From NCBI RefSeq assembly GCF_000215705.1, contig NC_015677.1, positions 1 through 64,000 on the forward strand: DNA of 64,000 nucleotides. Reading direction: 5' to 3'. The stretch comes from Ramlibacter tataouinensis TTB310 (lineage in GTDB: Bacteria; Pseudomonadota; Gammaproteobacteria; Burkholderiales; Burkholderiaceae_C). The translations under genes were made by a program, and so were the position numbers. Positions 1 to 64,000 of the stretch are shown here, in pieces. Numbering within the stretch: position 1 is the first letter of the stretch; each line of letters opens with the position of its first letter. The notes under the pieces are model-generated. The model was not told where the DNA came from, did no database searches, and worked only from the letters and a program-made list of their open reading frames with translations.

Positions 1-29
1 GTTACAATCGCCGCTTGCGGCAATCGACA

Positions 30-38
30 ATATCCACA
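30..38 (+). promoter_or_regulatory. DnaA box upstream of dnaA
   Basis: ATATCCACA differs from the consensus DnaA box TTATCCACA only at the first base and lies 17 bases before the dnaA start codon. This fits the usual DnaA autoregulation of dnaA. The sequence further upstream is outside the window, so it is unknown whether this is a single box or the edge of an origin cluster. Confidence 0.55.
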
Positions 39-54
39 AAGGCAGCAGCGTTTG

Positions 55-5273
<5,219 letters not shown>

Positions 5274-5339
5274 ATAGGTGGCTAGAGCAGGGCGCCACGT
5301 AGTTTCGATGCGCGACGAAGCGAAGGACAACGTTGGTTG

Positions 5340-5368
5340 CTGAACCTGGCGGGGATCTGCCGGTTCAG
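5340..5368. terminator. Inverted repeat after gyrB, possible terminator
   Basis: CTGAACC and GGTTCAG form a 7-bp stem, extended by GGC/GCC after a one-base bulge, with an 8-base loop. It lies 67 bases after the gyrB stop and before the methylase operon. There is no clear T run, so termination is uncertain. It also sits at the junction between high-GC housekeeping and lower-GC accessory DNA. I see no gene in 5274-5497. Confidence 0.4.
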
Positions 5369-5497
5369 TAATCACATAGTGGAGAAGTGAGTGCAACTGC
5401 AACCGTGCGCCTCCAATTGCAGATGCTACGCCAAGCTCTTAGGCTGCAACTTCCCGCAAAGGGAGGCAGATCCAATTCTCTCGATTGCACTCGCTCC

Positions 5498-6151
5498 ATG
5501 AACCTAGTGAAATCAAAACAGCGTGTTGCCGACCACGGCGAGGTATTCACTCCTTCGTGGATGGTTGAGGCGATACTCGACCTAGTTAAGGATGAGAGTG
5601 AGCGCATCGACTCGCGCTTCCTGGAGCCTGCATGCGGTAGCGGAAACTTCCTTATCCAGGTCTTGCGGCGCAAGCTCGCCGCAGTCGAAATTAAGTTCGG
5701 GAAGTCTGAATTCGAGAAGCGGCATTACACGCTGCTCGCGCTGATGTGTATCTATGGGATCGAGCTCCTGGAGGACAACATTGCCGAGTGCAGGGCGAAC
5801 ATATTGGAGATCGTTGCTGACTACCTGCATCTCGATGAGTCAGATGACCTCTATCGAGCCGCCTCCTATGTGCTGTCGCAGAACCTCGTCCATGGGGATG
5901 CCTTGACGATGCGCACTAGCGATCGCCAGCCGATCTCCTTTGCGGAATGGGGTTATGTGGGCAAAGGCAAGTTCCAGCGTCGTGACTTCCGCTTCGATAT
6001 CCTGACCCATTCATCGGCCTTCGGTGAGGAAGGCACGCTCTTCGCGCACTTGGGCAAGCACGAGATCTTCACGCCCACAAAGACCTACCCGCCGCTGACG
6101 ATGGCTGAGCTCGCCGCTGCGCTGAGCGCTGCGTCGAAGGAAGCCTCATGA
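5498..6151 (+). CDS. N6-adenine methylase-like subunit lacking the NPPY motif
   Basis: The protein has the AdoMet-binding motif I EPACGSGNFL (residues 43-52) and the EVFTP start typical of Eco57I/HsdM-like methylases. Where motif IV (NPPY/DPPY) would be expected it has FRFDILTHSS, so it probably cannot methylate by itself. I chose the ATG at 5498 (217 aa) because the conserved family segment KSKQRVADHGEVFTP begins there; a GTG at 5387 would add 37 unconserved residues. It overlaps the next gene by ATGA. It is probably a structural or AdoMet-binding partner of the second methylase. Base composition is clearly lower in GC than gyrB. Confidence 0.75.
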   Translation: MNLVKSKQRVADHGEVFTPSWMVEAILDLVKDESERIDSRFLEPACGSGNFLIQVLRRKLAAVEIKFGKSEFEKRHYTLLALMCIYGIELLEDNIAECRANILEIVADYLHLDESDDLYRAASYVLSQNLVHGDALTMRTSDRQPISFAEWGYVGKGKFQRRDFRFDILTHSSAFGEEGTLFAHLGKHEIFTPTKTYPPLTMAELAAALSAASKEAS

Positions 6152-7731
6152 GTGGCAAGGCGAGCTTTTCACTTCGTGGCCGCAACCCAGATGTGTTGAC
6201 GTGCATTGCGAACCTCTCCAATGATGAGGTATTCACTCCACCCGAATTCGCGAGCAGGATGCTCGACACACTTGCCGAGGCGTGGGCGGCCGACCACGAC
6301 GGCGCGAGCATTTGGGCGAACAGCTCAGTCCGTTTTCTCGATCCGTGCACGAAGTCTGGTGTGTTTCTCCGTGAGATCACCACCCGCCTCACCAAGGGCT
6401 TAACAGCCGAGATTCCGAACTTGGAGGACCGCGTCAATCACATCCTGACCAAGCAGGTGTTCGGCATCGGCATCACTTATCTAACCACCCTGCTCGCGCG
6501 CCGCAGTGTCTACTGTTCGAAGCATGCTCAAGGCAAGCACTCGATAGCCAAGGGCTTCGACAGCGACGACGGAAACATCTGGTTTGAGCGCACAGAGCAC
6601 ACGTGGGCGAGCGGTAGGTGCAGCTACTGCGGAGCCAATCAGGGAAGCTATGACCGTGGCGTGGACCTAGAAACGCACGCCTATGCGTTCATCCACACCA
6701 ATGGCATTCAGGCTCGGATCGCCAAGATTTTCGGAGGCAATATGCAGTTTGATGTCATCGTTGGTAATCCTCCATATCAGCTTGGATCCGACGGAGGAAC
6801 CCGTGACGTGCCGATTTACCAGCGATTTGTTGAGCAAGCGAAGATGCTTCAACCGCGATATCTCACGATGGTCATCCCTTCAAGGTGGATGGCCTCCGGC
6901 CTAGGCCTGGGAGAGTTCCGACATACCATGCTTAACGACCGTCGTATGCGTGAACTCGTCGACTATCCGGCAGCAAACGACGTGTTTCCGGGTGTGGAGA
7001 TTAAAGCAGGGGTGTCCTACTTTCTCTGGGACGCGGCCTACGGAGGCAACTGCAGAGTGACAACGATCCGCGGCGGGGAGGTCGTAGGGCCAGTGTTACG
7101 AAAGCTGGGTGAGTACGACGTGTTTGTTCGGGATGCGCGTGCCGTTTCAATCCTACACAAGGTTCTGGATCGTGGTGAATCATCCATCAACACGATACTC
7201 GCACGCGACAAGGAGTTCGGATGGACCTCAAACTTCGACGGCTTTCATGAAACGGAGCGTCCCGGAGATGTGCCGCTTTATTTCATCCGAAAAATGAAGC
7301 GTGGCGTGGGATACATCGGACGCAAGGCAGTGACAAAGAGCGCACACCTGATTGACAAGTGGAAAGTCTTGGTCCCTGAGGCGTTCAATGGGGGAGACGC
7401 CGTGCCACATCAGATCTTGGGTAAGCCATTAATTGCCCCTTCGCCGTCAGTCTGCACCCAATCGTTCCTTTTCTTTTACGTTGGCTCGCGCAATGCAGCC
7501 AAGAGTCTCCAGTCGTACTACGCCACGCGGTTCTTTCGCTTCCTCGTTTCCTTGAGGAAAATCACTCAACATGCGACGCACTCCACTTACGCTTGGGTGC
7601 CGCTGCAGACCTGGAATCGCACCTGGACGGACGAGGAGCTTTACGCAAAATATGGCATCACGCGTAAAGAGCAGGCCTACATCGAGTCGCAAGTCAGAGC
7701 AATGAACCTCGAAGGCGATGGCGATGAGTAA
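6148..7731 (+). CDS. Eco57I-like adenine-specific DNA methyltransferase
   Basis: This 527-aa protein carries the catalytic motif IV FDVIVGNPPYQ (NPPY at residues 207-210) of N6-adenine methylases. Its motif I is unusual (DPCTKSGVFL, residues 65-74). A CSYC pair (158-161) and a cysteine near residue 122 suggest a small metal site. The C-terminal half is probably the target-recognition region. It starts inside the stop of the preceding methylase-like gene (ATGA) and its end overlaps the helicase gene by 14 bases, so the three products should be made in fixed ratio. The expected role is to mark host DNA in a restriction-modification system; specificity cannot be read from sequence. Confidence 0.8.
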   Translation: MSGKASFSLRGRNPDVLTCIANLSNDEVFTPPEFASRMLDTLAEAWAADHDGASIWANSSVRFLDPCTKSGVFLREITTRLTKGLTAEIPNLEDRVNHILTKQVFGIGITYLTTLLARRSVYCSKHAQGKHSIAKGFDSDDGNIWFERTEHTWASGRCSYCGANQGSYDRGVDLETHAYAFIHTNGIQARIAKIFGGNMQFDVIVGNPPYQLGSDGGTRDVPIYQRFVEQAKMLQPRYLTMVIPSRWMASGLGLGEFRHTMLNDRRMRELVDYPAANDVFPGVEIKAGVSYFLWDAAYGGNCRVTTIRGGEVVGPVLRKLGEYDVFVRDARAVSILHKVLDRGESSINTILARDKEFGWTSNFDGFHETERPGDVPLYFIRKMKRGVGYIGRKAVTKSAHLIDKWKVLVPEAFNGGDAVPHQILGKPLIAPSPSVCTQSFLFFYVGSRNAAKSLQSYYATRFFRFLVSLRKITQHATHSTYAWVPLQTWNRTWTDEELYAKYGITRKEQAYIESQVRAMNLEGDGDE

Positions 7732-10264
7732 ACCCACGGTCGAGGAGATCCTCGCACTAAAACCCGAAGCCAGGCCTCGCATCTACGCCTACTCGATTGA
7801 CGACGAGGCACACAAGGGCCTCCTCAAGATCGGGCAAACAACGCGGAACGTAAAGCGGCGCGTCGCCGAGCAGGTTAAGACCGCCGCAATCAAGAACTAT
7901 AAGATTGAGCTGGACGAATTTGCGGAACGCAGCGACGGCACAATCTTTACCGATCATCACGTACGTGCGACGCTCGTCAAGAAGGGTTTTAAGAACGCGG
8001 AGTTGGAGTGGATGCGATGCACAGTCGCTGATGTGCGAACCGTGGTCACCGAACTCCGCACCAACCAGCAGCTGACCGGCACCCATCACGCGACTTTCCC
8101 GATGCGCCAAGAGCAAGCCGAGGCGGTAAGAAAAACGCACGCCTACTTCCACTCGATTTGGAAGGAAGACATGCACGCAGTCCCGAGATTCCTCTGGAAC
8201 GCGAAGATGCGCTTCGGTAAAACTTTTACCACGTACCAGTTGGCCAAGAAGCTCGGCGCCAAGCGGGTGCTCGTGGTGACCTTTAAGCCTGCGGTCGAGG
8301 ATGCGTGGCAGACCGACCTCGAATCTCACGCGGACTTTGATGGGTGGCAATACCTCTCCCGCAACTCCGACAAGGACCCGACCAAGATCGACCGCAGAAA
8401 GCCGGTAATCTATTTCGGTTCCTTTCAGGACCTTCTTGGCCGTGACTTGGCAGGAAATATCAAGCCCAAGAACGAATGGCTTCATGAGGTGAGGTGGGAC
8501 CTTGTCGTGTTCGACGAGTACCACTTCGGCGCCTGGCGGGAGACTGCAAAGGAACTCTTCGAAGGTGAGGAAGATGCGATCTCCAAGAAGGAGGCTAAGC
8601 TCGAGTACGCAACGGCTATGGAGGAAGTGAACGAGACTCTGCATGTACTTTCCGAGCCAGAAGCTGAGTTCCTCCCCATAACCACCAAGGCGTATCTCTA
8701 TCTCTCCGGCACCCCGTTCAAGGCGCTGGCCACGGGTGAGTTCATCGAGGAGCAGAGCTTCAACTGGACGTACACCGACGAGCAGCGCGCGAAGGCAGAG
8801 TTTGCCGCTAGGTGGCCCGGCGAATGGAACCCGTACGGTGCGCTGCCGCAGATGCGCCTGCTCACGTACCAGATGCCCGACGAATTGGTGGCAATTGCAA
8901 GCGCCGGGGAGTTCGACGAGTTCGACCTCAATGAATTCTTTGCGGCCTCTGGCACGGGCAAGGGTGCCAAGTTCAAGCACAAGAGTGACGTGCAGAAGTG
9001 GCTGGACATTATCCGGGGCTCATACACGCCGCAAGTGGTCGCGCATCTTAAGACTGGAACGCGACCGCCATTTCCATATTCTGACGTCCGCCTGCTGCCG
9101 TACTTGCAGCACTCGTTCTGGTTCCTCCCCAACGTTGCGGCCTGCCACGCGATGGCGAACTTACTGGCCGAGAGGCACAACACCTTCTGGCACGGCTACG
9201 ATGTCGTGGTCGCCGCCGGGGCGTCGGCGGGAATCGGTCTGGATGCATTGCTGCCCGTGCGGAAGGCCATCGAAAGCGGGTTCGACACCAGGACGGTCAC
9301 GCTGTCGTGCGGCAAGCTCACGACGGGCGTCACCGTGCCTCAGTGGTCGTCCATCCTGATGCTGCGCAACTTGAAGTCGCCGGAGACCTACTTTCAGGCC
9401 GCATTTCGCGTGCAGTCTCCGTGGTCCATCAAGAACCCTAACGGCGACAATCCGAATGAGGAGGAGATCCTCAAGCCGGTCTGTTTTGTGTTCGACTTCG
9501 CGCCAACCCGCGCACTGCGACAACTCTCCGAGTACGGAATCGGGCTCTCGCCAAACGACCCAAACCCGGAGAATGCTGTGAAAGATCTGGTGTCGTTCCT
9601 GCCCGTGCTGGCCTACGACGGCGCTAACATGACGCAGGTTGACGCGGGTGGGATTCTCGATATTGCGATGGCAGGCACCTCGGCCACGTTGCTAGCTCGC
9701 AAGTGGGAGTCAGCGCTACTGGTGAACGTGGACAACGATACCTTACGCCGCATTCTGGATAACCCGGAGGCCATGGCTGCCGTGGAGCGTATCGAGGGCT
9801 GGCGCTCGCTCGGCGACAACGTCATTGAAACGATCATTAACAAGAGCGATAAGGTCAAGGATCTCAAAAACAAGGCCAAGGAGCGCGATCTCACACCGAA
9901 GCAGGAGAAGCAGCTCACCGAGGAGGAGAAGGAGTACAAATCCAAGCGTAAGCTGGTCCAGGAAAAACTAATCAAGTTCGCGACGCGCGTTCCTGCGTTC
10001 ATGTACCTGACCGACTTCCGCGAGAACACGCTTAAAGATGTGATCACCAAGTTGGAGCCCGATCTATTCCTGGCCGTCACCGGCCTGACCGTGAAGGACT
10101 TCCACCTGCTAGTGCGCTTGAAGGTGTTCAATACCGAACAGATGAACCAAGCCGTCTTTGCTTTCCGCCGGTATGAAGACGCCTCGCTCCGCTACACCGG
10201 CATTGAGAGCCATGAAGGCTTAACCCACTTCGGGCTCTACGATACGGTGGTGGCAAGGGATTGA
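7718..10264 (+). CDS. GIY-YIG (T5orf172-like)/SF2 helicase restriction protein
   Basis: The protein (848 aa) begins with a GIY-YIG-like domain (about residues 21-110: RIYAYSIDDE, then GLLKIGQTTRNVKRR), followed by a superfamily 2 helicase. Visible motifs are the Q motif PMRQEQAEAV (128-137), an unusual Walker A NAKMRFGKT (161-169), DEYH (266-269), SGTP (330-333), and late motifs around KLTTGVTVPQWSS and QAAFRVQSP. The last 250 residues are charged and unassigned. It overlaps the methyltransferase gene (second possible start at 7724). The likely job is ATP-driven cleavage of unmethylated foreign DNA, with GIY-YIG as nuclease. This is inference from architecture and operon. Confidence 0.8.
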   Translation: MAMSKPTVEEILALKPEARPRIYAYSIDDEAHKGLLKIGQTTRNVKRRVAEQVKTAAIKNYKIELDEFAERSDGTIFTDHHVRATLVKKGFKNAELEWMRCTVADVRTVVTELRTNQQLTGTHHATFPMRQEQAEAVRKTHAYFHSIWKEDMHAVPRFLWNAKMRFGKTFTTYQLAKKLGAKRVLVVTFKPAVEDAWQTDLESHADFDGWQYLSRNSDKDPTKIDRRKPVIYFGSFQDLLGRDLAGNIKPKNEWLHEVRWDLVVFDEYHFGAWRETAKELFEGEEDAISKKEAKLEYATAMEEVNETLHVLSEPEAEFLPITTKAYLYLSGTPFKALATGEFIEEQSFNWTYTDEQRAKAEFAARWPGEWNPYGALPQMRLLTYQMPDELVAIASAGEFDEFDLNEFFAASGTGKGAKFKHKSDVQKWLDIIRGSYTPQVVAHLKTGTRPPFPYSDVRLLPYLQHSFWFLPNVAACHAMANLLAERHNTFWHGYDVVVAAGASAGIGLDALLPVRKAIESGFDTRTVTLSCGKLTTGVTVPQWSSILMLRNLKSPETYFQAAFRVQSPWSIKNPNGDNPNEEEILKPVCFVFDFAPTRALRQLSEYGIGLSPNDPNPENAVKDLVSFLPVLAYDGANMTQVDAGGILDIAMAGTSATLLARKWESALLVNVDNDTLRRILDNPEAMAAVERIEGWRSLGDNVIETIINKSDKVKDLKNKAKERDLTPKQEKQLTEEEKEYKSKRKLVQEKLIKFATRVPAFMYLTDFRENTLKDVITKLEPDLFLAVTGLTVKDFHLLVRLKVFNTEQMNQAVFAFRRYEDASLRYTGIESHEGLTHFGLYDTVVARD

Positions 10265-10404
10265 AAGGCGAGCTTTGCAGCCTCGCCCCAACCCCGCTTA
10301 TCGACTTCTTCTTGAAAGGGCGGATCGCTAACTCGTTGGCAGGCTCTCCTCTGTCATCCTCCGCGAGTTCAAGCTACGTGAAATTGTTGTCCATGTCTGG
10401 TAAC

Positions 10405-11045
10405 CACGGCGCGCAGCTGCACGCCAGGAGCTACCGCAGCCGTAGCCCAGGCGTGCTGAGTGGCGCGGTCGCCTAGGTAGCAGGTGCGTTTGGTCGCGCA
10501 CCAGCTGACCAGCGCGTCGCCGCCCAGCTCGCGCCAGTTACCAGCCTTGTCGCACCACATCAGAAGGTCTCGACCACTGGCGCGTATCCAGTCCCAGGCC
10601 TGGGGCGGCCTGCAGCCTATTTGGGCGTGTCGTCGCGGCAGTCGGGATAACCGGAGTAGTCGGTCTCGCACATACCACCTCTGGCACCTGACGCGCCGGT
10701 AGGAAAAGGCGGCGGTGAAGGTGAAGAGATTAGATTGCGGCAGAGGACGAGGGTGTTCGACAAACTTTTCTGCTCGCATTCGGTGGCCCTGTCGATGGCA
10801 GGTGCCGTGTTGCTCACCTGGCCAAGGGCTTGTGATCCAGCACATGGTCAGGGGGCGATTTGGCGACCAGCGGATGAACTGTGCCTTGAGCCCGTCCATT
10901 ACACGCAGGCGCACCTCCAGCTCTACACAGTAGCACTGGCGTAGTCGAAGCCAACGTCTCCACGTGCTCGTATCGGTCCAGCGCCCAGGCCAGGCAGCTG
11001 GTTGAGTCTTGCCTTCGGAGAAAAGGACGAGGGCGCGTGTGGGCC
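10405..11045 (-). pseudogene. queC: Degenerate copy of queC
   Basis: Read on the minus strand, this stretch aligns along its whole length with the intact queC at 21098-21802. Shared blocks include RALVLFSEGK versus [36 protein letters not shown] and TCYLGDRATQH. Frameshifts break it into several frames, and both the ATP-pyrophosphatase loop SGGQDS and the C-terminal cysteine cluster are lost. It cannot make a working 7-cyano-7-deazaguanine synthase. Divergence is much greater than for the nearby exonuclease fragments, so this copy is older or came from another strain. Confidence 0.85.
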
Positions 11046-11063
11046 AACGGCAATTCTTCTCAC

Positions 11064-11771
11064 TCAAGGGCTCAGCGGCGGACCAGCATTCTTGGGCCAA
11101 GTCGTATTGAGTTCCGCAGTACGAACAACGTACATATCCTCCTCCGTCCAATAAGCAGTCCAGTCCTTGTTCTGGGCGACTATGAGAACACATTGCGCTG
11201 AGTCATACTCCATGCGCATTAGGCGCACACAACTTTTAGGCTGGTGTACCTGGTGAGCTTGCATTCCTCTTACTGCTGCCTTTCCGCCAAGTTCATGCGC
11301 CTGCAAGGGCAGGAAGAGCAGCACAGCAGCCATCGACAGCACGACCCATGGGACAGCAGAGAAAAAAATGATTCCACGTGCGACGACGACGGATAGGTTT
11401 GTCCATCTGTTGTTAATCACGGCCTGAACGCGCGTGTTCTCAGCCCATGCTTTCGCCTTAGTGAAGATAAGCCCTAGAAGGACGCCGACGCACAAGCATG
11501 CAGCGATATATAGAACCAGCCACGCAAAACTACCTTTCAACAACCGAAGCGATGTAAGCCAGGCTTCGAGCGCCGCTATGAACGCCCAGTAGCTAAGCTC
11601 CATGGCGGAATCCGGGTACAGAAGGCCCGGAACGATGCCGAAGGCTTGCAGATAACCCATTCGGTACATAAGGCCGCAAGAAGTGAATAGCGCAGCAAGC
11701 GCTCCGCTTGAAAGAATCCACCTAGCTATCAATACGGTGGCGGCGTGATTCTTCTCGGCTTCTTCTTTCAT
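11064..11771 (-). CDS. Orphan multi-pass membrane protein, function unknown
   Basis: I do not recognise this 235-aa protein. It shows about four hydrophobic segments (residues 12-35, 58-78, 80-105, 130-155) followed by a soluble C-terminal tail of about 80 residues with two cysteines. The start ATG at 11771 is the only good one. It lies between the queC remnant and the first exonuclease fragment, in lower-GC DNA, and shares no operon with neighbours. Membrane proteins in such positions can be effectors or immunity proteins of defence systems, but nothing here shows that. Confidence 0.6.
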   Translation of the reverse strand: MKEEAEKNHAATVLIARWILSSGALAALFTSCGLMYRMGYLQAFGIVPGLLYPDSAMELSYWAFIAALEAWLTSLRLLKGSFAWLVLYIAACLCVGVLLGLIFTKAKAWAENTRVQAVINNRWTNLSVVVARGIIFFSAVPWVVLSMAAVLLFLPLQAHELGGKAAVRGMQAHQVHQPKSCVRLMRMEYDSAQCVLIVAQNKDWTAYWTEEDMYVVRTAELNTTWPKNAGPPLSP

Positions 11772-11812
11772 ATAGGTGTAGCTCGGCTTGACTCCAGGGC
11801 CGCTATTCTCCT

Positions 11813-12228
11813 ATGCCCCGCACCGCCGTCATCGACTTCGAGACCATCGGCCTGTCGCCCACCAGGGGGACCGCGCCACCGAGGGGGCCATCGTGCTGAT
11901 GGAGGGCGACCGGGTGGTGGACCGGTTCCAGTCGCTGATGAACGCGGGCGTGCGCATCCCGCCCTTCATCGAGGCGTACACCGGCATCAGCAATGCCATG
12001 ATCGCCGGCGCGGGCCGAGGCGGCGCGCTTCGTAGGCGACACGCCCCTGGTGGCGCATAACGCCTCGTTCGACCGGCGCTTCTGGCAGGCCGAGCTGGCG
12101 CGCGCCGGCTGCCAGGCGCGCCAGCCCTTCGCCTGCACCCTGCTGCTGCCGCGCCGGCTGTACCCGCAGGCGCCCAGCCACAAGCTCGGCTCACTGGCGG
12201 CCTTCCATGCGCTGCCCTCCTCGGGCCG
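11813..12228 (+). pseudogene. Exonuclease 5' fragment, copy A
   Basis: This stretch is nearly identical to the first two thirds of the intact DnaQ-like exonuclease gene at 20413-21027. It carries a 1-base deletion near base 52 of the gene and a 20-base deletion in the middle, and similarity stops abruptly after the segment for HALPSSGR, before the catalytic HRALADAE motif. It is therefore non-functional. It lies immediately left of the McrB-like gene. Confidence 0.9.
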
Positions 12229-12308
12229 GGTGGTTCGCGAAGACGCGCCTGCTACCCAGCGTTGTCAGTTCGTTCGGCGCGGTATCCTCTTATGCAGAGG
12301 AGATCAGC

Positions 12309-15023
12309 ATGGCCAGGTACTGCGGGGAAGTCAATGTCGGCCCTATCCTTGATGCCGCCGCACTTTGGAGGGATGTCGCTCTTCTCGGACAAGGGTCTGT
12401 TTTCGTCAAGGAACGTTCAGTTTGGACACTAGAGGCGCTTGCAGCCCTTGACGAGTTCTATGTCCAAAGACCTGACGAGGGTGAAGGTGGGTTTCATGAG
12501 AAGTTGAAGGCCCAGGTAGAACCCGCAGGCCCAACAGCCATACAGTTGGCTGCAGAGTTGATGTGGGTCATGTACTTGTGCCCGCGAAAGATCAGTGCTG
12601 CGAAGAAGCGTCAGACCATCCAAACGATCTGGGGGTGGTCTGGGGACATCTTTCCGGCCGACTCGCCGTGGTTGAAGGAAGAAGTGCTTTCCGGCATCGG
12701 AAGCGCAGGCCCCGGATTCAATCAGAACCAGTGGCGCGAGCTAGTTTTCGTGATCGGTCTCGTCACGCAGTTCAAAAGGCTCTCGGCAGATGAACAACGG
12801 GGCTTGTTAGCTGACCCTTGGCGGTTCGACGCGTGGGTCAGCGTACTACCTGATGCTGACTCGCGGCAGTTCCGGCACATGGTGTTGTTCTTGCTGTTCC
12901 CAGATGTCTTCGAGCGGTTCTTTGGCCAGACAGATCGTCGCGCCGTTGCTACGCATTTTTCGGCTCGGGACAAGCGCGTGGTGGCCCGACTGAGTAACTT
13001 GGAGCTGGATCGAGAGCTTTGGGAAATTCGCCAAGCCGTGGAGCGGCAGGAGGGTCGAACGGACCTCGACTTCTATCTGCCGCCTTTGCGGGATCGGTGG
13101 AAGTCTGAGTCTGTGGCGGAAATCACTTCGGCCGTGACGCGGCAACACGTCCTTGAAGCCCTGCGGCGCATAGACGCTGAAGAAGTCCCTGCGGACGCCA
13201 GATCTACTTTCTATGATCTGCTGCACGAAGGCCGGCGGTACCCCCCGAAGTACGTCTTGTCGGTTGCCGTCGCAGTCGCTACGGGGGAACCTCTAGACCG
13301 AGGAGCGTTTAGCGGAGGCGAGGACTCAACGTGCTTTCGCGTGCTTAGAGATAGAGGGTTCGAGATAGTACCGAAACCCACCGGGGCAGATGTTGAGGGC
13401 CAACTAAGATCCTTTGTAAAACAGGCGCTAGAGGCCACGGACCTTAAGACCCAAGCTTATGCCAGCGAGTACCGCGAATTTCGGGTCAAAGTCAGCTTCG
13501 GCCAAGGCAACGTTGCACGAATTCCTTGGATGGCCTGGCTGGGCAATGAGGAGCGCGTGTCCAATGGCATATATCCAGTGTTATTACTCTTCCGCAAACA
13601 AAGGGTCGTACTACTTTGCTACGGGGTAAGTGAGACCGCCGAACCTGAGCGCAGCTGGCAAGAGCTCTCTAGCAAAAAAAGCGTCCGCGAATGGTTCCAA
13701 GAAAATGTTGGTCGTGACCCTGCTCGCTATGGAAGCTCTTATGTGGCCTGGGGGTCGAAGGTAGATGCCCTCGATTTCTCGAGACTGCATCGGGAGTTGG
13801 ACCAGTTACTAGACATCTACTCAGCAACTCTTGCGACGAGCCCGCAAGAAGACGATCCGATCGAGGTTGCGGATGACAAACTGTCGCGGCGCCTAGCTCT
13901 TCGCGAAGCCACCGATGCATTCGCAGACGCTCTCTTGAGCTGTGGGGTGAACTTCGGCGAGAGCCATGCACTCACTGCCAGCACCTTCCTGGCCAGTCTA
14001 ATGACAAAACCCCTCGTCATCCTTACTGGATTGTCTGGCTCGGGCAAGTCTCAGATTGCGGTGCGACTTGGGGAGTGGTTGGGGGCGACAGAGCGACTAC
14101 TGGTTGTTCCGGTGCGGCCAGATTGGACCGGCGCGGAGGCCTTGTTCGGCTTTGAAGACGGTCTCAAGCCGAGCAAAGAGGGTCTGCCTGCTTGGCAAGT
14201 CCCCGGCACGCTGAGTTTCATGCTGCGCGCGCATCGAGACCCGCAACACCCCTATCTGCTTGTCTTGGACGAGATGAACCTTGCGCACGTTGAAAGGTAC
14301 TTCGCGGACGTGCTCTCCGGGATGGAATCAGGGCAGCCTTGCATACCTGACCTCCGCTTCGACAAGCAAGATGGGAGCTGGAGACCAGTAACACGGGGTG
14401 CGCGAGTGCCTTTCCCGAAAAATCTCTGGATTGTGGGGACGGTAAACGTCGATGAAACCACGTACATGTTTTCCCCCAAAGTTTTGGACCGGGCGAATAC
14501 TCTTGAGTTTCGTGTTCGCACCAGCGATCTGACCTTGAGCCCAAAGAAGCCAACAGCGTGCGAAGCCGGGGACAAGGAGCTGATTCGCGGGCTGTGTGCT
14601 ATCGCATCCGATGACGACTGGCATGTAAATCGCCCCTCGAGCGAGCAGGCCGAGTTGGTGAAAGCTCTTCACGCACTTCATGCGCTGCTGAGCGGCTTCA
14701 ATCTCGAGTTCGGCCATCGTGTCTTCTACGAAGCCGTGCGCTTCGCTGCAATGGTCGAGCAATCAGGTGTCAGCGGATTGGCCGGCGTTCTAGACCTTAT
14801 CGTTCTACAGAAGATTCTGCCTCGTATGCATGGCTCGCGTCGGCGCATTGAGGCACCCCTGGTCGCACTGCGCGACTTCTGTCAGGATTTACCTGGACTG
14901 GTGCAGCCCGCCTCAAGCAGCGTGGCACCGCAGGTGCTGATCTCCTTGCCTCGTTCGTTTGCGAAGCTGGATCGCATGCTGGTCGCGCTCAGAGCGAACC
15001 AGTTCGTGAGCTTCTCGGAGTAA
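12309..15023 (+). CDS. McrB-like AAA+ GTPase/ATPase subunit of a modification-dependent restriction system
   Basis: The 904-aa protein has a long N-terminal region (1-270, unassigned), a segment resembling the ScoMcrA-type head domain (about 280-365, with GRRYPPKYVLS and FSGGEDS), a MrcB/DUF3578-like domain (about 370-520, with GNVARIPWMAWL), and a McrB-type AAA+ motor: Walker A GLSGSGKS (574-581), DEMN (654-657) and sensor GTVNVDETT (710-718). The ATG at 12309 is preceded by AGAGGAG at 12296-12302, which fixes the start; an upstream ATG at 12207 lies inside the exonuclease remnant. It probably powers translocation for the nuclease encoded 6 bases downstream. What modified base it reads is unknown. 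Confidence 0.8.
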   Translation: MARYCGEVNVGPILDAAALWRDVALLGQGSVFVKERSVWTLEALAALDEFYVQRPDEGEGGFHEKLKAQVEPAGPTAIQLAAELMWVMYLCPRKISAAKKRQTIQTIWGWSGDIFPADSPWLKEEVLSGIGSAGPGFNQNQWRELVFVIGLVTQFKRLSADEQRGLLADPWRFDAWVSVLPDADSRQFRHMVLFLLFPDVFERFFGQTDRRAVATHFSARDKRVVARLSNLELDRELWEIRQAVERQEGRTDLDFYLPPLRDRWKSESVAEITSAVTRQHVLEALRRIDAEEVPADARSTFYDLLHEGRRYPPKYVLSVAVAVATGEPLDRGAFSGGEDSTCFRVLRDRGFEIVPKPTGADVEGQLRSFVKQALEATDLKTQAYASEYREFRVKVSFGQGNVARIPWMAWLGNEERVSNGIYPVLLLFRKQRVVLLCYGVSETAEPERSWQELSSKKSVREWFQENVGRDPARYGSSYVAWGSKVDALDFSRLHRELDQLLDIYSATLATSPQEDDPIEVADDKLSRRLALREATDAFADALLSCGVNFGESHALTASTFLASLMTKPLVILTGLSGSGKSQIAVRLGEWLGATERLLVVPVRPDWTGAEALFGFEDGLKPSKEGLPAWQVPGTLSFMLRAHRDPQHPYLLVLDEMNLAHVERYFADVLSGMESGQPCIPDLRFDKQDGSWRPVTRGARVPFPKNLWIVGTVNVDETTYMFSPKVLDRANTLEFRVRTSDLTLSPKKPTACEAGDKELIRGLCAIASDDDWHVNRPSSEQAELVKALHALHALLSGFNLEFGHRVFYEAVRFAAMVEQSGVSGLAGVLDLIVLQKILPRMHGSRRRIEAPLVALRDFCQDLPGLVQPASSSVAPQVLISLPRSFAKLDRMLVALRANQFVSFSE

Positions 15024-15029
15024 CTGCCG

Positions 15030-17252
15030 GTGGGTGAAGAGTTGCTAGTGCAAACCGCCTTGCGCGGTGTGCAATCCACCTATGTGCTGCGCATATCCGC
15101 ATTGCCAGGGAAGTCAGCTCCCCGTGTGAAGTTATTGGACGGGTCTTCGTATGAACTCGTCCAGCTTTTTGAAGGAGAGGAGTACCTCTATTCATGGGAG
15201 GGCCCGGCGGGCGACGTCGTCACCGAACCGCGCGAGCTGTTCCGACCCGATCGCCATTCCGGGAGGTCCGGACGGCTCCGAACAGGCCTATCGGTGGGGT
15301 TCGTTCCCGTGACTGTCTTCTCAGGATTAGTTGAGGCTGGCACTTGCGAGTTGGAGGTTCGCCCCCGGAAGCTCACGTACGAGGACGAGTACAAGTGGAT
15401 GTTGCGCGACATTGCCGAGCAGATGGCTGAACTCTTGATGGAGCGCTTCGCAGCTAGCGACCTTCAGTTCTCCGTTGATGTTGAGCGCAATGCGTCGACG
15501 CTGTATCAGCGATTCGAGTTCTTGCGAGCATTGATCGGAAGCGAAGACTTTCAAGGTGCGATGCAGGAGGTCTTGCGGCGCCCGCACACTGGTTGGGTGA
15601 CAACGCCTACGCCTGTAGAAATTTCACGTGGGGTGCGGCCATCGTCCAACATTTCTAAGCAGCTTGCGCGGCGCGGTATTGATGCGAGAAATCTGGGACT
15701 GCTGGGTCATTTTGATGGCGCAAGATCAATCTTTGAAGACAAGACGGAGGCCACGCACGACACGACGCCAAATCGGTTTGTGAGGCATGCGTTCCGGCAC
15801 TGGCTGTTTCTGCTTGGTGACCTGCAAGTAGCGCTGGAGAAGCAAACACGGACAGCGCCAATTGCCCGAGGCCTTGCGGAGGTCAGGGAGCTAGCGTCCA
15901 CGATCGAGCAGTTCATCTCGGATGACCTTTTCCTAGCTCTTGGTGATCTCGATCGCTTCCCAAGTGAAGACCAGGTCTTGCAGAAGCGACAAGGCTACCG
16001 GGAGGTCTTTCGCGCGTTTCTGGAGTTTGAGCTCGGCGCACTCCTAACTTGGAGCGACAGTAGCTTTGCGGCTGGAACACGAAACGTGGCGGCGACGTAC
16101 GAGTATTGGGCGTTCCTTCAGCTTGCGAAGTGCGTAGCTCGAGTAGCAGGCGTCGACTTTGCCATGGCGGACTTGCTGACGCTTGATCAGTTCGGACTCT
16201 CAGTTCAGATCAGGAAGGGCGTCGAACAGGTCTTCTGCGGCATTGCAGTACGCAATGGCAGGCGTATGTCCATCGAACTCTGGTTCAACAAAACTTACGG
16301 CGTGCCGCAGGGATCTTGGTCGAGGTCAATGAGGCCCGACTACTCGCTGCTGATTCAGCCAGAGAGCCGGGACAAGCCGTTCGAGATCGTACTGGTCCAT
16401 TTCGATGCAAAGTACAGAGTCCAATTCATTCGCAATCTTCTCCTCTCCTCCGAGGGACTGGAAGAGGGCGAGGTATCTGATGAAGAAGCGCTGACGCGCG
16501 GCGAGGCGACAAGCGGCGACCTGTTGAAGATGCACGCTTACCGCGACGCTATCCGACGAACATCTGGTGCGTATGTCCTATACCCGGGAGGCGACGCCGA
16601 GTTAGGGCGAAAACCTCTTAGTGAGTACCAAGAGCTTTTGCCTGGGCTGGGCGCTTTTGTACTTCGCCCGGCGGAGGGCGGCGATGTCCTAGGCAGTGTA
16701 GAGCTTCAAGGATTCATAGAGCGCGTGGTAGACCATTCGGCTACCAGGCTTACGCAACACCAGCGGAGTCGTTATTGGGAAGATGCCGTATACGCGCCGA
16801 CCGACTCCACCCGCGACGTCTACGCTGGTCTCCCACCTGGATCGGCGACGGTACTACTAGGGTTTGTGAAGAGTAAGGAGCACTGGGAATGGATTAAAAA
16901 GACCGCCTCTTACAACGTGCGGGTTAGTGGCCGCGAAGGCGGAGTAGGAGCAGATTCGGTTCTTTTTAACGCACAGCTGATTCTCTTGTACTGTCCTAGC
17001 ATTAACAAAGTCCGCTTAGCGCGACTCGTGGCGGGGCCGGAGCAGCTTTCTGCTTTGGAGCTCAAGGCGACTGGATACCCCCAGCCACAGGGGCCCTTGT
17101 ACTGGTGCGTTCAACTGCTTTGGGTAAACCGACCAGAGTGGACAGAGAAGCTGAGTTGCAAGCTGGTAGAAGTTGCCGTCAGCTCACAGGGCGGTCCACT
17201 CGGCGGGCCGGTGCTCATGACGTGGGCGGCGCTCCTGAGTACGGCGTCGTAG
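15030..17252 (+). CDS. McrC-like DUF2357/PD-(D/E)XK nuclease subunit
   Basis: This 740-aa protein matches the DUF2357-type partner of McrB proteins. A PD-(D/E)XK-like core is visible: RPD (435-437), HFDAK (457-461) and KMHAYRDAI (500-508). The segment near the C-terminus starting LLGFVKSKEHWEWI is conserved in this family. It starts with GTG, with GGAG at the end of the upstream gene serving as ribosome site; the 6-base gap indicates one transcription unit. Together the pair should cleave foreign DNA that carries modified bases. The GC content is below that of flanking host genes. Confidence 0.78.
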   Translation: MGEELLVQTALRGVQSTYVLRISALPGKSAPRVKLLDGSSYELVQLFEGEEYLYSWEGPAGDVVTEPRELFRPDRHSGRSGRLRTGLSVGFVPVTVFSGLVEAGTCELEVRPRKLTYEDEYKWMLRDIAEQMAELLMERFAASDLQFSVDVERNASTLYQRFEFLRALIGSEDFQGAMQEVLRRPHTGWVTTPTPVEISRGVRPSSNISKQLARRGIDARNLGLLGHFDGARSIFEDKTEATHDTTPNRFVRHAFRHWLFLLGDLQVALEKQTRTAPIARGLAEVRELASTIEQFISDDLFLALGDLDRFPSEDQVLQKRQGYREVFRAFLEFELGALLTWSDSSFAAGTRNVAATYEYWAFLQLAKCVARVAGVDFAMADLLTLDQFGLSVQIRKGVEQVFCGIAVRNGRRMSIELWFNKTYGVPQGSWSRSMRPDYSLLIQPESRDKPFEIVLVHFDAKYRVQFIRNLLLSSEGLEEGEVSDEEALTRGEATSGDLLKMHAYRDAIRRTSGAYVLYPGGDAELGRKPLSEYQELLPGLGAFVLRPAEGGDVLGSVELQGFIERVVDHSATRLTQHQRSRYWEDAVYAPTDSTRDVYAGLPPGSATVLLGFVKSKEHWEWIKKTASYNVRVSGREGGVGADSVLFNAQLILLYCPSINKVRLARLVAGPEQLSALELKATGYPQPQGPLYWCVQLLWVNRPEWTEKLSCKLVEVAVSSQGGPLGGPVLMTWAALLSTAS

Positions 17253-17298
17253 TAGTCGCGCTTCAGCCGTGGGTGGTCTTACTCGGTAAGCTCCCCCC

Positions 17299-17416
17299 AT
17301 GCCCCGCACCGCCGTCATCGACTTCGAGACTACCGGCCTGTCGCCCACGCAGGGCGACCGGGTGGTGGACCGGTTCCAGTCGCTGATGAACGCGGGCGTG
17401 CGCATCCCGCCCTTCA
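17299..17416 (+). pseudogene. Exonuclease 5' fragment, copy B
   Basis: The first 118 bases match the start of the exonuclease at 20413, including the upstream stretch GCTCCCCCC before the ATG. A 39-base segment between two GGGCGACCG direct repeats is missing, which keeps the frame but removes 13 residues. The match ends at CCTTCA, one base before the stop codon of the opposite-strand DUF6351 gene. It cannot encode a nuclease. Confidence 0.9.
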
Positions 17417-17417
17417 G

Positions 17418-19679
17418 TCAGAACGTCAGCCAGGTCCCTCGCAGCCCCTGCTGCTCCACGCCCGGAACCGACCAGTTGCATACCCCCGTCGGGAACACCG
17501 TAGCCAGGCGCTGCATCTGCTGCGCGGTGAATGGCACCCCGTAATCGGTGATGGCCACGGGCTTGAGCGTGCACTTGATGACATCGGCGGCGAGCGGCGC
17601 GCCGGCGGTGGCGCGGGGTGCGGGCGGTGCCGGATAGAGGGCCGCGCACTGGCCGCTGCCGGGCTGCTGCTTCTCCGCGATGAACTGGGGAGTCGCATCG
17701 CGCGTGTTGCAGCCTTCCTGCAGCGTCTGCGGCTTGTTGCGCACCACCTTCTCGTGCTGGCTGCCGCCGGCCTGGTCGGCCTGGATCGCCGCGAGCCACT
17801 TGTCCATCTCGGCCAGGGCTCGCATCAGCAGCGGGCTCGTGCTGGAGTAGTAGCCGTAGCGGAAGTCCTCGACCAGCATCACCTGGTTGTCGGCATCGCC
17901 GTTGGCCTTGATCAGCCGCTCGCGCATGGAGAAGGAGTGGTAGCGCAGGTGGATGTCCCCGACCGGGTTGTCGTCGCTGTACGCGCGGTAGTCGATGATG
18001 GGCACGTCCTTCAGCCCGCCGCCGCCGCTGGTCAGCCGGCCCGTCTGGTAGGCCTGGCGGGTCGCGAGCGGGTCGGCCACGGTGCGCTGGACCTGGAAGC
18101 CCGCATCGCGGTCGTAGCCGCCGATGCGCTCGTTGAGCTGAAGGAACTGGTCGACCGTGATCGTGCCGGCATTGAGTGCCGCGAGCCCGTACTGGACGCC
18201 CTCGTTGTCCAGCGGCCGCCGCGCGAAGCCCGTCGCGGGATCGGTTCCGAGCGCGTTCTCCATGTGTTCGTAGATGTCGCAGCGGGCCCCGGTGCGATGG
18301 GTCGCCGGGTCGTAGCGCTGCGCTTCCGGCAGGACCGTGGGACAGTAGGTGCGGGTGCCGCCGAGCGTGCGGGTGGCCCGGTCCAGCGGCACGAAGGGCC
18401 CGGGCGCGACGCGCATGGCGCCGTTGAAGACGGTGTCGGTGTACAGGGTCTCCAGGTTCTGGATGCCGGCCACCTGCCGCTGCTGCTCGTTGCTGAAGGT
18501 GCCGGGGGCGGTCTGCAGGAAGTAGTTGCCGAGCAGCCGCATGTCCGTGATGGCGTACACCGTGGCAAAGCCCACCTCCGGGAAGCTGCAGCCCGGCAGG
18601 ATGCCGTCGAGCAGGCCCGGGTAGTTGTCGGCGATCTGGTGCTGCTGGTAGGAGCCGCCCGAACAACCCCAGCCGATGGTGTAGCGCGGCCGGCCGTAGG
18701 CCTCGATGAAGCGTTCCTTCACCATCGCCATCGACTCCGCCGCCGTGAGGTCCTGGCAGTTGTTGCCGAACACGTTGAGCGAGGACGATGCGATGGCGTA
18801 GCCTTGCTGGAGGATGTTCGCGTCCAGCACGCCGCCCGTGGTGCTGCCCTGGCGGTACCAGCCTCCGGTGCAGCCGCCACCGAAGGTGTAGACCAGCTTG
18901 CCGTTCCAGCCCGCCGAGCGGGCGGCGGGCGAGGGCGTCGTGCCGTCGGCCGGGTTGTGCAGCACCGCCGTCTGGTAGATGGCACGGTTCACGGTACCCG
19001 TTTCCAGCCGCACCACGAAGGGGACGGTCCGCCCATCGGTGGTCGTGGTGGTGGCGGCATCGGCCGGCACGGCGTTTGGCGCCGGCAGCGGCGCGATGGT
19101 GCCTGCGGCCGTGCGGTAGACATAGTCCACCCGCGTGTCGGCCGAGCAGCTGGCGTCCTTGGCCGGGCCGAGGAACGGCCCGTCCGGGTACAGCCGGAAG
19201 GTCTGGGTCTCGCACACGAACGGCGTCTCTTGCGGGCCGCTGAACAGCGGGCCTGTGCGGGGATGGTTGACCACTCGCAGGGTCGTGCGGCCGGAGGCCT
19301 CGGTTCGGCCGTCCTCCACCAGCTCCAGCACGATCTCGTTCGCACCATTGGCCAAGCCGCTCACCAAGCCGACCGGCTTGCCGTCCGTCGGGTCCGGCGC
19401 AAAGCTCGCTGCCACCCGACTGCCATTGACGTTCACGCGCACACTGCTGCCGGCCGGTACATCGCCTTGCACCTTCAGCAAGACGTCGCCGCCCGTGACG
19501 CGATCGGCGCTGGTCGAGGAGAGCACCGCCGCTGTGATGGCGCGGCGCTCGGCATTCTCGTTGCCGCGGTCGTCACCGTCACCGCCGCCGCAGGACGCGA
19601 GCAACACCGCGGCGAATATGGCGGACAACTGGCCCGGCGCAACGCGGGCAGGCCGTCCACCGGAGATGGAGCGTTCCAT
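17418..19679 (-). CDS. DUF6351 family lipoprotein, predicted alpha/beta hydrolase
   Basis: The 753-aa protein begins with a lipoprotein-type signal peptide ending LLASCGGG, so it should be anchored to a membrane outside the cytoplasm. The start at 19679 is supported by AGGAGA eight bases upstream; longer frames lack this. A serine in GWGCSGGSYQQ looks like the nucleophile elbow of a hydrolase, and the protein resembles DUF6351, a family distantly like tannase/feruloyl esterase enzymes. Its substrate is unknown. Codon use is high-GC like the host. The stop codon abuts exonuclease fragment B. Confidence 0.75.
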   Translation of the reverse strand: MERSISGGRPARVAPGQLSAIFAAVLLASCGGGDGDDRGNENAERRAITAAVLSSTSADRVTGGDVLLKVQGDVPAGSSVRVNVNGSRVAASFAPDPTDGKPVGLVSGLANGANEIVLELVEDGRTEASGRTTLRVVNHPRTGPLFSGPQETPFVCETQTFRLYPDGPFLGPAKDASCSADTRVDYVYRTAAGTIAPLPAPNAVPADAATTTTTDGRTVPFVVRLETGTVNRAIYQTAVLHNPADGTTPSPAARSAGWNGKLVYTFGGGCTGGWYRQGSTTGGVLDANILQQGYAIASSSLNVFGNNCQDLTAAESMAMVKERFIEAYGRPRYTIGWGCSGGSYQQHQIADNYPGLLDGILPGCSFPEVGFATVYAITDMRLLGNYFLQTAPGTFSNEQQRQVAGIQNLETLYTDTVFNGAMRVAPGPFVPLDRATRTLGGTRTYCPTVLPEAQRYDPATHRTGARCDIYEHMENALGTDPATGFARRPLDNEGVQYGLAALNAGTITVDQFLQLNERIGGYDRDAGFQVQRTVADPLATRQAYQTGRLTSGGGGLKDVPIIDYRAYSDDNPVGDIHLRYHSFSMRERLIKANGDADNQVMLVEDFRYGYYSSTSPLLMRALAEMDKWLAAIQADQAGGSQHEKVVRNKPQTLQEGCNTRDATPQFIAEKQQPGSGQCAALYPAPPAPRATAGAPLAADVIKCTLKPVAITDYGVPFTAQQMQRLATVFPTGVCNWSVPGVEQQGLRGTWLTF

Positions 19680-19689
19680 GGGTTTGTCT

Positions 19690-20080
19690 CCTGTCGATGT
19701 TGTGGGGAAAGGTCTGGACACTAGTCCTTCGCTTCCGTGGGACAGGAGGGTGTTAACACCGGGGTACAAGGTGCTACTGGGGCCTGCACGACAGTGGGTA
19801 AGGCCCGCCGCGTGCGGGTCTGGGTCGATGCGCTGCACGGGGACGGCTGAGACGCGTTGCTTCGACTTGCATGGTTCACAGGCTCTAACACGTCGAGGTC
19901 CATGCGCTCAGGCAAGCGCAGCGCTCGGCAGCGCGAACACGGTGCGCAACTGGGCAGGCGCTCCTCGGTCGACATCGTGGCGCGCTATCTCGCACCCACG
20001 GTGCCCACGGCATCGGCGAGCGGCGCGTGAGCGCGGTTTCCCTCGCCTGACAGTCACGCTGGCGCCGCAAGGACACCTGC
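19690..20080. other. Non-coding or unrecognised interval
   Basis: I see no convincing gene here. Short open frames on both strands lack ribosome sites and family resemblance; one plus-strand frame near 19901-20029 could encode about 42 residues but nothing supports it. The interval presumably carries the DUF6351 promoter. Confidence 0.5.
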
Positions 20081-20242
20081 TCAGGGGGTCGTCTTCTTCT
20101 CGCCGCGCTTGTGCGATCCGGTCGGAGAGCCCGGATTGTTCTTCTTCTCGCCTCCTGCGGCGGACGACTTGCCGCCGTGGTTCGAGCCGGACTTTTTGCT
20201 GGGATGCGTCTTACCGCCTTTGGAGTCCTTGGTGGATTGCAT
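20081..20242 (-). CDS. Small Lys/Gly-rich hydrophilic protein
   Basis: A 53-aa protein begins MQSTKDSKGGKTHPSKKSG and is almost entirely Lys, Gly, Ser, His and Asn. It has no hydrophobic core and is expected to be disordered. Similar small basic proteins occur near stress genes in related bacteria; the 110-aa protein at 39267 and the 89-aa protein at 34363 are of the same general kind. CGTCCTAC, a motif shared by several small genes here, lies 97 bases upstream. Function unknown. Confidence 0.55.
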   Translation of the reverse strand: MQSTKDSKGGKTHPSKKSGSNHGGKSSAAGGEKKNNPGSPTGSHKRGEKKTTP

Positions 20243-20338
20243 GCTGGTGTCCAGTTCGTGATGCGCCCGCGAAAGCGGACAGATCTTCAATCTAGGAGAC
20301 CCCGGGCAACGCGCGGTCGGGCGGTGGGCAGCTTTGCC

Positions 20339-20346
20339 GTAGGACG
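20339..20346 (-). promoter_or_regulatory. GTCCTAC-type motif
   Basis: CGTCCTAC on the minus strand points toward the small basic protein that starts at 20242. It is one of about ten similar sites in this window that precede small stress or envelope genes. Confidence 0.35.
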
Positions 20347-20412
20347 CCGCGCCGGCCAGGGACTTCGTTACCGCTGTGGCTCTGCGCATTGAGCTGAACG
20401 TATGCTCCCCCC

Positions 20413-21027
20413 ATGCCCCGCACCGCCGTCATCGACTTCGAAACCACCGGCCTGTCGCCCACGCAGGGCGACCGCGCCACCGAGGTGGCCATCGTGCTGA
20501 TGGAGGGCGACCGGGTGGTGGACCGGTTCCAGTCGCTGATGAACGCGGGCGTGCGCATCCCGCCCTTCATCGAGGCGTACACCGGCATCAGCAACGCCAT
20601 GGTCGCCGGCGCGCCGCGGGCCGAGGCGGTGATGGCCGAGGCGGCGCGCTTCGTGGGCGACACGCCCCTGGTGGCGCACAACGCCTCGTTCGACCGGCGC
20701 TTCTGGCAATCCGAGCTGGCGCGCGCCGGGTGCCAGGCGCGGCAACCCTTTGCCTGCACCCTGCTGCTGTCGCGCCGGCTGTACCCACAGGCGCCCAGCC
20801 ACAAGCTGGGCTCGTTGGCCGCTTTTCATGCGCTGCCCTCGTCGGGCCGCGCGCACCGGGCCCTGGCCGACGCCGAGGTGGCGGCCGCGCTGCTGGCGCA
20901 GATCCGCCACGACCTGCGGCGCCAGTACGGCATGGCCGAGTGCCGGCACGAGCTGCTGGTCCAGGTGCAGGGCGCGCCGCGCAAGTCCCTGCCCGCGGTG
21001 GTGGAGCGGTACCGGCAGGCGGGGTGA
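20413..21027 (+). CDS. DnaQ-like 3'-5' exonuclease
   Basis: This 204-aa protein is a DEDDh exonuclease of the DNA polymerase III epsilon type. ExoI is VIDFETTGLS (residues 6-15), ExoII is seen in AHNASFDRRFW, and ExoIII is HRALADAE. No polymerase-binding tail is evident, so it is probably a stand-alone nuclease for DNA or RNA ends rather than the replicative proofreader. It converges on queC, separated by a GC-rich palindrome. Two broken 5' copies lie at 11813 and 17299. Confidence 0.88.
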   Translation: MPRTAVIDFETTGLSPTQGDRATEVAIVLMEGDRVVDRFQSLMNAGVRIPPFIEAYTGISNAMVAGAPRAEAVMAEAARFVGDTPLVAHNASFDRRFWQSELARAGCQARQPFACTLLLSRRLYPQAPSHKLGSLAAFHALPSSGRAHRALADAEVAAALLAQIRHDLRRQYGMAECRHELLVQVQGAPRKSLPAVVERYRQAG

Positions 21028-21050
21028 GGGACAAGGCGGCGTGCGGCGCC

Positions 21051-21084
21051 CCCACCCCGGCCCTCCCCCGGAGGGGGAGAGAGA
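21051..21084. repeat. GC-rich palindromic repeat between exonuclease and queC
   Basis: CCCACCCCGG is followed by CTCCCCC-GGA-GGGGGAG, a 7-bp stem. Similar CTCACCCCGGCCC sequence occurs inside nnrU (25698-25727), so this belongs to a dispersed intergenic repeat type. Between two convergent genes it may help terminate both transcripts, though no T run follows. Confidence 0.6.
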
Positions 21085-21097
21085 GGAGCCGGCTGCG

Positions 21098-21802
21098 TCA
21101 CGGCCCGGCCGTGGTGAACTGCGCCCAGCCACGCGCCCGCAGCTCGCAGGCCGGGCAGCTGCCGCAGCCATAGCCCCAGTCGTGACGGGTGGCGTGGTCG
21201 CCCAGGTAGCAGGTGTGCGTGCAGTCGCGCACCAAGTGCACCAGCGCGCCGCCGCCCAGCTCGTGGGCCAGCCGCCACGTGGCGGCCTTGTCAATCCACA
21301 TCAGCGGCGTCTCGATAACCAGGCGCGTGTCCAGCCCCAGGCCCAGGGCGACCTGCAGCGCCTTGAGCGTGTCGTCGCGGCAGTCGGGATAACCGGAGTA
21401 GTCGGTCTCGCACATGCCGCCCACCAGCACCGACAGCCCGCGCCGGTACGCCAGGGCGGCGGCGTAGGTGAAGAAAAGGAGGTTGCGGCCGGGCACGAAG
21501 GTGTTGGGCAGGCCGCTCGCTTCGAACTCGATGGCCTTGTCGGCGGTGAGCGCGGTGTCGCTCAGCTGGCCCAGGGTGGGAAGCTGGAGCACATGGTCGG
21601 TACCGAGCCGGACGGCCCAATGCGGGAACCGCGCCTTCAGCTGGTCCAGAAAGCGCAGGCGCACCTCCAGCTCCACGCGGTGGCGCTGGCCGTAGTCGAA
21701 GCCGACGGTCTCCACGTGCTCGTACCGGTCCAGCGCCCAGGCCAGGCAGGTGGCGGAGTCCTGGCCGCCGGAGAAGAGGACGAGGACGCGGGTGTGGGGC
21801 AT
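21098..21802 (-). CDS. queC: 7-cyano-7-deazaguanine synthase QueC
   Basis: QueC converts 7-carboxy-7-deazaguanine to preQ0 using ATP and ammonia, a step in queuosine tRNA modification. The 234-aa protein has the ATP-pyrophosphatase loop FSGGQDS (residues 10-16) and the zinc-binding cysteines in CTHTC and GCGSCPAC near the C-terminus. It appears complete. It is the intact counterpart of the remnant at 10405-11045. No dpd-type DNA modification genes lie nearby, so I read it as the housekeeping tRNA gene. Confidence 0.95.
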
Positions 21803-21872
21803 GGTGCGGGGGTCTACCGGACACCATGAAAAAGGAAAGTCCCGCTTTCGAATTTCATGCGTTGCTGCCTCT

Positions 21873-22952
21873 TCAATCGACCCGGTAGCGGGCGACCGCG
21901 TCCTCGTCCCAGACCATTCCCAGCCCGGGGCCCTGCGCGCTCACGCATCCGTCCTTCAGCGTGCAGGGCGACGCCAGGACCGCCGAGCCGAAGTCCATGA
22001 ACTCCAGCCAGTCGCAGGTCGGCGTGACGGGCAGCACGTGGGCGCTGGCCTCGATGAACAGATGGCTGGACACCGGCATGGATGCGGCCTGGGCGGCGCC
22101 CATCACGCCCAGCCAGCCCGTGATGCCGCCGATCTTCATCAGGTCCGGCATCATGCGGTCGCAGGCGCGGGCGCTGACGGCCCGCTCGGCATCGCGGGCG
22201 AACCACCAGTTCTCGCCGGTCTGGATGGGGATGCGCGACTGCGCCCGCACCTGCGCATGGCCTTGCAGGTCCTCGGCGGCCACGGGCTCCTCCACCCACT
22301 CCAGGTCGAACGGCTCCAGCGCGCGGATGCGCCGGATCGCCTCGCCGGGCGCCAGGCTCTGGTTGTAGTCGACCATCAGCGCGATGCCGTCGCCGACGAT
22401 GCGCCGCACCTCGCGGACGGTCGCCAGGTCGTGGGCCAGGTCGCCGCCGCCCAGCTTGATCTTGATGCCGCGAAAGCCCTGCGCCACCGAGCGCTCCAGC
22501 GCCGCGGCGTCGCGTGCCGGATCGACCAGGCCCCAGCTGTCGTAGGCGCGCACGGGCTGCGGCTGGCCGCCGAGCAGCCGCACCACGGGTTGCCCGGCGG
22601 CCTTGCCCAGGGCGTCCCAGCACGCCATGTCCAGGGTGGACAGCAGCATGCCCAGCAGGCCCTGCCGCCCCAGCAGGCGGAACTGCCGCTCCAGCTGCTG
22701 CTGCAGCGTGAACGGCACCACCGGCTGGCCGCGCAGAAGCGGTGCCAGCTGGCCGGCCAGCACGGACAGCGGCTGGAGCACCACGGGCGTGTAGGCGAAC
22801 AGGTAGGCGCTGCCGGTGATGCCCTCGTCGGTGAGCACGTCCAGCAGCAGCAGCGGCGCGGCCTCGACCGCGCCCGACGCCGTGCGGACGGGCCGGACGA
22901 GGGGCGCGACCACGGCGCGGGCCTGCAGGTCCCGGAGGGTGAGGGGTTCCAT
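21873..22952 (-). CDS. Mandelate racemase/muconate lactonizing enzyme family protein
   Basis: A 359-aa member of the enolase superfamily. It has the KxK catalytic pair in GIKIKLGG, metal ligands in VDYNQ, WVEEP and QTGEN, and a histidine in SSHLFIE, the pattern of the mandelate racemase subgroup, which abstracts an alpha proton from a carboxylate. The physiological substrate cannot be assigned. I start at the ATG at 22952 (MEPLTLRDL); an ATG three codons earlier is possible. The 295 bases upstream, before nhaR, hold the candidate origin. Confidence 0.85.
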
Positions 22953-22998
22953 GCGGCGCATCCTAGCCGGGCCCGGCGCCGCCGCCAACGCACAAAGC

Positions 22999-23232
22999 TG
23001 TGGATAGTTCCGGCACAACCGAGGGCTTATCCACAGCGGGGGCGGCGCGGCCGGAGTTGTTCATTTTGGCGGGACACCTCGGACGCTGGGCCGCGCACAG
23101 CTTTCAGGAGCACGCAAGTCCTTGCCGGCATTGGCTAAATTCCGGTTGTCCACACCCGGGTGCGGCCCTTACTACTACTACTAATTTGAAATAGAACTCT
23201 TAAGAGAGAAGACAAGGGCCAGCTTCTCCACA
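22999..23232. other. Candidate chromosomal replication origin (oriC-like DnaA-box cluster)
   Basis: Within 234 non-coding bases there are four DnaA boxes: TGTGGATAG (22999-23007, reverse), the perfect TTATCCACA (23027-23035), TTGTCCACA (23146-23154) and TTCTCCACA (23224-23232). The third box is followed by a short GC-rich block, then TTACTACTACTACTAATTT (23169-23187) and AT-rich sequence to about 23210. Box, GC block, trinucleotide repeat and AT-rich stretch in this order match the basal unwinding element of bacterial origins. The surrounding genome is about 70% GC, so the AT-rich part stands out. Confidence 0.7.
23169..23187 (+). promoter_or_regulatory. DnaA-trio repeat and start of AT-rich unwinding element
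   Basis: Four tandem TAC triplets followed by TAATTT read, on the complementary strand 3' to 5', as consecutive ATG-ATG-type trios (3'-GAT-5'). This is the pattern bound by the DnaA filament on single-stranded DNA. The repeat lies 14 bases after the DnaA box at 23146-23154, close to the spacing described for known origins. Confidence 0.6.
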
Positions 23233-23240
23233 AAAGATTT

Positions 23241-23256
23241 CCGCGCGTCAGCGCGG
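23241..23256 (-). terminator. Hairpin overlapping the nhaR stop codon
   Basis: CCGCGC-GTCA-GCGCGG forms a 6-bp stem with the nhaR stop codon in the loop. On the minus strand it is followed by AAATCTTTT, a weak T tract. It could end the nhaR transcript before the origin-like region. Confidence 0.35.
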
Positions 23257-24129
23257 CTGCGTAAGCTGCCGCAGCAGGGGGTGCTGGACCTTTTTCTCGC
23301 TGGTGATGGCGATGAAATGCTCCTCCACGCCGGCGCAGTCGCCCACATGGCGCACCCGCCAGCGCTGGCGCAGCTCGTCGTCCACCAGGGCCGCGGCCGG
23401 GAACACGCCCATGCCGCTGGCGCCGAAGGTCTTGAGCAAGGCGCTGTCCTCGAACTCGCCGACCACCCGCGGGCGGATGCCCTGCCGGTCGAACCAGTGG
23501 TCGAGGCGGTCGCGCACGGCCGTGTGGACGGTGGGCAGCAGCACCGGCACTTCGGCCAGCGACTGCGGAAAGCCTTTTTTCGCCTTGGCGTGCAGCGAGG
23601 CCTCGGCGTACCAGGCGATGGGCGAGGCGCCCAGGGCATGGCTGTACAGCTTGATGCTGGGGTTGGCCGGCGCCGGCCGGTCGGCGATCACCATGTCCAG
23701 GCGGTGCAGCGCCAGCTCGCCCAGCAGGTCGTCGAACTCGCCGTCGTGGCACAGCAGGCGCAGGTGCGGCGCGTGAATGATGGGGTCCAGCAGGTGGCGC
23801 ACCGCCATCTTGGGCAGGCCGTCCGAGATGCCCACGGCCAGCCGCAGGCTGGGGGTGCTGGCCGCCTCGCGCACCAGGGTGGGCAGGGTCTCGCCCAGCT
23901 GGAAGATCTGGTCGGCCTGGTGCAGCGCGGCGCGGCCGGCCTCGGTCAGCGCCAGGCCGCGGCCGGCCGGCTTGAACAGGGCATGGCCTAGCGCTCGCTC
24001 CAGCTCGCGCACCTGGGCGCTGACGGTCTGCACCGCCATGCCCAGCCGGTCGGCGGCGCGGGTGACGCCGCCTTCCTTGGCCACGACCCAGAAGTAGTAC
24101 AGGTGGCGATAGCTGAACGGGGTGCTCAT
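23248..24129 (-). CDS. nhaR: LysR-family regulator, NhaR-like
   Basis: The 293-aa protein has an N-terminal winged helix-turn-helix (residues 5-65, YRHLYYFWVVAKEGGVTRAA) with the HLYYFW signature of NhaR, the sodium/pH-responsive activator, and a LysR substrate-binding domain. The start at 24129 removes a longer unconserved extension. It is divergent from terC with 92 bases between them, so it may control terC and itself. No nhaA antiporter gene is in the window. Confidence 0.8.
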   Translation of the reverse strand: MSTPFSYRHLYYFWVVAKEGGVTRAADRLGMAVQTVSAQVRELERALGHALFKPAGRGLALTEAGRAALHQADQIFQLGETLPTLVREAASTPSLRLAVGISDGLPKMAVRHLLDPIIHAPHLRLLCHDGEFDDLLGELALHRLDMVIADRPAPANPSIKLYSHALGASPIAWYAEASLHAKAKKGFPQSLAEVPVLLPTVHTAVRDRLDHWFDRQGIRPRVVGEFEDSALLKTFGASGMGVFPAAALVDDELRQRWRVRHVGDCAGVEEHFIAITSEKKVQHPLLRQLTQPR

Positions 24130-24221
24130 GCGCGGCTTTCGCAAAGCTTCGGTTTTTCGGGAGGGTCCGTTCGAGATTGTCCGCTTTTTCCATCGGACGG
24201 ATCCGCCTATCGTCTGCCCCC

Positions 24222-25184
24222 ATGGAAACGATCGCACCCCTCTGGCTGTGGGCCACCTTCACCGGCATCGTGCTGGTGTCCCTGTTCGTGGACTTCGTCG
24301 TGCTGCGCAAGCAGGGCGCGCACGAGATCGGCGTCAAGGAGGCGCTGAACTGGTCGCTGGTGTGGGTGGCGCTGAGCTTCGTGTTCAACGGCCTGCTGTG
24401 GTGGGCGGTGAAGGACAGCACCGGCTCCAACGACCTGGCCACCGAGAAGTCGCTGGAGTTCCTCACCGGCTACCTGATCGAGAAGTCGCTGGCGGTGGAC
24501 AACATCTTCGTGTTCCTGCTGATCTTCACCTACTTCGCGGTGCCGCCGGCCTACCAGAAGCGGGTGCTGATGATCGGCATCATCGGCGCCATCGTGCTGC
24601 GCACGGTGATGATCCTGGTGGGCGGCTGGCTGCTGGCGCAGTTCCACTGGATCCTGTACGTCTTCGGCGCCTTCCTCATCCTCACCGGCGTCAAGATGTG
24701 GTGGGCCGCGGGCAAGGAGCCGGCGCTCGACGAGAACCCGGCGCTCAAGCTGCTGCGCCGCGTGCTGCCGGTCAGCCGCGGCTTCGACGGCGAGAAATTC
24801 TTCACCCTCGAGAACGGCAAGAGGATCGCCACGCCGCTCTTCATGGTGATCTGCATGGTGGCCTTCACCGACGTGATCTTCGCGGTGGACTCCATCCCCG
24901 CCATCTTCGCCATCACGTCCGACCCGTTCATCGTGCTGACCAGCAACATCTTCGCCATCCTGGGCCTGCGCGCCATGTACTTCCTGCTGGCGGCGGTGGC
25001 GGCCAAGTTCCATTTGCTCAACTACGGGTTGGCGGTGATCCTGGTGTTCATCGGCACCAAGATGTGCCTGATCGACGTCTACAAGATCCCGGTGGGCGTG
25101 TCGCTGGGCGTGGTGGTGGGCATCCTGGCCCTGACCATGTGGCTGAGCGTGCGCAGCGCGGGGGGGCAGCCGGCCGAGCGCTGA
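24222..25184 (+). CDS. TerC family membrane protein
   Basis: The 320-aa protein has about nine transmembrane segments and the conserved acidic residues of the TerC family, for example in EKSLAVDNIFVFL and FTDVIFAVDSIPA. TerC/Alx proteins are linked to metal (manganese) efflux and protection of secreted proteins. Start ATG at 24222 gives METIAPLWLW. It is divergent from nhaR, which suggests control by pH or sodium, but no operator was identified. Confidence 0.88.
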   Translation: METIAPLWLWATFTGIVLVSLFVDFVVLRKQGAHEIGVKEALNWSLVWVALSFVFNGLLWWAVKDSTGSNDLATEKSLEFLTGYLIEKSLAVDNIFVFLLIFTYFAVPPAYQKRVLMIGIIGAIVLRTVMILVGGWLLAQFHWILYVFGAFLILTGVKMWWAAGKEPALDENPALKLLRRVLPVSRGFDGEKFFTLENGKRIATPLFMVICMVAFTDVIFAVDSIPAIFAITSDPFIVLTSNIFAILGLRAMYFLLAAVAAKFHLLNYGLAVILVFIGTKMCLIDVYKIPVGVSLGVVVGILALTMWLSVRSAGGQPAER

Positions 25185-25231
25185 GCCTGAGGCGGGCGCC
25201 TATCATCGGCCCGTTCATCACGGGAGGTGGC

Positions 25232-25825
25232 ATGGGCGTTCTGATCCTGGGCTTGGTGCTGTTCCTGGGTGCGCACTCGGCGCGCATCGTGGCCGACGGC
25301 TGGCGCACGCGGACCCTCGTGCGTACCGGCAAGAAGGCGTGGAAGGGCGTGTACTCGCTGATCTCGCTGGCCGGCCTGGTGCTCATCGTCTGGGGCTACG
25401 GGCTGGCCCGGCAGCAGCCGGTGGTGCTGTGGACCCCGCCGCGCGGCATGAACCACCTCGCGGCGCTGCTGATGCTGGTGTCCTTCGTGCTGCTGGTGGC
25501 GGCCTACGTGCCGGGCAATGCGATCCGCCGGCGGCTGCAGCATCCCATGGTGCTGGGCGTCAAGGTCTGGGCCCTGGCGCACCTGCTGGCCAACGGCACG
25601 CTGGCCGACGTGGTGCTGTTCGGCGCTTTCCTGGTGTGGGCGGTGCTGGATTTCCGCTCGGCGCGGCGCCGGCCATTGGCGGGGCATCGGGAGGCCAGCC
25701 CTCACCCCGGCCCAGGGGGAGAGGGAGCGAAGACCGGCATCGCGATGGCGGGTGGGGTGGTGCTGTGGGCCGTGTTCGCGTTCTGGGCCCACGGCTGGCT
25801 GTTCGGGGTGCGGCCGCTGGGGTGA
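25232..25825 (+). CDS. NnrU family membrane protein
   Basis: A 197-aa integral membrane protein with about five hydrophobic segments and the family motifs FLGAHSARI near the N-terminus and LAHLLANGTLADVVLF. NnrU is needed in some bacteria for nitric-oxide or nitrite-related respiration; related MFS-free proteins also act in other roles, so function here is only by family. It follows terC by 47 bases on the same strand with GGGAGG as ribosome site. A short repeat-derived peptide (about residues 156-166) is inserted before the last membrane segment. Confidence 0.85.
   Translation: MGVLILGLVLFLGAHSARIVADGWRTRTLVRTGKKAWKGVYSLISLAGLVLIVWGYGLARQQPVVLWTPPRGMNHLAALLMLVSFVLLVAAYVPGNAIRRRLQHPMVLGVKVWALAHLLANGTLADVVLFGAFLVWAVLDFRSARRRPLAGHREASPHPGPGGEGAKTGIAMAGGVVLWAVFAFWAHGWLFGVRPLG
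25698..25727 (+). repeat. Dispersed GC-rich repeat inside nnrU
   Basis: CCCTCACCCCGGCCC followed by AGGGGGAGAGGGAG resembles the palindromic element at 21051-21084. It is read in frame as part of the NnrU protein (SPHPGPGGEG), in the loop before the last membrane span. Confidence 0.55.
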
Positions 25826-25850
25826 GGTGCTCGCTACACTTTGCCCACCC

Positions 25851-26159
25851 ATGCACCCGCTTATCGATCAGAAACGCGCCGAGATCCTCGGTATCTGCCG
25901 CCGGCACCCTGTCCGCCGGTTGGAGGTGTTCGGCTCGGCGGCCCGCGGGTGGGACTTCGACCCGGCCACTAGCGACGCCGACTTCCTGGTGGAGTTCGCA
26001 CCTGAGTCCAAGCGCGGGCTGGAAGCCTACTTCGCCTTGAAAAGCGACCTTGAACAGCTGCTGCAGCGGCCTGTCGACTTGGTAGAGCCTGCCACCCTGC
26101 GCAACCCCTACCTGCTGGCGAACGTCAACAGCACGCGCGAAGTCGTCTATGCAGCGTGA
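25851..26159 (+). CDS. mntA: MNT-type nucleotidyltransferase antitoxin (MntA-like)
   Basis: The 102-aa protein is a minimal nucleotidyltransferase: GSAARG (residues 24-29) and SDADFLVEF (40-48) carry the glycine-serine and the two catalytic aspartates. In MntA/HepT pairs this enzyme adds AMP to a tyrosine of the HEPN toxin and thereby neutralises it. Its end overlaps the next gene by 11 bases, as expected for a two-gene toxin-antitoxin unit. Confidence 0.88.
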   Translation: MHPLIDQKRAEILGICRRHPVRRLEVFGSAARGWDFDPATSDADFLVEFAPESKRGLEAYFALKSDLEQLLQRPVDLVEPATLRNPYLLANVNSTREVVYAA

Positions 26160-26490
26160 TCCGCGCGCGTGGCTGTGGGATGTGCGTGAGGCGATCACTG
26201 CGATCGAGTCCTTTGTCGCTGGACTCGACGCGACAGGGTACGCACAGTCTGCCTTGGTGCACTCGGCGGTGGAACGCAAGTTCGAGGTGATTGGAGAAGC
26301 GTTGAATCAGCTCTCCAAGACGGACGCGGCCATGGCATCCAAGATCCCGCACCTTCCGCAGATCGTTGCCTTCCGCAACCAGCTGATCCACGGCTATGCC
26401 ATGGTGGACCACGCGACCGTTTGGGGCGTGATCGAGTACTCGCTGCCTGCGCTGCGTGCGGCCGTCGAATCGCTTCTTCAGCCGGATTAG
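26149..26490 (+). CDS. hepT: HEPN-domain ribonuclease toxin (HepT-like, DUF86)
   Basis: The 113-aa all-helical protein has the RX4HXY motif RNQLIHGY (about residues 82-89), which holds the ribonuclease arginine and histidine and the tyrosine that the partner modifies. It probably cleaves tRNA or other RNA when released from inhibition. It overlaps mntA by 11 bases. Such pairs stabilise accessory DNA or act against phage; here they sit in normal-GC DNA away from the main defence region. Confidence 0.88.
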   Translation: MQRDPRAWLWDVREAITAIESFVAGLDATGYAQSALVHSAVERKFEVIGEALNQLSKTDAAMASKIPHLPQIVAFRNQLIHGYAMVDHATVWGVIEYSLPALRAAVESLLQPD

Positions 26491-26569
26491 GCGTGGGCTC
26501 TACGTCTTGGCAGACCTGCTGGGCTGAGGCTTGCCGTACGCTCGCTGGGCACTCTCATCGCAGCTATCT

Positions 26570-27799
26570 GTGACCGACGTACCCGCGCCCGCTTCTTCCT
26601 CCCTCTGGTCCACCTTCCTGCCGCTGCTGCCGCTCACCGCGGCGGTGTTCGTGGGCTTCCTGGCCATGGGCATGGCGCTGCCGGTGCTGCCGCGGCATGT
26701 GAACGGCGCACTGGGACAGGGGACGCTGATCGTGGGCGTGGTCATGGGCGCGCAGTACCTGTCGGCCTGCCTGCTCGGGCGGGCCTGGGCGGGCGAGGTG
26801 GCCGACGCGCGAGGGCCGCGCCGGGCCATGCTGGCGGGGCTGCTGGGCGCCTGCGTCGTGGGCGCGGTGTACCTGGCCTCGCTGGCGGTCGAAGCGCCGG
26901 GGCGGCCGGGCGCCTCGCTGGCCGTGCTGGTGGGCGCGCGCCTGGTCACCGGCGTGGCCGAGAGCTTCATCATCACCGGGGCGCTGAGCTGGGGCATTGC
27001 GCGCGTGGGTCCGGCCCATGCCGGCAAGGTGATCGGCTGGGTGGGCATGGCGCTGTTCGGCGCCTACGCGGCCGGCGCGCCGCTCGGCGCCGCGTTGTGG
27101 CAGCGCTTCGGTTTCGCGGGCATCGCAGTCGCTACGCTGGTCGTGCCGCTGCTGGCAGCGGGCATCGTGGCCAGGATCCCGGGCATCGCGCCGGGCACGC
27201 AACGGCGGCCGCCGTTCTGGCGCGTGCTGGGCGCGATCCGGCTGCCGGGCCTGGGGCTGACGCTGTGCTCGGTGGGCTATGCGGTGATCAATGCCTTCGT
27301 GGCCCTGCTGTTCGTGCAACGCGGCTGGGGCGGGGCGGCGCTGGCCTTCACTGCGCTGGGCGGCGGCTTCATCCTGGCGCGGGTGGTGGCCGGGCACCTG
27401 CCCGACCAGCTGGGCGGCGCACGCGTGGCCGCGGTGTGCGTGGCCATCGAGGCGGTGGGCCAGGGGCTGATCTGGCTGGCGCCCGGGCCGGTGTGGGCCT
27501 GCGCGGGCGCGGCGCTCACGGGCGCGGGCTATGCGCTGGCCTTCCAGGGCTTCGGCGTGGAGGCGGTGCGCCGCGCGCCGCCGCAAAGCCGTGGCGCGGC
27601 CATGGGCGGCTACGTGGTGTTCCAGGACATCGCCATGGGCCTGTCGGCGCCGCTGGGCGGCGCGCTGGCGATCCAGGCCGGGCTGGGAGCGGTGTACCTG
27701 GCGGGTGCGGTCGCGGCGCTGGGGTCGGCGGTGCTGGCGGTGGGGATGCTGCGGCGGCCTCACCCCAGTGCGGGTGAAGCGCCAGCGGGCAAAGGGTAG
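26570..27799 (+). CDS. MFS transporter, YfcJ/YhhS-like
   Basis: The protein (409 aa from the GTG at 26570) has twelve predicted membrane helices and the MFS loop motif in GRAWAGEVADARGPRRAML between helices 2 and 3. The sequence LPVLPRHVNGALGQGT is typical of the YfcJ/YhhS group of efflux transporters. A TTG at 26531 would add 13 residues of poor character. The substrate is unknown. Its 3' end overlaps the convergent CMD gene by 40 bases. Confidence 0.82.
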   Translation: MTDVPAPASSSLWSTFLPLLPLTAAVFVGFLAMGMALPVLPRHVNGALGQGTLIVGVVMGAQYLSACLLGRAWAGEVADARGPRRAMLAGLLGACVVGAVYLASLAVEAPGRPGASLAVLVGARLVTGVAESFIITGALSWGIARVGPAHAGKVIGWVGMALFGAYAAGAPLGAALWQRFGFAGIAVATLVVPLLAAGIVARIPGIAPGTQRRPPFWRVLGAIRLPGLGLTLCSVGYAVINAFVALLFVQRGWGGAALAFTALGGGFILARVVAGHLPDQLGGARVAAVCVAIEAVGQGLIWLAPGPVWACAGAALTGAGYALAFQGFGVEAVRRAPPQSRGAAMGGYVVFQDIAMGLSAPLGGALAIQAGLGAVYLAGAVAALGSAVLAVGMLRRPHPSAGEAPAGKG

Positions 27800-28350
27800 C
27801 GGTCGACGTTGAGCGCCATGGCGACCAGGGTGTAGTAGCTCATGGTGCCCATCAGGTCGACCACGCCGCGTTCGCCGAAGGCGGCCTTGGTGGCGGCGAA
27901 GGTGGCGTCGCCCACGCGGCGGGTGGCCAGCAGCTCGGTGCAGAAGCCGTGGACGGCGGCCTCGTCGTCCTGCATGGCGTCGGGTGTGCGGCGCTCGGCG
28001 ATGGCGTCGATCACCGCCTCGGGCAGGCCCGCGCCCAGGGCGATGGCACGGTGCGCGTGCCACATGAACTGGCAGGTCCATTCGCGCGCCACGAGCAGGA
28101 TGGCCAGCTCGTTCAGCCGCAGCGGCAGCGAGGAGTTGAAGCGCGTGTGCTCGCCGAAAGCCTGGGCCAACTGTCCCATGGCGGGGCTGCGCAGCAGCAC
28201 GTTGTAGGGGCCCTGCATGGAGCCGCGCTTGCCGGCCAGCACGGCGTCGACCATGGCGCGCTGCTCGGGGGTCATGGCCTCGTAGGCCAGCGGCGGGAAG
28301 CGGTCGCCGCGCAGGCCCAGGTCGCGGGCGCCGGGTGCGCTGCCGCTCAT
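27760..28350 (-). CDS. Carboxymuconolactone decarboxylase/AhpD-like protein
   Basis: The 196-aa protein belongs to the CMD family; the conserved histidine helix is seen in EWTCQFMWHAHRAIALGAG. It lacks the CxxC redox pair of AhpD, so decarboxylase- or hydrolase-like chemistry is more likely than thiol chemistry. Its ATG overlaps the stop of the TauD-like gene (ATGA), which makes translational coupling likely and suggests that both act on one compound. Confidence 0.8.
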   Translation of the reverse strand: MSGSAPGARDLGLRGDRFPPLAYEAMTPEQRAMVDAVLAGKRGSMQGPYNVLLRSPAMGQLAQAFGEHTRFNSSLPLRLNELAILLVAREWTCQFMWHAHRAIALGAGLPEAVIDAIAERRTPDAMQDDEAAVHGFCTELLATRRVGDATFAATKAAFGERGVVDLMGTMSYYTLVAMALNVDRYPLPAGASPALG

Positions 28351-29171
28351 GCCGGCCTGTCTCCGCGCAGGGTGATGCGCTGCATCACGCGCCGGTGGCC
28401 GTGGTAGTCGTTGACCGGGTTGTGCTGCACGCAGCGGTTATCCCAGAAGGCGACGGCGTCGGGCTCCCAGGCGATGCGGCAGGTGAACTCGGGCCTGACC
28501 TGGTGCGCGAACAGGAACTGCAGCAAGGGCGCGCTTTCCTCGTCGTTCAGGCCCTGGATGCCGGCGGTGTGCGCCACGTTCACGTACAGCGCCTTGCGCC
28601 CGGTCTCGGGATGGGTGCGCACCACGGGATGCTCGGCGCGGTACTCCTTCTTCGCCTCCCCGGTGCCGTCGGACTTGATGCGGTCCTCGCGGGTCTTGGA
28701 GACGTCGGCCTTGGCCGAGCTGGAGATGCCCACCAGGCCGTCCAGCAGGCGCTTCATGGTGGGCGACAGCGCCTCGTAGGCCGCGTACTGGCAGGCGAAC
28801 ATCGTGTCGCCGCCATAAGGGGGCACCTGCTTCGAGAGCAGCATGGAGCCCATGGGCGGCTCCTCCAGGTAGGTGGTGTCGGAGTGCCAGATGCCGCCGA
28901 AATTCACCTTCTCGTGCTCCAGCTTCTTGACCTCGATGATCTGCGGGTAGCCCTCGATGCCCTTGACGAAGGGGTACTCGATGGGCTCGCCCATGGCGCG
29001 CGCAAACGCCAGGAACTGTTCCGGGCTGAGCGGCTGCCGGCGCAGGTAGATGACGCCGTGCTGCAGCAGCGCCTGGCGCACCTCGGCGGCGCCAGACTTG
29101 TCCAGCGGCTGGCGCAGGTCGATGCCGGAGAGTTCGGCGCCCAGGGCGCCGGCGAGTTTTCGGACTTGCAT
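28347..29171 (-). CDS. TauD/TfdA family Fe(II)/2-oxoglutarate dioxygenase
   Basis: The 274-aa protein has the metal triad of the family: HxD in WHSDTTY and the distal His in GHRRVMQR, plus the arginine that binds 2-oxoglutarate. Such enzymes hydroxylate sulfonates, phenoxyacids or other small acids. The substrate is not clear. It lies downstream of a Bug-type binding protein and upstream of a CMD protein on the same strand, suggesting uptake and breakdown of one carboxylated compound. Confidence 0.87.
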   Translation of the reverse strand: MQVRKLAGALGAELSGIDLRQPLDKSGAAEVRQALLQHGVIYLRRQPLSPEQFLAFARAMGEPIEYPFVKGIEGYPQIIEVKKLEHEKVNFGGIWHSDTTYLEEPPMGSMLLSKQVPPYGGDTMFACQYAAYEALSPTMKRLLDGLVGISSSAKADVSKTREDRIKSDGTGEAKKEYRAEHPVVRTHPETGRKALYVNVAHTAGIQGLNDEESAPLLQFLFAHQVRPEFTCRIAWEPDAVAFWDNRCVQHNPVNDYHGHRRVMQRITLRGDRPA

Positions 29172-29218
29172 GGGAGCGGTCTTGCTTGTCGTGGGTGGGG
29201 AGATCTGCGCGGCGGCGC

Positions 29219-30196
29219 TCAGTCGGCGGTGGCGCCCGACTGCTTGACCACCACGGCCCAGCGCTGGATGTCGTTGCGCAGCATGGCCTGCAGCTCCTGC
29301 GGCGAGGTGATGGACACCTCGGCGCCCTGGGCGGCGAACTTCTCGGCCGTGTCCTTCTCCTCCAGGATTTTGTTGATGTCGGCGTTGATCTGCCGCACGA
29401 TGGCCGGCGGCGTGCCGCCGGTGGCGAAGATGGCGAACCAGAAGCTGCTGTCGAAGGCCGGATAGCCCTGCTCGGCGAAGGTGGGGATGTCGCCGAAGGC
29501 GGCCGAGCGCTTGGTGCCGGTGACGGCCAGGCCCTTGAGCGTGCCGGCCTTGATGTGCTGCGACACCGAGGGCAGGCTGGTGAACACCACCTGGATCTGC
29601 CCGGCCAGCAGGTCGGTCAGCGCCGGCGCCGCGCCCTTGTACGGCACGTGGGTCATCTTGACCGAGGCCGACGAGTTGAACATCTCGCCCAGCAGGTGGT
29701 TGACCGAGCCGTTGCCGGCCGAGCCGAAGGTCACCGGCTGCCGGCCCGCGTAGGCCGCCAGGTCCTTCACGCTGGCGATGGGCAGCCGGGGGTTGGCCAC
29801 GGCGACGAAGGGCACGTTGGCCAGCGTGGCCACGGCGGTGAAGTCGGCCACCGGGTCGAAGGGCAGCTTCTTGTAGATGCTGGGGTTGATGGCGTGCGAG
29901 CCCACGTACGACATCAGCAGCGTGTAGCCATCGCCCGGCGCCTTGGCCACCGCGTCCATGCCGATGTTGCCGCCGGCGCCGGCGCGGTTGTCCACCACCA
30001 CCGGCTGGCCCCACTTTTCGCCGAGCTTCTGGGCCACGATGCGCGCCAGCGCGTCCGAGGCGCCGCCGGGCGACTGCGGCACCACCAGGCGCACCGGCCG
30101 GCTGGGGTAGGCCTGCTGGGCGTGCAGCGAGGGCGCGGCAAAGGGAGCGGCCAGCACGGCCAGGGCCGCGGCGCGCAGGAGCGAGGAGAGCTTCAT
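29219..30196 (-). CDS. Tripartite tricarboxylate transporter substrate-binding protein (Bug/TctC family)
   Basis: The 325-aa protein has a clear signal peptide ending SLHAQ and the Bug-family pattern YPSRPVRLVVPQSPGG, NRAGAGGNIG and VPYKGAAPALTDLLAGQ. It binds a carboxylated solute in the periplasm. The membrane subunits TctA/TctB are not in this window, which is common for betaproteobacteria, where dozens of orphan Bug proteins exist. It starts the three-gene minus-strand cluster with the dioxygenase and CMD protein. Confidence 0.92.
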   Translation of the reverse strand: MKLSSLLRAAALAVLAAPFAAPSLHAQQAYPSRPVRLVVPQSPGGASDALARIVAQKLGEKWGQPVVVDNRAGAGGNIGMDAVAKAPGDGYTLLMSYVGSHAINPSIYKKLPFDPVADFTAVATLANVPFVAVANPRLPIASVKDLAAYAGRQPVTFGSAGNGSVNHLLGEMFNSSASVKMTHVPYKGAAPALTDLLAGQIQVVFTSLPSVSQHIKAGTLKGLAVTGTKRSAAFGDIPTFAEQGYPAFDSSFWFAIFATGGTPPAIVRQINADINKILEEKDTAEKFAAQGAEVSITSPQELQAMLRNDIQRWAVVVKQSGATAD

Positions 30197-30369
30197 GAAG
30201 GGCCTTTTGTCTCTTGGGGGAGCGCGTATTTTCGCTTTCGGCCCGACAGCCCAGCATGGGGCTTGCCACTAGGCGCCGCGCCTGGCTCGACAACGCTAGC
30301 GCCGATGTCCGACACGGCGGCCCCAAGGCGGCTTTGAGAATGGCCGGCTCCGTCCACCAAGGCCAGCCC

Positions 30370-30921
30370 ATGTCCGCCAGCCAGCCCCTGCATGCCCGCA
30401 ACACCGAGGCGCCGCCCGCGCGCCACCGCATCCGCCTGCGCATCAACGGCGCGCCCTATGTGCTCAACGTCGAGCCCTGGGTCACGCTGCTGGACCTGCT
30501 GCGCGACAAGCTGGACATCACCGGCCCCAAGAAGGGCTGCGACCACGGCCAGTGCGGCGCCTGCACGGTGCTGGATGGCGGCGAGCGCATCGTCTCCTGC
30601 CTGACCCTGGCGGTGATGCGCGACGGCGCCGAGATCACCACGGTGGAAGGCCTGGCGCCCGCCACCGCGCCGGTGGCCGAGCTGCACCCGCTGCAGCAGG
30701 CCTTCATGCGGCACGATGCCTTCCAGTGCGGCTACTGCACGCCGGGGCAGATCTGCTCGGCGGTGGGGCTGATCAACGAAGGGCGGGCACGCACCCTGGA
30801 CGACGTGCGCGAGCTCATGAGCGGCAACGTCTGCCGCTGCGGCGCCTACGTGCAGATCGCGCGTGCCGTGGCCGAGGTGGCGCTGGCCGGCGGGCAGCAG
30901 CAACAGGAGGCCGGCGCATGA
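30370..30921 (+). CDS. 2Fe-2S subunit of a molybdenum hydroxylase (PaoA-like)
   Basis: The 183-aa protein has the plant-type [2Fe-2S] motif GCDHGQCGACTV and a second cluster in CGYCTPGQIC with CRC, as in xanthine dehydrogenase-type small subunits. It carries no twin-arginine signal from the chosen ATG at 30370, so it would be cytoplasmic; longer starts at 30340 or 30214 do not add an RR signal. It relays electrons from the Mo site to FAD. It overlaps the next gene by four bases. Confidence 0.88.
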   Translation: MSASQPLHARNTEAPPARHRIRLRINGAPYVLNVEPWVTLLDLLRDKLDITGPKKGCDHGQCGACTVLDGGERIVSCLTLAVMRDGAEITTVEGLAPATAPVAELHPLQQAFMRHDAFQCGYCTPGQICSAVGLINEGRARTLDDVRELMSGNVCRCGAYVQIARAVAEVALAGGQQQQEAGA

Positions 30922-31976
30922 ATAACTTCAGCTACAGCCTGGCGCCCGAGGTGGATGGGGCGCTGGAGCAGATCGGCGAGGGGCCGGGTTCCACCACCGC
31001 GGAGGGGTTCGCCAAGTTCATCGCCGGCGGAACCAACCTGCTGGACCTGATGAAGGAGAACGTGATGCGGCCGCGCCAGCTGGTGGACATCAACCGGCTG
31101 CCGCTGGCCGGGATCACCGAGCTGCCCGATGGCGGGCTGCGCCTGGGCGCGACGGCGCGCAACGCGCACACCGCCTGGCACCCGCTGGTACGCGAGCGCT
31201 ACCCCCTGCTGTCGGCCGCCATCCTGGCCGCGGCCTCGCCCCAGGTGCGCAACATGGCCAGCAATGGCGGCAACCTGCTGCAGCGCACCCGCTGCTACTA
31301 CTTCTACGATTCGCAGGTGCCGTGCAACAAGCGCGAGCCCGGCACCGGCTGCCCGCCGCGCGAGGGCGGCTTGGCGCGGCAGCACGCCATCCTGGGCGCC
31401 AGCGAGCACTGCGTGGCCACCCACCCGTCGGACATGGCGGTGGCCCTGGCCGCGCTGGACGCGGTGGTGCAGGTGCGCTCGCCGCGCGGCGGGCGGTCCA
31501 TCCCGATCCTGGAGTTCCACCGCCTGCCGGGCGACCGGCCCGACATCGACACCACGCTGGCGCACGACGAGCTGATCACCTCCATCGACCTGCCGCCGGC
31601 CGCCGGCTTCGCGGCGCACAGCAGCTACCTCAAGATCCGCGAACGCGCCTCCTATGCCTTCGCGCTGGTGTCGGTGGCGGCGGCGCTGGAGCTGGAGGAG
31701 GACGGCCGCACGGTGCGCACTGCGCGCATCGCCGTCGGCGGCGTGGCGCACAAGCCCTGGCGCGACCTGGCGGCCGAGTCGCTGCTGGCCGGCCAGCCGG
31801 CCACGGCCGAGGCCTTCGGCGCGGCGGCGCAGGACGTGCTCAAGGGCGCGCAGGCCTGCGGCGAGGGCCCGGGCAGCAATGCCTTCAAGATCCCGCTGGC
31901 GCGCCGCGCCGTCGTGCGCGCGCTGCAGATGGCCACGCGCGGCATCCTGAGCAACACCGGGGAGGACCGCGCATGA
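30918..31976 (+). CDS. FAD-binding subunit of a molybdenum hydroxylase (PaoB-like)
   Basis: The 352-aa protein has the FAD-binding loop FIAGGTNLLDLMKENV and a cysteine-rich insert CYYFYDSQVPCNKREPGTGC, which in PaoB holds an extra [4Fe-4S] cluster. It links the iron-sulfur subunit with the electron acceptor. It overlaps both neighbours by ATGA, so the three subunits are translationally coupled. Confidence 0.9.
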   Translation: MNNFSYSLAPEVDGALEQIGEGPGSTTAEGFAKFIAGGTNLLDLMKENVMRPRQLVDINRLPLAGITELPDGGLRLGATARNAHTAWHPLVRERYPLLSAAILAAASPQVRNMASNGGNLLQRTRCYYFYDSQVPCNKREPGTGCPPREGGLARQHAILGASEHCVATHPSDMAVALAALDAVVQVRSPRGGRSIPILEFHRLPGDRPDIDTTLAHDELITSIDLPPAAGFAAHSSYLKIRERASYAFALVSVAAALELEEDGRTVRTARIAVGGVAHKPWRDLAAESLLAGQPATAEAFGAAAQDVLKGAQACGEGPGSNAFKIPLARRAVVRALQMATRGILSNTGEDRA

Positions 31977-34360
31977 AAGTCCTGGAAGCCAGCATCGAGG
32001 CCCGCCAGCGGGACGTGCAGCCGGTGGCCGAGCCGGGCACCGGCCACGTGAAGACCGGCCAGGGCACGCCGCGCGTGGACGGCCGGGCCAAGGTGACGGG
32101 AGGGGCGCGCTACGCGGCCGAGCACGTCGCGCCCGACATGCTGTTCGGCGTGGTGGTGTGCAGCGGCGTCGCGCGCGGGCGCATCCGCCAGCTGCACCTG
32201 GGCGAGGCCCTGGCCGCGCCCGGCGTGGTGGAGATCCTGTGGCACGGCAACCGGCCGCGCATGCGCAAGCTGGGCCTGTTCTACAAGGACATGACCTCGC
32301 CCTCGGGCACGCCGTTCAAGCCGCTGTACGACGACCGCGTGCTGTACAGCGGCCAGCCGATCGCGCTGGTGGTGGCGCGCACCTTCGAGGAGGCGCGCTA
32401 CGCCTCGTCGCTGGTGCGGGCCGATTACGAGGAGGAGCCGCACGAGACCAACCTGCTGGAGAACCTGCACCGCGCCCGCGAGCCGCGGCGCATGAAGGCG
32501 GGCTTTTCCGCGCCGCCCGGGCCCACCGGGCAGGCCGACTCGGCCTTCGCGGCCGCGCCGGTGCAGGTGGACATGCACTTCCACCACGGCGTGGAGCACC
32601 ACAACCCGCTGGAGATGCATGCCAGCACGGTGCTGTTCGAGCCCGACGGCCACATGGTGGTGTACGACAAGACGCAGAGCTCGATCAACAGCCGCTCGGC
32701 GATCTCGCGCGCCTTCGGCATCCCGGCCAGGAAGCTCACCGTGAAGAACCCCTTCGTGGGCGGCGCCTTCGGCTCGGGGCTGCGGCCGCAGTACCAGCTG
32801 TACCTGGCGGTGATGGCGGCGCTGCGGCTGGAGCAGCCGGTCCGCGTGGTGCTGACGCGCCAGCAGATGTTCAGCTTCGGGCACCGGCCCGAGACCTGGC
32901 AGCACGTGCAGCTGGCCGCCGAGCGCGACGGCACGCTCAAGGCCATCATCCACGAATGCATCCACGAGACCTCCCGCTTCGAGGACTACGTGGAGGTGGT
33001 GGTCAACTGGTCGGGGCAGCTGTACAAGTGCGACAACGTCCGCCTGCGCTACGAGGTGGTGAGCCTGGACCAGTACACGCCTCTGGACATGCGCGCGCCC
33101 GGCGCGGCGCACGGCGTGCATGCGCTGGAGGTCGCTATGGACGAGCTCTCCTATGCGCTGAAGATGGACCCGCTGGCCCTGCGCCTGAAGAACTACACCG
33201 ACGTCGACCCGGCCGGCGGCACGCCCTATTCGACCAAGGAGCTGCGCGCCTGCTACGAGCAGGGCGCCCGGCGCTTCGGCTGGGAGCGGCGCAACCCGCA
33301 GCCGCGCTCCTTGCAGGAAGGCGGCGAGCTGGTCGGCTGGGGCATGGCCACCGGGCAATGGGACGCGCTGCAGATGCTCGCGCGCGTGCGCGCCGTGCTG
33401 CATCCCGATGGGCGCCTGGTGCTGTCCAGCGCGGCCAGCGACATCGGCACCGGCAGCTACACGGCGTTCAGCCAGCTGGGCGCCGAGGCCATGGGCCTGC
33501 CGATGGAGAACGTGGCTTTCCAGCTGGGCGACTCGACGCTGCCGTTCGCGCCCGTCGAGGGCGGCTCCTCGCACGTGGCCACCATCGGCTCGGCCATCGT
33601 CGGCGTGTGCGAGCGGCTGCAGCGCAAGCTGTGGAGCATCGCCCGCGTGATGCCGGACTCGCCGTTCCGCGACTCGGCCCGCTCGGACGAGGTGCTGCTG
33701 CTGCACGGCGAGATGCGCTGGAAGCGCGCCGACGGCCAGGCCGAGCCGGCGCCGGCGGGCGCCCTGCCCCTGGCCGACCTGCTGGCCTGGTGGGGCCGGC
33801 CCATCGAGGAGAGCTACTTCCAGCTGCCCAACAAGCTGCAGCAGCGCAAGCACGTGTGCGCCACGCACTCGGCCGTGTTCTGCGAGGTGCGGGTGGACGA
33901 GGAGTTCGGCACCGTGCGGGTGACGCGCGTGGTCAGCGCCGTGGCGGCCGGCCGCATCGTCAACGAGACCACGGCCCGCAGCCAGGTGATGGGCGGGGTG
34001 GTCTGGGGCATCAGCCAGGCGCTGCACGAGGAGACCCACACCGACCACCGGCTGGGCCGCTTCATGAACCACAACCTCAGCGAGTACCACGTGGCCATCA
34101 ACGCCGACGTGCAGGACATCGACGTGGTCTTCGTGCCGGAGGACGACCGCGTGGTCAGCCGCATCGGCGCCAAGGGCGTGGGCGAGATCGGCATCGTGGG
34201 CGTGGCCGCGGCGATCAGCAACGCGATCTACCATGCCACCGGCCGGCGGGTGCGCAGCACGCCCATGACGCCGGACAAGGTGATGGCGCCCGGCGACGGC
34301 TGGGAGGCAGGTGATGCCGCGGTCGGCATCGATCCGGGGACCGGGCGGTTCCGCCGGTGA
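31973..34360 (+). CDS. Molybdopterin-binding catalytic subunit (PaoC-like aldehyde oxidoreductase)
   Basis: The 795-aa protein is the large catalytic subunit of a xanthine oxidase-family enzyme. Cofactor-binding segments include VGGAFGSGLRPQ, and the catalytic glutamate is in GAKGVGEIG near the C-terminus. The set most resembles PaoABC aldehyde oxidases, which detoxify aromatic aldehydes, but the substrate is not proven. No maturation gene (PaoD) is in the window. It ends three bases from a convergent small gene. Confidence 0.88.
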   Translation: MKVLEASIEARQRDVQPVAEPGTGHVKTGQGTPRVDGRAKVTGGARYAAEHVAPDMLFGVVVCSGVARGRIRQLHLGEALAAPGVVEILWHGNRPRMRKLGLFYKDMTSPSGTPFKPLYDDRVLYSGQPIALVVARTFEEARYASSLVRADYEEEPHETNLLENLHRAREPRRMKAGFSAPPGPTGQADSAFAAAPVQVDMHFHHGVEHHNPLEMHASTVLFEPDGHMVVYDKTQSSINSRSAISRAFGIPARKLTVKNPFVGGAFGSGLRPQYQLYLAVMAALRLEQPVRVVLTRQQMFSFGHRPETWQHVQLAAERDGTLKAIIHECIHETSRFEDYVEVVVNWSGQLYKCDNVRLRYEVVSLDQYTPLDMRAPGAAHGVHALEVAMDELSYALKMDPLALRLKNYTDVDPAGGTPYSTKELRACYEQGARRFGWERRNPQPRSLQEGGELVGWGMATGQWDALQMLARVRAVLHPDGRLVLSSAASDIGTGSYTAFSQLGAEAMGLPMENVAFQLGDSTLPFAPVEGGSSHVATIGSAIVGVCERLQRKLWSIARVMPDSPFRDSARSDEVLLLHGEMRWKRADGQAEPAPAGALPLADLLAWWGRPIEESYFQLPNKLQQRKHVCATHSAVFCEVRVDEEFGTVRVTRVVSAVAAGRIVNETTARSQVMGGVVWGISQALHEETHTDHRLGRFMNHNLSEYHVAINADVQDIDVVFVPEDDRVVSRIGAKGVGEIGIVGVAAAISNAIYHATGRRVRSTPMTPDKVMAPGDGWEAGDAAVGIDPGTGRFRR

Positions 34361-34362
34361 CG

Positions 34363-34632
34363 CTATTTGTTGGTGTGCAGCTTCTGGTGCTGCGTGCCGC
34401 CCTTTTGCCCGCTGGGGCCGGCGGTCTTGATGCTGGCCGGGCTCTCGGTCTTGCGGCCCAGCGGCGTGCTGCGGCCGGTGCGGGGACGATCGGCCACCAC
34501 GCGCGGCGGCTCCTTGACGTCCTTCTTCTTGACGGTCTTCCTGCGCTCCTCCTCCTCGATCAGCGTGGCGGGAGCGGCCACGGGCGCGCCGCGGGGCGGC
34601 TGGGTGGGACGGGAGCGGGTGGCGGCGGCCAT
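34363..34632 (-). CDS. Small basic hydrophilic protein
   Basis: An 89-aa protein starting MAAATRSRPTQPPRG is rich in Arg, Lys, Pro and Thr, and is probably disordered. A GCCTACAG motif lies 71 bases upstream with CAGTAT nearer the gene, the same arrangement as in front of the DUF3072 gene. It converges on the molybdenum hydroxylase. Function unknown. Confidence 0.6.
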   Translation of the reverse strand: MAAATRSRPTQPPRGAPVAAPATLIEEEERRKTVKKKDVKEPPRVVADRPRTGRSTPLGRKTESPASIKTAGPSGQKGGTQHQKLHTNK

Positions 34633-34702
34633 GGGGTGCCTCTTTCGGTCGGCGTGAAGTAACAGCTTGCAGCTGCCAGTATGGCGCCTGGCCGGACAAT
34701 GG

Positions 34703-34710
34703 CTGTAGGC
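34703..34710 (-). promoter_or_regulatory. GCCTACAG motif upstream of small basic protein
   Basis: GCCTACAG on the minus strand, followed 20 bases later by ATACTG (34677-34682), precedes the gene starting at 34632. The same two elements, 21 bases apart, precede the DUF3072 gene. Confidence 0.4.
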
Positions 34711-34779
34711 CATGGTCGCGCCTGCCGTGCGCCGCGGTCTGGCACGGCTGTTTCGCCGATCCGCCCCCGCCGGCGGCGG

Positions 34780-36783
34780 CTACGCCGGCTGGCCGCCGGC
34801 TGCCTCGATGGCGCGGTCCAGCGCCGCCAGGTCGGGCGGCTTGGGCAGGTGGGTGTCGTAGCCGGCCTCGCGGCAGCGGCGGCGCGCCTGTTCGTCGGCA
34901 TAGCCGGACAGCGCGATCAGCCGGGTGCCGGCCAGTGCCGGCTCCTGGCGCAGGGCGCGCGCCAGCGCATAGCCGTCCACCTCGCCGGGCAGGCCCAGGT
35001 CGGAGATCACCACGTCCGGCCGCAGCGCCCGGGCCGCGGCGACGCCGCTGCGGCCGTCGTGCGCGACCTCCACCTGGTGGCCGCCCAGCTGCAGCAGCTC
35101 GCCCAGGGTGGCGGCGGCATCGGGGTTGTCCTCCACCACCAGGATGCGGCGCGCCTGCGGCTCGGCCGGCCGCGCTTCGCCGCGCGGCACGGCGGGCGGC
35201 TGCTCGGGGCTGAGCGGGATGCGCAGGGTGAAGCTGGCGCCCTGGCCGGGGCCGGCGCTTTCGGCGCTGACGCTGCCGCCGTGCAGCTCGGCCAGGCCCT
35301 TGGTCAGCGCCAGGCCCAGGCCCAGGCCGCCCTGGGTGCGCGCACTGTCCTGGGCCGCCTGCTCGAAGGGATCGAACAGGCGCCCCAGCAGCTCCGGCGG
35401 CAGGCCGACGCCGGTGTCCTGGACGGTGAGCAGGGCGCTGCGCCCGGCCTCGTCGACGGCGGTGCGCACGCGCACCGTGCCCGGCCCGTTGGTGAAGCGG
35501 GCCGCATTGGTCAGCAGGTTGCCCAGCATCTGCGCCAGGCGCACGGGGTCGCCTTCCACCCAGGCCGGGCCGGGCGGCTGGTGCAGCTCCAGCTGCTGGC
35601 CGGCCGCCTGCAGGCTGGCGCGGTAGTCCTCGGCGGTCTGGCGCGCGATGGCGGCCAGGTCGCAGCGTTCCTTGCGCAGCGTGAGCTTGCCGCGGGCGAT
35701 GCGCGAGACGTCCAGCAGGTCGTCGATCAGCCGCACCATGTGCGCCACCTGGCGCGCGATGACGTCGCGGGCGCGCTCCACGCGCGGCTCGGGCTGCGCG
35801 ACGCGCTTGAGGATCTCCACCGCGTTGCGCACCGGCGCCAGCGGGTTGCGCAGCTCGTGCGCCAGCACGGAGATGAACTCGTCCTTGCGCCGGTCGGCCT
35901 GGCGCAGGGCTTCCTCGGCCTGGTGCTGGGCGTGGATGTCGGTGTTGGTGCCGAACCAGCTGACGATGCGGCCGGCGCGGTCGCGCAGCGGGAAGGCGCG
36001 CGAGAGGAACCAGCGGTACTCGCCGTCATGGCGGCGCAGCGGGAAGGTGTCCTCCCAGGGTTCGCCGGTGCCCATGTGGCGGCGGAACTTGGCGAGCACC
36101 CGGTCCATGTGCTCCGGGTGGTGCACCTGCCGCCAGTCCGACGCCTTCATCTGCTCGCTGGTGGTGCCGGTGTACTCGAACCAGCGGCGGTTGTACCAGC
36201 GGATGAAGCCGGTCTCGTCGGTCATCCAGGCCAGCTGCGCGATGTTGTCGGACAGGGTGCGGAACATGGCGTCGCTCTCGCCCGCGGCCGCCCGCGCCGC
36301 CAGCAGCAGGGCCTTGTCGGCCTCGGCCTGCCGCGCCGCCTCGCGCGCCTGCTGCTCGCGCCGGGCCAGCTCGTCCCGGGCGGCGATCAGGTCCTCGCGC
36401 TCGCGCAGCAGCAGGTGCAGGGCGCGGTGGCGCGTGTCGATCAGCCAGCTGAACACCAGCGCGTACAGCAGGAACACGCCCAGCCGCACCCACTCGACGG
36501 GGTTCTGCGGCACCGCGTCGAACCGCGGCGCCACGAACAGCCACTCGCCGAACAGCGCGCACAGCAGCGTGGCCAGCAGGGCCGGGGCGAAGCCGAAGTA
36601 CCAGCAGGTCAGCAGGGGCGCGGCCAGCAGGACCAGCAGGGGCACCTGGCCCTGGAGCACCGGCTCCAGCGCCAGCCGCAGCAGGATGAAGGCGGCGCTG
36701 ATGGCGGCCGCGGCGCCATAGGGGCGCAGGCCCGCGGTGCGCCAGGGCGCCCTGGCCGGGGGATGGAAGATCTGAAGAGCCAT
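34780..36783 (-). CDS. Hybrid sensor histidine kinase/response regulator
   Basis: The 667-aa protein has an N-terminal membrane region of about four helices similar to the KdpD/DUF4118 sensor (residues 25-115), a coiled coil (about 125-165), a PAS domain (about 175-300), HisKA with phospho-accepting His in VLAHELRNPLAP, HATPase motifs LTNAARF and GLGLGLAL, and a C-terminal receiver with Asp in VVISDLGLPG. It autophosphorylates and probably passes the phosphate to its own receiver. No separate regulator is adjacent. Signal unknown. Confidence 0.9.
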   Translation of the reverse strand: MALQIFHPPARAPWRTAGLRPYGAAAAISAAFILLRLALEPVLQGQVPLLVLLAAPLLTCWYFGFAPALLATLLCALFGEWLFVAPRFDAVPQNPVEWVRLGVFLLYALVFSWLIDTRHRALHLLLREREDLIAARDELARREQQAREAARQAEADKALLLAARAAAGESDAMFRTLSDNIAQLAWMTDETGFIRWYNRRWFEYTGTTSEQMKASDWRQVHHPEHMDRVLAKFRRHMGTGEPWEDTFPLRRHDGEYRWFLSRAFPLRDRAGRIVSWFGTNTDIHAQHQAEEALRQADRRKDEFISVLAHELRNPLAPVRNAVEILKRVAQPEPRVERARDVIARQVAHMVRLIDDLLDVSRIARGKLTLRKERCDLAAIARQTAEDYRASLQAAGQQLELHQPPGPAWVEGDPVRLAQMLGNLLTNAARFTNGPGTVRVRTAVDEAGRSALLTVQDTGVGLPPELLGRLFDPFEQAAQDSARTQGGLGLGLALTKGLAELHGGSVSAESAGPGQGASFTLRIPLSPEQPPAVPRGEARPAEPQARRILVVEDNPDAAATLGELLQLGGHQVEVAHDGRSGVAAARALRPDVVISDLGLPGEVDGYALARALRQEPALAGTRLIALSGYADEQARRRCREAGYDTHLPKPPDLAALDRAIEAAGGQPA

Positions 36784-36888
36784 GCAACCGAAGAGAACGG
36801 ACGCGCCACATCCTCGGCCCAAACATGACCGGCCGGTCTGCTCAGCCGTGCAACAAAAGGGCTGCGCGGGTAAGAGGCTGCATCGGGC

Positions 36889-37239
36889 TCAGGCGCCCGG
36901 ATAACCGCTGGCCACGGTGTTCTGCTCGGCGGCGCTGGCGCGCTCGGCCTGTTCGGCGTTGGGGCGTTCGCCGCCGCCGCTGCTGCCGTCGCTACTGACA
37001 TTGCGGCCGTTCTGGCTGCCGTCCTTGCCGCGGCCGGTGCGTTCCTGCAACTCGTCGATGCGGCGTGAGGCCTGCGCCTTGCTGAGGTTCTCGTCGAACG
37101 GCTCCCTGGCTTCCTCGCTCAGGGTCTTGAGGTAGGAGCGCTGGGCGCCGGTCATGGGCTCGTCGCCGGTGACCCAGTCGGCCGGGTCCTTCTCCATGTT
37201 GCTGTGGTCGGCCTGGGCCTGGGTGCGCTTGTCGGTCAT
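36889..37239 (-). CDS. DUF3072 family protein
   Basis: The 116-aa hydrophilic protein contains the DUF3072 core DPADWVTGDEPMTGAQRSYL and KAQASRRIDELQ. The ATG at 37239 is preceded by AAAGGAAT; an upstream ATG at 37263 lacks this. DUF3072 proteins are short, charged and of unknown function, often near stress genes. A GCCTACAG motif lies 64 bases upstream. Confidence 0.8.
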   Translation of the reverse strand: MTDKRTQAQADHSNMEKDPADWVTGDEPMTGAQRSYLKTLSEEAREPFDENLSKAQASRRIDELQERTGRGKDGSQNGRNVSSDGSSGGGERPNAEQAERASAAEQNTVASGYPGA

Positions 37240-37302
37240 GGCATTCCTTTCGTGCTCGGGCACTGTGCTTATCGACAGTATCCGCAGCCGCCGGCCGCCT
37301 GG

Positions 37303-37310
37303 CTGTAGGC
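37303..37310 (-). promoter_or_regulatory. GCCTACAG motif upstream of DUF3072 gene
   Basis: GCCTACAG on the minus strand, followed 21 bases later by ATACTG (37276-37281). The same layout precedes the small basic protein at 34632, suggesting a shared promoter type. Confidence 0.4.
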
Positions 37311-37384
37311 CGGCTTCGCCTGCGCCTCGATCCTTGTTGCCGGTGCTTGCACTGCGTCACAAGGCATCACGGGCCGCCGGTGCC

Positions 37385-37392
37385 GTCCGACA
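37385..37392 (+). promoter_or_regulatory. GTCCGACA motif upstream of first SDR gene
   Basis: GTCCGACA lies 52 bases before the start at 37445. The flanking sequence CTTGCAC..CACAAG and GACAATGG is conserved upstream of the second SDR gene. Confidence 0.35.
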
Positions 37393-37444
37393 TGGGGCGC
37401 GGAGTTCGCGCTTCGACAATGGGTGGCACTGAAAGCGACCTGCC

Positions 37445-38263
37445 ATGGACAGCACCGAACCCTCCGCACGGCCGCTGGCCGTGGTCACCGGCGCCTCCTC
37501 GGGCATCGGCCTGCACCTGGCGCGCTGTGCCGTGCAGCATGGCTACGACCTGGTGGTGGCGGCCGACCGGCCGCTGGAGGACGCCGTGGCGCAGCTGCGC
37601 GCGCTGGGCTGCCGCAGCGTGCAGGCGCTGCAGGTGGACCTGGCCACGCGCCAGGGCGTCGATGCGGTGTGCGAGGCCACGCAGGGCCGGCCGGTCGACG
37701 CGCTGCTGGCCAATGCCGGCCAGGGCCGCGGCGGCGCCTTCCTCGACCAGGACTTCGCCATCCTGCAGAACGTGATCGACACCAACGTCACCGGCACGCT
37801 GTACCTGGTGCACAGGCTGGCCGGCGCGATGGTGCAGCAAGGGCGCGGGCGCATCCTCGTCACCGGCTCCATCGCCTTCTTCCCCGGCGCGTACAACGCG
37901 GTCTACAACGGCACCAAGGCCTTCATCGATTCCTGGGCGCGCGCGCTGCGCAACGAGATCGGCGACACCGGCGTGACGCTGACGCTGCTGATGCCCGGCC
38001 TGACGGAGAGCGCGTTCTTCCAGCGCGCCGGCATGCTGGACACCAAGCTCGGCGCCGACCTGCCCAAGGACGACCCGGCCGAGGTGGCCCGCGCCGGCTT
38101 CGACGCCCTGCTGCAAGGCCGCTCCGAGATCATCCCCGGCTGGCACAACAAGCTGCAGGCCGCCGGCGCCCAGCTCATGCCGGCGCAGCTGGTGGCCGAG
38201 GCGCACCGCTGGGTGGCCCAGCCGGGTTCCGCCCGGCGCCGCCCGGCCACCGACGGCCGCTGA
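37445..38263 (+). CDS. Short-chain dehydrogenase/reductase, first of a tandem pair
   Basis: The 272-aa protein has the NAD(P)-binding GASSGIG (residues 16-22), LLANAG and the catalytic Ser-Tyr-Lys with YNGTK. It is closely similar to the next gene (38419-39270), and upstream DNA is also conserved, so the two arose by duplication. Substrate unknown; SDRs of this type, located among stress-like small genes, may reduce reactive carbonyls. Confidence 0.85.
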   Translation: MDSTEPSARPLAVVTGASSGIGLHLARCAVQHGYDLVVAADRPLEDAVAQLRALGCRSVQALQVDLATRQGVDAVCEATQGRPVDALLANAGQGRGGAFLDQDFAILQNVIDTNVTGTLYLVHRLAGAMVQQGRGRILVTGSIAFFPGAYNAVYNGTKAFIDSWARALRNEIGDTGVTLTLLMPGLTESAFFQRAGMLDTKLGADLPKDDPAEVARAGFDALLQGRSEIIPGWHNKLQAAGAQLMPAQLVAEAHRWVAQPGSARRRPATDGR

Positions 38264-38346
38264 CGCCGAGCCTGAGCCCCTGGCCTGCGGGGCGCGTGTT
38301 GCGCCGCTTGCACCGCGACACAAGACCGGTGCCGATGGCCGGTGTT

Positions 38347-38354
38347 GTCCGACA
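38347..38354 (+). promoter_or_regulatory. GTCCGACA motif upstream of second SDR gene
   Basis: GTCCGACA lies 64 bases before the start at 38419 and matches the site before the first SDR gene in sequence and position. Confidence 0.35.
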
Positions 38355-38418
38355 GCCCCGCGGATGCCCGCTTTCCACAATGGTCCATTCCCTCAATGCA
38401 TGCAGCAGGAGCACACCC

Positions 38419-39270
38419 ATGGAAAGCAAGGCACCCCGTCCGCTGGCCGTCGTGACAGGCGCGTCGTCGGGCATCGGCTACCACCTGGCGCGCTGCGCCG
38501 TCGAACACGGCTACGACCTGGTGGTCGCGGCCGACACCTCGCTGGACGAGGCCGTGGCCGACTTCAAGTCATTGGGCGCGCAGCGCGTGGACGCGATCCA
38601 GACCGAGCTGGCCAGCCGCCAGGGCGTGGACGAGCTGGTCAACGCGCTGCAGGGCCGCGAGGTCGACGCGCTGATGGCCAATGCCGGCCACGGCCTGGGC
38701 GGCCCGTTCCTGGAGCAGGACTTCACCGCCGTGCAGCACGTGATCGACACCAACGTCACCGGCACCATCTACCTGGTGCAGCAGGTGGCGCGCGGCATGG
38801 TGGCGCGCGGCCGCGGCCGCATCCTGATCACCGGCTCGATCGCCGGCTTCCAGCCCGGCAGCTTCCACGCCGTCTACAACGGCAGCAAGGCCTTCGTCGA
38901 CTCGTTCGCGCAGGCGCTGCGCAACGAAATCCAGGACACCGGCGTCACCGTCAGCCTGCTGATGCCCGGGCCCACCGACACCGAGTTCTTCGTGCGCGCC
39001 GACCTGCTGGACACCAAGGTGGGCGCCGACATGAAGAAGGACGACCCGGCCATGGTGGCCCGCATGGGCTTCGACGCCATGCGCAAGGGCGAGGCCGACG
39101 TGGTCACCGGCTGGAAGAGCAAGGCCCAGGTGATCGCATCCAAGGTGCTGCCGGCCCAGGCCGTCGCGCAGGCCCATCGCAAGCTGGCCGAGCCCGGCTC
39201 GGCCAAGCACAACCATCCCGAGTACGAGGAAGTTCACCCCATCGGACCCCACGAGGACAAGCCATCATGA
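38419..39270 (+). CDS. Short-chain dehydrogenase/reductase, second of a tandem pair
   Basis: The 283-aa paralogue keeps GASSGIG, LMANAG and the active site YNGSK. It has a longer hydrophilic C-terminal tail (KHNHPEYEEVHPIGPHEDK). Its stop overlaps the ATG of the next small gene, so the two are translationally coupled, unlike the first copy. Confidence 0.85.
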   Translation: MESKAPRPLAVVTGASSGIGYHLARCAVEHGYDLVVAADTSLDEAVADFKSLGAQRVDAIQTELASRQGVDELVNALQGREVDALMANAGHGLGGPFLEQDFTAVQHVIDTNVTGTIYLVQQVARGMVARGRGRILITGSIAGFQPGSFHAVYNGSKAFVDSFAQALRNEIQDTGVTVSLLMPGPTDTEFFVRADLLDTKVGADMKKDDPAMVARMGFDAMRKGEADVVTGWKSKAQVIASKVLPAQAVAQAHRKLAEPGSAKHNHPEYEEVHPIGPHEDKPS

Positions 39271-39599
39271 GCAAGAAGCAGGATTTCATCCGCAGCGAGC
39301 AAAACCGCGACAAGCACTCCGACCGCCTGATGAAGGGCAGCGCCGCCGAGCAGGCCCAGCGCGCCCAGGCCAAGGGCAACCCGGCCGACCACCAGCTGCC
39401 GGGCACGCCCAAGCTGGCCAACGACCACAACAAGGTGGGCCACCAGGAGCCGACGCAGACCAACCAGGGCCAGCGCACGCCGGAAAGCCGGCACGAGCGG
39501 CAGATCACCGCCGGCACGATGAACGTGGTGCAGGCGCGCACCGGCGGCAAGGGCGGCGGGCGCAGCACGCGCGGCGGCAACGTCGGCGGCGCCGGCTGA
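39267..39599 (+). CDS. Small hydrophilic Gly/Lys/Gln-rich protein
   Basis: This 110-aa protein, starting MSKKQDFIRSEQNRDKHSD, is highly charged and ends in Gly-rich GGKGGGRSTRGGNVGG. It has no hydrophobic core and should be disordered. Translation is coupled to the second SDR gene. A strong hairpin terminator follows. Function unknown; it resembles other small desiccation- or stress-type proteins. Confidence 0.7.
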   Translation: MSKKQDFIRSEQNRDKHSDRLMKGSAAEQAQRAQAKGNPADHQLPGTPKLANDHNKVGHQEPTQTNQGQRTPESRHERQITAGTMNVVQARTGGKGGGRSTRGGNVGGAG

Positions 39600-39612
39600 C
39601 CCGGGCATGAAA

Positions 39613-39632
39613 AAGGGGGCTTGCGCCCCCTT
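39613..39632. terminator. Intrinsic terminator between convergent genes
   Basis: AAGGGGGC-TTGC-GCCCCCTT is an 8-bp stem with a 4-base loop, preceded by AAAA and followed by CCTTCT. It lies 13 bases after the small-protein stop and 30 before the convergent DUF4148 stop, so it may serve both strands. Confidence 0.75.
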
Positions 39633-39661
39633 CCTTCTGCCGGTGTGCAGCGATGGCTGCT

Positions 39662-40042
39662 TTACTGCGCCGTGCGCGGCTGCAGCTGGCCTGCCACGCG
39701 GGCGGCGTCTTCCTGGCCGGCCACGGCCTGTAGGCGCGGGAGGTCGACCACTTCCGCGTTCTGCGCGGCCACTTCCTCGCGGTTGGCGATGTACTCGGCG
39801 CGCACCTCGTCGCGGTTGCGCTCGCCCTGGAAGCCGGCGGTCGGGTTGTAGCTGCGCGACCAGGGGTTGGCGGCGCGCCGGGACTGCTCCAGCTCGGCGC
39901 GCACTTCGGCGCGGCTCTTGGTGGCGTTGAACGGCGTGGTGTCGTAGGTCACGTCGCCCACGTAGGCGGTGCCGGCCGAGGCGGCGCCGGCGGCGGCCAG
40001 GCCGGCGGCAGCGACGAGGGCGGAGATGGTCTTGCGGTTCAT
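39662..40042 (-). CDS. DUF4148 family secreted protein
   Basis: The 126-aa protein has a signal peptide ending GAASAG and repeated KSRAEVRAEL and NRDEVRAEY segments typical of DUF4148, a periplasmic family common in Burkholderiales. The start at 40042 follows an AAGGAA-type ribosome site. Function unknown. Confidence 0.82.
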   Translation of the reverse strand: MNRKTISALVAAAGLAAAGAASAGTAYVGDVTYDTTPFNATKSRAEVRAELEQSRRAANPWSRSYNPTAGFQGERNRDEVRAEYIANREEVAAQNAEVVDLPRLQAVAGQEDAARVAGQLQPRTAQ

Positions 40043-40243
40043 GGTGTTCCTTCCGTTGATGAGGGGATGCGTACGGGCCGGCTGGGACTGCCGCCGGCTC
40101 CGGCGGGTCGACGTCGGCAGATGCCGGCGTCTTCCACTGAGACCCAGATGGCGCGGAAGTTTTGCCCCGCAAGCCCGGCGCGCGTGGATGCACTGTTTCG
40201 GGAATGGAAACAGCCGAGCTCGAGCTTGTGGTACACCGCAGCC

Positions 40244-40645
40244 ATGAGCCGACACGCCCTGACCTACCTAGCCGCGCTGCTTGCCGTCGGGGTGCTGGAC
40301 TACCTCTGGCTGCGCGTGATCGCCGTCGACTGGTACCAGGGCGGCATGGCGCACCTACTGGCGCCCCGGCCCAACCTGTGGGCCGCCGCGGCGTTCTACC
40401 TGCTGTACCCGGTGGGGCTGGTGGTGTTCGCGGTGCTGCCCTCGGGCGGCGACTGGGGGCGCGCCCTGGCGCTGGGCGCGCTGTTCGGCCTGTTCGCCTA
40501 CGGCACCTACGACCTGACCAACCTGGCCGTGATGCGCGACTGGCCGCTGGGCCTGACCTTCATCGACATGGCCTGGGGCACCTTCGTCAGCGCGGCGGGC
40601 GCGGCGGCCGGGGCCCTGGCGCTGCGGTCCCTACGCGTCCTGTAG
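40244..40645 (+). CDS. DUF2177 family membrane protein
   Basis: The 133-aa protein has four membrane helices and the family pattern LDYLWLRVIAVDWY and YDLTNLAVMRDWP. The family has no known role. Its 3' end overlaps the convergent SRPBCC gene by 15 bases. Confidence 0.85.
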   Translation: MSRHALTYLAALLAVGVLDYLWLRVIAVDWYQGGMAHLLAPRPNLWAAAAFYLLYPVGLVVFAVLPSGGDWGRALALGALFGLFAYGTYDLTNLAVMRDWPLGLTFIDMAWGTFVSAAGAAAGALALRSLRVL

Positions 40646-41095
40646 CGCGCGCTCCAGCGCCAGCAGCATCTGCGTCCAGCCCTGCTCGGCGCGCTCTACC
40701 GTCGCGTCGCCGTCCACCTCGGGGCCCAAGTCGTGCCGCAGCACCAGATCGCAGCCGTCGCCCTGGGGCGTGATGTCGATGATGACCGTGGTCTCGGCGG
40801 GCGACCAGGTGGGCACGGCAAAGGCGAACGCGATGCGGCGCGGCCGGTCCAGCTGCAGGAAGCGGCCGGTGTGCACCACGTCCAGCCAGCCCTCGCCGTC
40901 GTTGAGGCTGCGCCGGTCGACCACGGTGAAGCGGCCGCCGATGCCGGGCTCGATCTCGCAGCGCACCACCTCCCCGTGCAGCGGGGTGGTGAACAGGAAG
41001 CGGCGGGCGGTGGCGGGTTCGAGCCAGGCGTCGTAGACGCGCTCGGCGCTGCAGGCATAGGCGCGGGTCACGCGCACCAGGGTGGAGACGGCCAT
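40631..41095 (-). CDS. SRPBCC/AHSA1-like domain protein
   Basis: A 154-aa protein with the START/Bet v1-like fold signature: VYDAWLEPATARRFLF near the N-terminus and the C-terminal helix GWTQMLLALERAL. AHSA1-type proteins bind small hydrophobic ligands or chaperones; the role here is unknown. Start ATG at 41095. Confidence 0.8.
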   Translation of the reverse strand: MAVSTLVRVTRAYACSAERVYDAWLEPATARRFLFTTPLHGEVVRCEIEPGIGGRFTVVDRRSLNDGEGWLDVVHTGRFLQLDRPRRIAFAFAVPTWSPAETTVIIDITPQGDGCDLVLRHDLGPEVDGDATVERAEQGWTQMLLALERALQDA

Positions 41096-41157
41096 GAAAG
41101 GCTTTATCGCCCCGCGCCCGCGCGAGGTCAAGCACAGCGGCCCGGGCGCGGCGCCCG

Positions 41158-41421
41158 TTACCTGCCGTCGGGCAGCTCGATCTTCACTTCCAGCACCTCC
41201 AGGTTGTCCTGGCGGCCCTGCTGGACCTTGATGTCGCCCGGGGCGATCTTGACGTACTTGCTGATGACCGCGACCAGGTCGCGCTGCAGCGCCGGCAGCC
41301 AGTCGGGCTCGGCGGCGTTGCGGCCGCTGCGCTCGTGCGCCAGGATGATCTGCAGCCGCTCCTTGGCGACGGTGGCGGTCTTCTTCTTCTCGCCCAGCAG
41401 GAATGACAGGAACGAGGCCAT
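41158..41421 (-). CDS. minE: Cell division topological specificity factor MinE
   Basis: MinE (87 aa) stimulates the MinD ATPase and makes the Min system oscillate so that the division septum forms at mid-cell. The N-terminal membrane/MinD-binding part ([20 protein letters not shown]) and the C-terminal dimer part are present. It is the last gene of minC-minD-minE, three bases after minD. Confidence 0.97.
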
Positions 41422-41424
41422 GCC

Positions 41425-42240
41425 TTACCTCCCGCCGAACAGCCGCTTGAGGAAGCCCTGTTTCTGCGCGTCGACGAAGCGCATCGGGCGCTCCTCGCCG
41501 AGGAAGCGCGCCACCACGTCCTGGTAGGCCTCGGCCACGTCGGTGCCCTTGAGGTGCACGGCCGGCGTGCCCTGGTTGCTGGCCTGCAGCACGGACTCGC
41601 TCTCGGGGATGACGCCGATCAGCGGGATGCGCAGGATGTCCTGGATGTCCTCCAGCGAGAGCATCTGGCCCTGGTCCACCCGGTTGGGGTTGTAGCGGGT
41701 GATGAGCAGGTGCTCCTTGATCGCCTCCTTGCCCTCGATCGCCCGCTTGGTCTTGGACGACAGCATGCCCAGGATGCGGTCGGAGTCGCGCACCGAGCTC
41801 ACCTCGGGGTTGGTCACCACCAGCGCCTCGTCGGCGAAGTGCATGGCCATCAGCGCCCCGGTCTCGATGCCGGCCGGCGAGTCGCACACGATGTACTCGA
41901 AGCCCAGGGTGTCCAGGTCCTTGAGCACCTTCTCCACGCCCTCCTTGCTCAGCGCGTCCTTGTCGCGCGTCTGCGAGGCGGCCAGCACGAACAGGGTCTC
42001 GGCGTTCTTGTCCTTGATCAGGGCCTGGTTCAGCGTGGCCTCGCCCTGGATCACGTTGATCAGGTCGTACACCACGCGGCGCTCGCAACCCATGATCAGG
42101 TCCAGGTTGCGCAGGCCCACGTCGAAGTCGATCACGGCGGTCTTGTGGCCGCGCAGGGCCAAGCCCGAGGCGAAGCTGGCGCTGGTCGTGGTCTTGCCCA
42201 CGCCGCCCTTGCCCGAGGTGACGACGATGATTTTGGCCAT
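41425..42240 (-). CDS. minD: Septum site-determining ATPase MinD
   Basis: The 271-aa protein has the deviant Walker A KGGVGKTT (residues 11-18), switch DFDVGLRNLD and DSPAG, and a C-terminal amphipathic helix FLKRLFGG for membrane binding. It recruits MinC and MinE to the membrane. It sits between minC and minE. Confidence 0.98.
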   Translation of the reverse strand: MAKIIVVTSGKGGVGKTTTSASFASGLALRGHKTAVIDFDVGLRNLDLIMGCERRVVYDLINVIQGEATLNQALIKDKNAETLFVLAASQTRDKDALSKEGVEKVLKDLDTLGFEYIVCDSPAGIETGALMAMHFADEALVVTNPEVSSVRDSDRILGMLSSKTKRAIEGKEAIKEHLLITRYNPNRVDQGQMLSLEDIQDILRIPLIGVIPESESVLQASNQGTPAVHLKGTDVAEAYQDVVARFLGEERPMRFVDAQKQGFLKRLFGGR

Positions 42241-42263
42241 GGGTTCTTCTTCCTTTGGGTGTT

Positions 42264-43040
42264 CTAGGTGTGCAGCCGGTCCATCACCAGCTTGCCTTCG
42301 GTGCCGCCGACCAGGCGCACCTGCGTCGGCCGCGATCGCACCTCGGCCGGCAGCGGCACCTCGCTGGTGCGGTACACGCCGGCGATGGAGATCAGCTCGG
42401 GCTCCAGGCACAGCGACAGGATGCGCGCGTCGGCGTTGCCGCGCGCGCCGGCGATCGCCTTGCCGCGCAGCGGGGCGTACACGTGGATGTGGCCGTCGGC
42501 GATGACCTCGGCCCCGGGGTTGACCATGGACATCACCACCAGGTCGCGCCCGCGGGCATAGACCTGCTGGCCCGAGCGCAGCGGCTTGTCGATCACCAGG
42601 GCCGAGGTGGCGGGGGGTTCGGGCACCGGCGCGGGGGGGGCCGGCGCGCGGGCGGCGGGCCGCGCGGGGGCGGCTTCCTTCTTGCGCGCGGCCGCCGCGG
42701 CCATGAGCTCGCCCGCGGGGGCCAGGCCGGCCTTGAGCGCGGCTTCCATCTGCGCCTCGCTGCCGCCCTTGACGGCCACCGGCATCACGCGGTACAGGCG
42801 CAGCAGGTCCAGCAGCGCGTTGAAGTCCAGCGCGGCCTGGCCGGTGTGCGGATGCAGCGGCGACAGGTCGATGACCAGCGGGTCGTTGTCGAAGAAGTCG
42901 GGGATGTCGCCGAAGCGCGCCTGCATCTCCTGGCCCAGCGCTGCCAAGTCGGCCGACTTCAGCAGCAGCGACACCAGCGGAAGGGTGGCGCTCTTGATCT
43001 CGAACGTGGCCGGCGTGCGGCCTGCGAGGGCGATGGTCAT
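42264..43040 (-). CDS. minC: Septum site-determining inhibitor MinC
   Basis: The 258-aa protein has an N-terminal FtsZ-inhibitory domain, a long Ala/Pro-rich linker (about residues 115-150), and the C-terminal beta-helical domain with YARGRDLVVMSMVNPGAEV and GNADARI that binds MinD. Start ATG at 43040. It is the first gene of the min operon; 23 bases separate it from minD. Confidence 0.96.
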   Translation of the reverse strand: MTIALAGRTPATFEIKSATLPLVSLLLKSADLAALGQEMQARFGDIPDFFDNDPLVIDLSPLHPHTGQAALDFNALLDLLRLYRVMPVAVKGGSEAQMEAALKAGLAPAGELMAAAAARKKEAAPARPAARAPAPPAPVPEPPATSALVIDKPLRSGQQVYARGRDLVVMSMVNPGAEVIADGHIHVYAPLRGKAIAGARGNADARILSLCLEPELISIAGVYRTSEVPLPAEVRSRPTQVRLVGGTEGKLVMDRLHT

Positions 43041-43105
43041 GCGGGGGAGGAGGGCTGCGGGGCCTGGCGAAAAGGCGGCGCATCTTAACAGCGGCCGCCA
43101 GCGCA

Positions 43106-43113
43106 GTCCTACA
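43106..43113 (+). promoter_or_regulatory. GTCCTACA motif
   Basis: GTCCTACA lies 78 bases before the start of the secreted protein at 43191 and points toward it. Confidence 0.35.
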
Positions 43114-43190
43114 CATGTTGTTGCCAATTGCACCTGTGCGGGCGACCCTGCGCGACCACACTGGATGCAACGCCACGCCAAGGAGCATGC

Positions 43191-43730
43191 ATGATGAAGA
43201 CGCAGCACATGCGCCGCCACTGGATCGCCGTCAGCGCGATCGCCGCGCTCGGCCTGCTGACGCTGTCCGAGGCTTCGGGCCAGAGCACCGGCGCGCAGGC
43301 GGTGTTCGAGGGCCGGCCGGCGATGGCCGGCGCCCAGGCCGGCACCGGCGCGATGGCCGGCCCGCCCCAGGGCGGGGTGGGCGTGCAGGGCTCGGATGCC
43401 TCGGGGCTGCAGCTGCAGCGCCCGGCCAACGTGGCGGGCGGCGCGCCCGCCGACATGCCGCAGGGCCCGCTGGCCGACGCGCCGGCGGTCCTGGCGCCCG
43501 GCGCCGACGAGCGCGCCACGCCGCGTGACGACCGCAACCCGCCGCGGGACCCCGGCCTGCGGCCGGGCCGCGAAGACGAAGGCCGCAGCGCCCCGCGCGA
43601 CGCGCTGCCCGCCCAGCGCGACCGCGACCCGGGCGTCTCGCAGCCGCGGCGCGGCGCGGGCGAGCAGGTGCGGCGCACCGTCAAGCGCACCCGCGAGGGC
43701 TCGCGCCACGGCGTGAACCCCATCGAGTGA
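43191..43730 (+). CDS. Secreted low-complexity protein, function unknown
   Basis: The 179-aa protein starts with a signal peptide (to about residue 30, LLTLSEASGQS). The rest is rich in Ala, Gly, Pro, Asp and Arg without a recognisable fold. The ATG at 43191 follows AAGGAG closely. It is divergent from minC. It resembles the small secreted proteins at 52229 and 55085 in composition. Confidence 0.6.
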   Translation: MMKTQHMRRHWIAVSAIAALGLLTLSEASGQSTGAQAVFEGRPAMAGAQAGTGAMAGPPQGGVGVQGSDASGLQLQRPANVAGGAPADMPQGPLADAPAVLAPGADERATPRDDRNPPRDPGLRPGREDEGRSAPRDALPAQRDRDPGVSQPRRGAGEQVRRTVKRTREGSRHGVNPIE

Positions 43731-43772
43731 TCGCGCGGCCGGCACCGGCCGGCGGCTCTGCCGCCCGGTAGC

Positions 43773-45236
43773 TCAGCCTTGGAACACCTCGCGCGCCTGC
43801 GCGAGGTCGGCCACGAAGGCCTCGAACGCGGCCTCGCGCTCCTCGGGCGGCATGCGCAGCAGCGCCGAGGGATGCAGGGTGATCAGCACCCTGCGGCCGT
43901 CGGGCCGCTCCAGCCACTTCCCGCGTTCGGCCGTGACCGCCACCATGCGGCCCATCAGCGAGCGCGCGGCCGTGGCGCCCAGGGCCACCAGGGCGCGCGG
44001 CCGCACCAGCGCGATCTCGTCCTCCAGCCAGTGCAGGCAGGCCGCGGCCTCGCGCTGGCTGGGGCTCTTGTGGATGCGGCGCTTGCCGCGCAGCTCGAAC
44101 TTGAAATGCTTGACCGCGTTGGAGACGAAGATCTCGTCGCGCGGCAGGCCCAGCTGCGCCAGCGCCCGGTCGAGCAGCTGGCCGGCCGGCCCGACGAAGG
44201 GATGGCCGCGCAGGTCCTCCTGGTCGCCCGGCTGCTCGCCGACGAACATGAGCTTGGCCTGCAGCCGGCCCTCGCCGGTCACGGACTGGGTCGCGAACTC
44301 GCCGATCGGGCACTCGCGGCAGCGCATGGTGGCCTGCTTGAGCTCCTCGAGCGAATGGATGCCGTCGCGCTCCAGGGTGACGGCCGGGTCGTCCTGGCGC
44401 ACCGGCCGCGGGATGCGGCGCAGGGGCTGGGTTGCCGGTTGCTCGATCATGGTGCCGCTCCTTTCCAGGGCCTGCGCCGCCAGCGGCGCGATCAGCTGCG
44501 CCTCGGGCAGGTTGTGCCAGTACTTGCGCGGCATGTGCTGCTGCATGGCCTGGAGCTTGAGCCGCGCGGGATTGAAGATGCTCTGGTAGTAGGTCAGCCA
44601 CAGCTGCTCGCCGGCGTCGGGCGGCGGCGCCTGCTCGCGCCCGACGCCCGGGCCGTAGTGCAGCTGCTGCAGATCCCACTGCACGCAGCGCTCGGGCGTG
44701 AGGATGGCCCAGCGCATGTTGGCGAAACGCGCGGCGAACCAGGGCGCCGCCGCCTCGACGATGTGGTGCATGGGTTCGAACCAGGCCACGTGCAGCACCT
44801 CGCCCGGATGCTCCTCGTCGGGCACCGGCCGGAAGCGCACGAAGGCCTTCATCTTGTGCAGGTCGCGCCGCACCGACTGCGCCATCTGCTGGGCCGACAG
44901 CATGTCGGGATCGATGGGGTCGTTGCGCAGGCCGGGCTCGTGCACCAGCCGCCACAGCAGCCGGTACATCAGCGCGAAGCGCTGCGGGTCGCTGTGCAGC
45001 ACCACCAGCTCGCACAGCCGCACGAAGGAGGCGGGCACGATGGCCGACGCCGCCTTGGGCACGCCGCGCGGCCGGCTCTCGGCCGCCGTCGCCGGCGGGG
45101 CGGAGAACAGGTCGGCGTTCTGCGCCTGCGCCGTCTCCCACTGCACCTGCTCGGGCGGCACCTGGTGCGCCAGCAGCTCGCGCGCCTCGGCCCGGAAGCC
45201 CGCCAGGTCGGTCTCGCTCGCGAGGACGGCGTGCAT
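43773..45236 (-). CDS. UdgX-family uracil-DNA glycosylase with N-terminal DUF4130 domain
   Basis: The 487-aa protein fuses two parts. The N-terminal 260 residues match the DUF4130 (TIGR03915-type) module. The C-terminal part is a family 4-like uracil-DNA glycosylase with four cluster-binding cysteines, including CRECP, the active-site stretch GEQPGDQEDL, and HPSALLR (455-461). The KRRIH loop (385-389) is the UdgX hallmark whose histidine forms a covalent bond with the uracil site. It is 13 bases from the radical-SAM gene upstream, a partnership known across many bacteria. Confidence 0.88.
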   Translation of the reverse strand: MHAVLASETDLAGFRAEARELLAHQVPPEQVQWETAQAQNADLFSAPPATAAESRPRGVPKAASAIVPASFVRLCELVVLHSDPQRFALMYRLLWRLVHEPGLRNDPIDPDMLSAQQMAQSVRRDLHKMKAFVRFRPVPDEEHPGEVLHVAWFEPMHHIVEAAAPWFAARFANMRWAILTPERCVQWDLQQLHYGPGVGREQAPPPDAGEQLWLTYYQSIFNPARLKLQAMQQHMPRKYWHNLPEAQLIAPLAAQALERSGTMIEQPATQPLRRIPRPVRQDDPAVTLERDGIHSLEELKQATMRCRECPIGEFATQSVTGEGRLQAKLMFVGEQPGDQEDLRGHPFVGPAGQLLDRALAQLGLPRDEIFVSNAVKHFKFELRGKRRIHKSPSQREAAACLHWLEDEIALVRPRALVALGATAARSLMGRMVAVTAERGKWLERPDGRRVLITLHPSALLRMPPEEREAAFEAFVADLAQAREVFQG

Positions 45237-45249
45237 GGCGAGGGTCTTC

Positions 45250-46515
45250 CTAGAACAGCACGGCCTGCTCGGGCGCCAGCGTCTGCCGCAGGGCGGCGGG
45301 CCCGGCCGCGGTGCGGGCCGGCCGGTGGTCGGCGGTGGTGACGAAGGGCAGCACCTTCCTCGTGGGCACGCGCAGGCGCTTCAAGTCCTCGGCGCGCAGC
45401 CGGCGCACGCGCCGCGCCAGCAGCAGCCGGTCGACGGCCTTGACGCCCAGGCCGGGCACGCGCAGCAGCAGCTCGCGCGGCGCGCGGTTGAGATCCACCG
45501 GGAAGCGCTCGGGATGCGCCAGCGCCCAGCCCAGCTTGGGATCGACCTGCAGCGACAGCATGCCGCCGCCGCCCTCGGTGATCTCGCGCGCCTCGAAGCC
45601 GTAGTGGCGCATCAGCCAGTCGGCCTGGTAGAGGCGGTGTTCGCGCACCAGCGGCGGCGCGGCCAGCGGCAGCGAGGAGGAGGCGTCGGGGATGGGGCTG
45701 AAGGCCGAGTAGTAGACGCGCTTGAGGCGGTAGCTGCCGTACAGCTGCGCGCTGGTGGCCAGGATGGTGGCGTCATCGGCACCGTCGGCGCCGACGATCA
45801 TCTGCGTGCTCTGGCCCGCGGCGGCGAACGCGGGCGGGGCGGCGCGCCGGGGCGCCGCCCCGGGCACGAAGCGCAGCGGCCGGGCGGCGGCCTCGGCGGC
45901 CTCGCCGCGCGCGTCGTCGATGTGCACGCGCAGCCGCGCCATGGAGCGCCGGATGCCGGCCGTGTCCTTCTCGGGCGCCAGTTGCGCCAGCCCCGCCTCG
46001 GTGGGCAGCTCGATGTTGATGGACAGGCGGTCGGCATACCGGCCGGCCGCCTGCAGCAGCTCGGGCGCCGCGTCGGGGATGGTCTTGAGGTGGATGTAGC
46101 CGCGGAAGTCGTGCTCCTGGCGCAGCCGGCGCGCCACCTCGACCACCTGCTCCATGGTGTGGTCGGGGCCGCGGATGATGCCGCTGGACAGGAACAGCCC
46201 CTCGACCAGGTTGCGGCGGTAGAAGTCCAGCGTGAGCTGCACCACCTCGTCGACCGTGAAGCGCGCGCGCCGCACGTTGCTGCTGACGCGGTTGACGCAG
46301 TACAGGCAGTCGTACAGGCAGAAATTGGTCAGCAGGATCTTGAGCAGCGAGATGCAGCGGCCGTCCGGCGCGTAGCTGTGGCAGATGCCGGTGCCGTCGT
46401 TGCTGCCCAGGCCGCGGCCCTGGGTGGAGTCGCGCGGCGTGCCGCCCGAGGACGCGCAGGACGCGTCGTATTTCGCGGCGTCCGCGAGGATGGCGAGCTT
46501 GGTGTTCAGGTCCAC
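45250..46515 (-). CDS. Radical-SAM protein linked to UdgX (putative DNA modification/repair)
   Basis: The 421-aa protein has the radical-SAM cluster motif CLYDCLYC and a C-terminal helix-hairpin-helix region (LLRVPGLGVKAVDRLLLARR) that can bind DNA. It matches the TIGR03916-type family genetically tied to UdgX. The start appears to be GTG at 46515, because conserved sequence begins at once (AILADAAKYDASCASSGG). The reaction is unknown; joint work with UdgX on damaged or modified DNA is inferred. Confidence 0.85.
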   Translation of the reverse strand: MDLNTKLAILADAAKYDASCASSGGTPRDSTQGRGLGSNDGTGICHSYAPDGRCISLLKILLTNFCLYDCLYCVNRVSSNVRRARFTVDEVVQLTLDFYRRNLVEGLFLSSGIIRGPDHTMEQVVEVARRLRQEHDFRGYIHLKTIPDAAPELLQAAGRYADRLSINIELPTEAGLAQLAPEKDTAGIRRSMARLRVHIDDARGEAAEAAARPLRFVPGAAPRRAAPPAFAAAGQSTQMIVGADGADDATILATSAQLYGSYRLKRVYYSAFSPIPDASSSLPLAAPPLVREHRLYQADWLMRHYGFEAREITEGGGGMLSLQVDPKLGWALAHPERFPVDLNRAPRELLLRVPGLGVKAVDRLLLARRVRRLRAEDLKRLRVPTRKVLPFVTTADHRPARTAAGPAALRQTLAPEQAVLF

Positions 46516-46521
46516 TGGATG

Positions 46522-46531
46522 ACTGTACAGT
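46522..46531. promoter_or_regulatory. Palindrome upstream of the radical-SAM gene
   Basis: ACTGTACAGT is a perfect 10-base palindrome 7 bases upstream of the GTG start, between this gene and the phasin gene stop. It could be an operator. It does not match the spacing of the usual LexA box. Confidence 0.3.
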
Positions 46532-46533
46532 AG

Positions 46534-46932
46534 TCAGCGGCGGGACGAGCGCCGGCGCGGCTTGGCCCGCGACAGCCGCCGGGCATTGGCGGTGGCGGCG
46601 GCATGGATGGGCGCCAGGCCCGCGCTGCCCAGCCGTGCCCATTCGCCCCAGGCCGCCAGCCAGGGATAGGCGCCCTGCTGCACGGCCATGGCCGCTGGCG
46701 CGCCGGCCCACAGCGCCCAGGCCGACTCGCCCGCGGCCTGCAGCTTCTCGGTGCCCATGCGCATGAATTCCTTGCGGTCGCGCGCGCTGGGCGAGTGGCC
46801 GGCCAGCGCCATGCGCTGGGTGCGGGTGGCGATCACCTGGGACGAGGCCCACAGCATCTCGGACCAGCGCAGGCCCAGCTGCCACCACAGCAGGGCAGGA
46901 GCCAGGGGAAGGAGGGGAGGGGTGGGAGCCAT
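46534..46932 (-). CDS. Polyhydroxyalkanoate granule-associated phasin
   Basis: The 132-aa protein has the small-phasin pattern WSEMLWASSQVIATRTQRMA and DRKEFMRMGTEKLQAAGESA, an amphipathic helix that coats storage granules, and a basic C-terminal tail RRLSRAKPRRRSSRR that may bind DNA. It points to PHA storage in this organism. It lies upstream of the radical-SAM gene on the same strand. Confidence 0.75.
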   Translation of the reverse strand: MAPTPPLLPLAPALLWWQLGLRWSEMLWASSQVIATRTQRMALAGHSPSARDRKEFMRMGTEKLQAAGESAWALWAGAPAAMAVQQGAYPWLAAWGEWARLGSAGLAPIHAAATANARRLSRAKPRRRSSRR

Positions 46933-46992
46933 GGGTACTGCTTAGGGTGGATGGGCCGTCGCACGCGGGATGCGGGCGGACGGCAAGGGCTT

Positions 46993-48024
46993 CTATCGCG
47001 CTGGCGCAGGGGCGGCCGGGTTGCGGCGCGCCCGCGCCTCCACGAACAGGTACAGCACGGCGGCCAGCAGCAGCGGGCCGATGTAGTACAGGGCGCGGTA
47101 GCTCAGCAGCGCGGCCAGCAGCTGGGCTTCGGGCACCTGGTGCGACAGCAGCGCGATGAACACAGCCTCCAGCACGCCCAGCCCGGCCGGCACGTGGGTG
47201 ATCACGCCCGCCACCGCCGCCACCAGCAGCACGCTGAGCACCGGGAAATAGCCGACCTTGCCCTGCAGCAGCGTGAACAGGATCGCGCCCATGACCATCC
47301 AGTTGGTGACGGCCATCACGACCTGCAGCACCGCCATGCGCGCCGGCGGCAGGATCAGCTCGTGCCCGCGCAGGTGCAGGCTGCGCCGCGTGGCGAAGAA
47401 GCACGCGCCCAGGTAGGCCAGGCCCACGGCCAGCATGCCGACGCCCAGCCAGCGCAGGCCCTCGCTGCCCACCTTCCAGTCGGGCGGCAGCTGCAGCGGC
47501 GCCACGGCGAACACCGCGCCGCCCAGCAGCAGGTAACCCAGCCAGTTGGTCAGGATGGACAGCGTCATCACCTGGGTGATGGTGGGCACGTCGAGCCCCA
47601 GCCGCCCGTACAGCCGGTAGCGGAAGGCGACGCTGCCCACCAGCGAGCCCATGTTGAGGTTAAAGGCGTAGCTGATGAAGTTGACCTGCCAGACCTGGGA
47701 CTTGGGCAGGCCGTGGCGCGTGTAGTGGCGGCCCAGCAGGTCGAAGCTGCAGTAGATGGCGTAGCTGGCCGCCACGCCGGCCAGGGCGGCCAGCAGCACG
47801 CCGCGCGGCGTGGCCAGGATGTTGCGCCAGACCTCGCCCCAGTCCACGTTGCGGGCGTAGCGCACGGTGTAGTAGGCGACGGCGGCGAAGAAGGCGATCG
47901 TGAGCCCGCGCTTGAGCCAGGGCCACCACGGCCGGGCGCTCCAGCCGCGCGCGGGCGGGGAGGCCGCGGCCGCCGGGGCGGCGGCGCCGGGGTGCGGCAC
48001 CGGGCGGGCGGGCGAGGGCATCAT
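46993..48024 (-). CDS. ybhN: YbhN/UPF0104 family inner membrane protein
   Basis: The 343-aa protein has about eight membrane helices and the LPG synthase-transmembrane-like pattern NFISYAFNLNMGSLVGSV and VPAGLGVLEAVFI. Family members resemble the flippase domain of MprF. It is the third gene of a ybhP-clsB-ybhN operon and overlaps clsB by ATGA, so it probably handles the phospholipid made by ClsB. Confidence 0.88.
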   Translation of the reverse strand: MMPSPARPVPHPGAAAPAAAASPPARGWSARPWWPWLKRGLTIAFFAAVAYYTVRYARNVDWGEVWRNILATPRGVLLAALAGVAASYAIYCSFDLLGRHYTRHGLPKSQVWQVNFISYAFNLNMGSLVGSVAFRYRLYGRLGLDVPTITQVMTLSILTNWLGYLLLGGAVFAVAPLQLPPDWKVGSEGLRWLGVGMLAVGLAYLGACFFATRRSLHLRGHELILPPARMAVLQVVMAVTNWMVMGAILFTLLQGKVGYFPVLSVLLVAAVAGVITHVPAGLGVLEAVFIALLSHQVPEAQLLAALLSYRALYYIGPLLLAAVLYLFVEARARRNPAAPAPAR

Positions 48025-49331
48025 GGATGGTCCTTGGCCGGCACCGGCTCGAGCGGGCTGTCCAGCGCGGACTTGAGCCGGGGCGCGTGCCGGGGCAGCC
48101 ACTGCGCCCAGGAGGGGAACTTGCGCATCACGTGGAACGCGATGTAGCTGCGCACCAGCTCCAGGCCGCGCACCTCGCCCAGCGATTCGCGGTCGATCTC
48201 GCGGCAGCTGTGGCGCATCAGGTGCTCCAGACGCCCGTGCAGGTGCTGGTTGAACTCCCGGTCGCGGATGATGACGTTGGCCTCCAGGTTGAGCGCCAGG
48301 CTCAGCGGGTCGAGGTTGCTGGAGCCCACGGTGGACCATTCGTCGTCGGCCAGCGCCACCTTGCCGTGCAGCGGCCGCTCGCAGTACTCGAACACGCGCA
48401 CGCCGGCCTTGAGCAGGTGGTGGTAGAGCGTGCTGGCGGCCGTCTTGACGATGGCCATGTCGGGCTGGCCCTGCAGGATCAGCCGCACGTCCACCCCGCG
48501 CCGCGCCGCGCGCCTGAGCTCGCGCACCAGCCGGTAGCCGGGGAAGAAGTAGGCGTTGGCGATCACCACGCGCTGGCGCGCCGAGCGGATGGCGATGCGG
48601 TACTGCCGCTCGATGTCGTCCTTGTGGTTGACGTTGTCGCGCGTGACCAGCATGGCGCGCGCGGTGCCGGCGTGCGGCAGCGCCTCGGGCGCGTGGCGCA
48701 CGTGCTTGCGCCGGCGCCACCACTGGCGGCGACGCTCGTGGCGCAGCCCCTGGGCCAGCGCGGCATGGGTGAAGCGGTGGATCTCGGCCACCAGCGGGCC
48801 GTGGATCTCCACCGAGTAGTCCTGCTTGGCCTCGGGACCGTAGTCGGCCAGGTGGTCGGCCGAGTAGTTGATGCCGCCGACGAAGGCGATCTCGCCGTCC
48901 ACCACCACGATCTTGCGGTGCATGCGGCGCAGCAGCTTGGGCCGCAGGCCGAAGGGGCGCGGTCCGGGGTCGAACACGTGCAGGCGCACGCCGGCGGCCA
49001 CCAGGGTGGAGATGAACCGGTCCGACAGGTCGGGCGAGCCCCAGCCGTCGACGGTGACGTCGACCTGCGCGCCGTTGCGCGCCGCCGCCAGCAGCGCCTG
49101 CTGCAGCTGCAGGCCGACCTTGTCCTCGAACAGGATGAAGGTCTCCAGCACCACCTCGCGCTTGGCATTGGCGATGCACTCGAACACGCGCGGGAAGAAC
49201 TCCTCGCCGTTCTCCAGCAGGCGGAAGGAGTTGCCCTCGATCCAGCGGCTGGACGGCGCGCGCGCGGAGGGGCCGGGCGGGCGGGTGGTGTCGGTGCCGC
49301 CCGGGCCGGGCGAATAGAAACTGCGCTTCAT
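48021..49331 (-). CDS. clsB: Cardiolipin synthase B-like phospholipase D family protein
   Basis: The 436-aa protein has two HKD motifs, in HRKIVVVDG and HGKVALADD, so it forms a phosphatidyl-enzyme intermediate. ClsB (YbhO) makes cardiolipin or phosphatidylglycerol by transfer between phospholipids. It overlaps the genes on both sides by four bases, which fixes the start at 49331. Confidence 0.92.
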
Positions 49332-50098
49332 AGGTGGATCTCGGCCACCAGGGGCGCGTGGTCGGACAGGTGGGACCAGGGCTTGCGCGGCAGCACCACC
49401 GGCAGGTGCACCGAGGCGTTGCGCACGTAGATGCGGTCCAGGCACAGCAGCGGGAAGCGCGCCGGGAAGGTCTTGGCCGGCTCGCCGTAGGCGTTGACGA
49501 ACACCTCGCGCAGGCCGATCTCGCGCTCCAGGATGGCGTTGGCGCGGCGGCGCCAGTCGTTGAAGTCGCCCGCCACGACCAGCGGCTCGTTGTCGGGCAC
49601 CTCGCCGCGCACCATCTCGCACAGCAGGTCGAGCTGGTGCATGCGGTGGCTCTCGGCCAGGCCCAGGTGCACGCAGATGGCGTGGACGTCCAGCGGCTGG
49701 CCCGGCACCCGGATCACGCAGTGCAGCAGGCCGCGCTTTTCCGGGCCGGCGACGGACACGTCGTGGTTCTGGTAGTGCACGATGGGGAACTTGGACATCA
49801 AGGCGTTGCCATGGTGGCCTTTGGCATGCACCATGTTGCGGCCATAGGCGTTATGCGGCCAGATGCTGTCGGCGAGGAACTCGTAGTGCGGGGCGTCGGG
49901 CCAGCCGTTCACCTTCCTGCAGTGGTCCTCGTGGGTGCCCTGCACCTCCTGCAGGAACACCACGTCGGCGCCGACCTTGCGGACCGCGTCGCGCAGCTCG
50001 GGCAGGATGAACTTGCGGTTGAAGGTGGTGAAGCCCTTGTGGATGTTGACCGTCATCACGGTCAACGGTGGGGCGCCGGCCATGCTGCTGTCCGTCAT
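49328..50098 (-). CDS. ybhP: Endonuclease/exonuclease/phosphatase family protein (YbhP-like)
   Basis: The 256-aa protein has the EEP fold motifs [15 protein letters not shown], the metal-binding [12 protein letters not shown] and the final [10 protein letters not shown]. In E. coli the YbhP homologue stands in the same operon as clsB and ybhN; a phospholipid-linked phosphodiesterase role is likely, and DNA cleavage less so. Two GTCCTACA sites lie 62 and 113 bases upstream. Confidence 0.9.
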
Positions 50099-50159
50099 CG
50101 CAGGGGATGCCCTTTCGTGTCTTGGAGCAGGGTTTGTACCGAAGGGCTTGTGGACAAGT

Positions 50160-50167
50160 TGTAGGAC
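50160..50167 (-). promoter_or_regulatory. GTCCTACA motif upstream of ybhP
   Basis: GTCCTACA on the minus strand lies 62 bases before the ybhP start at 50098. Confidence 0.35.
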
Positions 50168-50210
50168 GGCGAGCCAAGTCCTTGTCGCGTCCAACGGGCT
50201 TCCAGGGCCG

Positions 50211-50218
50211 TGTAGGAC
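50211..50218 (-). promoter_or_regulatory. Second GTCCTACA motif upstream of ybhP
   Basis: A second GTCCTACA on the minus strand lies 113 bases before ybhP, 51 bases from the first. I see no gene in 50099-50398; the stretch otherwise holds the pagL promoter region. Confidence 0.35.
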
Positions 50219-50398
50219 GGGGCAGCAGCCGCCTGCCGGCCAATGGCCGGGCCGGCTGAAAGCCGCCGGCGCGACGCATGCTCGAAAGAGCTATGCAGGC
50301 TCATCGGGCCCCTACCGCTCCCGATAATCGGCCTCAGCGCTGTCACGCATCCGCCGGCGCGGACCAGGGAAGAGAAAGAAGAAAGGGAGCCGTACGAC

Positions 50399-50971
50399 AT
50401 GAAGCGAATGCCATGGGCCCTGGCGTGGGGACCGCTGCTGCTGGCGGCCGCCTGGGCCGCCACGGCGCGGCCCGCCGCCGCCCAGCCGCTGGACCTGCGT
50501 CCGGCCGGCATCATGGTGCAGGGCGGGGCCGGCGAGGAGGACGCCGCCATCGCTTCGGTGGGCCTGGTGTGGCCGTGGTCGCTGCGCCGGCGGCTGTGGG
50601 GCAGCGAGCTCACCGGCATGACCGAGGCCTATGGCTCGCTCTGGCGGGCGCGCGACTTCGATGGCGGCTGGCAGCACTACACGCAGTTCAACCTGGTGCC
50701 CATGCTGCGGCTGCGGTTCGCCGAAGGCCGCTCGCCCTGGTTCGCCGAGGCCGGCATCGGCGTCTCGCTGATGGACGAGGTGTACCGCACGCCGGACAAG
50801 GGCTTCAGCACGCGCTTCCAGTTCACCGACGTGGTGGGCGCCGGGCGCAGCTTCGGCGCCGACCGTCGGCATGAGCTGAGCCTGCGCCTGACGCACTACT
50901 CCAACGCCGGCATCAAGAAGCCCAACCCGGGCATCAACTACCTGCAGCTGCGCTACGGCCTCTGGTTCTGA
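50399..50971 (+). CDS. pagL: Lipid A 3-O-deacylase PagL
   Basis: PagL is an outer-membrane beta-barrel enzyme that removes the 3-position acyl chain of lipid A and lowers host recognition. The 190-aa protein has a signal peptide ending ARPAAAQ and the active-site stretch LTHYSNAGIKKPNPGIN with catalytic His and Ser. It ends in aromatic YGLWF, typical of barrel insertion. The ATG at 50399 follows AAAGGGAG. Confidence 0.92.
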   Translation: MKRMPWALAWGPLLLAAAWAATARPAAAQPLDLRPAGIMVQGGAGEEDAAIASVGLVWPWSLRRRLWGSELTGMTEAYGSLWRARDFDGGWQHYTQFNLVPMLRLRFAEGRSPWFAEAGIGVSLMDEVYRTPDKGFSTRFQFTDVVGAGRSFGADRRHELSLRLTHYSNAGIKKPNPGINYLQLRYGLWF

Positions 50972-50980
50972 GGTCCCGCT

Positions 50981-52054
50981 CTACTTCACGCGCGGCGGGC
51001 GCAGCGCCTGGTCCGGCGGCGCCAGCTGCCCGGCGCGCTGCCGCGCCACGGCCTGCGCCACCGCACGCGCGACGTTGCGCACCTCTTCCTGGACCGTGGT
51101 GTCGCCGTCCAGCGTCTCGTGGCTGTCGGCGTACGAGTCGTAGTAGCCGATGAAGCGGTCCAGCCGCGCCTGGCGGCCGGCGTCGACCAGGCCCATCCAG
51201 TCCAGCCAGTCGCACAGCGCGCGGCGCACGCCCTCGATGCCGGCCACGTCGCCGTGCACCACCACGCCGTAGGCCCGGCCGGCCAGGTGCTTGGGGTAGT
51301 CCCAGCCGGCGCGCTCGATCGCCTTGGCCTCTCCCGCCTTCTTGCCGTGCGTGCTGGTGGGGTCGGGGTTGCCGCCGTCGGCGCACACCAGCCGGTCCAT
51401 CATCAGCTTGAGCGGGCTGGCCACCTGGTACCAGTACACCGGCGTGAGCAGGATCACGCCGTGCGCCGCGGCCCAGCGCTCGTAGATCTCGTTCATCCAG
51501 TCGCCGGTCTGGCGCTCCGCATGGTTGGGGTAGCAGCTGCACGGCCAGTGGCACAGCGGCATGGCGGTGGAGACGCAGCCCTTGCACGGGTGGATGTGCA
51601 GGTCGTACTCGGAGTTGAGCAGGCTCAGGTCCAGCAGGTCGCACTCGATGCCCTGGGCCTGCAGCACCTCCTGGGCGATGCGGGAGAGGCGCCAGGTCTT
51701 GGAGATCTCGCCCGGGCAGGTGCCGTCGTTGCGCGAGGCGCTGCACACCAGCAGCACGCGCGAGGGCGTGTCGGGCCGGGCCTGGCGCGCCTGGGCGGCG
51801 GCGATGCGGTCGCGGGCGCGGCGCCACTCGACGGACAGGTCGTAGCCGGGATCAGCGAAACCCGGGCCGGCCTTCTCGGTCACCGGGGCCTTGCGGCCCT
51901 GCTGGTAGGCCTCCCAGGCGATGGCCTCCAGGCGCGTGATGGCGGGGGCTTCGGCCTGGTAGGCCGGATCGTGGAAGGCCTGCATGAAGCGCTGGTGGAA
52001 GCGCTCGCGGTCGATCTGGGGTGGGGCCTGCCCGGTACGGGGTTGATCGCTCAT
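50981..52054 (-). CDS. Flavodoxin-fold NAD(P)H-dependent FMN reductase-like protein
   Basis: The 357-aa protein has an N-terminal extension of about 100 residues and then a flavodoxin-like fold with the phosphate loop VCSASRNDGTCPG, the region LLTPVYWYQVASPLKLMMDR, and a cysteine group CKGC with CHWPCSC that may bind a metal or cluster. It probably reduces quinones or flavin. It converges on pagL with 9 bases between the stops. Confidence 0.8.
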   Translation of the reverse strand: MSDQPRTGQAPPQIDRERFHQRFMQAFHDPAYQAEAPAITRLEAIAWEAYQQGRKAPVTEKAGPGFADPGYDLSVEWRRARDRIAAAQARQARPDTPSRVLLVCSASRNDGTCPGEISKTWRLSRIAQEVLQAQGIECDLLDLSLLNSEYDLHIHPCKGCVSTAMPLCHWPCSCYPNHAERQTGDWMNEIYERWAAAHGVILLTPVYWYQVASPLKLMMDRLVCADGGNPDPTSTHGKKAGEAKAIERAGWDYPKHLAGRAYGVVVHGDVAGIEGVRRALCDWLDWMGLVDAGRQARLDRFIGYYDSYADSHETLDGDTTVQEEVRNVARAVAQAVARQRAGQLAPPDQALRPPRVK

Positions 52055-52115
52055 ACCAACCAGTTTAGGCATCAACCCGTCCGTCGTGGGACTGATGACA
52101 GGCAGTTGCCCCCAC

Positions 52116-52123
52116 GTCCTACA
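52116..52123 (+). promoter_or_regulatory. GTCCTACA motif upstream of secreted protein
   Basis: GTCCTACAG lies 105 bases before the start at 52229 and points toward it. Confidence 0.35.
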
Positions 52124-52228
52124 GCCGGGAACGCGTGCGTCCGATGACTGCCCGGCCGTGGGGCACCTACCGTGTGGTCATGCCCTGCACGGGCTGTTCA
52201 TCATGACTCAACCGAAAAGGAACACCCC

Positions 52229-52777
52229 ATGAAACACCGTATTCCCACCGCCTCCCTGCTGCTGGCCGGCCTGCTGGCCGCCGGCGCCGTCCAGGCCCAG
52301 ACCGCCCCCGCTTCGGGCACGACCAGCCTGCCGCCGGCTGCCGGCGAGGCCAGCACCCAGGTCAACGGCCAGCCCAACCGCAACCCCAACACCCCGGCGA
52401 TGGGCGCCGGCACCTCGTCGACCACGACCATGGGCACGGGTGCCCAGCAAGGCGGCACGCACTCCGGCATGCAGCACGGCACGACCGCTGGCGCCAGCGC
52501 CCGTGGCGATGCCCGCGTCTCCCCCGTGCCGCCCGATGCCGGCGAGGCCAGCACCATGGTCAACGGCCGCCCCAACGCCAATCCCAACGACCCGCGCCTG
52601 AACAAGAGCAAGTCCGAGCTGCGCGCCGAGAAGCAGATGAAGCGCGCCGAGCGCCAGGAGCGCCGCCAGGCGGCTGTTGCCAGCCAGATGGGCGCCACCG
52701 CGGGCGCGCCGGCCGGCACGCCGGCCGTGGCCCCTGCTGGCCTGCCGCCGGTGCAAAAGGGCGGCACGCCCCAATAA
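52229..52777 (+). CDS. Secreted low-complexity protein with internal repeat
   Basis: The 182-aa protein has a signal peptide ending AAGAVQAQ. Two copies of PPAAGEASTQVNGQPNRNPN-type sequence (about residues 37-56 and 104-123) suggest internal duplication. A basic helix KSELRAEKQMKRAERQERR follows, then an Ala/Gly/Pro tail. Function unknown. It ends just before a strong terminator. Confidence 0.7.
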   Translation: MKHRIPTASLLLAGLLAAGAVQAQTAPASGTTSLPPAAGEASTQVNGQPNRNPNTPAMGAGTSSTTTMGTGAQQGGTHSGMQHGTTAGASARGDARVSPVPPDAGEASTMVNGRPNANPNDPRLNKSKSELRAEKQMKRAERQERRQAAVASQMGATAGAPAGTPAVAPAGLPPVQKGGTPQ

Positions 52778-52797
52778 GGCGCTCCAGCGCTGCCGAC

Positions 52798-52823
52798 AGC
52801 CCCTGCCCGCAGGGGCTTTTTTT
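52798..52823 (+). terminator. Rho-independent terminator
   Basis: AGCCCCTGC and GCAGGGGCT form a stem followed by seven T residues, 20 bases after the stop of the secreted protein at 52229-52777. Confidence 0.92.
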
Positions 52824-52881
52824 CGCCCGCGACCGACACCAGGCGGCAGGCCGGGAACGCGCCGCGCCGTAGAGTGCGGCC

Positions 52882-53289
52882 ATGCAGACCCCAACGACTC
52901 CCGATCCCGAAGCTGCGGCCGCGCCTGCCGCCGACTTCCAGGCCCTGCGCGGGCTGGCCTGGCTGCTAGCCGCCCAGTCGCTGGGCGAGCTGCTGGTGCG
53001 TGGCGCGCAGCTGCCCTTCCCGGGTCCCGTGGCCGGCTTGCTGCTGCTGCTGCCGGCCCTGCGCTGGCCCGCCGTGCGCGGACCCGTGGCGGCCTGCGCC
53101 GCCTTTTTGCTGGGCCATCTGTCGTTGCTGTTCGTGCCGGTGGGCGTGGGCGTGATGACGCACCTGCCGCTGCTGGGCCAGTTCGGCGGCCGCATGCTGG
53201 CGGTGGTGGTGCTGTCCACCTGGATCGGGCTGGCCGTGACGGTGCTGGCGCTGCGCTGGCGGGGAGGTCGCGATGCCGAACTTCGTTGA
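52882..53289 (+). CDS. lrgA: CidA/LrgA family holin-like membrane protein
   Basis: The 135-aa protein has four membrane helices and the LrgA pattern LPFPGPVAGLLLLLPAL. LrgA-type proteins form holin-like channels, and with LrgB may export organic acids or modulate autolysis. It overlaps lrgB by 17 bases. Confidence 0.88.
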   Translation: MQTPTTPDPEAAAAPAADFQALRGLAWLLAAQSLGELLVRGAQLPFPGPVAGLLLLLPALRWPAVRGPVAACAAFLLGHLSLLFVPVGVGVMTHLPLLGQFGGRMLAVVVLSTWIGLAVTVLALRWRGGRDAELR

Positions 53290-54001
53290 GCTGTGGATCT
53301 ACCTATCGGCAACGCCGCTGTTCGGCCTGACGGCCACGCTGGGGGTCTACCTGGCCGCTCATGCGGCCTACGTGCGGCTGGGGCAGGCGCCCTGGGCCAA
53401 TCCGGTGCTGTGGTCGGTGGCCGGGCTGGCCGCGGCCCTGCTGGCCACCGGCGTGCCCTACCCGAGCTACTTCGCCGGCGCGCAGTTCATCCATTTCCTG
53501 CTGGGGCCGGCCGTGGTGGCGCTGGCCTGGCCGCTGTGGCAGCGGCGCGAGGCCCTGCGGCAGCGCTGGGGGCGGCTGCTGGTGGCGGCACTGGCGGGCG
53601 GTACCGCCGCCAGCGGCTCGGCCGTGGCGCTGGGCTGGGCGGTCGGGCTGCCGGCCGAGGTGGTGCTGTCGCTGGCGCCCAAGTCGATGACTGCGCCGGT
53701 GGCCATGGGGGTGGCCGAACGCATCGGCGGCATCCCGGCGCTGGCCGCCGTGTTCGCCGTGCTCACCGGCCTGGCCGGCGCGCTCAGTGGCAAGTACCTG
53801 TTCGATGCGCTGCGCGTGCCCGCCGCCGGCGCCGGCTGGGCGGCCCGCGGTTTTGCCCTGGGCACCGCCTCGCACGGCATCGGCGCCGCGCGTGCGCTGC
53901 AGGTGGACGCCGATGCGGGTGCCTACGCCGGCCTGGCGCTGGGGCTGCAGGTGGTGCTGGGATCGTTGCTGTTGCCGCTGGCCGCCGGCTGGCTTCGCTA
54001 G
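53273..54001 (+). CDS. lrgB: LrgB/CidB/YohK family membrane protein
   Basis: The 242-aa protein has about six membrane helices and the family signature SLAPKSMTAPVAMGVAERIGG and TASHGIGAARAL. It acts together with the overlapping LrgA. Confidence 0.92.
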   Translation: MPNFVELWIYLSATPLFGLTATLGVYLAAHAAYVRLGQAPWANPVLWSVAGLAAALLATGVPYPSYFAGAQFIHFLLGPAVVALAWPLWQRREALRQRWGRLLVAALAGGTAASGSAVALGWAVGLPAEVVLSLAPKSMTAPVAMGVAERIGGIPALAAVFAVLTGLAGALSGKYLFDALRVPAAGAGWAARGFALGTASHGIGAARALQVDADAGAYAGLALGLQVVLGSLLLPLAAGWLR

Positions 54002-54024
54002 CCGCTGGGCAGGGGCCTCGTCAA

Positions 54025-54201
54025 CTACTGGTCGCTCAGCGGCTTGCGCTGCTCTTCCTGCTCGCGCAGGTGCGCAATGATGCTGTCCGTGCCCTGGCCG
54101 TTGCGGTTGACGCGAGGCGGGGTGCTGCCGTCCTCGACGGTCTCGTCGGCCGGGGTGTGAGGAGAAGCGGAGCTGCGGTGCTCTTCGGGCTGGCTGGACA
54201 T
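54025..54201 (-). CDS. Small hydrophilic protein, 58 aa
   Basis: This short frame encodes a charged protein starting MSSQPEEHRSSASPH and ending AHLREQEEQRKPLSDQ. Codon use is like neighbouring genes. It is convergent with lrgB, 23 bases from its stop. No family recognised; probably a disordered or helical stress-type protein. Confidence 0.5.
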   Translation of the reverse strand: MSSQPEEHRSSASPHTPADETVEDGSTPPRVNRNGQGTDSIIAHLREQEEQRKPLSDQ

Positions 54202-54380
54202 GACGCAGGTGTGTCGGAGTGCGCAATATTAAGAAACCTTGCGCCCGGCGTCATAGGAGAAACGCGCAGCTGCGTCGCCGCGTGCCTCAGCCACAAGCTG
54301 GACGGCCGCGCAGTCTAGCCCAGCGATGTCACGAGACCGTCAAGCCGCGTCACAAAACGCAACTCGACGGTTGTCCCGCG

Positions 54381-54866
54381 TCAGCCCCGGTGGCCGCCGC
54401 CGTGATGACCGTGGTGGCCGCGGCGCAGCGTGGCCTCGTCGAACACCTTCTTCTGCTCGGTCGTGAGCGATGCGTAGAAAGCCTTGGTGGCTTCGCCGCG
54501 GCGGTCCATCTCGGCCATGCGCTCGTTGCGCAGGGCGCGCAGGTGGTCGATGCGGTCCGGCGTGGCCATTCGGGCCAGGGCCTCGCGGTCCGGGCGCTGC
54601 GGCTTGCCCTGCGGGCGCAGCGCGTTGGTGAAGCTGGTCCAGGCGCTTTCCTGGCTGCCGCTGATCTGCAGCTTCTGCTTGAGCTCGGTCATGCGCTGCT
54701 CGAAGCGCTCCAGGCGCTTGGCCGGGTCGAAGCGGCCGCCGTGCCGCGGCTGCTCCTGGGCGGCGGCGGCGCCGGACGGCGCGGCGGGGGCGGTCTGGGC
54801 GGTGGCGCCGGCGGCCAGCGAGGCCAGCAGCGCGGCGCAAACGAGGTGGGAGCGGAGGGATGTCAT
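54381..54866 (-). CDS. Spy/CpxP-like periplasmic LTxxQ protein
   Basis: The 161-aa protein has a signal peptide ending AAGATAQ, a coiled, charged region with FEQRMTELKQKL and the LTxxQ-type stretch ASLTTEQKKVFDE, and a His-rich tail (GHHGHHGGGHRG) that may bind metal. Spy-like proteins prevent aggregation in the periplasm under envelope stress. Start ATG at 54866. Confidence 0.82.
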   Translation of the reverse strand: MTSLRSHLVCAALLASLAAGATAQTAPAAPSGAAAAQEQPRHGGRFDPAKRLERFEQRMTELKQKLQISGSQESAWTSFTNALRPQGKPQRPDREALARMATPDRIDHLRALRNERMAEMDRRGEATKAFYASLTTEQKKVFDEATLRRGHHGHHGGGHRG

Positions 54867-55006
54867 GGGAGGGCCTTTCTTCATCAAACGACCTGCACCC
54901 ATCGGCAGGCTGGAAGGCAGTGTGGCGGCCGCGTGTAAGCCCCGCGTGCGCCGACGGTAGCGCTTGTGTAAAGGCCGGCCCAGGCGCACAGCGGCGGGGG
55001 CGCTGC

Positions 55007-55014
55007 GCCTACAG
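55007..55014 (+). promoter_or_regulatory. GCCTACAG motif
   Basis: GCCTACAG lies 70 bases before the secreted protein at 55085 and points toward it. Confidence 0.35.
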
Positions 55015-55084
55015 GCACTGGGCGAAGCGGGCGACAGCCATGCGCCGCCGTGCCGCCACCATGAAAGGCAACCAGGAGAGACGC

Positions 55085-55432
55085 ATGAGCCGAACGCACT
55101 TCACTGCCCGCTGGGCCGCCGCGCTGGTGGTGGCGGGCGCGGCCGGCGCCGCGCTGGCCCAGGCCGACGACGATGCCGCGCCCACCAACCGAACCCAGGG
55201 CCCGGCGGTGCTCACCGATACCGAGCCCCTGCCGCCGGAGGACCGCAGCAGCGCCGGCGCCGTGGTGCTGGACCGCTCGCCGGTGCGGGCCCGGCAGAAC
55301 GCCGGCGACGGCCTGCAGCGCAACGTGGACCGCGCCCTGATGCGCGAGCGAGAGCGGGCGCGGGCCGCCGATGCCAGCGAGCAGGAGCGTTCGCGCCAGC
55401 TGCGCGGGATGGGCGCCGGCCCGCAGCGCTGA
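55085..55432 (+). CDS. Small secreted protein, function unknown
   Basis: The 115-aa protein has a signal peptide ending GAALAQ, then a hydrophilic Asp/Arg-rich chain with no recognised fold. GGAGAGACGC lies just before the ATG. It belongs to the group of small secreted genes in this window preceded by the CCTACA-type motif. Confidence 0.6.
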   Translation: MSRTHFTARWAAALVVAGAAGAALAQADDDAAPTNRTQGPAVLTDTEPLPPEDRSSAGAVVLDRSPVRARQNAGDGLQRNVDRALMRERERARAADASEQERSRQLRGMGAGPQR

Positions 55433-55451
55433 GCGCGCGCCGGCGCGGACC

Positions 55452-56333
55452 TCAGGCCAGGCGGCCGTTCTGGAAGTCCTCCACCGCCTGGATCAGCTGC
55501 TCGCGCGTGTTCATCACGAAAGGCCCGTACTGCGCGATCGGTTCGCGCAGGGGCCGGCCGGCGATGAGCAGGGCGCGCGCCGGCGTGTCGCCGGCCACCG
55601 AGCGCAGCCGTGCTCCGTCGCCCTCGCCGGCGAGCAGGGCCATGCGCTGCGCGGGCACGACGCTGACCCCGCCCTGCGCGTCGAGCAGCTCCACCGCGCC
55701 GCGGTACACGTAGACGAAGGCATTGTGCCCGGCCGGCAGGGGCTGCTCGAAGAGGGCGGCGCCGGCCGGGAAGTGCAGGTCCAGGTACAGCGGCTCGGTG
55801 TGCTCGCGCTGCACCGCGCCGGCCACGCCGTGGCTCTGGCCGGCGATGACGCGCGCGGTCACGCCCTCGGGCGTGGTGAATTCCGGGATTTCCTGGTTCT
55901 GGATGTCGCGGTACCAGGGCTCGCGCATCTTGTCCCGGCCGGGCAGGTTGAGCCAGAGCTGAAAGCCCTCCATGCGGCCGTGTTCCTGCTCGGGCATCTC
56001 GCTGTGGACCAGGCCGCGGCCGGCCGTCATCCACTGCACCCCGCCGTTCTGCAGCAGGCCCTCGTGGCCGGCGCTGTCGCGGTGGCGCATGCGGCCGGCG
56101 ATCATGTAGGTGACGGTCTCGAAGCCGCGGTGCGGGTGGTTGGGAAAGCCCGCGCCGTAGTCGTCGGGGTCGTCGCTGGCGAAGTTGTCCAGCATCAGGA
56201 ACGGGTCCAGCCGGCGCTGCAGGTCCTGCGTCAGCACGCGGGTGAGCTTGACCCCGGCGCCGTCGCTGGTGGGCTGGCCGGCGACAATGCGCTCGACGGG
56301 GCGGGGTTGGGCCAGGGGGGTCGTCGCGTTCAT
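55452..56333 (-). CDS. Pirin family cupin protein
   Basis: The 293-aa bicupin has the metal-binding residues of pirins in NHPHRGFETVTY and WMTAGRGLVHSEM. Bacterial pirins may act as quercetinase-like dioxygenases or redox sensors. The start at 56333 removes an unconserved upstream extension. It is convergent with the small secreted gene. Confidence 0.9.
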   Translation of the reverse strand: MNATTPLAQPRPVERIVAGQPTSDGAGVKLTRVLTQDLQRRLDPFLMLDNFASDDPDDYGAGFPNHPHRGFETVTYMIAGRMRHRDSAGHEGLLQNGGVQWMTAGRGLVHSEMPEQEHGRMEGFQLWLNLPGRDKMREPWYRDIQNQEIPEFTTPEGVTARVIAGQSHGVAGAVQREHTEPLYLDLHFPAGAALFEQPLPAGHNAFVYVYRGAVELLDAQGGVSVVPAQRMALLAGEGDGARLRSVAGDTPARALLIAGRPLREPIAQYGPFVMNTREQLIQAVEDFQNGRLA

Positions 56334-56509
56334 GACGGGATTACACGGCGTTCGGCAAATCCATGTCGGGAGGCGGTTGATCAGTCCGGCGGGGCGTCGC
56401 CAATGTCCTTGCGCGCGGGGCGCCATGTCTTGAAGACCTTTCGAGCGAAGCCATGCCTCAGCGCGGCAGGCGGTGCCTGGGCGGGGCGATTTCTGGGGCG
56501 GCGGGACGG

Positions 56510-56633
56510 CTCTTCGGCCTGGGGCTGCGCGCCGCAAGTGCGGCGCGCTTCGTGATCTGACTCGCGGCATCTGTCTGAACGCAGCGCCCTTCGGGGCGCG
56601 CAGTGAGTTATGCCGCGGCCCCAGGCCGAAGAG
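56510..56633. repeat. Nested-hairpin intergenic element
   Basis: A perfect 16-base inverted repeat, CTCTTCGGCCTGGGGC (56510-56525) and its complement (56618-56633), encloses two more perfect hairpins: a 9-bp stem with AAGT loop (56527-56548) and a 6-bp stem with a C(TTCG)G loop (56584-56599). No gene fits here. The rest of the 409-base gap (56334-56742) shows no feature. It resembles dispersed intergenic repeats of Comamonadaceae, but could also be a structured RNA. Confidence 0.75.
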
Positions 56634-56742
56634 AACGGCCCGCGAAGTCCGTGCGCCAGCACGGACCGCCCCAGTATGAGCCCCGACCGGGCACCGCTTG
56701 CCGTGCCGCGCGAGGCATCGTTTGCGCATTTCAGCGACAGCC

Positions 56743-58020
56743 TCATTCGGGCGGCGCCAGCTCCAGCACGGCCGGGACCCCCGTGGCCCAGGGTGCCCGT
56801 GCCAGCTCGGCGGCCAAGGCCAGCCGTTCGGCGCGCGGCATCGGCCGCAGGGCCAGGGCGATGCGCTGGGCCCGCGCCAGGTTGATCTGGCCGCTGGCCT
56901 TCCAGCGCTGCGCCTCCAGCACCGGGTTGTGCAGCATGGCGGCTAGCCACACGGCCTGGGCCGGCTCCAGCTCGTGGGCGCGCACGCCGAAGTGGTGGCG
57001 CGCCGCCGCCTCGGCGCCGCACAGGCCCTCGCCCCAGGGCGCATGGGCCAGGTACAGCCGCAGGATGCGCGCCTTGCCCAGGGTGCGCTCCATCTCCACC
57101 GCCCACAGCAGCTCGCGCAGCTTGCGCACCGGGCTGCGCTCGTCGCCCGTGATGAGCAGCTTGGCCACCTGCTGCGACAGGGTGGAGGCGCCGCGCAGGG
57201 CGGCGTCCTCGCGCTGGTTGCCGGCCAGGGCGGCGGCCAGCTCGGCTGCGTCGTAGCCCAGGTGCTCGAAGAAGCGCTGGTCCTCGGCCGCGATGACGGC
57301 GCGCACCAGCGGGCTGTGGTCGCTCAGGTAGCCGGCGCGTGGCGGCGTGCCGCAGACGGTAAGCGCATGCAGCAGCTGCTCGCTGCCCAGCCCCTGGACC
57401 TCGAAGCCCTCGAAGCGCGGCTGCACCCGCAGCTCGCCCTGCGGCAGGCGCAGCTGCGCGGTGAAGGCGAAACGCCCTTGCAGCCGCACCCGCGCCAGCT
57501 CGGGGATGGCGCCGCCGAAGAGCGCGTAGGCGTCGGCGATGGGCGTATCGGCGACCGCCAGCTGCAGCTGCAGGCCCTGGCGGGACAGCGTGCCGCGCCA
57601 TTCGCCGCGCAGCGGGCCGGCGGCGACCTCGCCCCACAGGGACTCGCCCTGGCGCGTGGCGCTCAGCCGGGCCGAGGGCAGCAGCAGCGCCTGTCCGCCC
57701 AGCGCCGGCAGGCGCAGGCGGCAGGGCGCGCAGCGCAGGGTCAGCCGGCGTTGCTCCGGTTGCCAGTCGACGTGCACGCGCCCCGCGTCGGTGGCGATGC
57801 TGCGCCCGTGCAGCAGCGGCGCGGCCCAGGGCGCGGTGGCCAGCCGCACCATGGAGGGCACGCCGGCCTGCACCGTCCACGGGCCCAGGCGCAGCGGGAT
57901 GGCCCATTCGCCGGGCAATGGCGCCAGCACGGCGCGCACGACCAGGGCTGCGGCCGACAGGCCGGCGCCGGCCACGGCCGCCAGGCCCAGCAGGAGGCAC
58001 ACGCAGGTACGTAGGTTCAC
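56743..58020 (-). CDS. Biosynthetic peptidoglycan transglycosylase (GT51)-like protein
   Basis: The 425-aa protein has an N-terminal membrane anchor, an extra domain of about 190 residues, and a GT51 glycosyltransferase domain with AVIAAEDQRFFEHLG (catalytic Glu) and GASTLSQQVAKLL. It is larger than plain MtgA and lacks a transpeptidase. The start is GTG at 58020, overlapping the stop of the gene upstream (GTGA). It is the fourth gene of the exosortase operon, which suggests that wall synthesis and protein sorting are linked. Confidence 0.82.
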   Translation of the reverse strand: MNLRTCVCLLLGLAAVAGAGLSAAALVVRAVLAPLPGEWAIPLRLGPWTVQAGVPSMVRLATAPWAAPLLHGRSIATDAGRVHVDWQPEQRRLTLRCAPCRLRLPALGGQALLLPSARLSATRQGESLWGEVAAGPLRGEWRGTLSRQGLQLQLAVADTPIADAYALFGGAIPELARVRLQGRFAFTAQLRLPQGELRVQPRFEGFEVQGLGSEQLLHALTVCGTPPRAGYLSDHSPLVRAVIAAEDQRFFEHLGYDAAELAAALAGNQREDAALRGASTLSQQVAKLLITGDERSPVRKLRELLWAVEMERTLGKARILRLYLAHAPWGEGLCGAEAAARHHFGVRAHELEPAQAVWLAAMLHNPVLEAQRWKASGQINLARAQRIALALRPMPRAERLALAAELARAPWATGVPAVLELAPPE

Positions 58021-58556
58021 AACGCCTCCGCCACGGTGACGGCCTGCCACGGCCCGGGCGACTGGCCCAGCACGGCCGCCCAGTACCAGGCCGAGGTGTC
58101 GGTGAAGCCGCGGCCGGCGGCGTCGACGATGCGCTCGCACACGCGCAGCCGCTGGCCGTCGCGCCCCGCCTCGAAGCAGCGCCACAGCCGGCCCTGGCCG
58201 TCCAGCCGCAGCTGCTCGGCGGCGACGCGCCAGCCCAGGCCGCGGTAGCAGTCGACCGCCGGATGCAGCATGCGCGTGGGCTGGTGCGCGCTGCGCAGCA
58301 CCAGCACCTGCCGCCCGTCCGTCATCCTCGCCAGGCTGCCAGGGAAGCGGCGCGCGAAACGCTGCTCCACCTCGCTCAGGGCCAGCGGCCGCAGCGGGCG
58401 GCCGTCCCAGTGCCGGGGCGGCTCGGGCGCGGGCGGCGCGACCGGGGCGGCGGGCCGCTGCAGCACGACGGCCAACGACCAGGCGGTGCACAGCGGCAGC
58501 AGCAGCGCGCACGTCGCCTTGAGCAGCACCCGGTTCAGGAAGCGATTGGCGATCAT
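58017..58556 (-). CDS. Exosortase-associated protein, EpsI-like
   Basis: The 179-aa protein has an N-terminal membrane helix and a domain with MLHPAVDCYRGLGW, like the EpsI/exosortase C-terminal-associated domain found next to exosortases. It overlaps both neighbouring genes by four bases. It probably assists the exosortase; its action is unknown. Confidence 0.7.
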   Translation of the reverse strand: MIANRFLNRVLLKATCALLLPLCTAWSLAVVLQRPAAPVAPPAPEPPRHWDGRPLRPLALSEVEQRFARRFPGSLARMTDGRQVLVLRSAHQPTRMLHPAVDCYRGLGWRVAAEQLRLDGQGRLWRCFEAGRDGQRLRVCERIVDAAGRGFTDTSAWYWAAVLGQSPGPWQAVTVAEAL

Positions 58557-59401
58557 GCGGGCCTCCGCGTTGCTTCGGGACGCGACATCACCCAGCCGAC
58601 ACCGGCGCACACCGCGGCCAGCACCGCCAGCCCGGCCACCTCGTGCGCCCAGCCGGGCAGCGGGCGTCCCGCGCCCTCGGCCGCCACCAGCAGCGTGTTG
58701 CGCAGCACGTTGCCGGCCAGCACCAGCGCGCCCACCGCCGGCAGGCGGGTGAGGAACGCACGGTCGCCGCGCGCCAGCAGCAGCGCGGCCACGCAGGCGG
58801 TGAAATAGCCGAACCACACCATCTGCACGCCGGAGCAGGGCGCGTCGACGATGACCCGCCGGCCCTCCACCCACAGCGTGGCGCCTTCGCGCTCCACACG
58901 GAACACCAGGCCCAGCAGCCAGCGGCTGGCCTCGGCGGTGAGGACGCGCAGCGGGTAGCCGGCGTAGAACTGCAGCGAGGCCAGCAGCGGCAGCGACAGC
59001 ACGGCCAGCCCGGTCACCGGCGCCCGCGGCGTGCCCGGCGGCAGGAAGGCCGCCAGGCCCGCGGCCAGGCCCAGCAGGCTGGCCAGCGCCAGTGCCAGCG
59101 GCGGCAGCAGTCCCTGGCCGGCGGTGGCCAGCAGCACGCAGCCCAGGGCCGCCAGCAGCCAGCCCAGGCGCGGCGCGGCACGCAGCCGGTGCCGCGAGCG
59201 CCACGCCAGCACGGCCAGGGCGGCCAGCGCCAGCAGGCCCAGCGGGTCGTCGGAGCCGTCGGCCAGGCGCCGGCCCATCCACCACCAGGTGGGCCACAGC
59301 GCGGCCGCCAGCAGGGCCAGCCACAGCGCGTCGGGCGCGGTGTCGATGCGCACGCCCCAGCGCACCAGGGCGGGCATGCGAAGCAGTCGCGGCAGGTTCA
59401 T
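58553..59401 (-). CDS. xrtQ: Exosortase (XrtQ-like)
   Basis: The 282-aa multi-pass membrane protein has the exosortase active site: Cys in DAPCSGVQMVWFGYF, Arg in GNVLRNTLL and a later His in GWAHEVAG. Exosortases cut and probably transfer proteins that carry PEP-CTERM tails. Together with the adjacent VIT/vWA protein it looks like a dedicated enzyme-substrate pair; the XrtQ subtype is my recollection of such cassettes. Confidence 0.82.
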   Translation of the reverse strand: MNLPRLLRMPALVRWGVRIDTAPDALWLALLAAALWPTWWWMGRRLADGSDDPLGLLALAALAVLAWRSRHRLRAAPRLGWLLAALGCVLLATAGQGLLPPLALALASLLGLAAGLAAFLPPGTPRAPVTGLAVLSLPLLASLQFYAGYPLRVLTAEASRWLLGLVFRVEREGATLWVEGRRVIVDAPCSGVQMVWFGYFTACVAALLLARGDRAFLTRLPAVGALVLAGNVLRNTLLVAAEGAGRPLPGWAHEVAGLAVLAAVCAGVGWVMSRPEATRRPA

Positions 59402-59413
59402 CGCTTCGCTCCT

Positions 59414-61516
59414 TCAGTCGGTGTAGCGCGCGGCGTTGCGGCGGCGCTGGCGGCGCACCAGCATCGCCAGCATGGACAGCGCCACCGCGGTGGCGCCCCA
59501 GGCGGCGGGCTCGGGCGTGCCGGGCACTTCCACGGCGGTGGCGAGCACCGGCGCCTCGCCCAGGGCGCGCTCGCCCACGCCCTCCGGCAGCGGCTGGGGC
59601 TGGTCGACGGAGGCGCCGTCCTGCGGCCGCGGGTGGTGCACCACGCGGTCCACCGCCAGGAAGCTGGTGTATTGCGTCAGCAGCCGGTACTGCAGGCCCA
59701 GGGCCGTGATGCGCTCGCGCTGGCCGTCGCCGCCTTCCAGCGCCTCCTGGTCGGACAGCGCCGCGATGCGGTGGCGGGCCCAGAGGTGGCGCAGCGCGCG
59801 GGTGTCACCGCCTTCCTGCGGGGCGCCGCCGGCGCCCGCGACCGTCGCGATGGGCACGACCTGGCGGTACGGGCCGTCGGCCGCGCGGCCCTCCACCACC
59901 AGCTGGCCGCCGGGGTTGCCGCGCCACTTGCCGAACACCACCACCGGCCGCTCGGCCAGCACGTCGGGCAGCTGGGGCGGCTCCACGTCGTAGGCCTCCA
60001 GCCCCTCGAAGCGGGCGGTCACGCTGGTGAGCACGGGCGACTCGATCATGCGCCGGAAGCGCGTGGCCTGGTCCCGCGCCTGCGAGGCTTGGGTGATGAC
60101 GAAGGGCTCGCCCTGGCCGGCGCGCGCCAGGCCCTCGATCAGGTGCCGGTTGACCGAGCTGCCGATGCCGAAGGCGAACACGTTGGCCTGCGACAGGTGG
60201 CGGCGCACCAGCTCGAAGGCCTCGCGCTCCACCGTCACGTAGCCGTCGGTCACCACCACCACCGTGCGCGACACGTCGGCCGCCTTGGGCTGCGCGTACA
60301 CCCGCTTGAGCGCCGGGATCAGCTCGGTGCTGCCGCCCCCGCCCATCTGCTCGATGGTGCGGATGGCCTGCTCCAGGTTGGCGCGCGTGGCCGGCACCGG
60401 CTGCGGGCTGAGGAAGCGGTTGCTGCCGGAGAACAGCAGCACGTTGAAGGTGTCGCTGGGCCGCAGGCCGCCGATCAGCTCGCGCAGCACGGCCTTGGCG
60501 GTGTCCAGCGGGAAGCCGTGCATGGAGCCGGAGATGTCGACCACGAAGACGTAGTCGCGCGGCGGGATGGCCCGGGCATCGACCTGCCGCGGCGGCTGCA
60601 CCATGGCCAGGAAGAAGTTCTCCTGGGGACCCTGGTACAGCAGCACGCCCGAGGCGATGCCCTCGCCGGCCAGCCGGTAGTGGAGGATGAAGTCGCGGTT
60701 GCCGGCGGGGCGGCCCGGCTCGCCCTGCAGCGCCACGTGGGCCTGCCGCTCGCCCTCGAGCTCGACGCCGATCCGGTGCGAGGGCGACTCCACGCCCTGG
60801 ATCGCCAGGGGCGAGGCGATGTGCAGCTGCAGGTCGAAGGCGGCGGGCGAGGCCTGGCCCTCGCGCAGCGTGGGCTGCGCCACCCAGGCGGTGCGTGCCT
60901 GCGACGACTGCGGGCTGTTGTAGCGCGGCCCGACCACCGTGGGAAAGACGAACTGGTAGCGCCCGGCCTCGGGCACCAGCAGCTCGGTGTAGCGCAGCTC
61001 CACCTTCACCTCGTCGCCGGGCAGGATGTTGGCCACGTTCATCTGGAACACGTTGGGCAGCTGCTGCTCCAGCAGGGCGGCGGTCTTGCCCTCCTGCCGG
61101 GCCGCGGCGTATTCCTGGCGCGCCTGGCGCTTCTCGCGGATGTCGGCGGTGATGAGGCGGTCGGCCAGGCGCACGTTCAGGCCGTGGACCGCGGCGCGGG
61201 TCGAGCCCGGGAACAGGTACCGGGCCTCGATGGCGCGCGTGCCTTCGTTGCGGTAGTGCTGGGTGACGGTGACGTCGGCGATCACGCCGGCGATGTGCAC
61301 CTCGACCCGGGTGGACTTGAGCGGCAGCGCGTCCAGCGACGGGTCGGCGCCCGGGACGAGGAAGTAGGGGCTCTCGGTGGCACGCGGCGCGGCGGCGTCC
61401 TGCGCGTGCGCCGGCGCGGCGGTGCCCAGCGCGATCACGGCGGTGGCGGCCAGGCCTGCGGCGGCGGCCCAGAGCCAGCGCGCCAGGCCGGCGCTGCAGG
61501 GGGCGGGGGAAGGCAT
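59414..61516 (-). CDS. VIT and vWA domain protein with PEP-CTERM sorting signal
   Basis: The 700-aa protein has a signal peptide (to about residue 39), a VIT domain (about 60-190) and a vWA domain with the metal site DISGSM (327-332). Its last 35 residues form a sorting signal: PEPAAWG, a hydrophobic helix, then RRQRRRNAAR. It resembles inter-alpha-trypsin-inhibitor-like surface proteins. The ATG at 61516 follows AGGAGAG. It is the first gene of the four-gene operon, and so the likely substrate of the exosortase encoded 12 bases downstream. Confidence 0.88.
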   Translation of the reverse strand: MPSPAPCSAGLARWLWAAAAGLAATAVIALGTAAPAHAQDAAAPRATESPYFLVPGADPSLDALPLKSTRVEVHIAGVIADVTVTQHYRNEGTRAIEARYLFPGSTRAAVHGLNVRLADRLITADIREKRQARQEYAAARQEGKTAALLEQQLPNVFQMNVANILPGDEVKVELRYTELLVPEAGRYQFVFPTVVGPRYNSPQSSQARTAWVAQPTLREGQASPAAFDLQLHIASPLAIQGVESPSHRIGVELEGERQAHVALQGEPGRPAGNRDFILHYRLAGEGIASGVLLYQGPQENFFLAMVQPPRQVDARAIPPRDYVFVVDISGSMHGFPLDTAKAVLRELIGGLRPSDTFNVLLFSGSNRFLSPQPVPATRANLEQAIRTIEQMGGGGSTELIPALKRVYAQPKAADVSRTVVVVTDGYVTVEREAFELVRRHLSQANVFAFGIGSSVNRHLIEGLARAGQGEPFVITQASQARDQATRFRRMIESPVLTSVTARFEGLEAYDVEPPQLPDVLAERPVVVFGKWRGNPGGQLVVEGRAADGPYRQVVPIATVAGAGGAPQEGGDTRALRHLWARHRIAALSDQEALEGGDGQRERITALGLQYRLLTQYTSFLAVDRVVHHPRPQDGASVDQPQPLPEGVGERALGEAPVLATAVEVPGTPEPAAWGATAVALSMLAMLVRRQRRRNAARYTD

Positions 61517-61689
61517 CTCGGTCTCTCCTGTGGCGTGCGACAGCGCACGCCGCAAGGATCGCGACGGGGCAGGAAGGCCGTGGGAAGCGGCCGTGCAGGG
61601 CGTGTGAAGTCGTGGTGAAGCCGGCTCACACACGCTTACCCCAAGGACGGGCAGGGGGGTCTAGATTGGCCGGCGAAAGGATTTCTCCC

Positions 61690-62514
61690 ATGCCACGCCT
61701 GCAGACCACCGGACCCCATGCCACCGAGCTGTACTACGTCGACCAGGGACAGGGCCAGCCGGTGGTCCTGATCCACGGCTGGCCGCTGAGCCACCGCATG
61801 TGGGAAAGCCAGATCACGGCGCTCACCGAGGCGGGCTACCGCTGCATCGCCTACGACCGGCGCGGCTTCGGCGAGTCCGGCCGGCCCGTGGGCGGGTACG
61901 ACTACGACACCTTCGCGGCCGACCTGGATGCCCTGATGACCCAGCTGGACCTGCAGGGCGCGGTGCTGGCCGGCTTCTCCATGGGCGGAGGCGAGGTGGC
62001 GCGCTACATCGGCCGCCATGGCACCCGGCGGGTCGCCAAGGCGATGCTGCTGGGGGCGGTGCCGCCCTACCTGCTGAAGGCGGCCGACAACCCGCAGGGC
62101 GTGGACCGCTCGGTGTTCGACGGCATGCTGGCCGGCGTCAAGCAGGACCGCATCGGCTTCCTGGCGGGCTTTTTCCCCGGCTTCTACAACCTCGAGCCCG
62201 GCGATGCGCGCGGGCAGGACCTGCTGGCCTTCAGCAAGTGGATCGCCTGGGCCGCCTCGCCGCTGGCCACGCAGCAGTGCATCGTCGCCTTCGGCGGCAC
62301 CGACTTCCGCGACGACCTGAAGAAGTTCGACGTGCCCACCTGCATCGTGCATGGCGACAGCGACCGCATCGTGCCTGTAGAGGTCTCGGGCCAGCGGGCC
62401 CAGCAGATGATCCGCGGCAGCCGGCTGGAGCTGCTGCGCGGGGCGCCCCACGGCTTTGCCGCGACCCACGCGCAGGAGCTGAACGCCAAGATGCTGGCGT
62501 TCCTGAAGTCCTGA
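61690..62514 (+). CDS. Alpha/beta hydrolase (non-heme chloroperoxidase-like)
   Basis: The 274-aa protein has the oxyanion region VLIHGWPLSHRMW, nucleophile GFSMGGG, acid HGDSDRIVP and His in GAPHGF. It belongs to the group of cofactor-free haloperoxidase-like esterases. It is divergent from the exosortase operon, with 173 bases between them, and converges on the AraC-type gene. Confidence 0.9.
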   Translation: MPRLQTTGPHATELYYVDQGQGQPVVLIHGWPLSHRMWESQITALTEAGYRCIAYDRRGFGESGRPVGGYDYDTFAADLDALMTQLDLQGAVLAGFSMGGGEVARYIGRHGTRRVAKAMLLGAVPPYLLKAADNPQGVDRSVFDGMLAGVKQDRIGFLAGFFPGFYNLEPGDARGQDLLAFSKWIAWAASPLATQQCIVAFGGTDFRDDLKKFDVPTCIVHGDSDRIVPVEVSGQRAQQMIRGSRLELLRGAPHGFAATHAQELNAKMLAFLKS

Positions 62515-62527
62515 AGCCGGCTGGGCG

Positions 62528-63364
62528 CTAGCCGAGCATCTGCCGTAGCCAGCGGCCCGGCGCGACGCCGAAGCTGCCCTTGAAGCGGCGGCTGAAGTGG
62601 CTCTGGTCGGCGAAGCCGCAGGCCAGCGCCACCTCGGCCAGCGGGCGGCCGGCCAGCAGCAGGGCCTGCGCCCGGTGCAGCCGCACCGCATTGAGGTGCA
62701 CGTGCGGCGGCACGCCGAAATGGGCGGAGAAGGCGCGCGTGAGGTGGGCGCGCGAGAGCCCGGCCACCCCGGCCAGCTCCTGCACCGTCAGGTCGCGCGC
62801 ATGGTGCGCCCATAGGTACTCGCGCACCCGCTCCATGCGGGCCTGTCCGGCCCGGCGCGCCGCGTCGGTCCAGCCGCCGTCGCCATGGCGCCGCAGCACG
62901 CCCGTCAGCAGCTGCCGCATCAGCTCCTCGGCGCGCAGCGATTCGCCGGCCCAGGCGCCGGCCGCCGACGCCTCGCGGTACAGGCGGGCCAGGAGGGGGT
63001 CGTGCACCACCGGGCGGGCGAAATGGCGAGGCACGTCGATGGCAGCATCCGGGTCGCGGCACTGCGCCACCACCTCCGCCGGCACGTACAGGATGGAGTA
63101 GCCGAAGCCCTCGGGCGCGCCGCGCTGGCCGTCGTGCGCCTCGTCCGGGTTGAACAGGATCAGCCGGCCCGGCACGCTGGCGTGCAGGGCGCCGCGGCAA
63201 TGAAAGGCCTGCACGCCCGAGGTGGTCAGGCCGATGGAGTAGGTCTCGTGGCTGTGCCGCTCGAAGGTGTGGCGCGTGAAGTGGGCGCGCATCAGCGTGA
63301 CGCCGCCCACCGGGCCTGGCTGGAACCGGGCCCAGTCGTGCGGATCGGCCTGCTGCGGCTGCAT
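62528..63364 (-). CDS. AraC-family transcriptional regulator
   Basis: The 278-aa protein has an N-terminal cupin-like ligand domain (FERHSHETYSIGL, PDEAHDG) and two C-terminal helix-turn-helix motifs, with LTVQELAGVAGLSRAHLTRAF and EVALACGFADQSHFSRRFK. The start at 63364 gives MQPQQADPHDW. It is divergent from the cupin gene at 63439 and may control it. Confidence 0.9.
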   Translation of the reverse strand: MQPQQADPHDWARFQPGPVGGVTLMRAHFTRHTFERHSHETYSIGLTTSGVQAFHCRGALHASVPGRLILFNPDEAHDGQRGAPEGFGYSILYVPAEVVAQCRDPDAAIDVPRHFARPVVHDPLLARLYREASAAGAWAGESLRAEELMRQLLTGVLRRHGDGGWTDAARRAGQARMERVREYLWAHHARDLTVQELAGVAGLSRAHLTRAFSAHFGVPPHVHLNAVRLHRAQALLLAGRPLAEVALACGFADQSHFSRRFKGSFGVAPGRWLRQMLG

Positions 63365-63438
63365 GCAACAACTGTACAAGACCGCCGCCCGCGCCCGGCG
63401 CCACACTGCGCGCCGTCCACCACCCCCAGGAGCTTCCC

Positions 63439-63795
63439 ATGGAACCCGCCATCGACCTCGCCGCCAAGCTCGCCACCTTCGAGGGCCACTGGCAGCCGCG
63501 CACCGTCTGCGAATACAACGGCCACGACGTGATGGTCGTCAAGGTGCAGGGCGAGTACCGCTGGCACTCGCATGCCGAAACCGACGACTTCTTCCTGGTG
63601 CTCAAGGGCCTGCTCTACATCGACCTGCCCGAGGGCCGCACCGTCAAGCTCGAGGCCGGCCAGATGTTCGTGGTGCCGCGCGGCGTGCAGCACCGGCCGC
63701 ACGCGCCGCAGGAGGCGCACCTGCTGCTGATCGAGCCCAGCGGCACGCCCAACAGCGGCGATCCCGCGACGGCCGCGCCGCGCCGGGTGATCTGA
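63439..63795 (+). CDS. Single-domain cupin protein
   Basis: The 118-aa protein has the cupin motifs YRWHSHAETDDFFLVLKG and PRGVQHRPHAP with conserved metal-binding histidines. Function unknown. CTAGG-like upstream sequence is lacking; CAGGAG lies before the ATG. It converges on a kinase gene; both stop codons lie in a palindrome at 63792-63808. Confidence 0.85.
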   Translation: MEPAIDLAAKLATFEGHWQPRTVCEYNGHDVMVVKVQGEYRWHSHAETDDFFLVLKGLLYIDLPEGRTVKLEAGQMFVVPRGVQHRPHAPQEAHLLLIEPSGTPNSGDPATAAPRRVI

Positions 63796-63804
63796 GGCGC
63801 CGCC

Positions 63805-64000
63805 TCAGGCGCGCGGCAGCGACAGCGTGGCCAGGGCGCCGCCGGCCGGCGCACCGGCCGTCACGTTCGCCAGCTCGACGCGCCCGTGGTGCAGGCCCGC
63901 GATCTCCTTGACGAAGGCCAGGCCCAGGCCGGTGCTCTTCTTGCGGCTGTGGGGGCGCGCCAGCGAGTAGAACTTTTCGAACACCTTGTCCTGCGCGTAC
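63805..64000 (-). CDS. CreC-like sensor histidine kinase, C-terminal part
   Basis: Only the last 64 residues are in the window. They show the end of a HATPase domain: VFEKFYSLARPHSRKKSTGL, then GLAFVKEIAGLHHGRVEL and GGALATLSL. The FYSLxRP pattern is typical of CreC, the sensor of the CreBC two-component system. The gene runs off the right edge. Confidence 0.75.
   Translation of the reverse strand, partial: YAQDKVFEKFYSLARPHSRKKSTGLGLAFVKEIAGLHHGRVELANVTAGAPAGGALATLSLPRA

Follow-up and report, generated by a model that had tools for sequence, protein, structure and literature searches.

The 295-bp intergenic gap at 23 kb of the Ramlibacter tataouinensis TTB310 chromosome most probably holds the replication origin, oriC, of this bacterium, in a relocated position; we put the probability of this reading at about 0.92. 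The gap carries a module with the anatomy of an origin, which is present as a single full copy in the genome and is conserved among relatives, where it occupies several displaced sites and has left remnants. These features point to origin activity of the block. We speak of an origin that was relocated rather than pushed away because the ancestral site of the module appears, from the comparison of relatives, to be the dnaA-dnaN gap, i.e., before dnaN. The original prediction of a chromosome origin away from dnaA thus receives strong comparative support (a sequence model recovers the module in 44/44 good-quality genomes of the genus), but strand asymmetry in TTB310 does not place the origin.

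Anatomy of the origin-like block

R. tataouinensis TTB310 is a desert soil bacterium. The window, i.e., the whole 64-kb stretch of DNA that was analysed, corresponds to bases 1–64,000 of a genome assembled as one contig (4,070,193 bases), which starts at dnaA; the genome paper gives the chromosome as 4,070,194 bp with 70.0% GC (PMC3164672). The features of the window are as follows.

52–1464, + strand: dnaA (Pfam Bac_DnaA, DnaA_N, Bac_DnaA_C)
1465–1500, no strand: dnaA-dnaN gap, 36 bp, putative ancestral origin site
1501–2607, + strand: dnaN (domain match)
2637–5273, + strand: gyrB (domain match)
5387–17252, + strand: low-GC defence island with Eco57I/type IIG-like methylase and helicase genes, an MrcB_N gene and a DUF2357/PDDEXK_7 gene
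20413–21027, + strand: exonuclease gene, left flank common with G305 (families F18 and F32, the exonuclease/queC pair)
21098–21802, − strand: queC, left flank common with G305 (F32 is equated with queC by position)
21873–22952, − strand: mandelate racemase-family gene (MR_MLE domains), left border of the gap
22989–23223, + strand: conserved origin module (putative oriC, BUS type), the stretch aligned with the copies of relatives
22999–23007, − strand: DnaA box 1, CTATCCACA, at most one mismatch, within a conserved CTGTGGA block
23027–23035, + strand: DnaA box 2, TTATCCACA, the only exact box of the window
23054–23062, + strand: weak box-like element, a candidate for DnaA binding, GAGTTGTTC here and AAGTTGTCC in the column-majority consensus (alignment columns 67–75)
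23146–23154, + strand: DnaA box 3, TTGTCCACA, at most one mismatch, adjoining the trios
23155–23168, + strand: GC-rich spacer CCCGGGTGCGGCCC, 14 bp, 13/14 G or C
23169–23183, + strand: DnaA-trios TTA+CTAx4, five in frame (opposite strand 3'-AAT GAT GAT GAT GAT-5')
23184–23213, + strand: AT-rich segment directly after the trios, likely the unwinding region
23224–23232, + strand: DnaA box 4, TTCTCCACA, at most one mismatch, outside the conserved module
23248–24129, − strand: nhaR-like gene of the LysR family, bordering the gap on the right

The prediction had described four DnaA boxes, one of them perfect, within 22,999–23,232, and a box, a GC-rich block, four TAC triplets and an AT-rich segment in that order, in a gene-free gap of 295 bases between nhaR and a mandelate racemase-family gene. 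All of these elements are present. The boxes were identified by a search allowing at most one mismatch to TTATCCACA; the gap, from the racemase start (22952) to the LysR stop (23248), is exactly 295 bp; and the racemase-family gene carries MR_MLE domains. Two points had to be amended. The neighbour named nhaR is a LysR-family gene scoring 200.3 bits, below the NhaR equivalog cut-off of 219 bits. As for the extent of the block, its elements are real, but the conserved module is larger (22,989–23,223) and box 4 lies outside it: no counterpart of this box (23224) was seen by eye in the printed loci of relatives.

With this search, nine boxes were counted in the window versus 2.3 expected, a number that was reached in 0/100 shuffles. 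Four of the nine lie within 234 bp, the largest cluster in 200 order-1 Markov windows being two. Genome-wide, single boxes are modestly enriched (146, compared to 112 for the reversed pattern), and the evidential weight therefore rests on the cluster. The combination of box, spacer and four trios gave one match in the window and one in the 864 kb of the genome that were examined, and none in 200 order-1 Markov windows.

Comparison with BUS-type origins

Origins of the BUS type, composed of a DnaA-box, a GC-rich spacer and DnaA-trios as in Bacillus subtilis, were reportedly described by Richardson et al. in 2019 and are treated by Pelliciari et al. in 2021 (PMC8287927). The published search rule asks for a spacer of at most 16 bp and at least three trios, the published spacer lengths peaking at 10–13 bp (PMC8287927). 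In TTB310, the box near the unwinding site is TTGTCCACA at 23146–23154; the 14-bp spacer that follows (23155–23168) is just over this peak and inside the 16-bp limit (PMC8287927). The TAC x4 repeat at 23170–23181, read as trios, becomes TTA+CTA x4 at 23169–23183, hence more than the three required, and the 52 bp from 23169 are 65% AT in a genome of 70.0% GC. The order of box, spacer, trios and AT-rich DNA and the repeated trio 3'-GAT-5' are shared with the BUS-type origin of B. subtilis, and the dnaA-dnaN gap is the module site in many relatives of TTB310. By contrast, 22.5 kb separate the TTB310 module from the DnaA domain, and this interval includes dnaN and gyrB. Of the more general features of an oriC, retention of a single copy by relatives is found (one match in the genome, 44/44 good genus genomes), and adjacency to dnaA/dnaN is missing; adjacency is a common but unnecessary feature, which the same module displays in 22/59 genus genomes.

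The module is conserved in the genus and in the family

The first loci read (20 loci, i.e., 22 copies from 19 genomes) showed similarity over ~235 bp. An alignment of 23 module copies has 239 columns, of which 44 are invariant, and displays a conserved series consisting of CTGTGGA, GGCACAAC, TTATCCACA, a TTGTC element, CACAG, GCAAGT, TTGATG, AAAGGGGAAAA, TTGTCCACA, the spacer and the trios. TTxTCCACA was found at box 2 in 23/23 copies, and likewise at box 3.

A sequence-only model, R1, was built from 22 related copies without that of TTB310; it ends before most of the trio. In the 4.07-Mb TTB310 chromosome it identified one site, 22,991–23,171, with 116.6 bits and E=1.9e-33 (these E-values are rough); no second match up to E=10 was obtained among the 150 of 2539 first-look candidates that were scored. 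R1 detected the module in 54/59 genomes of the genus and in 44/44 of those of good quality, for a total of 58 full and 12 partial matches; in the family, the numbers were 125/142 and 116/125, respectively. Because the 22 training copies had been selected by box and trio, the trio was tested separately: at least three trios directly follow the box in 25/28 of the best family loci outside the genus, compared to 9/1651 control windows.

Plain box-trio patterns were rejected as evidence for conservation. TCCACAN{6,24}TACTACTA matched 115/299 family genomes and the looser TCCACAN{6,24}CTACTA matched 59/59 genus genomes, but the reversed controls matched about as often or more, and several matches resemble coding sequence. 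As the reversed controls matched too, these patterns served for finding loci only, and conservation rests on the alignment and the model. With respect to dnaA, many of these matches fell into two places, one directly behind the DnaA domain and the other tens of kb farther downstream.

The dnaA region of TTB310

As predicted, dnaA, dnaN and gyrB are transcribed toward the block: all three are on the + strand and the block is downstream. A dnaA-dnaN gap that holds the module could be measured in 21 genus genomes and is 234–252 bp long in 15 of them; no origin remnant was detected in the 36-bp gap of TTB310 (score 19 versus a shuffle mean of 19.7).

The gap on the other side of dnaA contains one exact and one near-exact box, ~40 bp apart (4,070,174–4,070,182 and window 30–38), and the sequence record begins at dnaA. 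Both observations would fit a true origin in the rpmH-dnaA region, the 23-kb block then being a DnaA-binding regulatory or titration site of the datA/DARS type. We regard this as highly improbable. Many chromosome records start at dnaA by habit. The same box pair is present in G272, G311, G310 and G336, which have the module at dnaA-dnaN, in the displaced G316, and in G132; in G346 the first box is kept and the second altered. No trios were seen by eye in the rpmH-dnaA gaps. Because the pair is found in relatives of both module states, as would be seen for a promoter element, it is likely a dnaA control or autoregulation element rather than an origin. A bipartite origin has two clusters of boxes around dnaA, the second cooperating with the unwinding cluster; in TTB310 the conserved pair in the rpmH-dnaA gap is 23 kb from the module. 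A datA/DARS-like site would be a cluster of boxes that lacks an unwinding module and exists in addition to an oriC. The 23-kb block, however, has a spacer and trios, which are needless in a titration site; its module occupies the dnaA-dnaN gap in 22 relatives, and it is the sole full module found in TTB310. The block does not fit a datA/DARS-like titration or reactivation site.

Further close DnaA-box pairs, candidate titration or reactivation sites, were noticed far from the origin region (G000:C1 515779/515967 and 2559055/2559117), as was a 234-aa frame with an additional weak match to Bac_DnaA, possibly encoding an Hda-like protein (G000:C1:2961520–2961681).

Position of the module across genus and family

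In 22 of the 59 genus genomes, a copy of the module is located 1.0–1.25 kb beyond the point where the DnaA domain begins. The next gene is dnaN in 21 of these 22, namely those whose contig extends far enough. In 15, TTB310 included, the module is found only far off on the same contig, at 6.5–80 kb and always downstream, 13 being in the orientation of dnaA and two in the opposite one. The remaining genomes have the module on another contig (12), have it but are outside the dnaA list (5) or lack the module (5); among the 12 other-contig genomes, 11 were read and none of these has a full module in the dnaA-dnaN gap. The three outgroups all carry this module in the dnaA-dnaN gap. Taken together, this distribution argues for the dnaA-dnaN gap as the ancestral site.

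The family survey included about one genome per genus. Among the 113 listed of the 125 genomes with a match, the module is at dnaA-dnaN in 52, at both positions in one, displaced on the same contig in 33 and on another contig in 27. Five of the 33 displaced modules are upstream of dnaA when contigs are taken as linear (G052, G106, G130, G087 and G072), and that of G121 is probably just upstream as well, since it lies at the far end of a single contig. The downstream rule of the genus therefore fails family-wide.

The flanks of the displaced modules differ. In G316, which belongs to the same 10-row clade as TTB310, the module is 1.7 kb past the end of the gyrB match and 6.5 kb from the DnaA domain, with gyrB on its left and a LysR gene on its right. 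TTB310 and G305 share the exonuclease and queC genes on the left. LysR or MFS genes are on the left in 7/12 loci read of the large displaced clade, and mnmG, parA, parB and parS in G272, G307 and G322 (loci L173, L159 and L170; mnmG was confirmed by Pfam GIDA in G272, and G307 and G322 have the same gene family). G340 and G350 have other flanks again. As mnmG-parA-parB-parS is at 74.6–80.3 kb in TTB310, 51 kb separating the module from mnmG, the TTB310 module lies between dnaA and parS; this is also the case in G004 and G114 and not in G015.

The nhaR-racemase gap, whose conservation in related genomes the prediction had put forward as a check, is not conserved as an origin site outside the genus. 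Among the best 80 named of 528 confirmed relatives, 0/80 nhaR loci have at least three boxes or a BUS pattern within 1.5 kb beyond nhaR (or within the shorter stretch left at a contig end), and nhaR was thus discarded as an origin neighbour or marker in relatives. We read this result as an origin located elsewhere in those genomes, rather than absent.

Remnants, two-copy genomes and number of changes

Five of the 12 partial matches of the genus come from genomes with a displaced module, where they occupy the dnaA-dnaN gap (G340, G305, G322, G316 and G307; E 4e-8 to 5e-5). Three of the others adjoin a full module and four are weak matches elsewhere (E 4e-4 or worse). Local alignment of the five remnant gaps with six intact gaps gave scores of 85–121, compared to shuffle maxima of 33–53 (60 shuffles each), and the G307 gap contains a stretch that resembles a degenerate trio block when set against the intact block of G311. 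Where other displaced genomes show weaker similarity in this gap, signals upstream of dnaN may account for it instead of origin remnants. A block like GCAAGTGCTTGATGAAAAAGGGGAAAAT persists in the dnaA-dnaN gaps of several displaced genomes (L254, L263, L275, L280 and others) after decay of the boxes and trios; this block may also serve dnaN as a promoter element.

Full double copies were found in four genus genomes. Three have whole-module copies in tandem, separated by 386 bp in G343 (L158), 484 bp in G322 (L170) and 331 bp in G300:C245. The fourth, G272, has a copy at dnaA-dnaN and another 29.7 kb downstream in the opposite orientation (L173 9455–9689 and L174 8098–8332, ~28.5 kb apart), both with boxes and trios. 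G132, from another genus, similarly has a copy at dnaA-dnaN and an opposite-orientation copy at 25.6 kb.

On a rapidly built tree from DnaA+DnaN+GyrB, which covers 51 genomes (48 genus members and three outgroups, a few rows being under half filled), at least seven changes between the two states are required, five of which are forced by strongly supported branches; a single clade of all 26 displaced genomes was rejected (p-AU 0.0002). Each change may represent a move or, where two copies had coexisted, the loss of one. The sequence comparisons suggest that origins moved several times among close relatives.

A different history, in which the block is still oriC, would have a genus ancestor with two origins, either of which was lost in its descendants, with few or no fresh moves. 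G272 retains both copies, the displaced copies of G272, G307 and G322 have common flanks beside mnmG-parA-parB, and G311 and G313, near kin of these three, have a single copy at dnaA-dnaN. Within the G272/G307/G322 clade such a history may be true. However, the displaced sites are unlike one another (LysR/MFS, mnmG-parAB, exonuclease-queC, and others in G340 and G350), and one ancestral second site does not explain all displaced copies; for the genus as a whole we consider this history rather unlikely. Acquisition of the module by horizontal transfer, instead of copying of the resident origin, could be suspected from the acquired DNA in the TTB310 neighbourhood, but the module is bordered by a racemase gene and a LysR gene, neither of them a mobile-element gene, and the module is found in 44/44 good genus genomes, which makes transfer very doubtful.

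Contribution of the defence island to the dnaA-module distance

The block had been predicted to lie beyond a defence region, and it does: the island, directly after gyrB and with a GC content of 56–60%, extends from ~5.4 to 17.3 kb, and the module is at 23 kb. The MrcB_N and DUF2357/PDDEXK_7 pair of this island is McrBC-like (PADLOC PDC-M26A). An 806-aa tannase-like DUF6351 protein is encoded between island and module (window 17418–19838).

The prediction further proposed that insertions at 5–21 kb pushed dnaA and oriC apart. The island did lengthen the interval, but the separation probably predates it, and dnaN and gyrB are also in between. If the ancestral module was at dnaA-dnaN, an insertion after gyrB cannot create an arrangement in which dnaN and gyrB now intervene; the insertions are at best a secondary effect on the dnaA-oriC distance. 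That insertions alone parted dnaA from a stationary origin, as the low-GC island at 5.4–17.3 kb and dnaA-module intervals ranging from 6 to 80 kb within the genus might suggest, is extremely unlikely: with the ancestral site placed at dnaA-dnaN, intact dnaN and gyrB are on the dnaA side of the module, remnants persist in the old gap of other displaced genomes, and the displaced copies differ in their flanks, 2/15 being in the opposite orientation. We therefore retain relocation of the module as the preferred reading.

Strand asymmetry

The clear cumulative skew minimum anticipated for an origin is absent in TTB310, the breakpoints of three methods disagreeing between −200 and +264 kb. Over this range, a fourfold-site model with a strand term peaks at −195 kb; KOPS, counted with the consensus sequence, is best at −73 to −69 kb, the 23-kb position being 2.9 and dnaA 3.7 log units worse; and the k-mer score is best at ~95 kb. 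Asymmetry in TTB310 is weak, and raw skew, fourfold skew, KOPS and k-mer score fail to separate 0 from 23 kb. KOPS are polarised in far samples of the genome (51:17 in the right arm, 18:39 in the left arm).

Three relatives gave differing results. In G004 (−60 to +100 kb), the skew minimum is at 39,888, ~200 bp from the module (40,092) and 39.5 kb from dnaA, with a close second minimum at 48 kb; KOPS disfavoured dnaA by 3.45 log units and did not cleanly separate the three modules of this genome. In G114, the raw skew minimum at 95.3 kb is near the module at 101.9 kb, and KOPS favours 2–9.5 kb, the module being worse by 6.8 units. In G015, the raw minimum is at 26.9 kb, the fourfold model is best at the dnaA end and KOPS at 179–194 kb, the module fitting poorly throughout. 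Strand asymmetry thus supports the module in G004, is mixed in G114, is not in favour in G015 and gives no placement in TTB310.

Discussion

The anatomy of the block, together with published work on other bacteria, suggests a BUS mechanism. DnaA would fill the boxes and, from the box at 23146, would extend over the GC spacer onto the lower-strand trios; the AT-rich segment would then be opened by DnaA and helicases would load there. As to its history, in the TTB310 lineage a module copy would have come downstream of gyrB and the original would have been lost. The likely route is a duplication to a second site, a two-copy stage and the loss of one copy, an order to which the two-copy relatives and the remnants point. 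Within the genus, displacement would have arisen or reverted several times, downstream of dnaA in 15/15 same-contig cases, which in TTB310 is the mnmG-parAB-parS side; the defence island would later have widened the dnaA-oriC interval of TTB310.

Origins away from dnaA and putative double origins are already known. The Escherichia coli oriC is beside gidA/mnmG, tens of kb from dnaA. TTB310 resembles it in that the origin is parted from dnaA, and the displaced copies of G272, G307 and G322 adjoin mnmG as well; in contrast, the TTB310 module has a racemase gene and a LysR gene as neighbours and is 51 kb away from mnmG, and here the position changes within a single genus. In Synechococcus lividus PCC 6715, the origin is listed as far from dnaA and dnaN (DoriC 10.0, PMC6323995), an origin-like box cluster being likewise away from the usual neighbour gene of the group; it is a single case in a database note, in which we saw no remnants or two-copy relatives described (PMC6323995). 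Putative double origins have been listed in bacteria, e.g., Ralstonia pickettii 12D (Gao 2015, PMC4403523), and like G272 and G132 these have more than one origin-like region per chromosome. The listed cases were identified from DnaA boxes, skew and the adjacent genes (PMC4403523), whereas the two copies of G272 and of G132 both match one sequence model and related genomes keep either. Among the open-licence papers listed by our searches, none was seen to describe a relocated origin in Comamonadaceae or Ramlibacter, or a genus in which the origin relocated repeatedly and left remnants and two-copy intermediates; neither 'oriC' nor 'dnaA' occurs in the main text of the TTB310 genome paper (PMC3164672).

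We tentatively propose, with somewhat less than even confidence, that the origin is slowly mobile in this family: new copies of the origin in the dnaA-dnaN gap would arise at other sites, the chromosome would for a time carry two intact origins, as G272 and G132 do at present, and either copy would then be lost, leaving remnants. Some present-day relatives may fire from two origins on one chromosome.

It is common practice to regard the origin as a fixed landmark. Assemblies are rotated so that they begin at dnaA, and this gene often serves as the reference point for skew, gene dosage and estimates of replication rate. In TTB310, dnaA is probably not the origin. Displacement would turn dnaN and gyrB from co-directional to head-on relative to the replication fork, a cost that selection must have tolerated. 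Within a single genus the position of the module ranges from the dnaA-dnaN gap to a point 80 kb downstream, and both remnants and a two-copy intermediate survive; how a bacterium switches its origin without dying is a question testable in living relatives.
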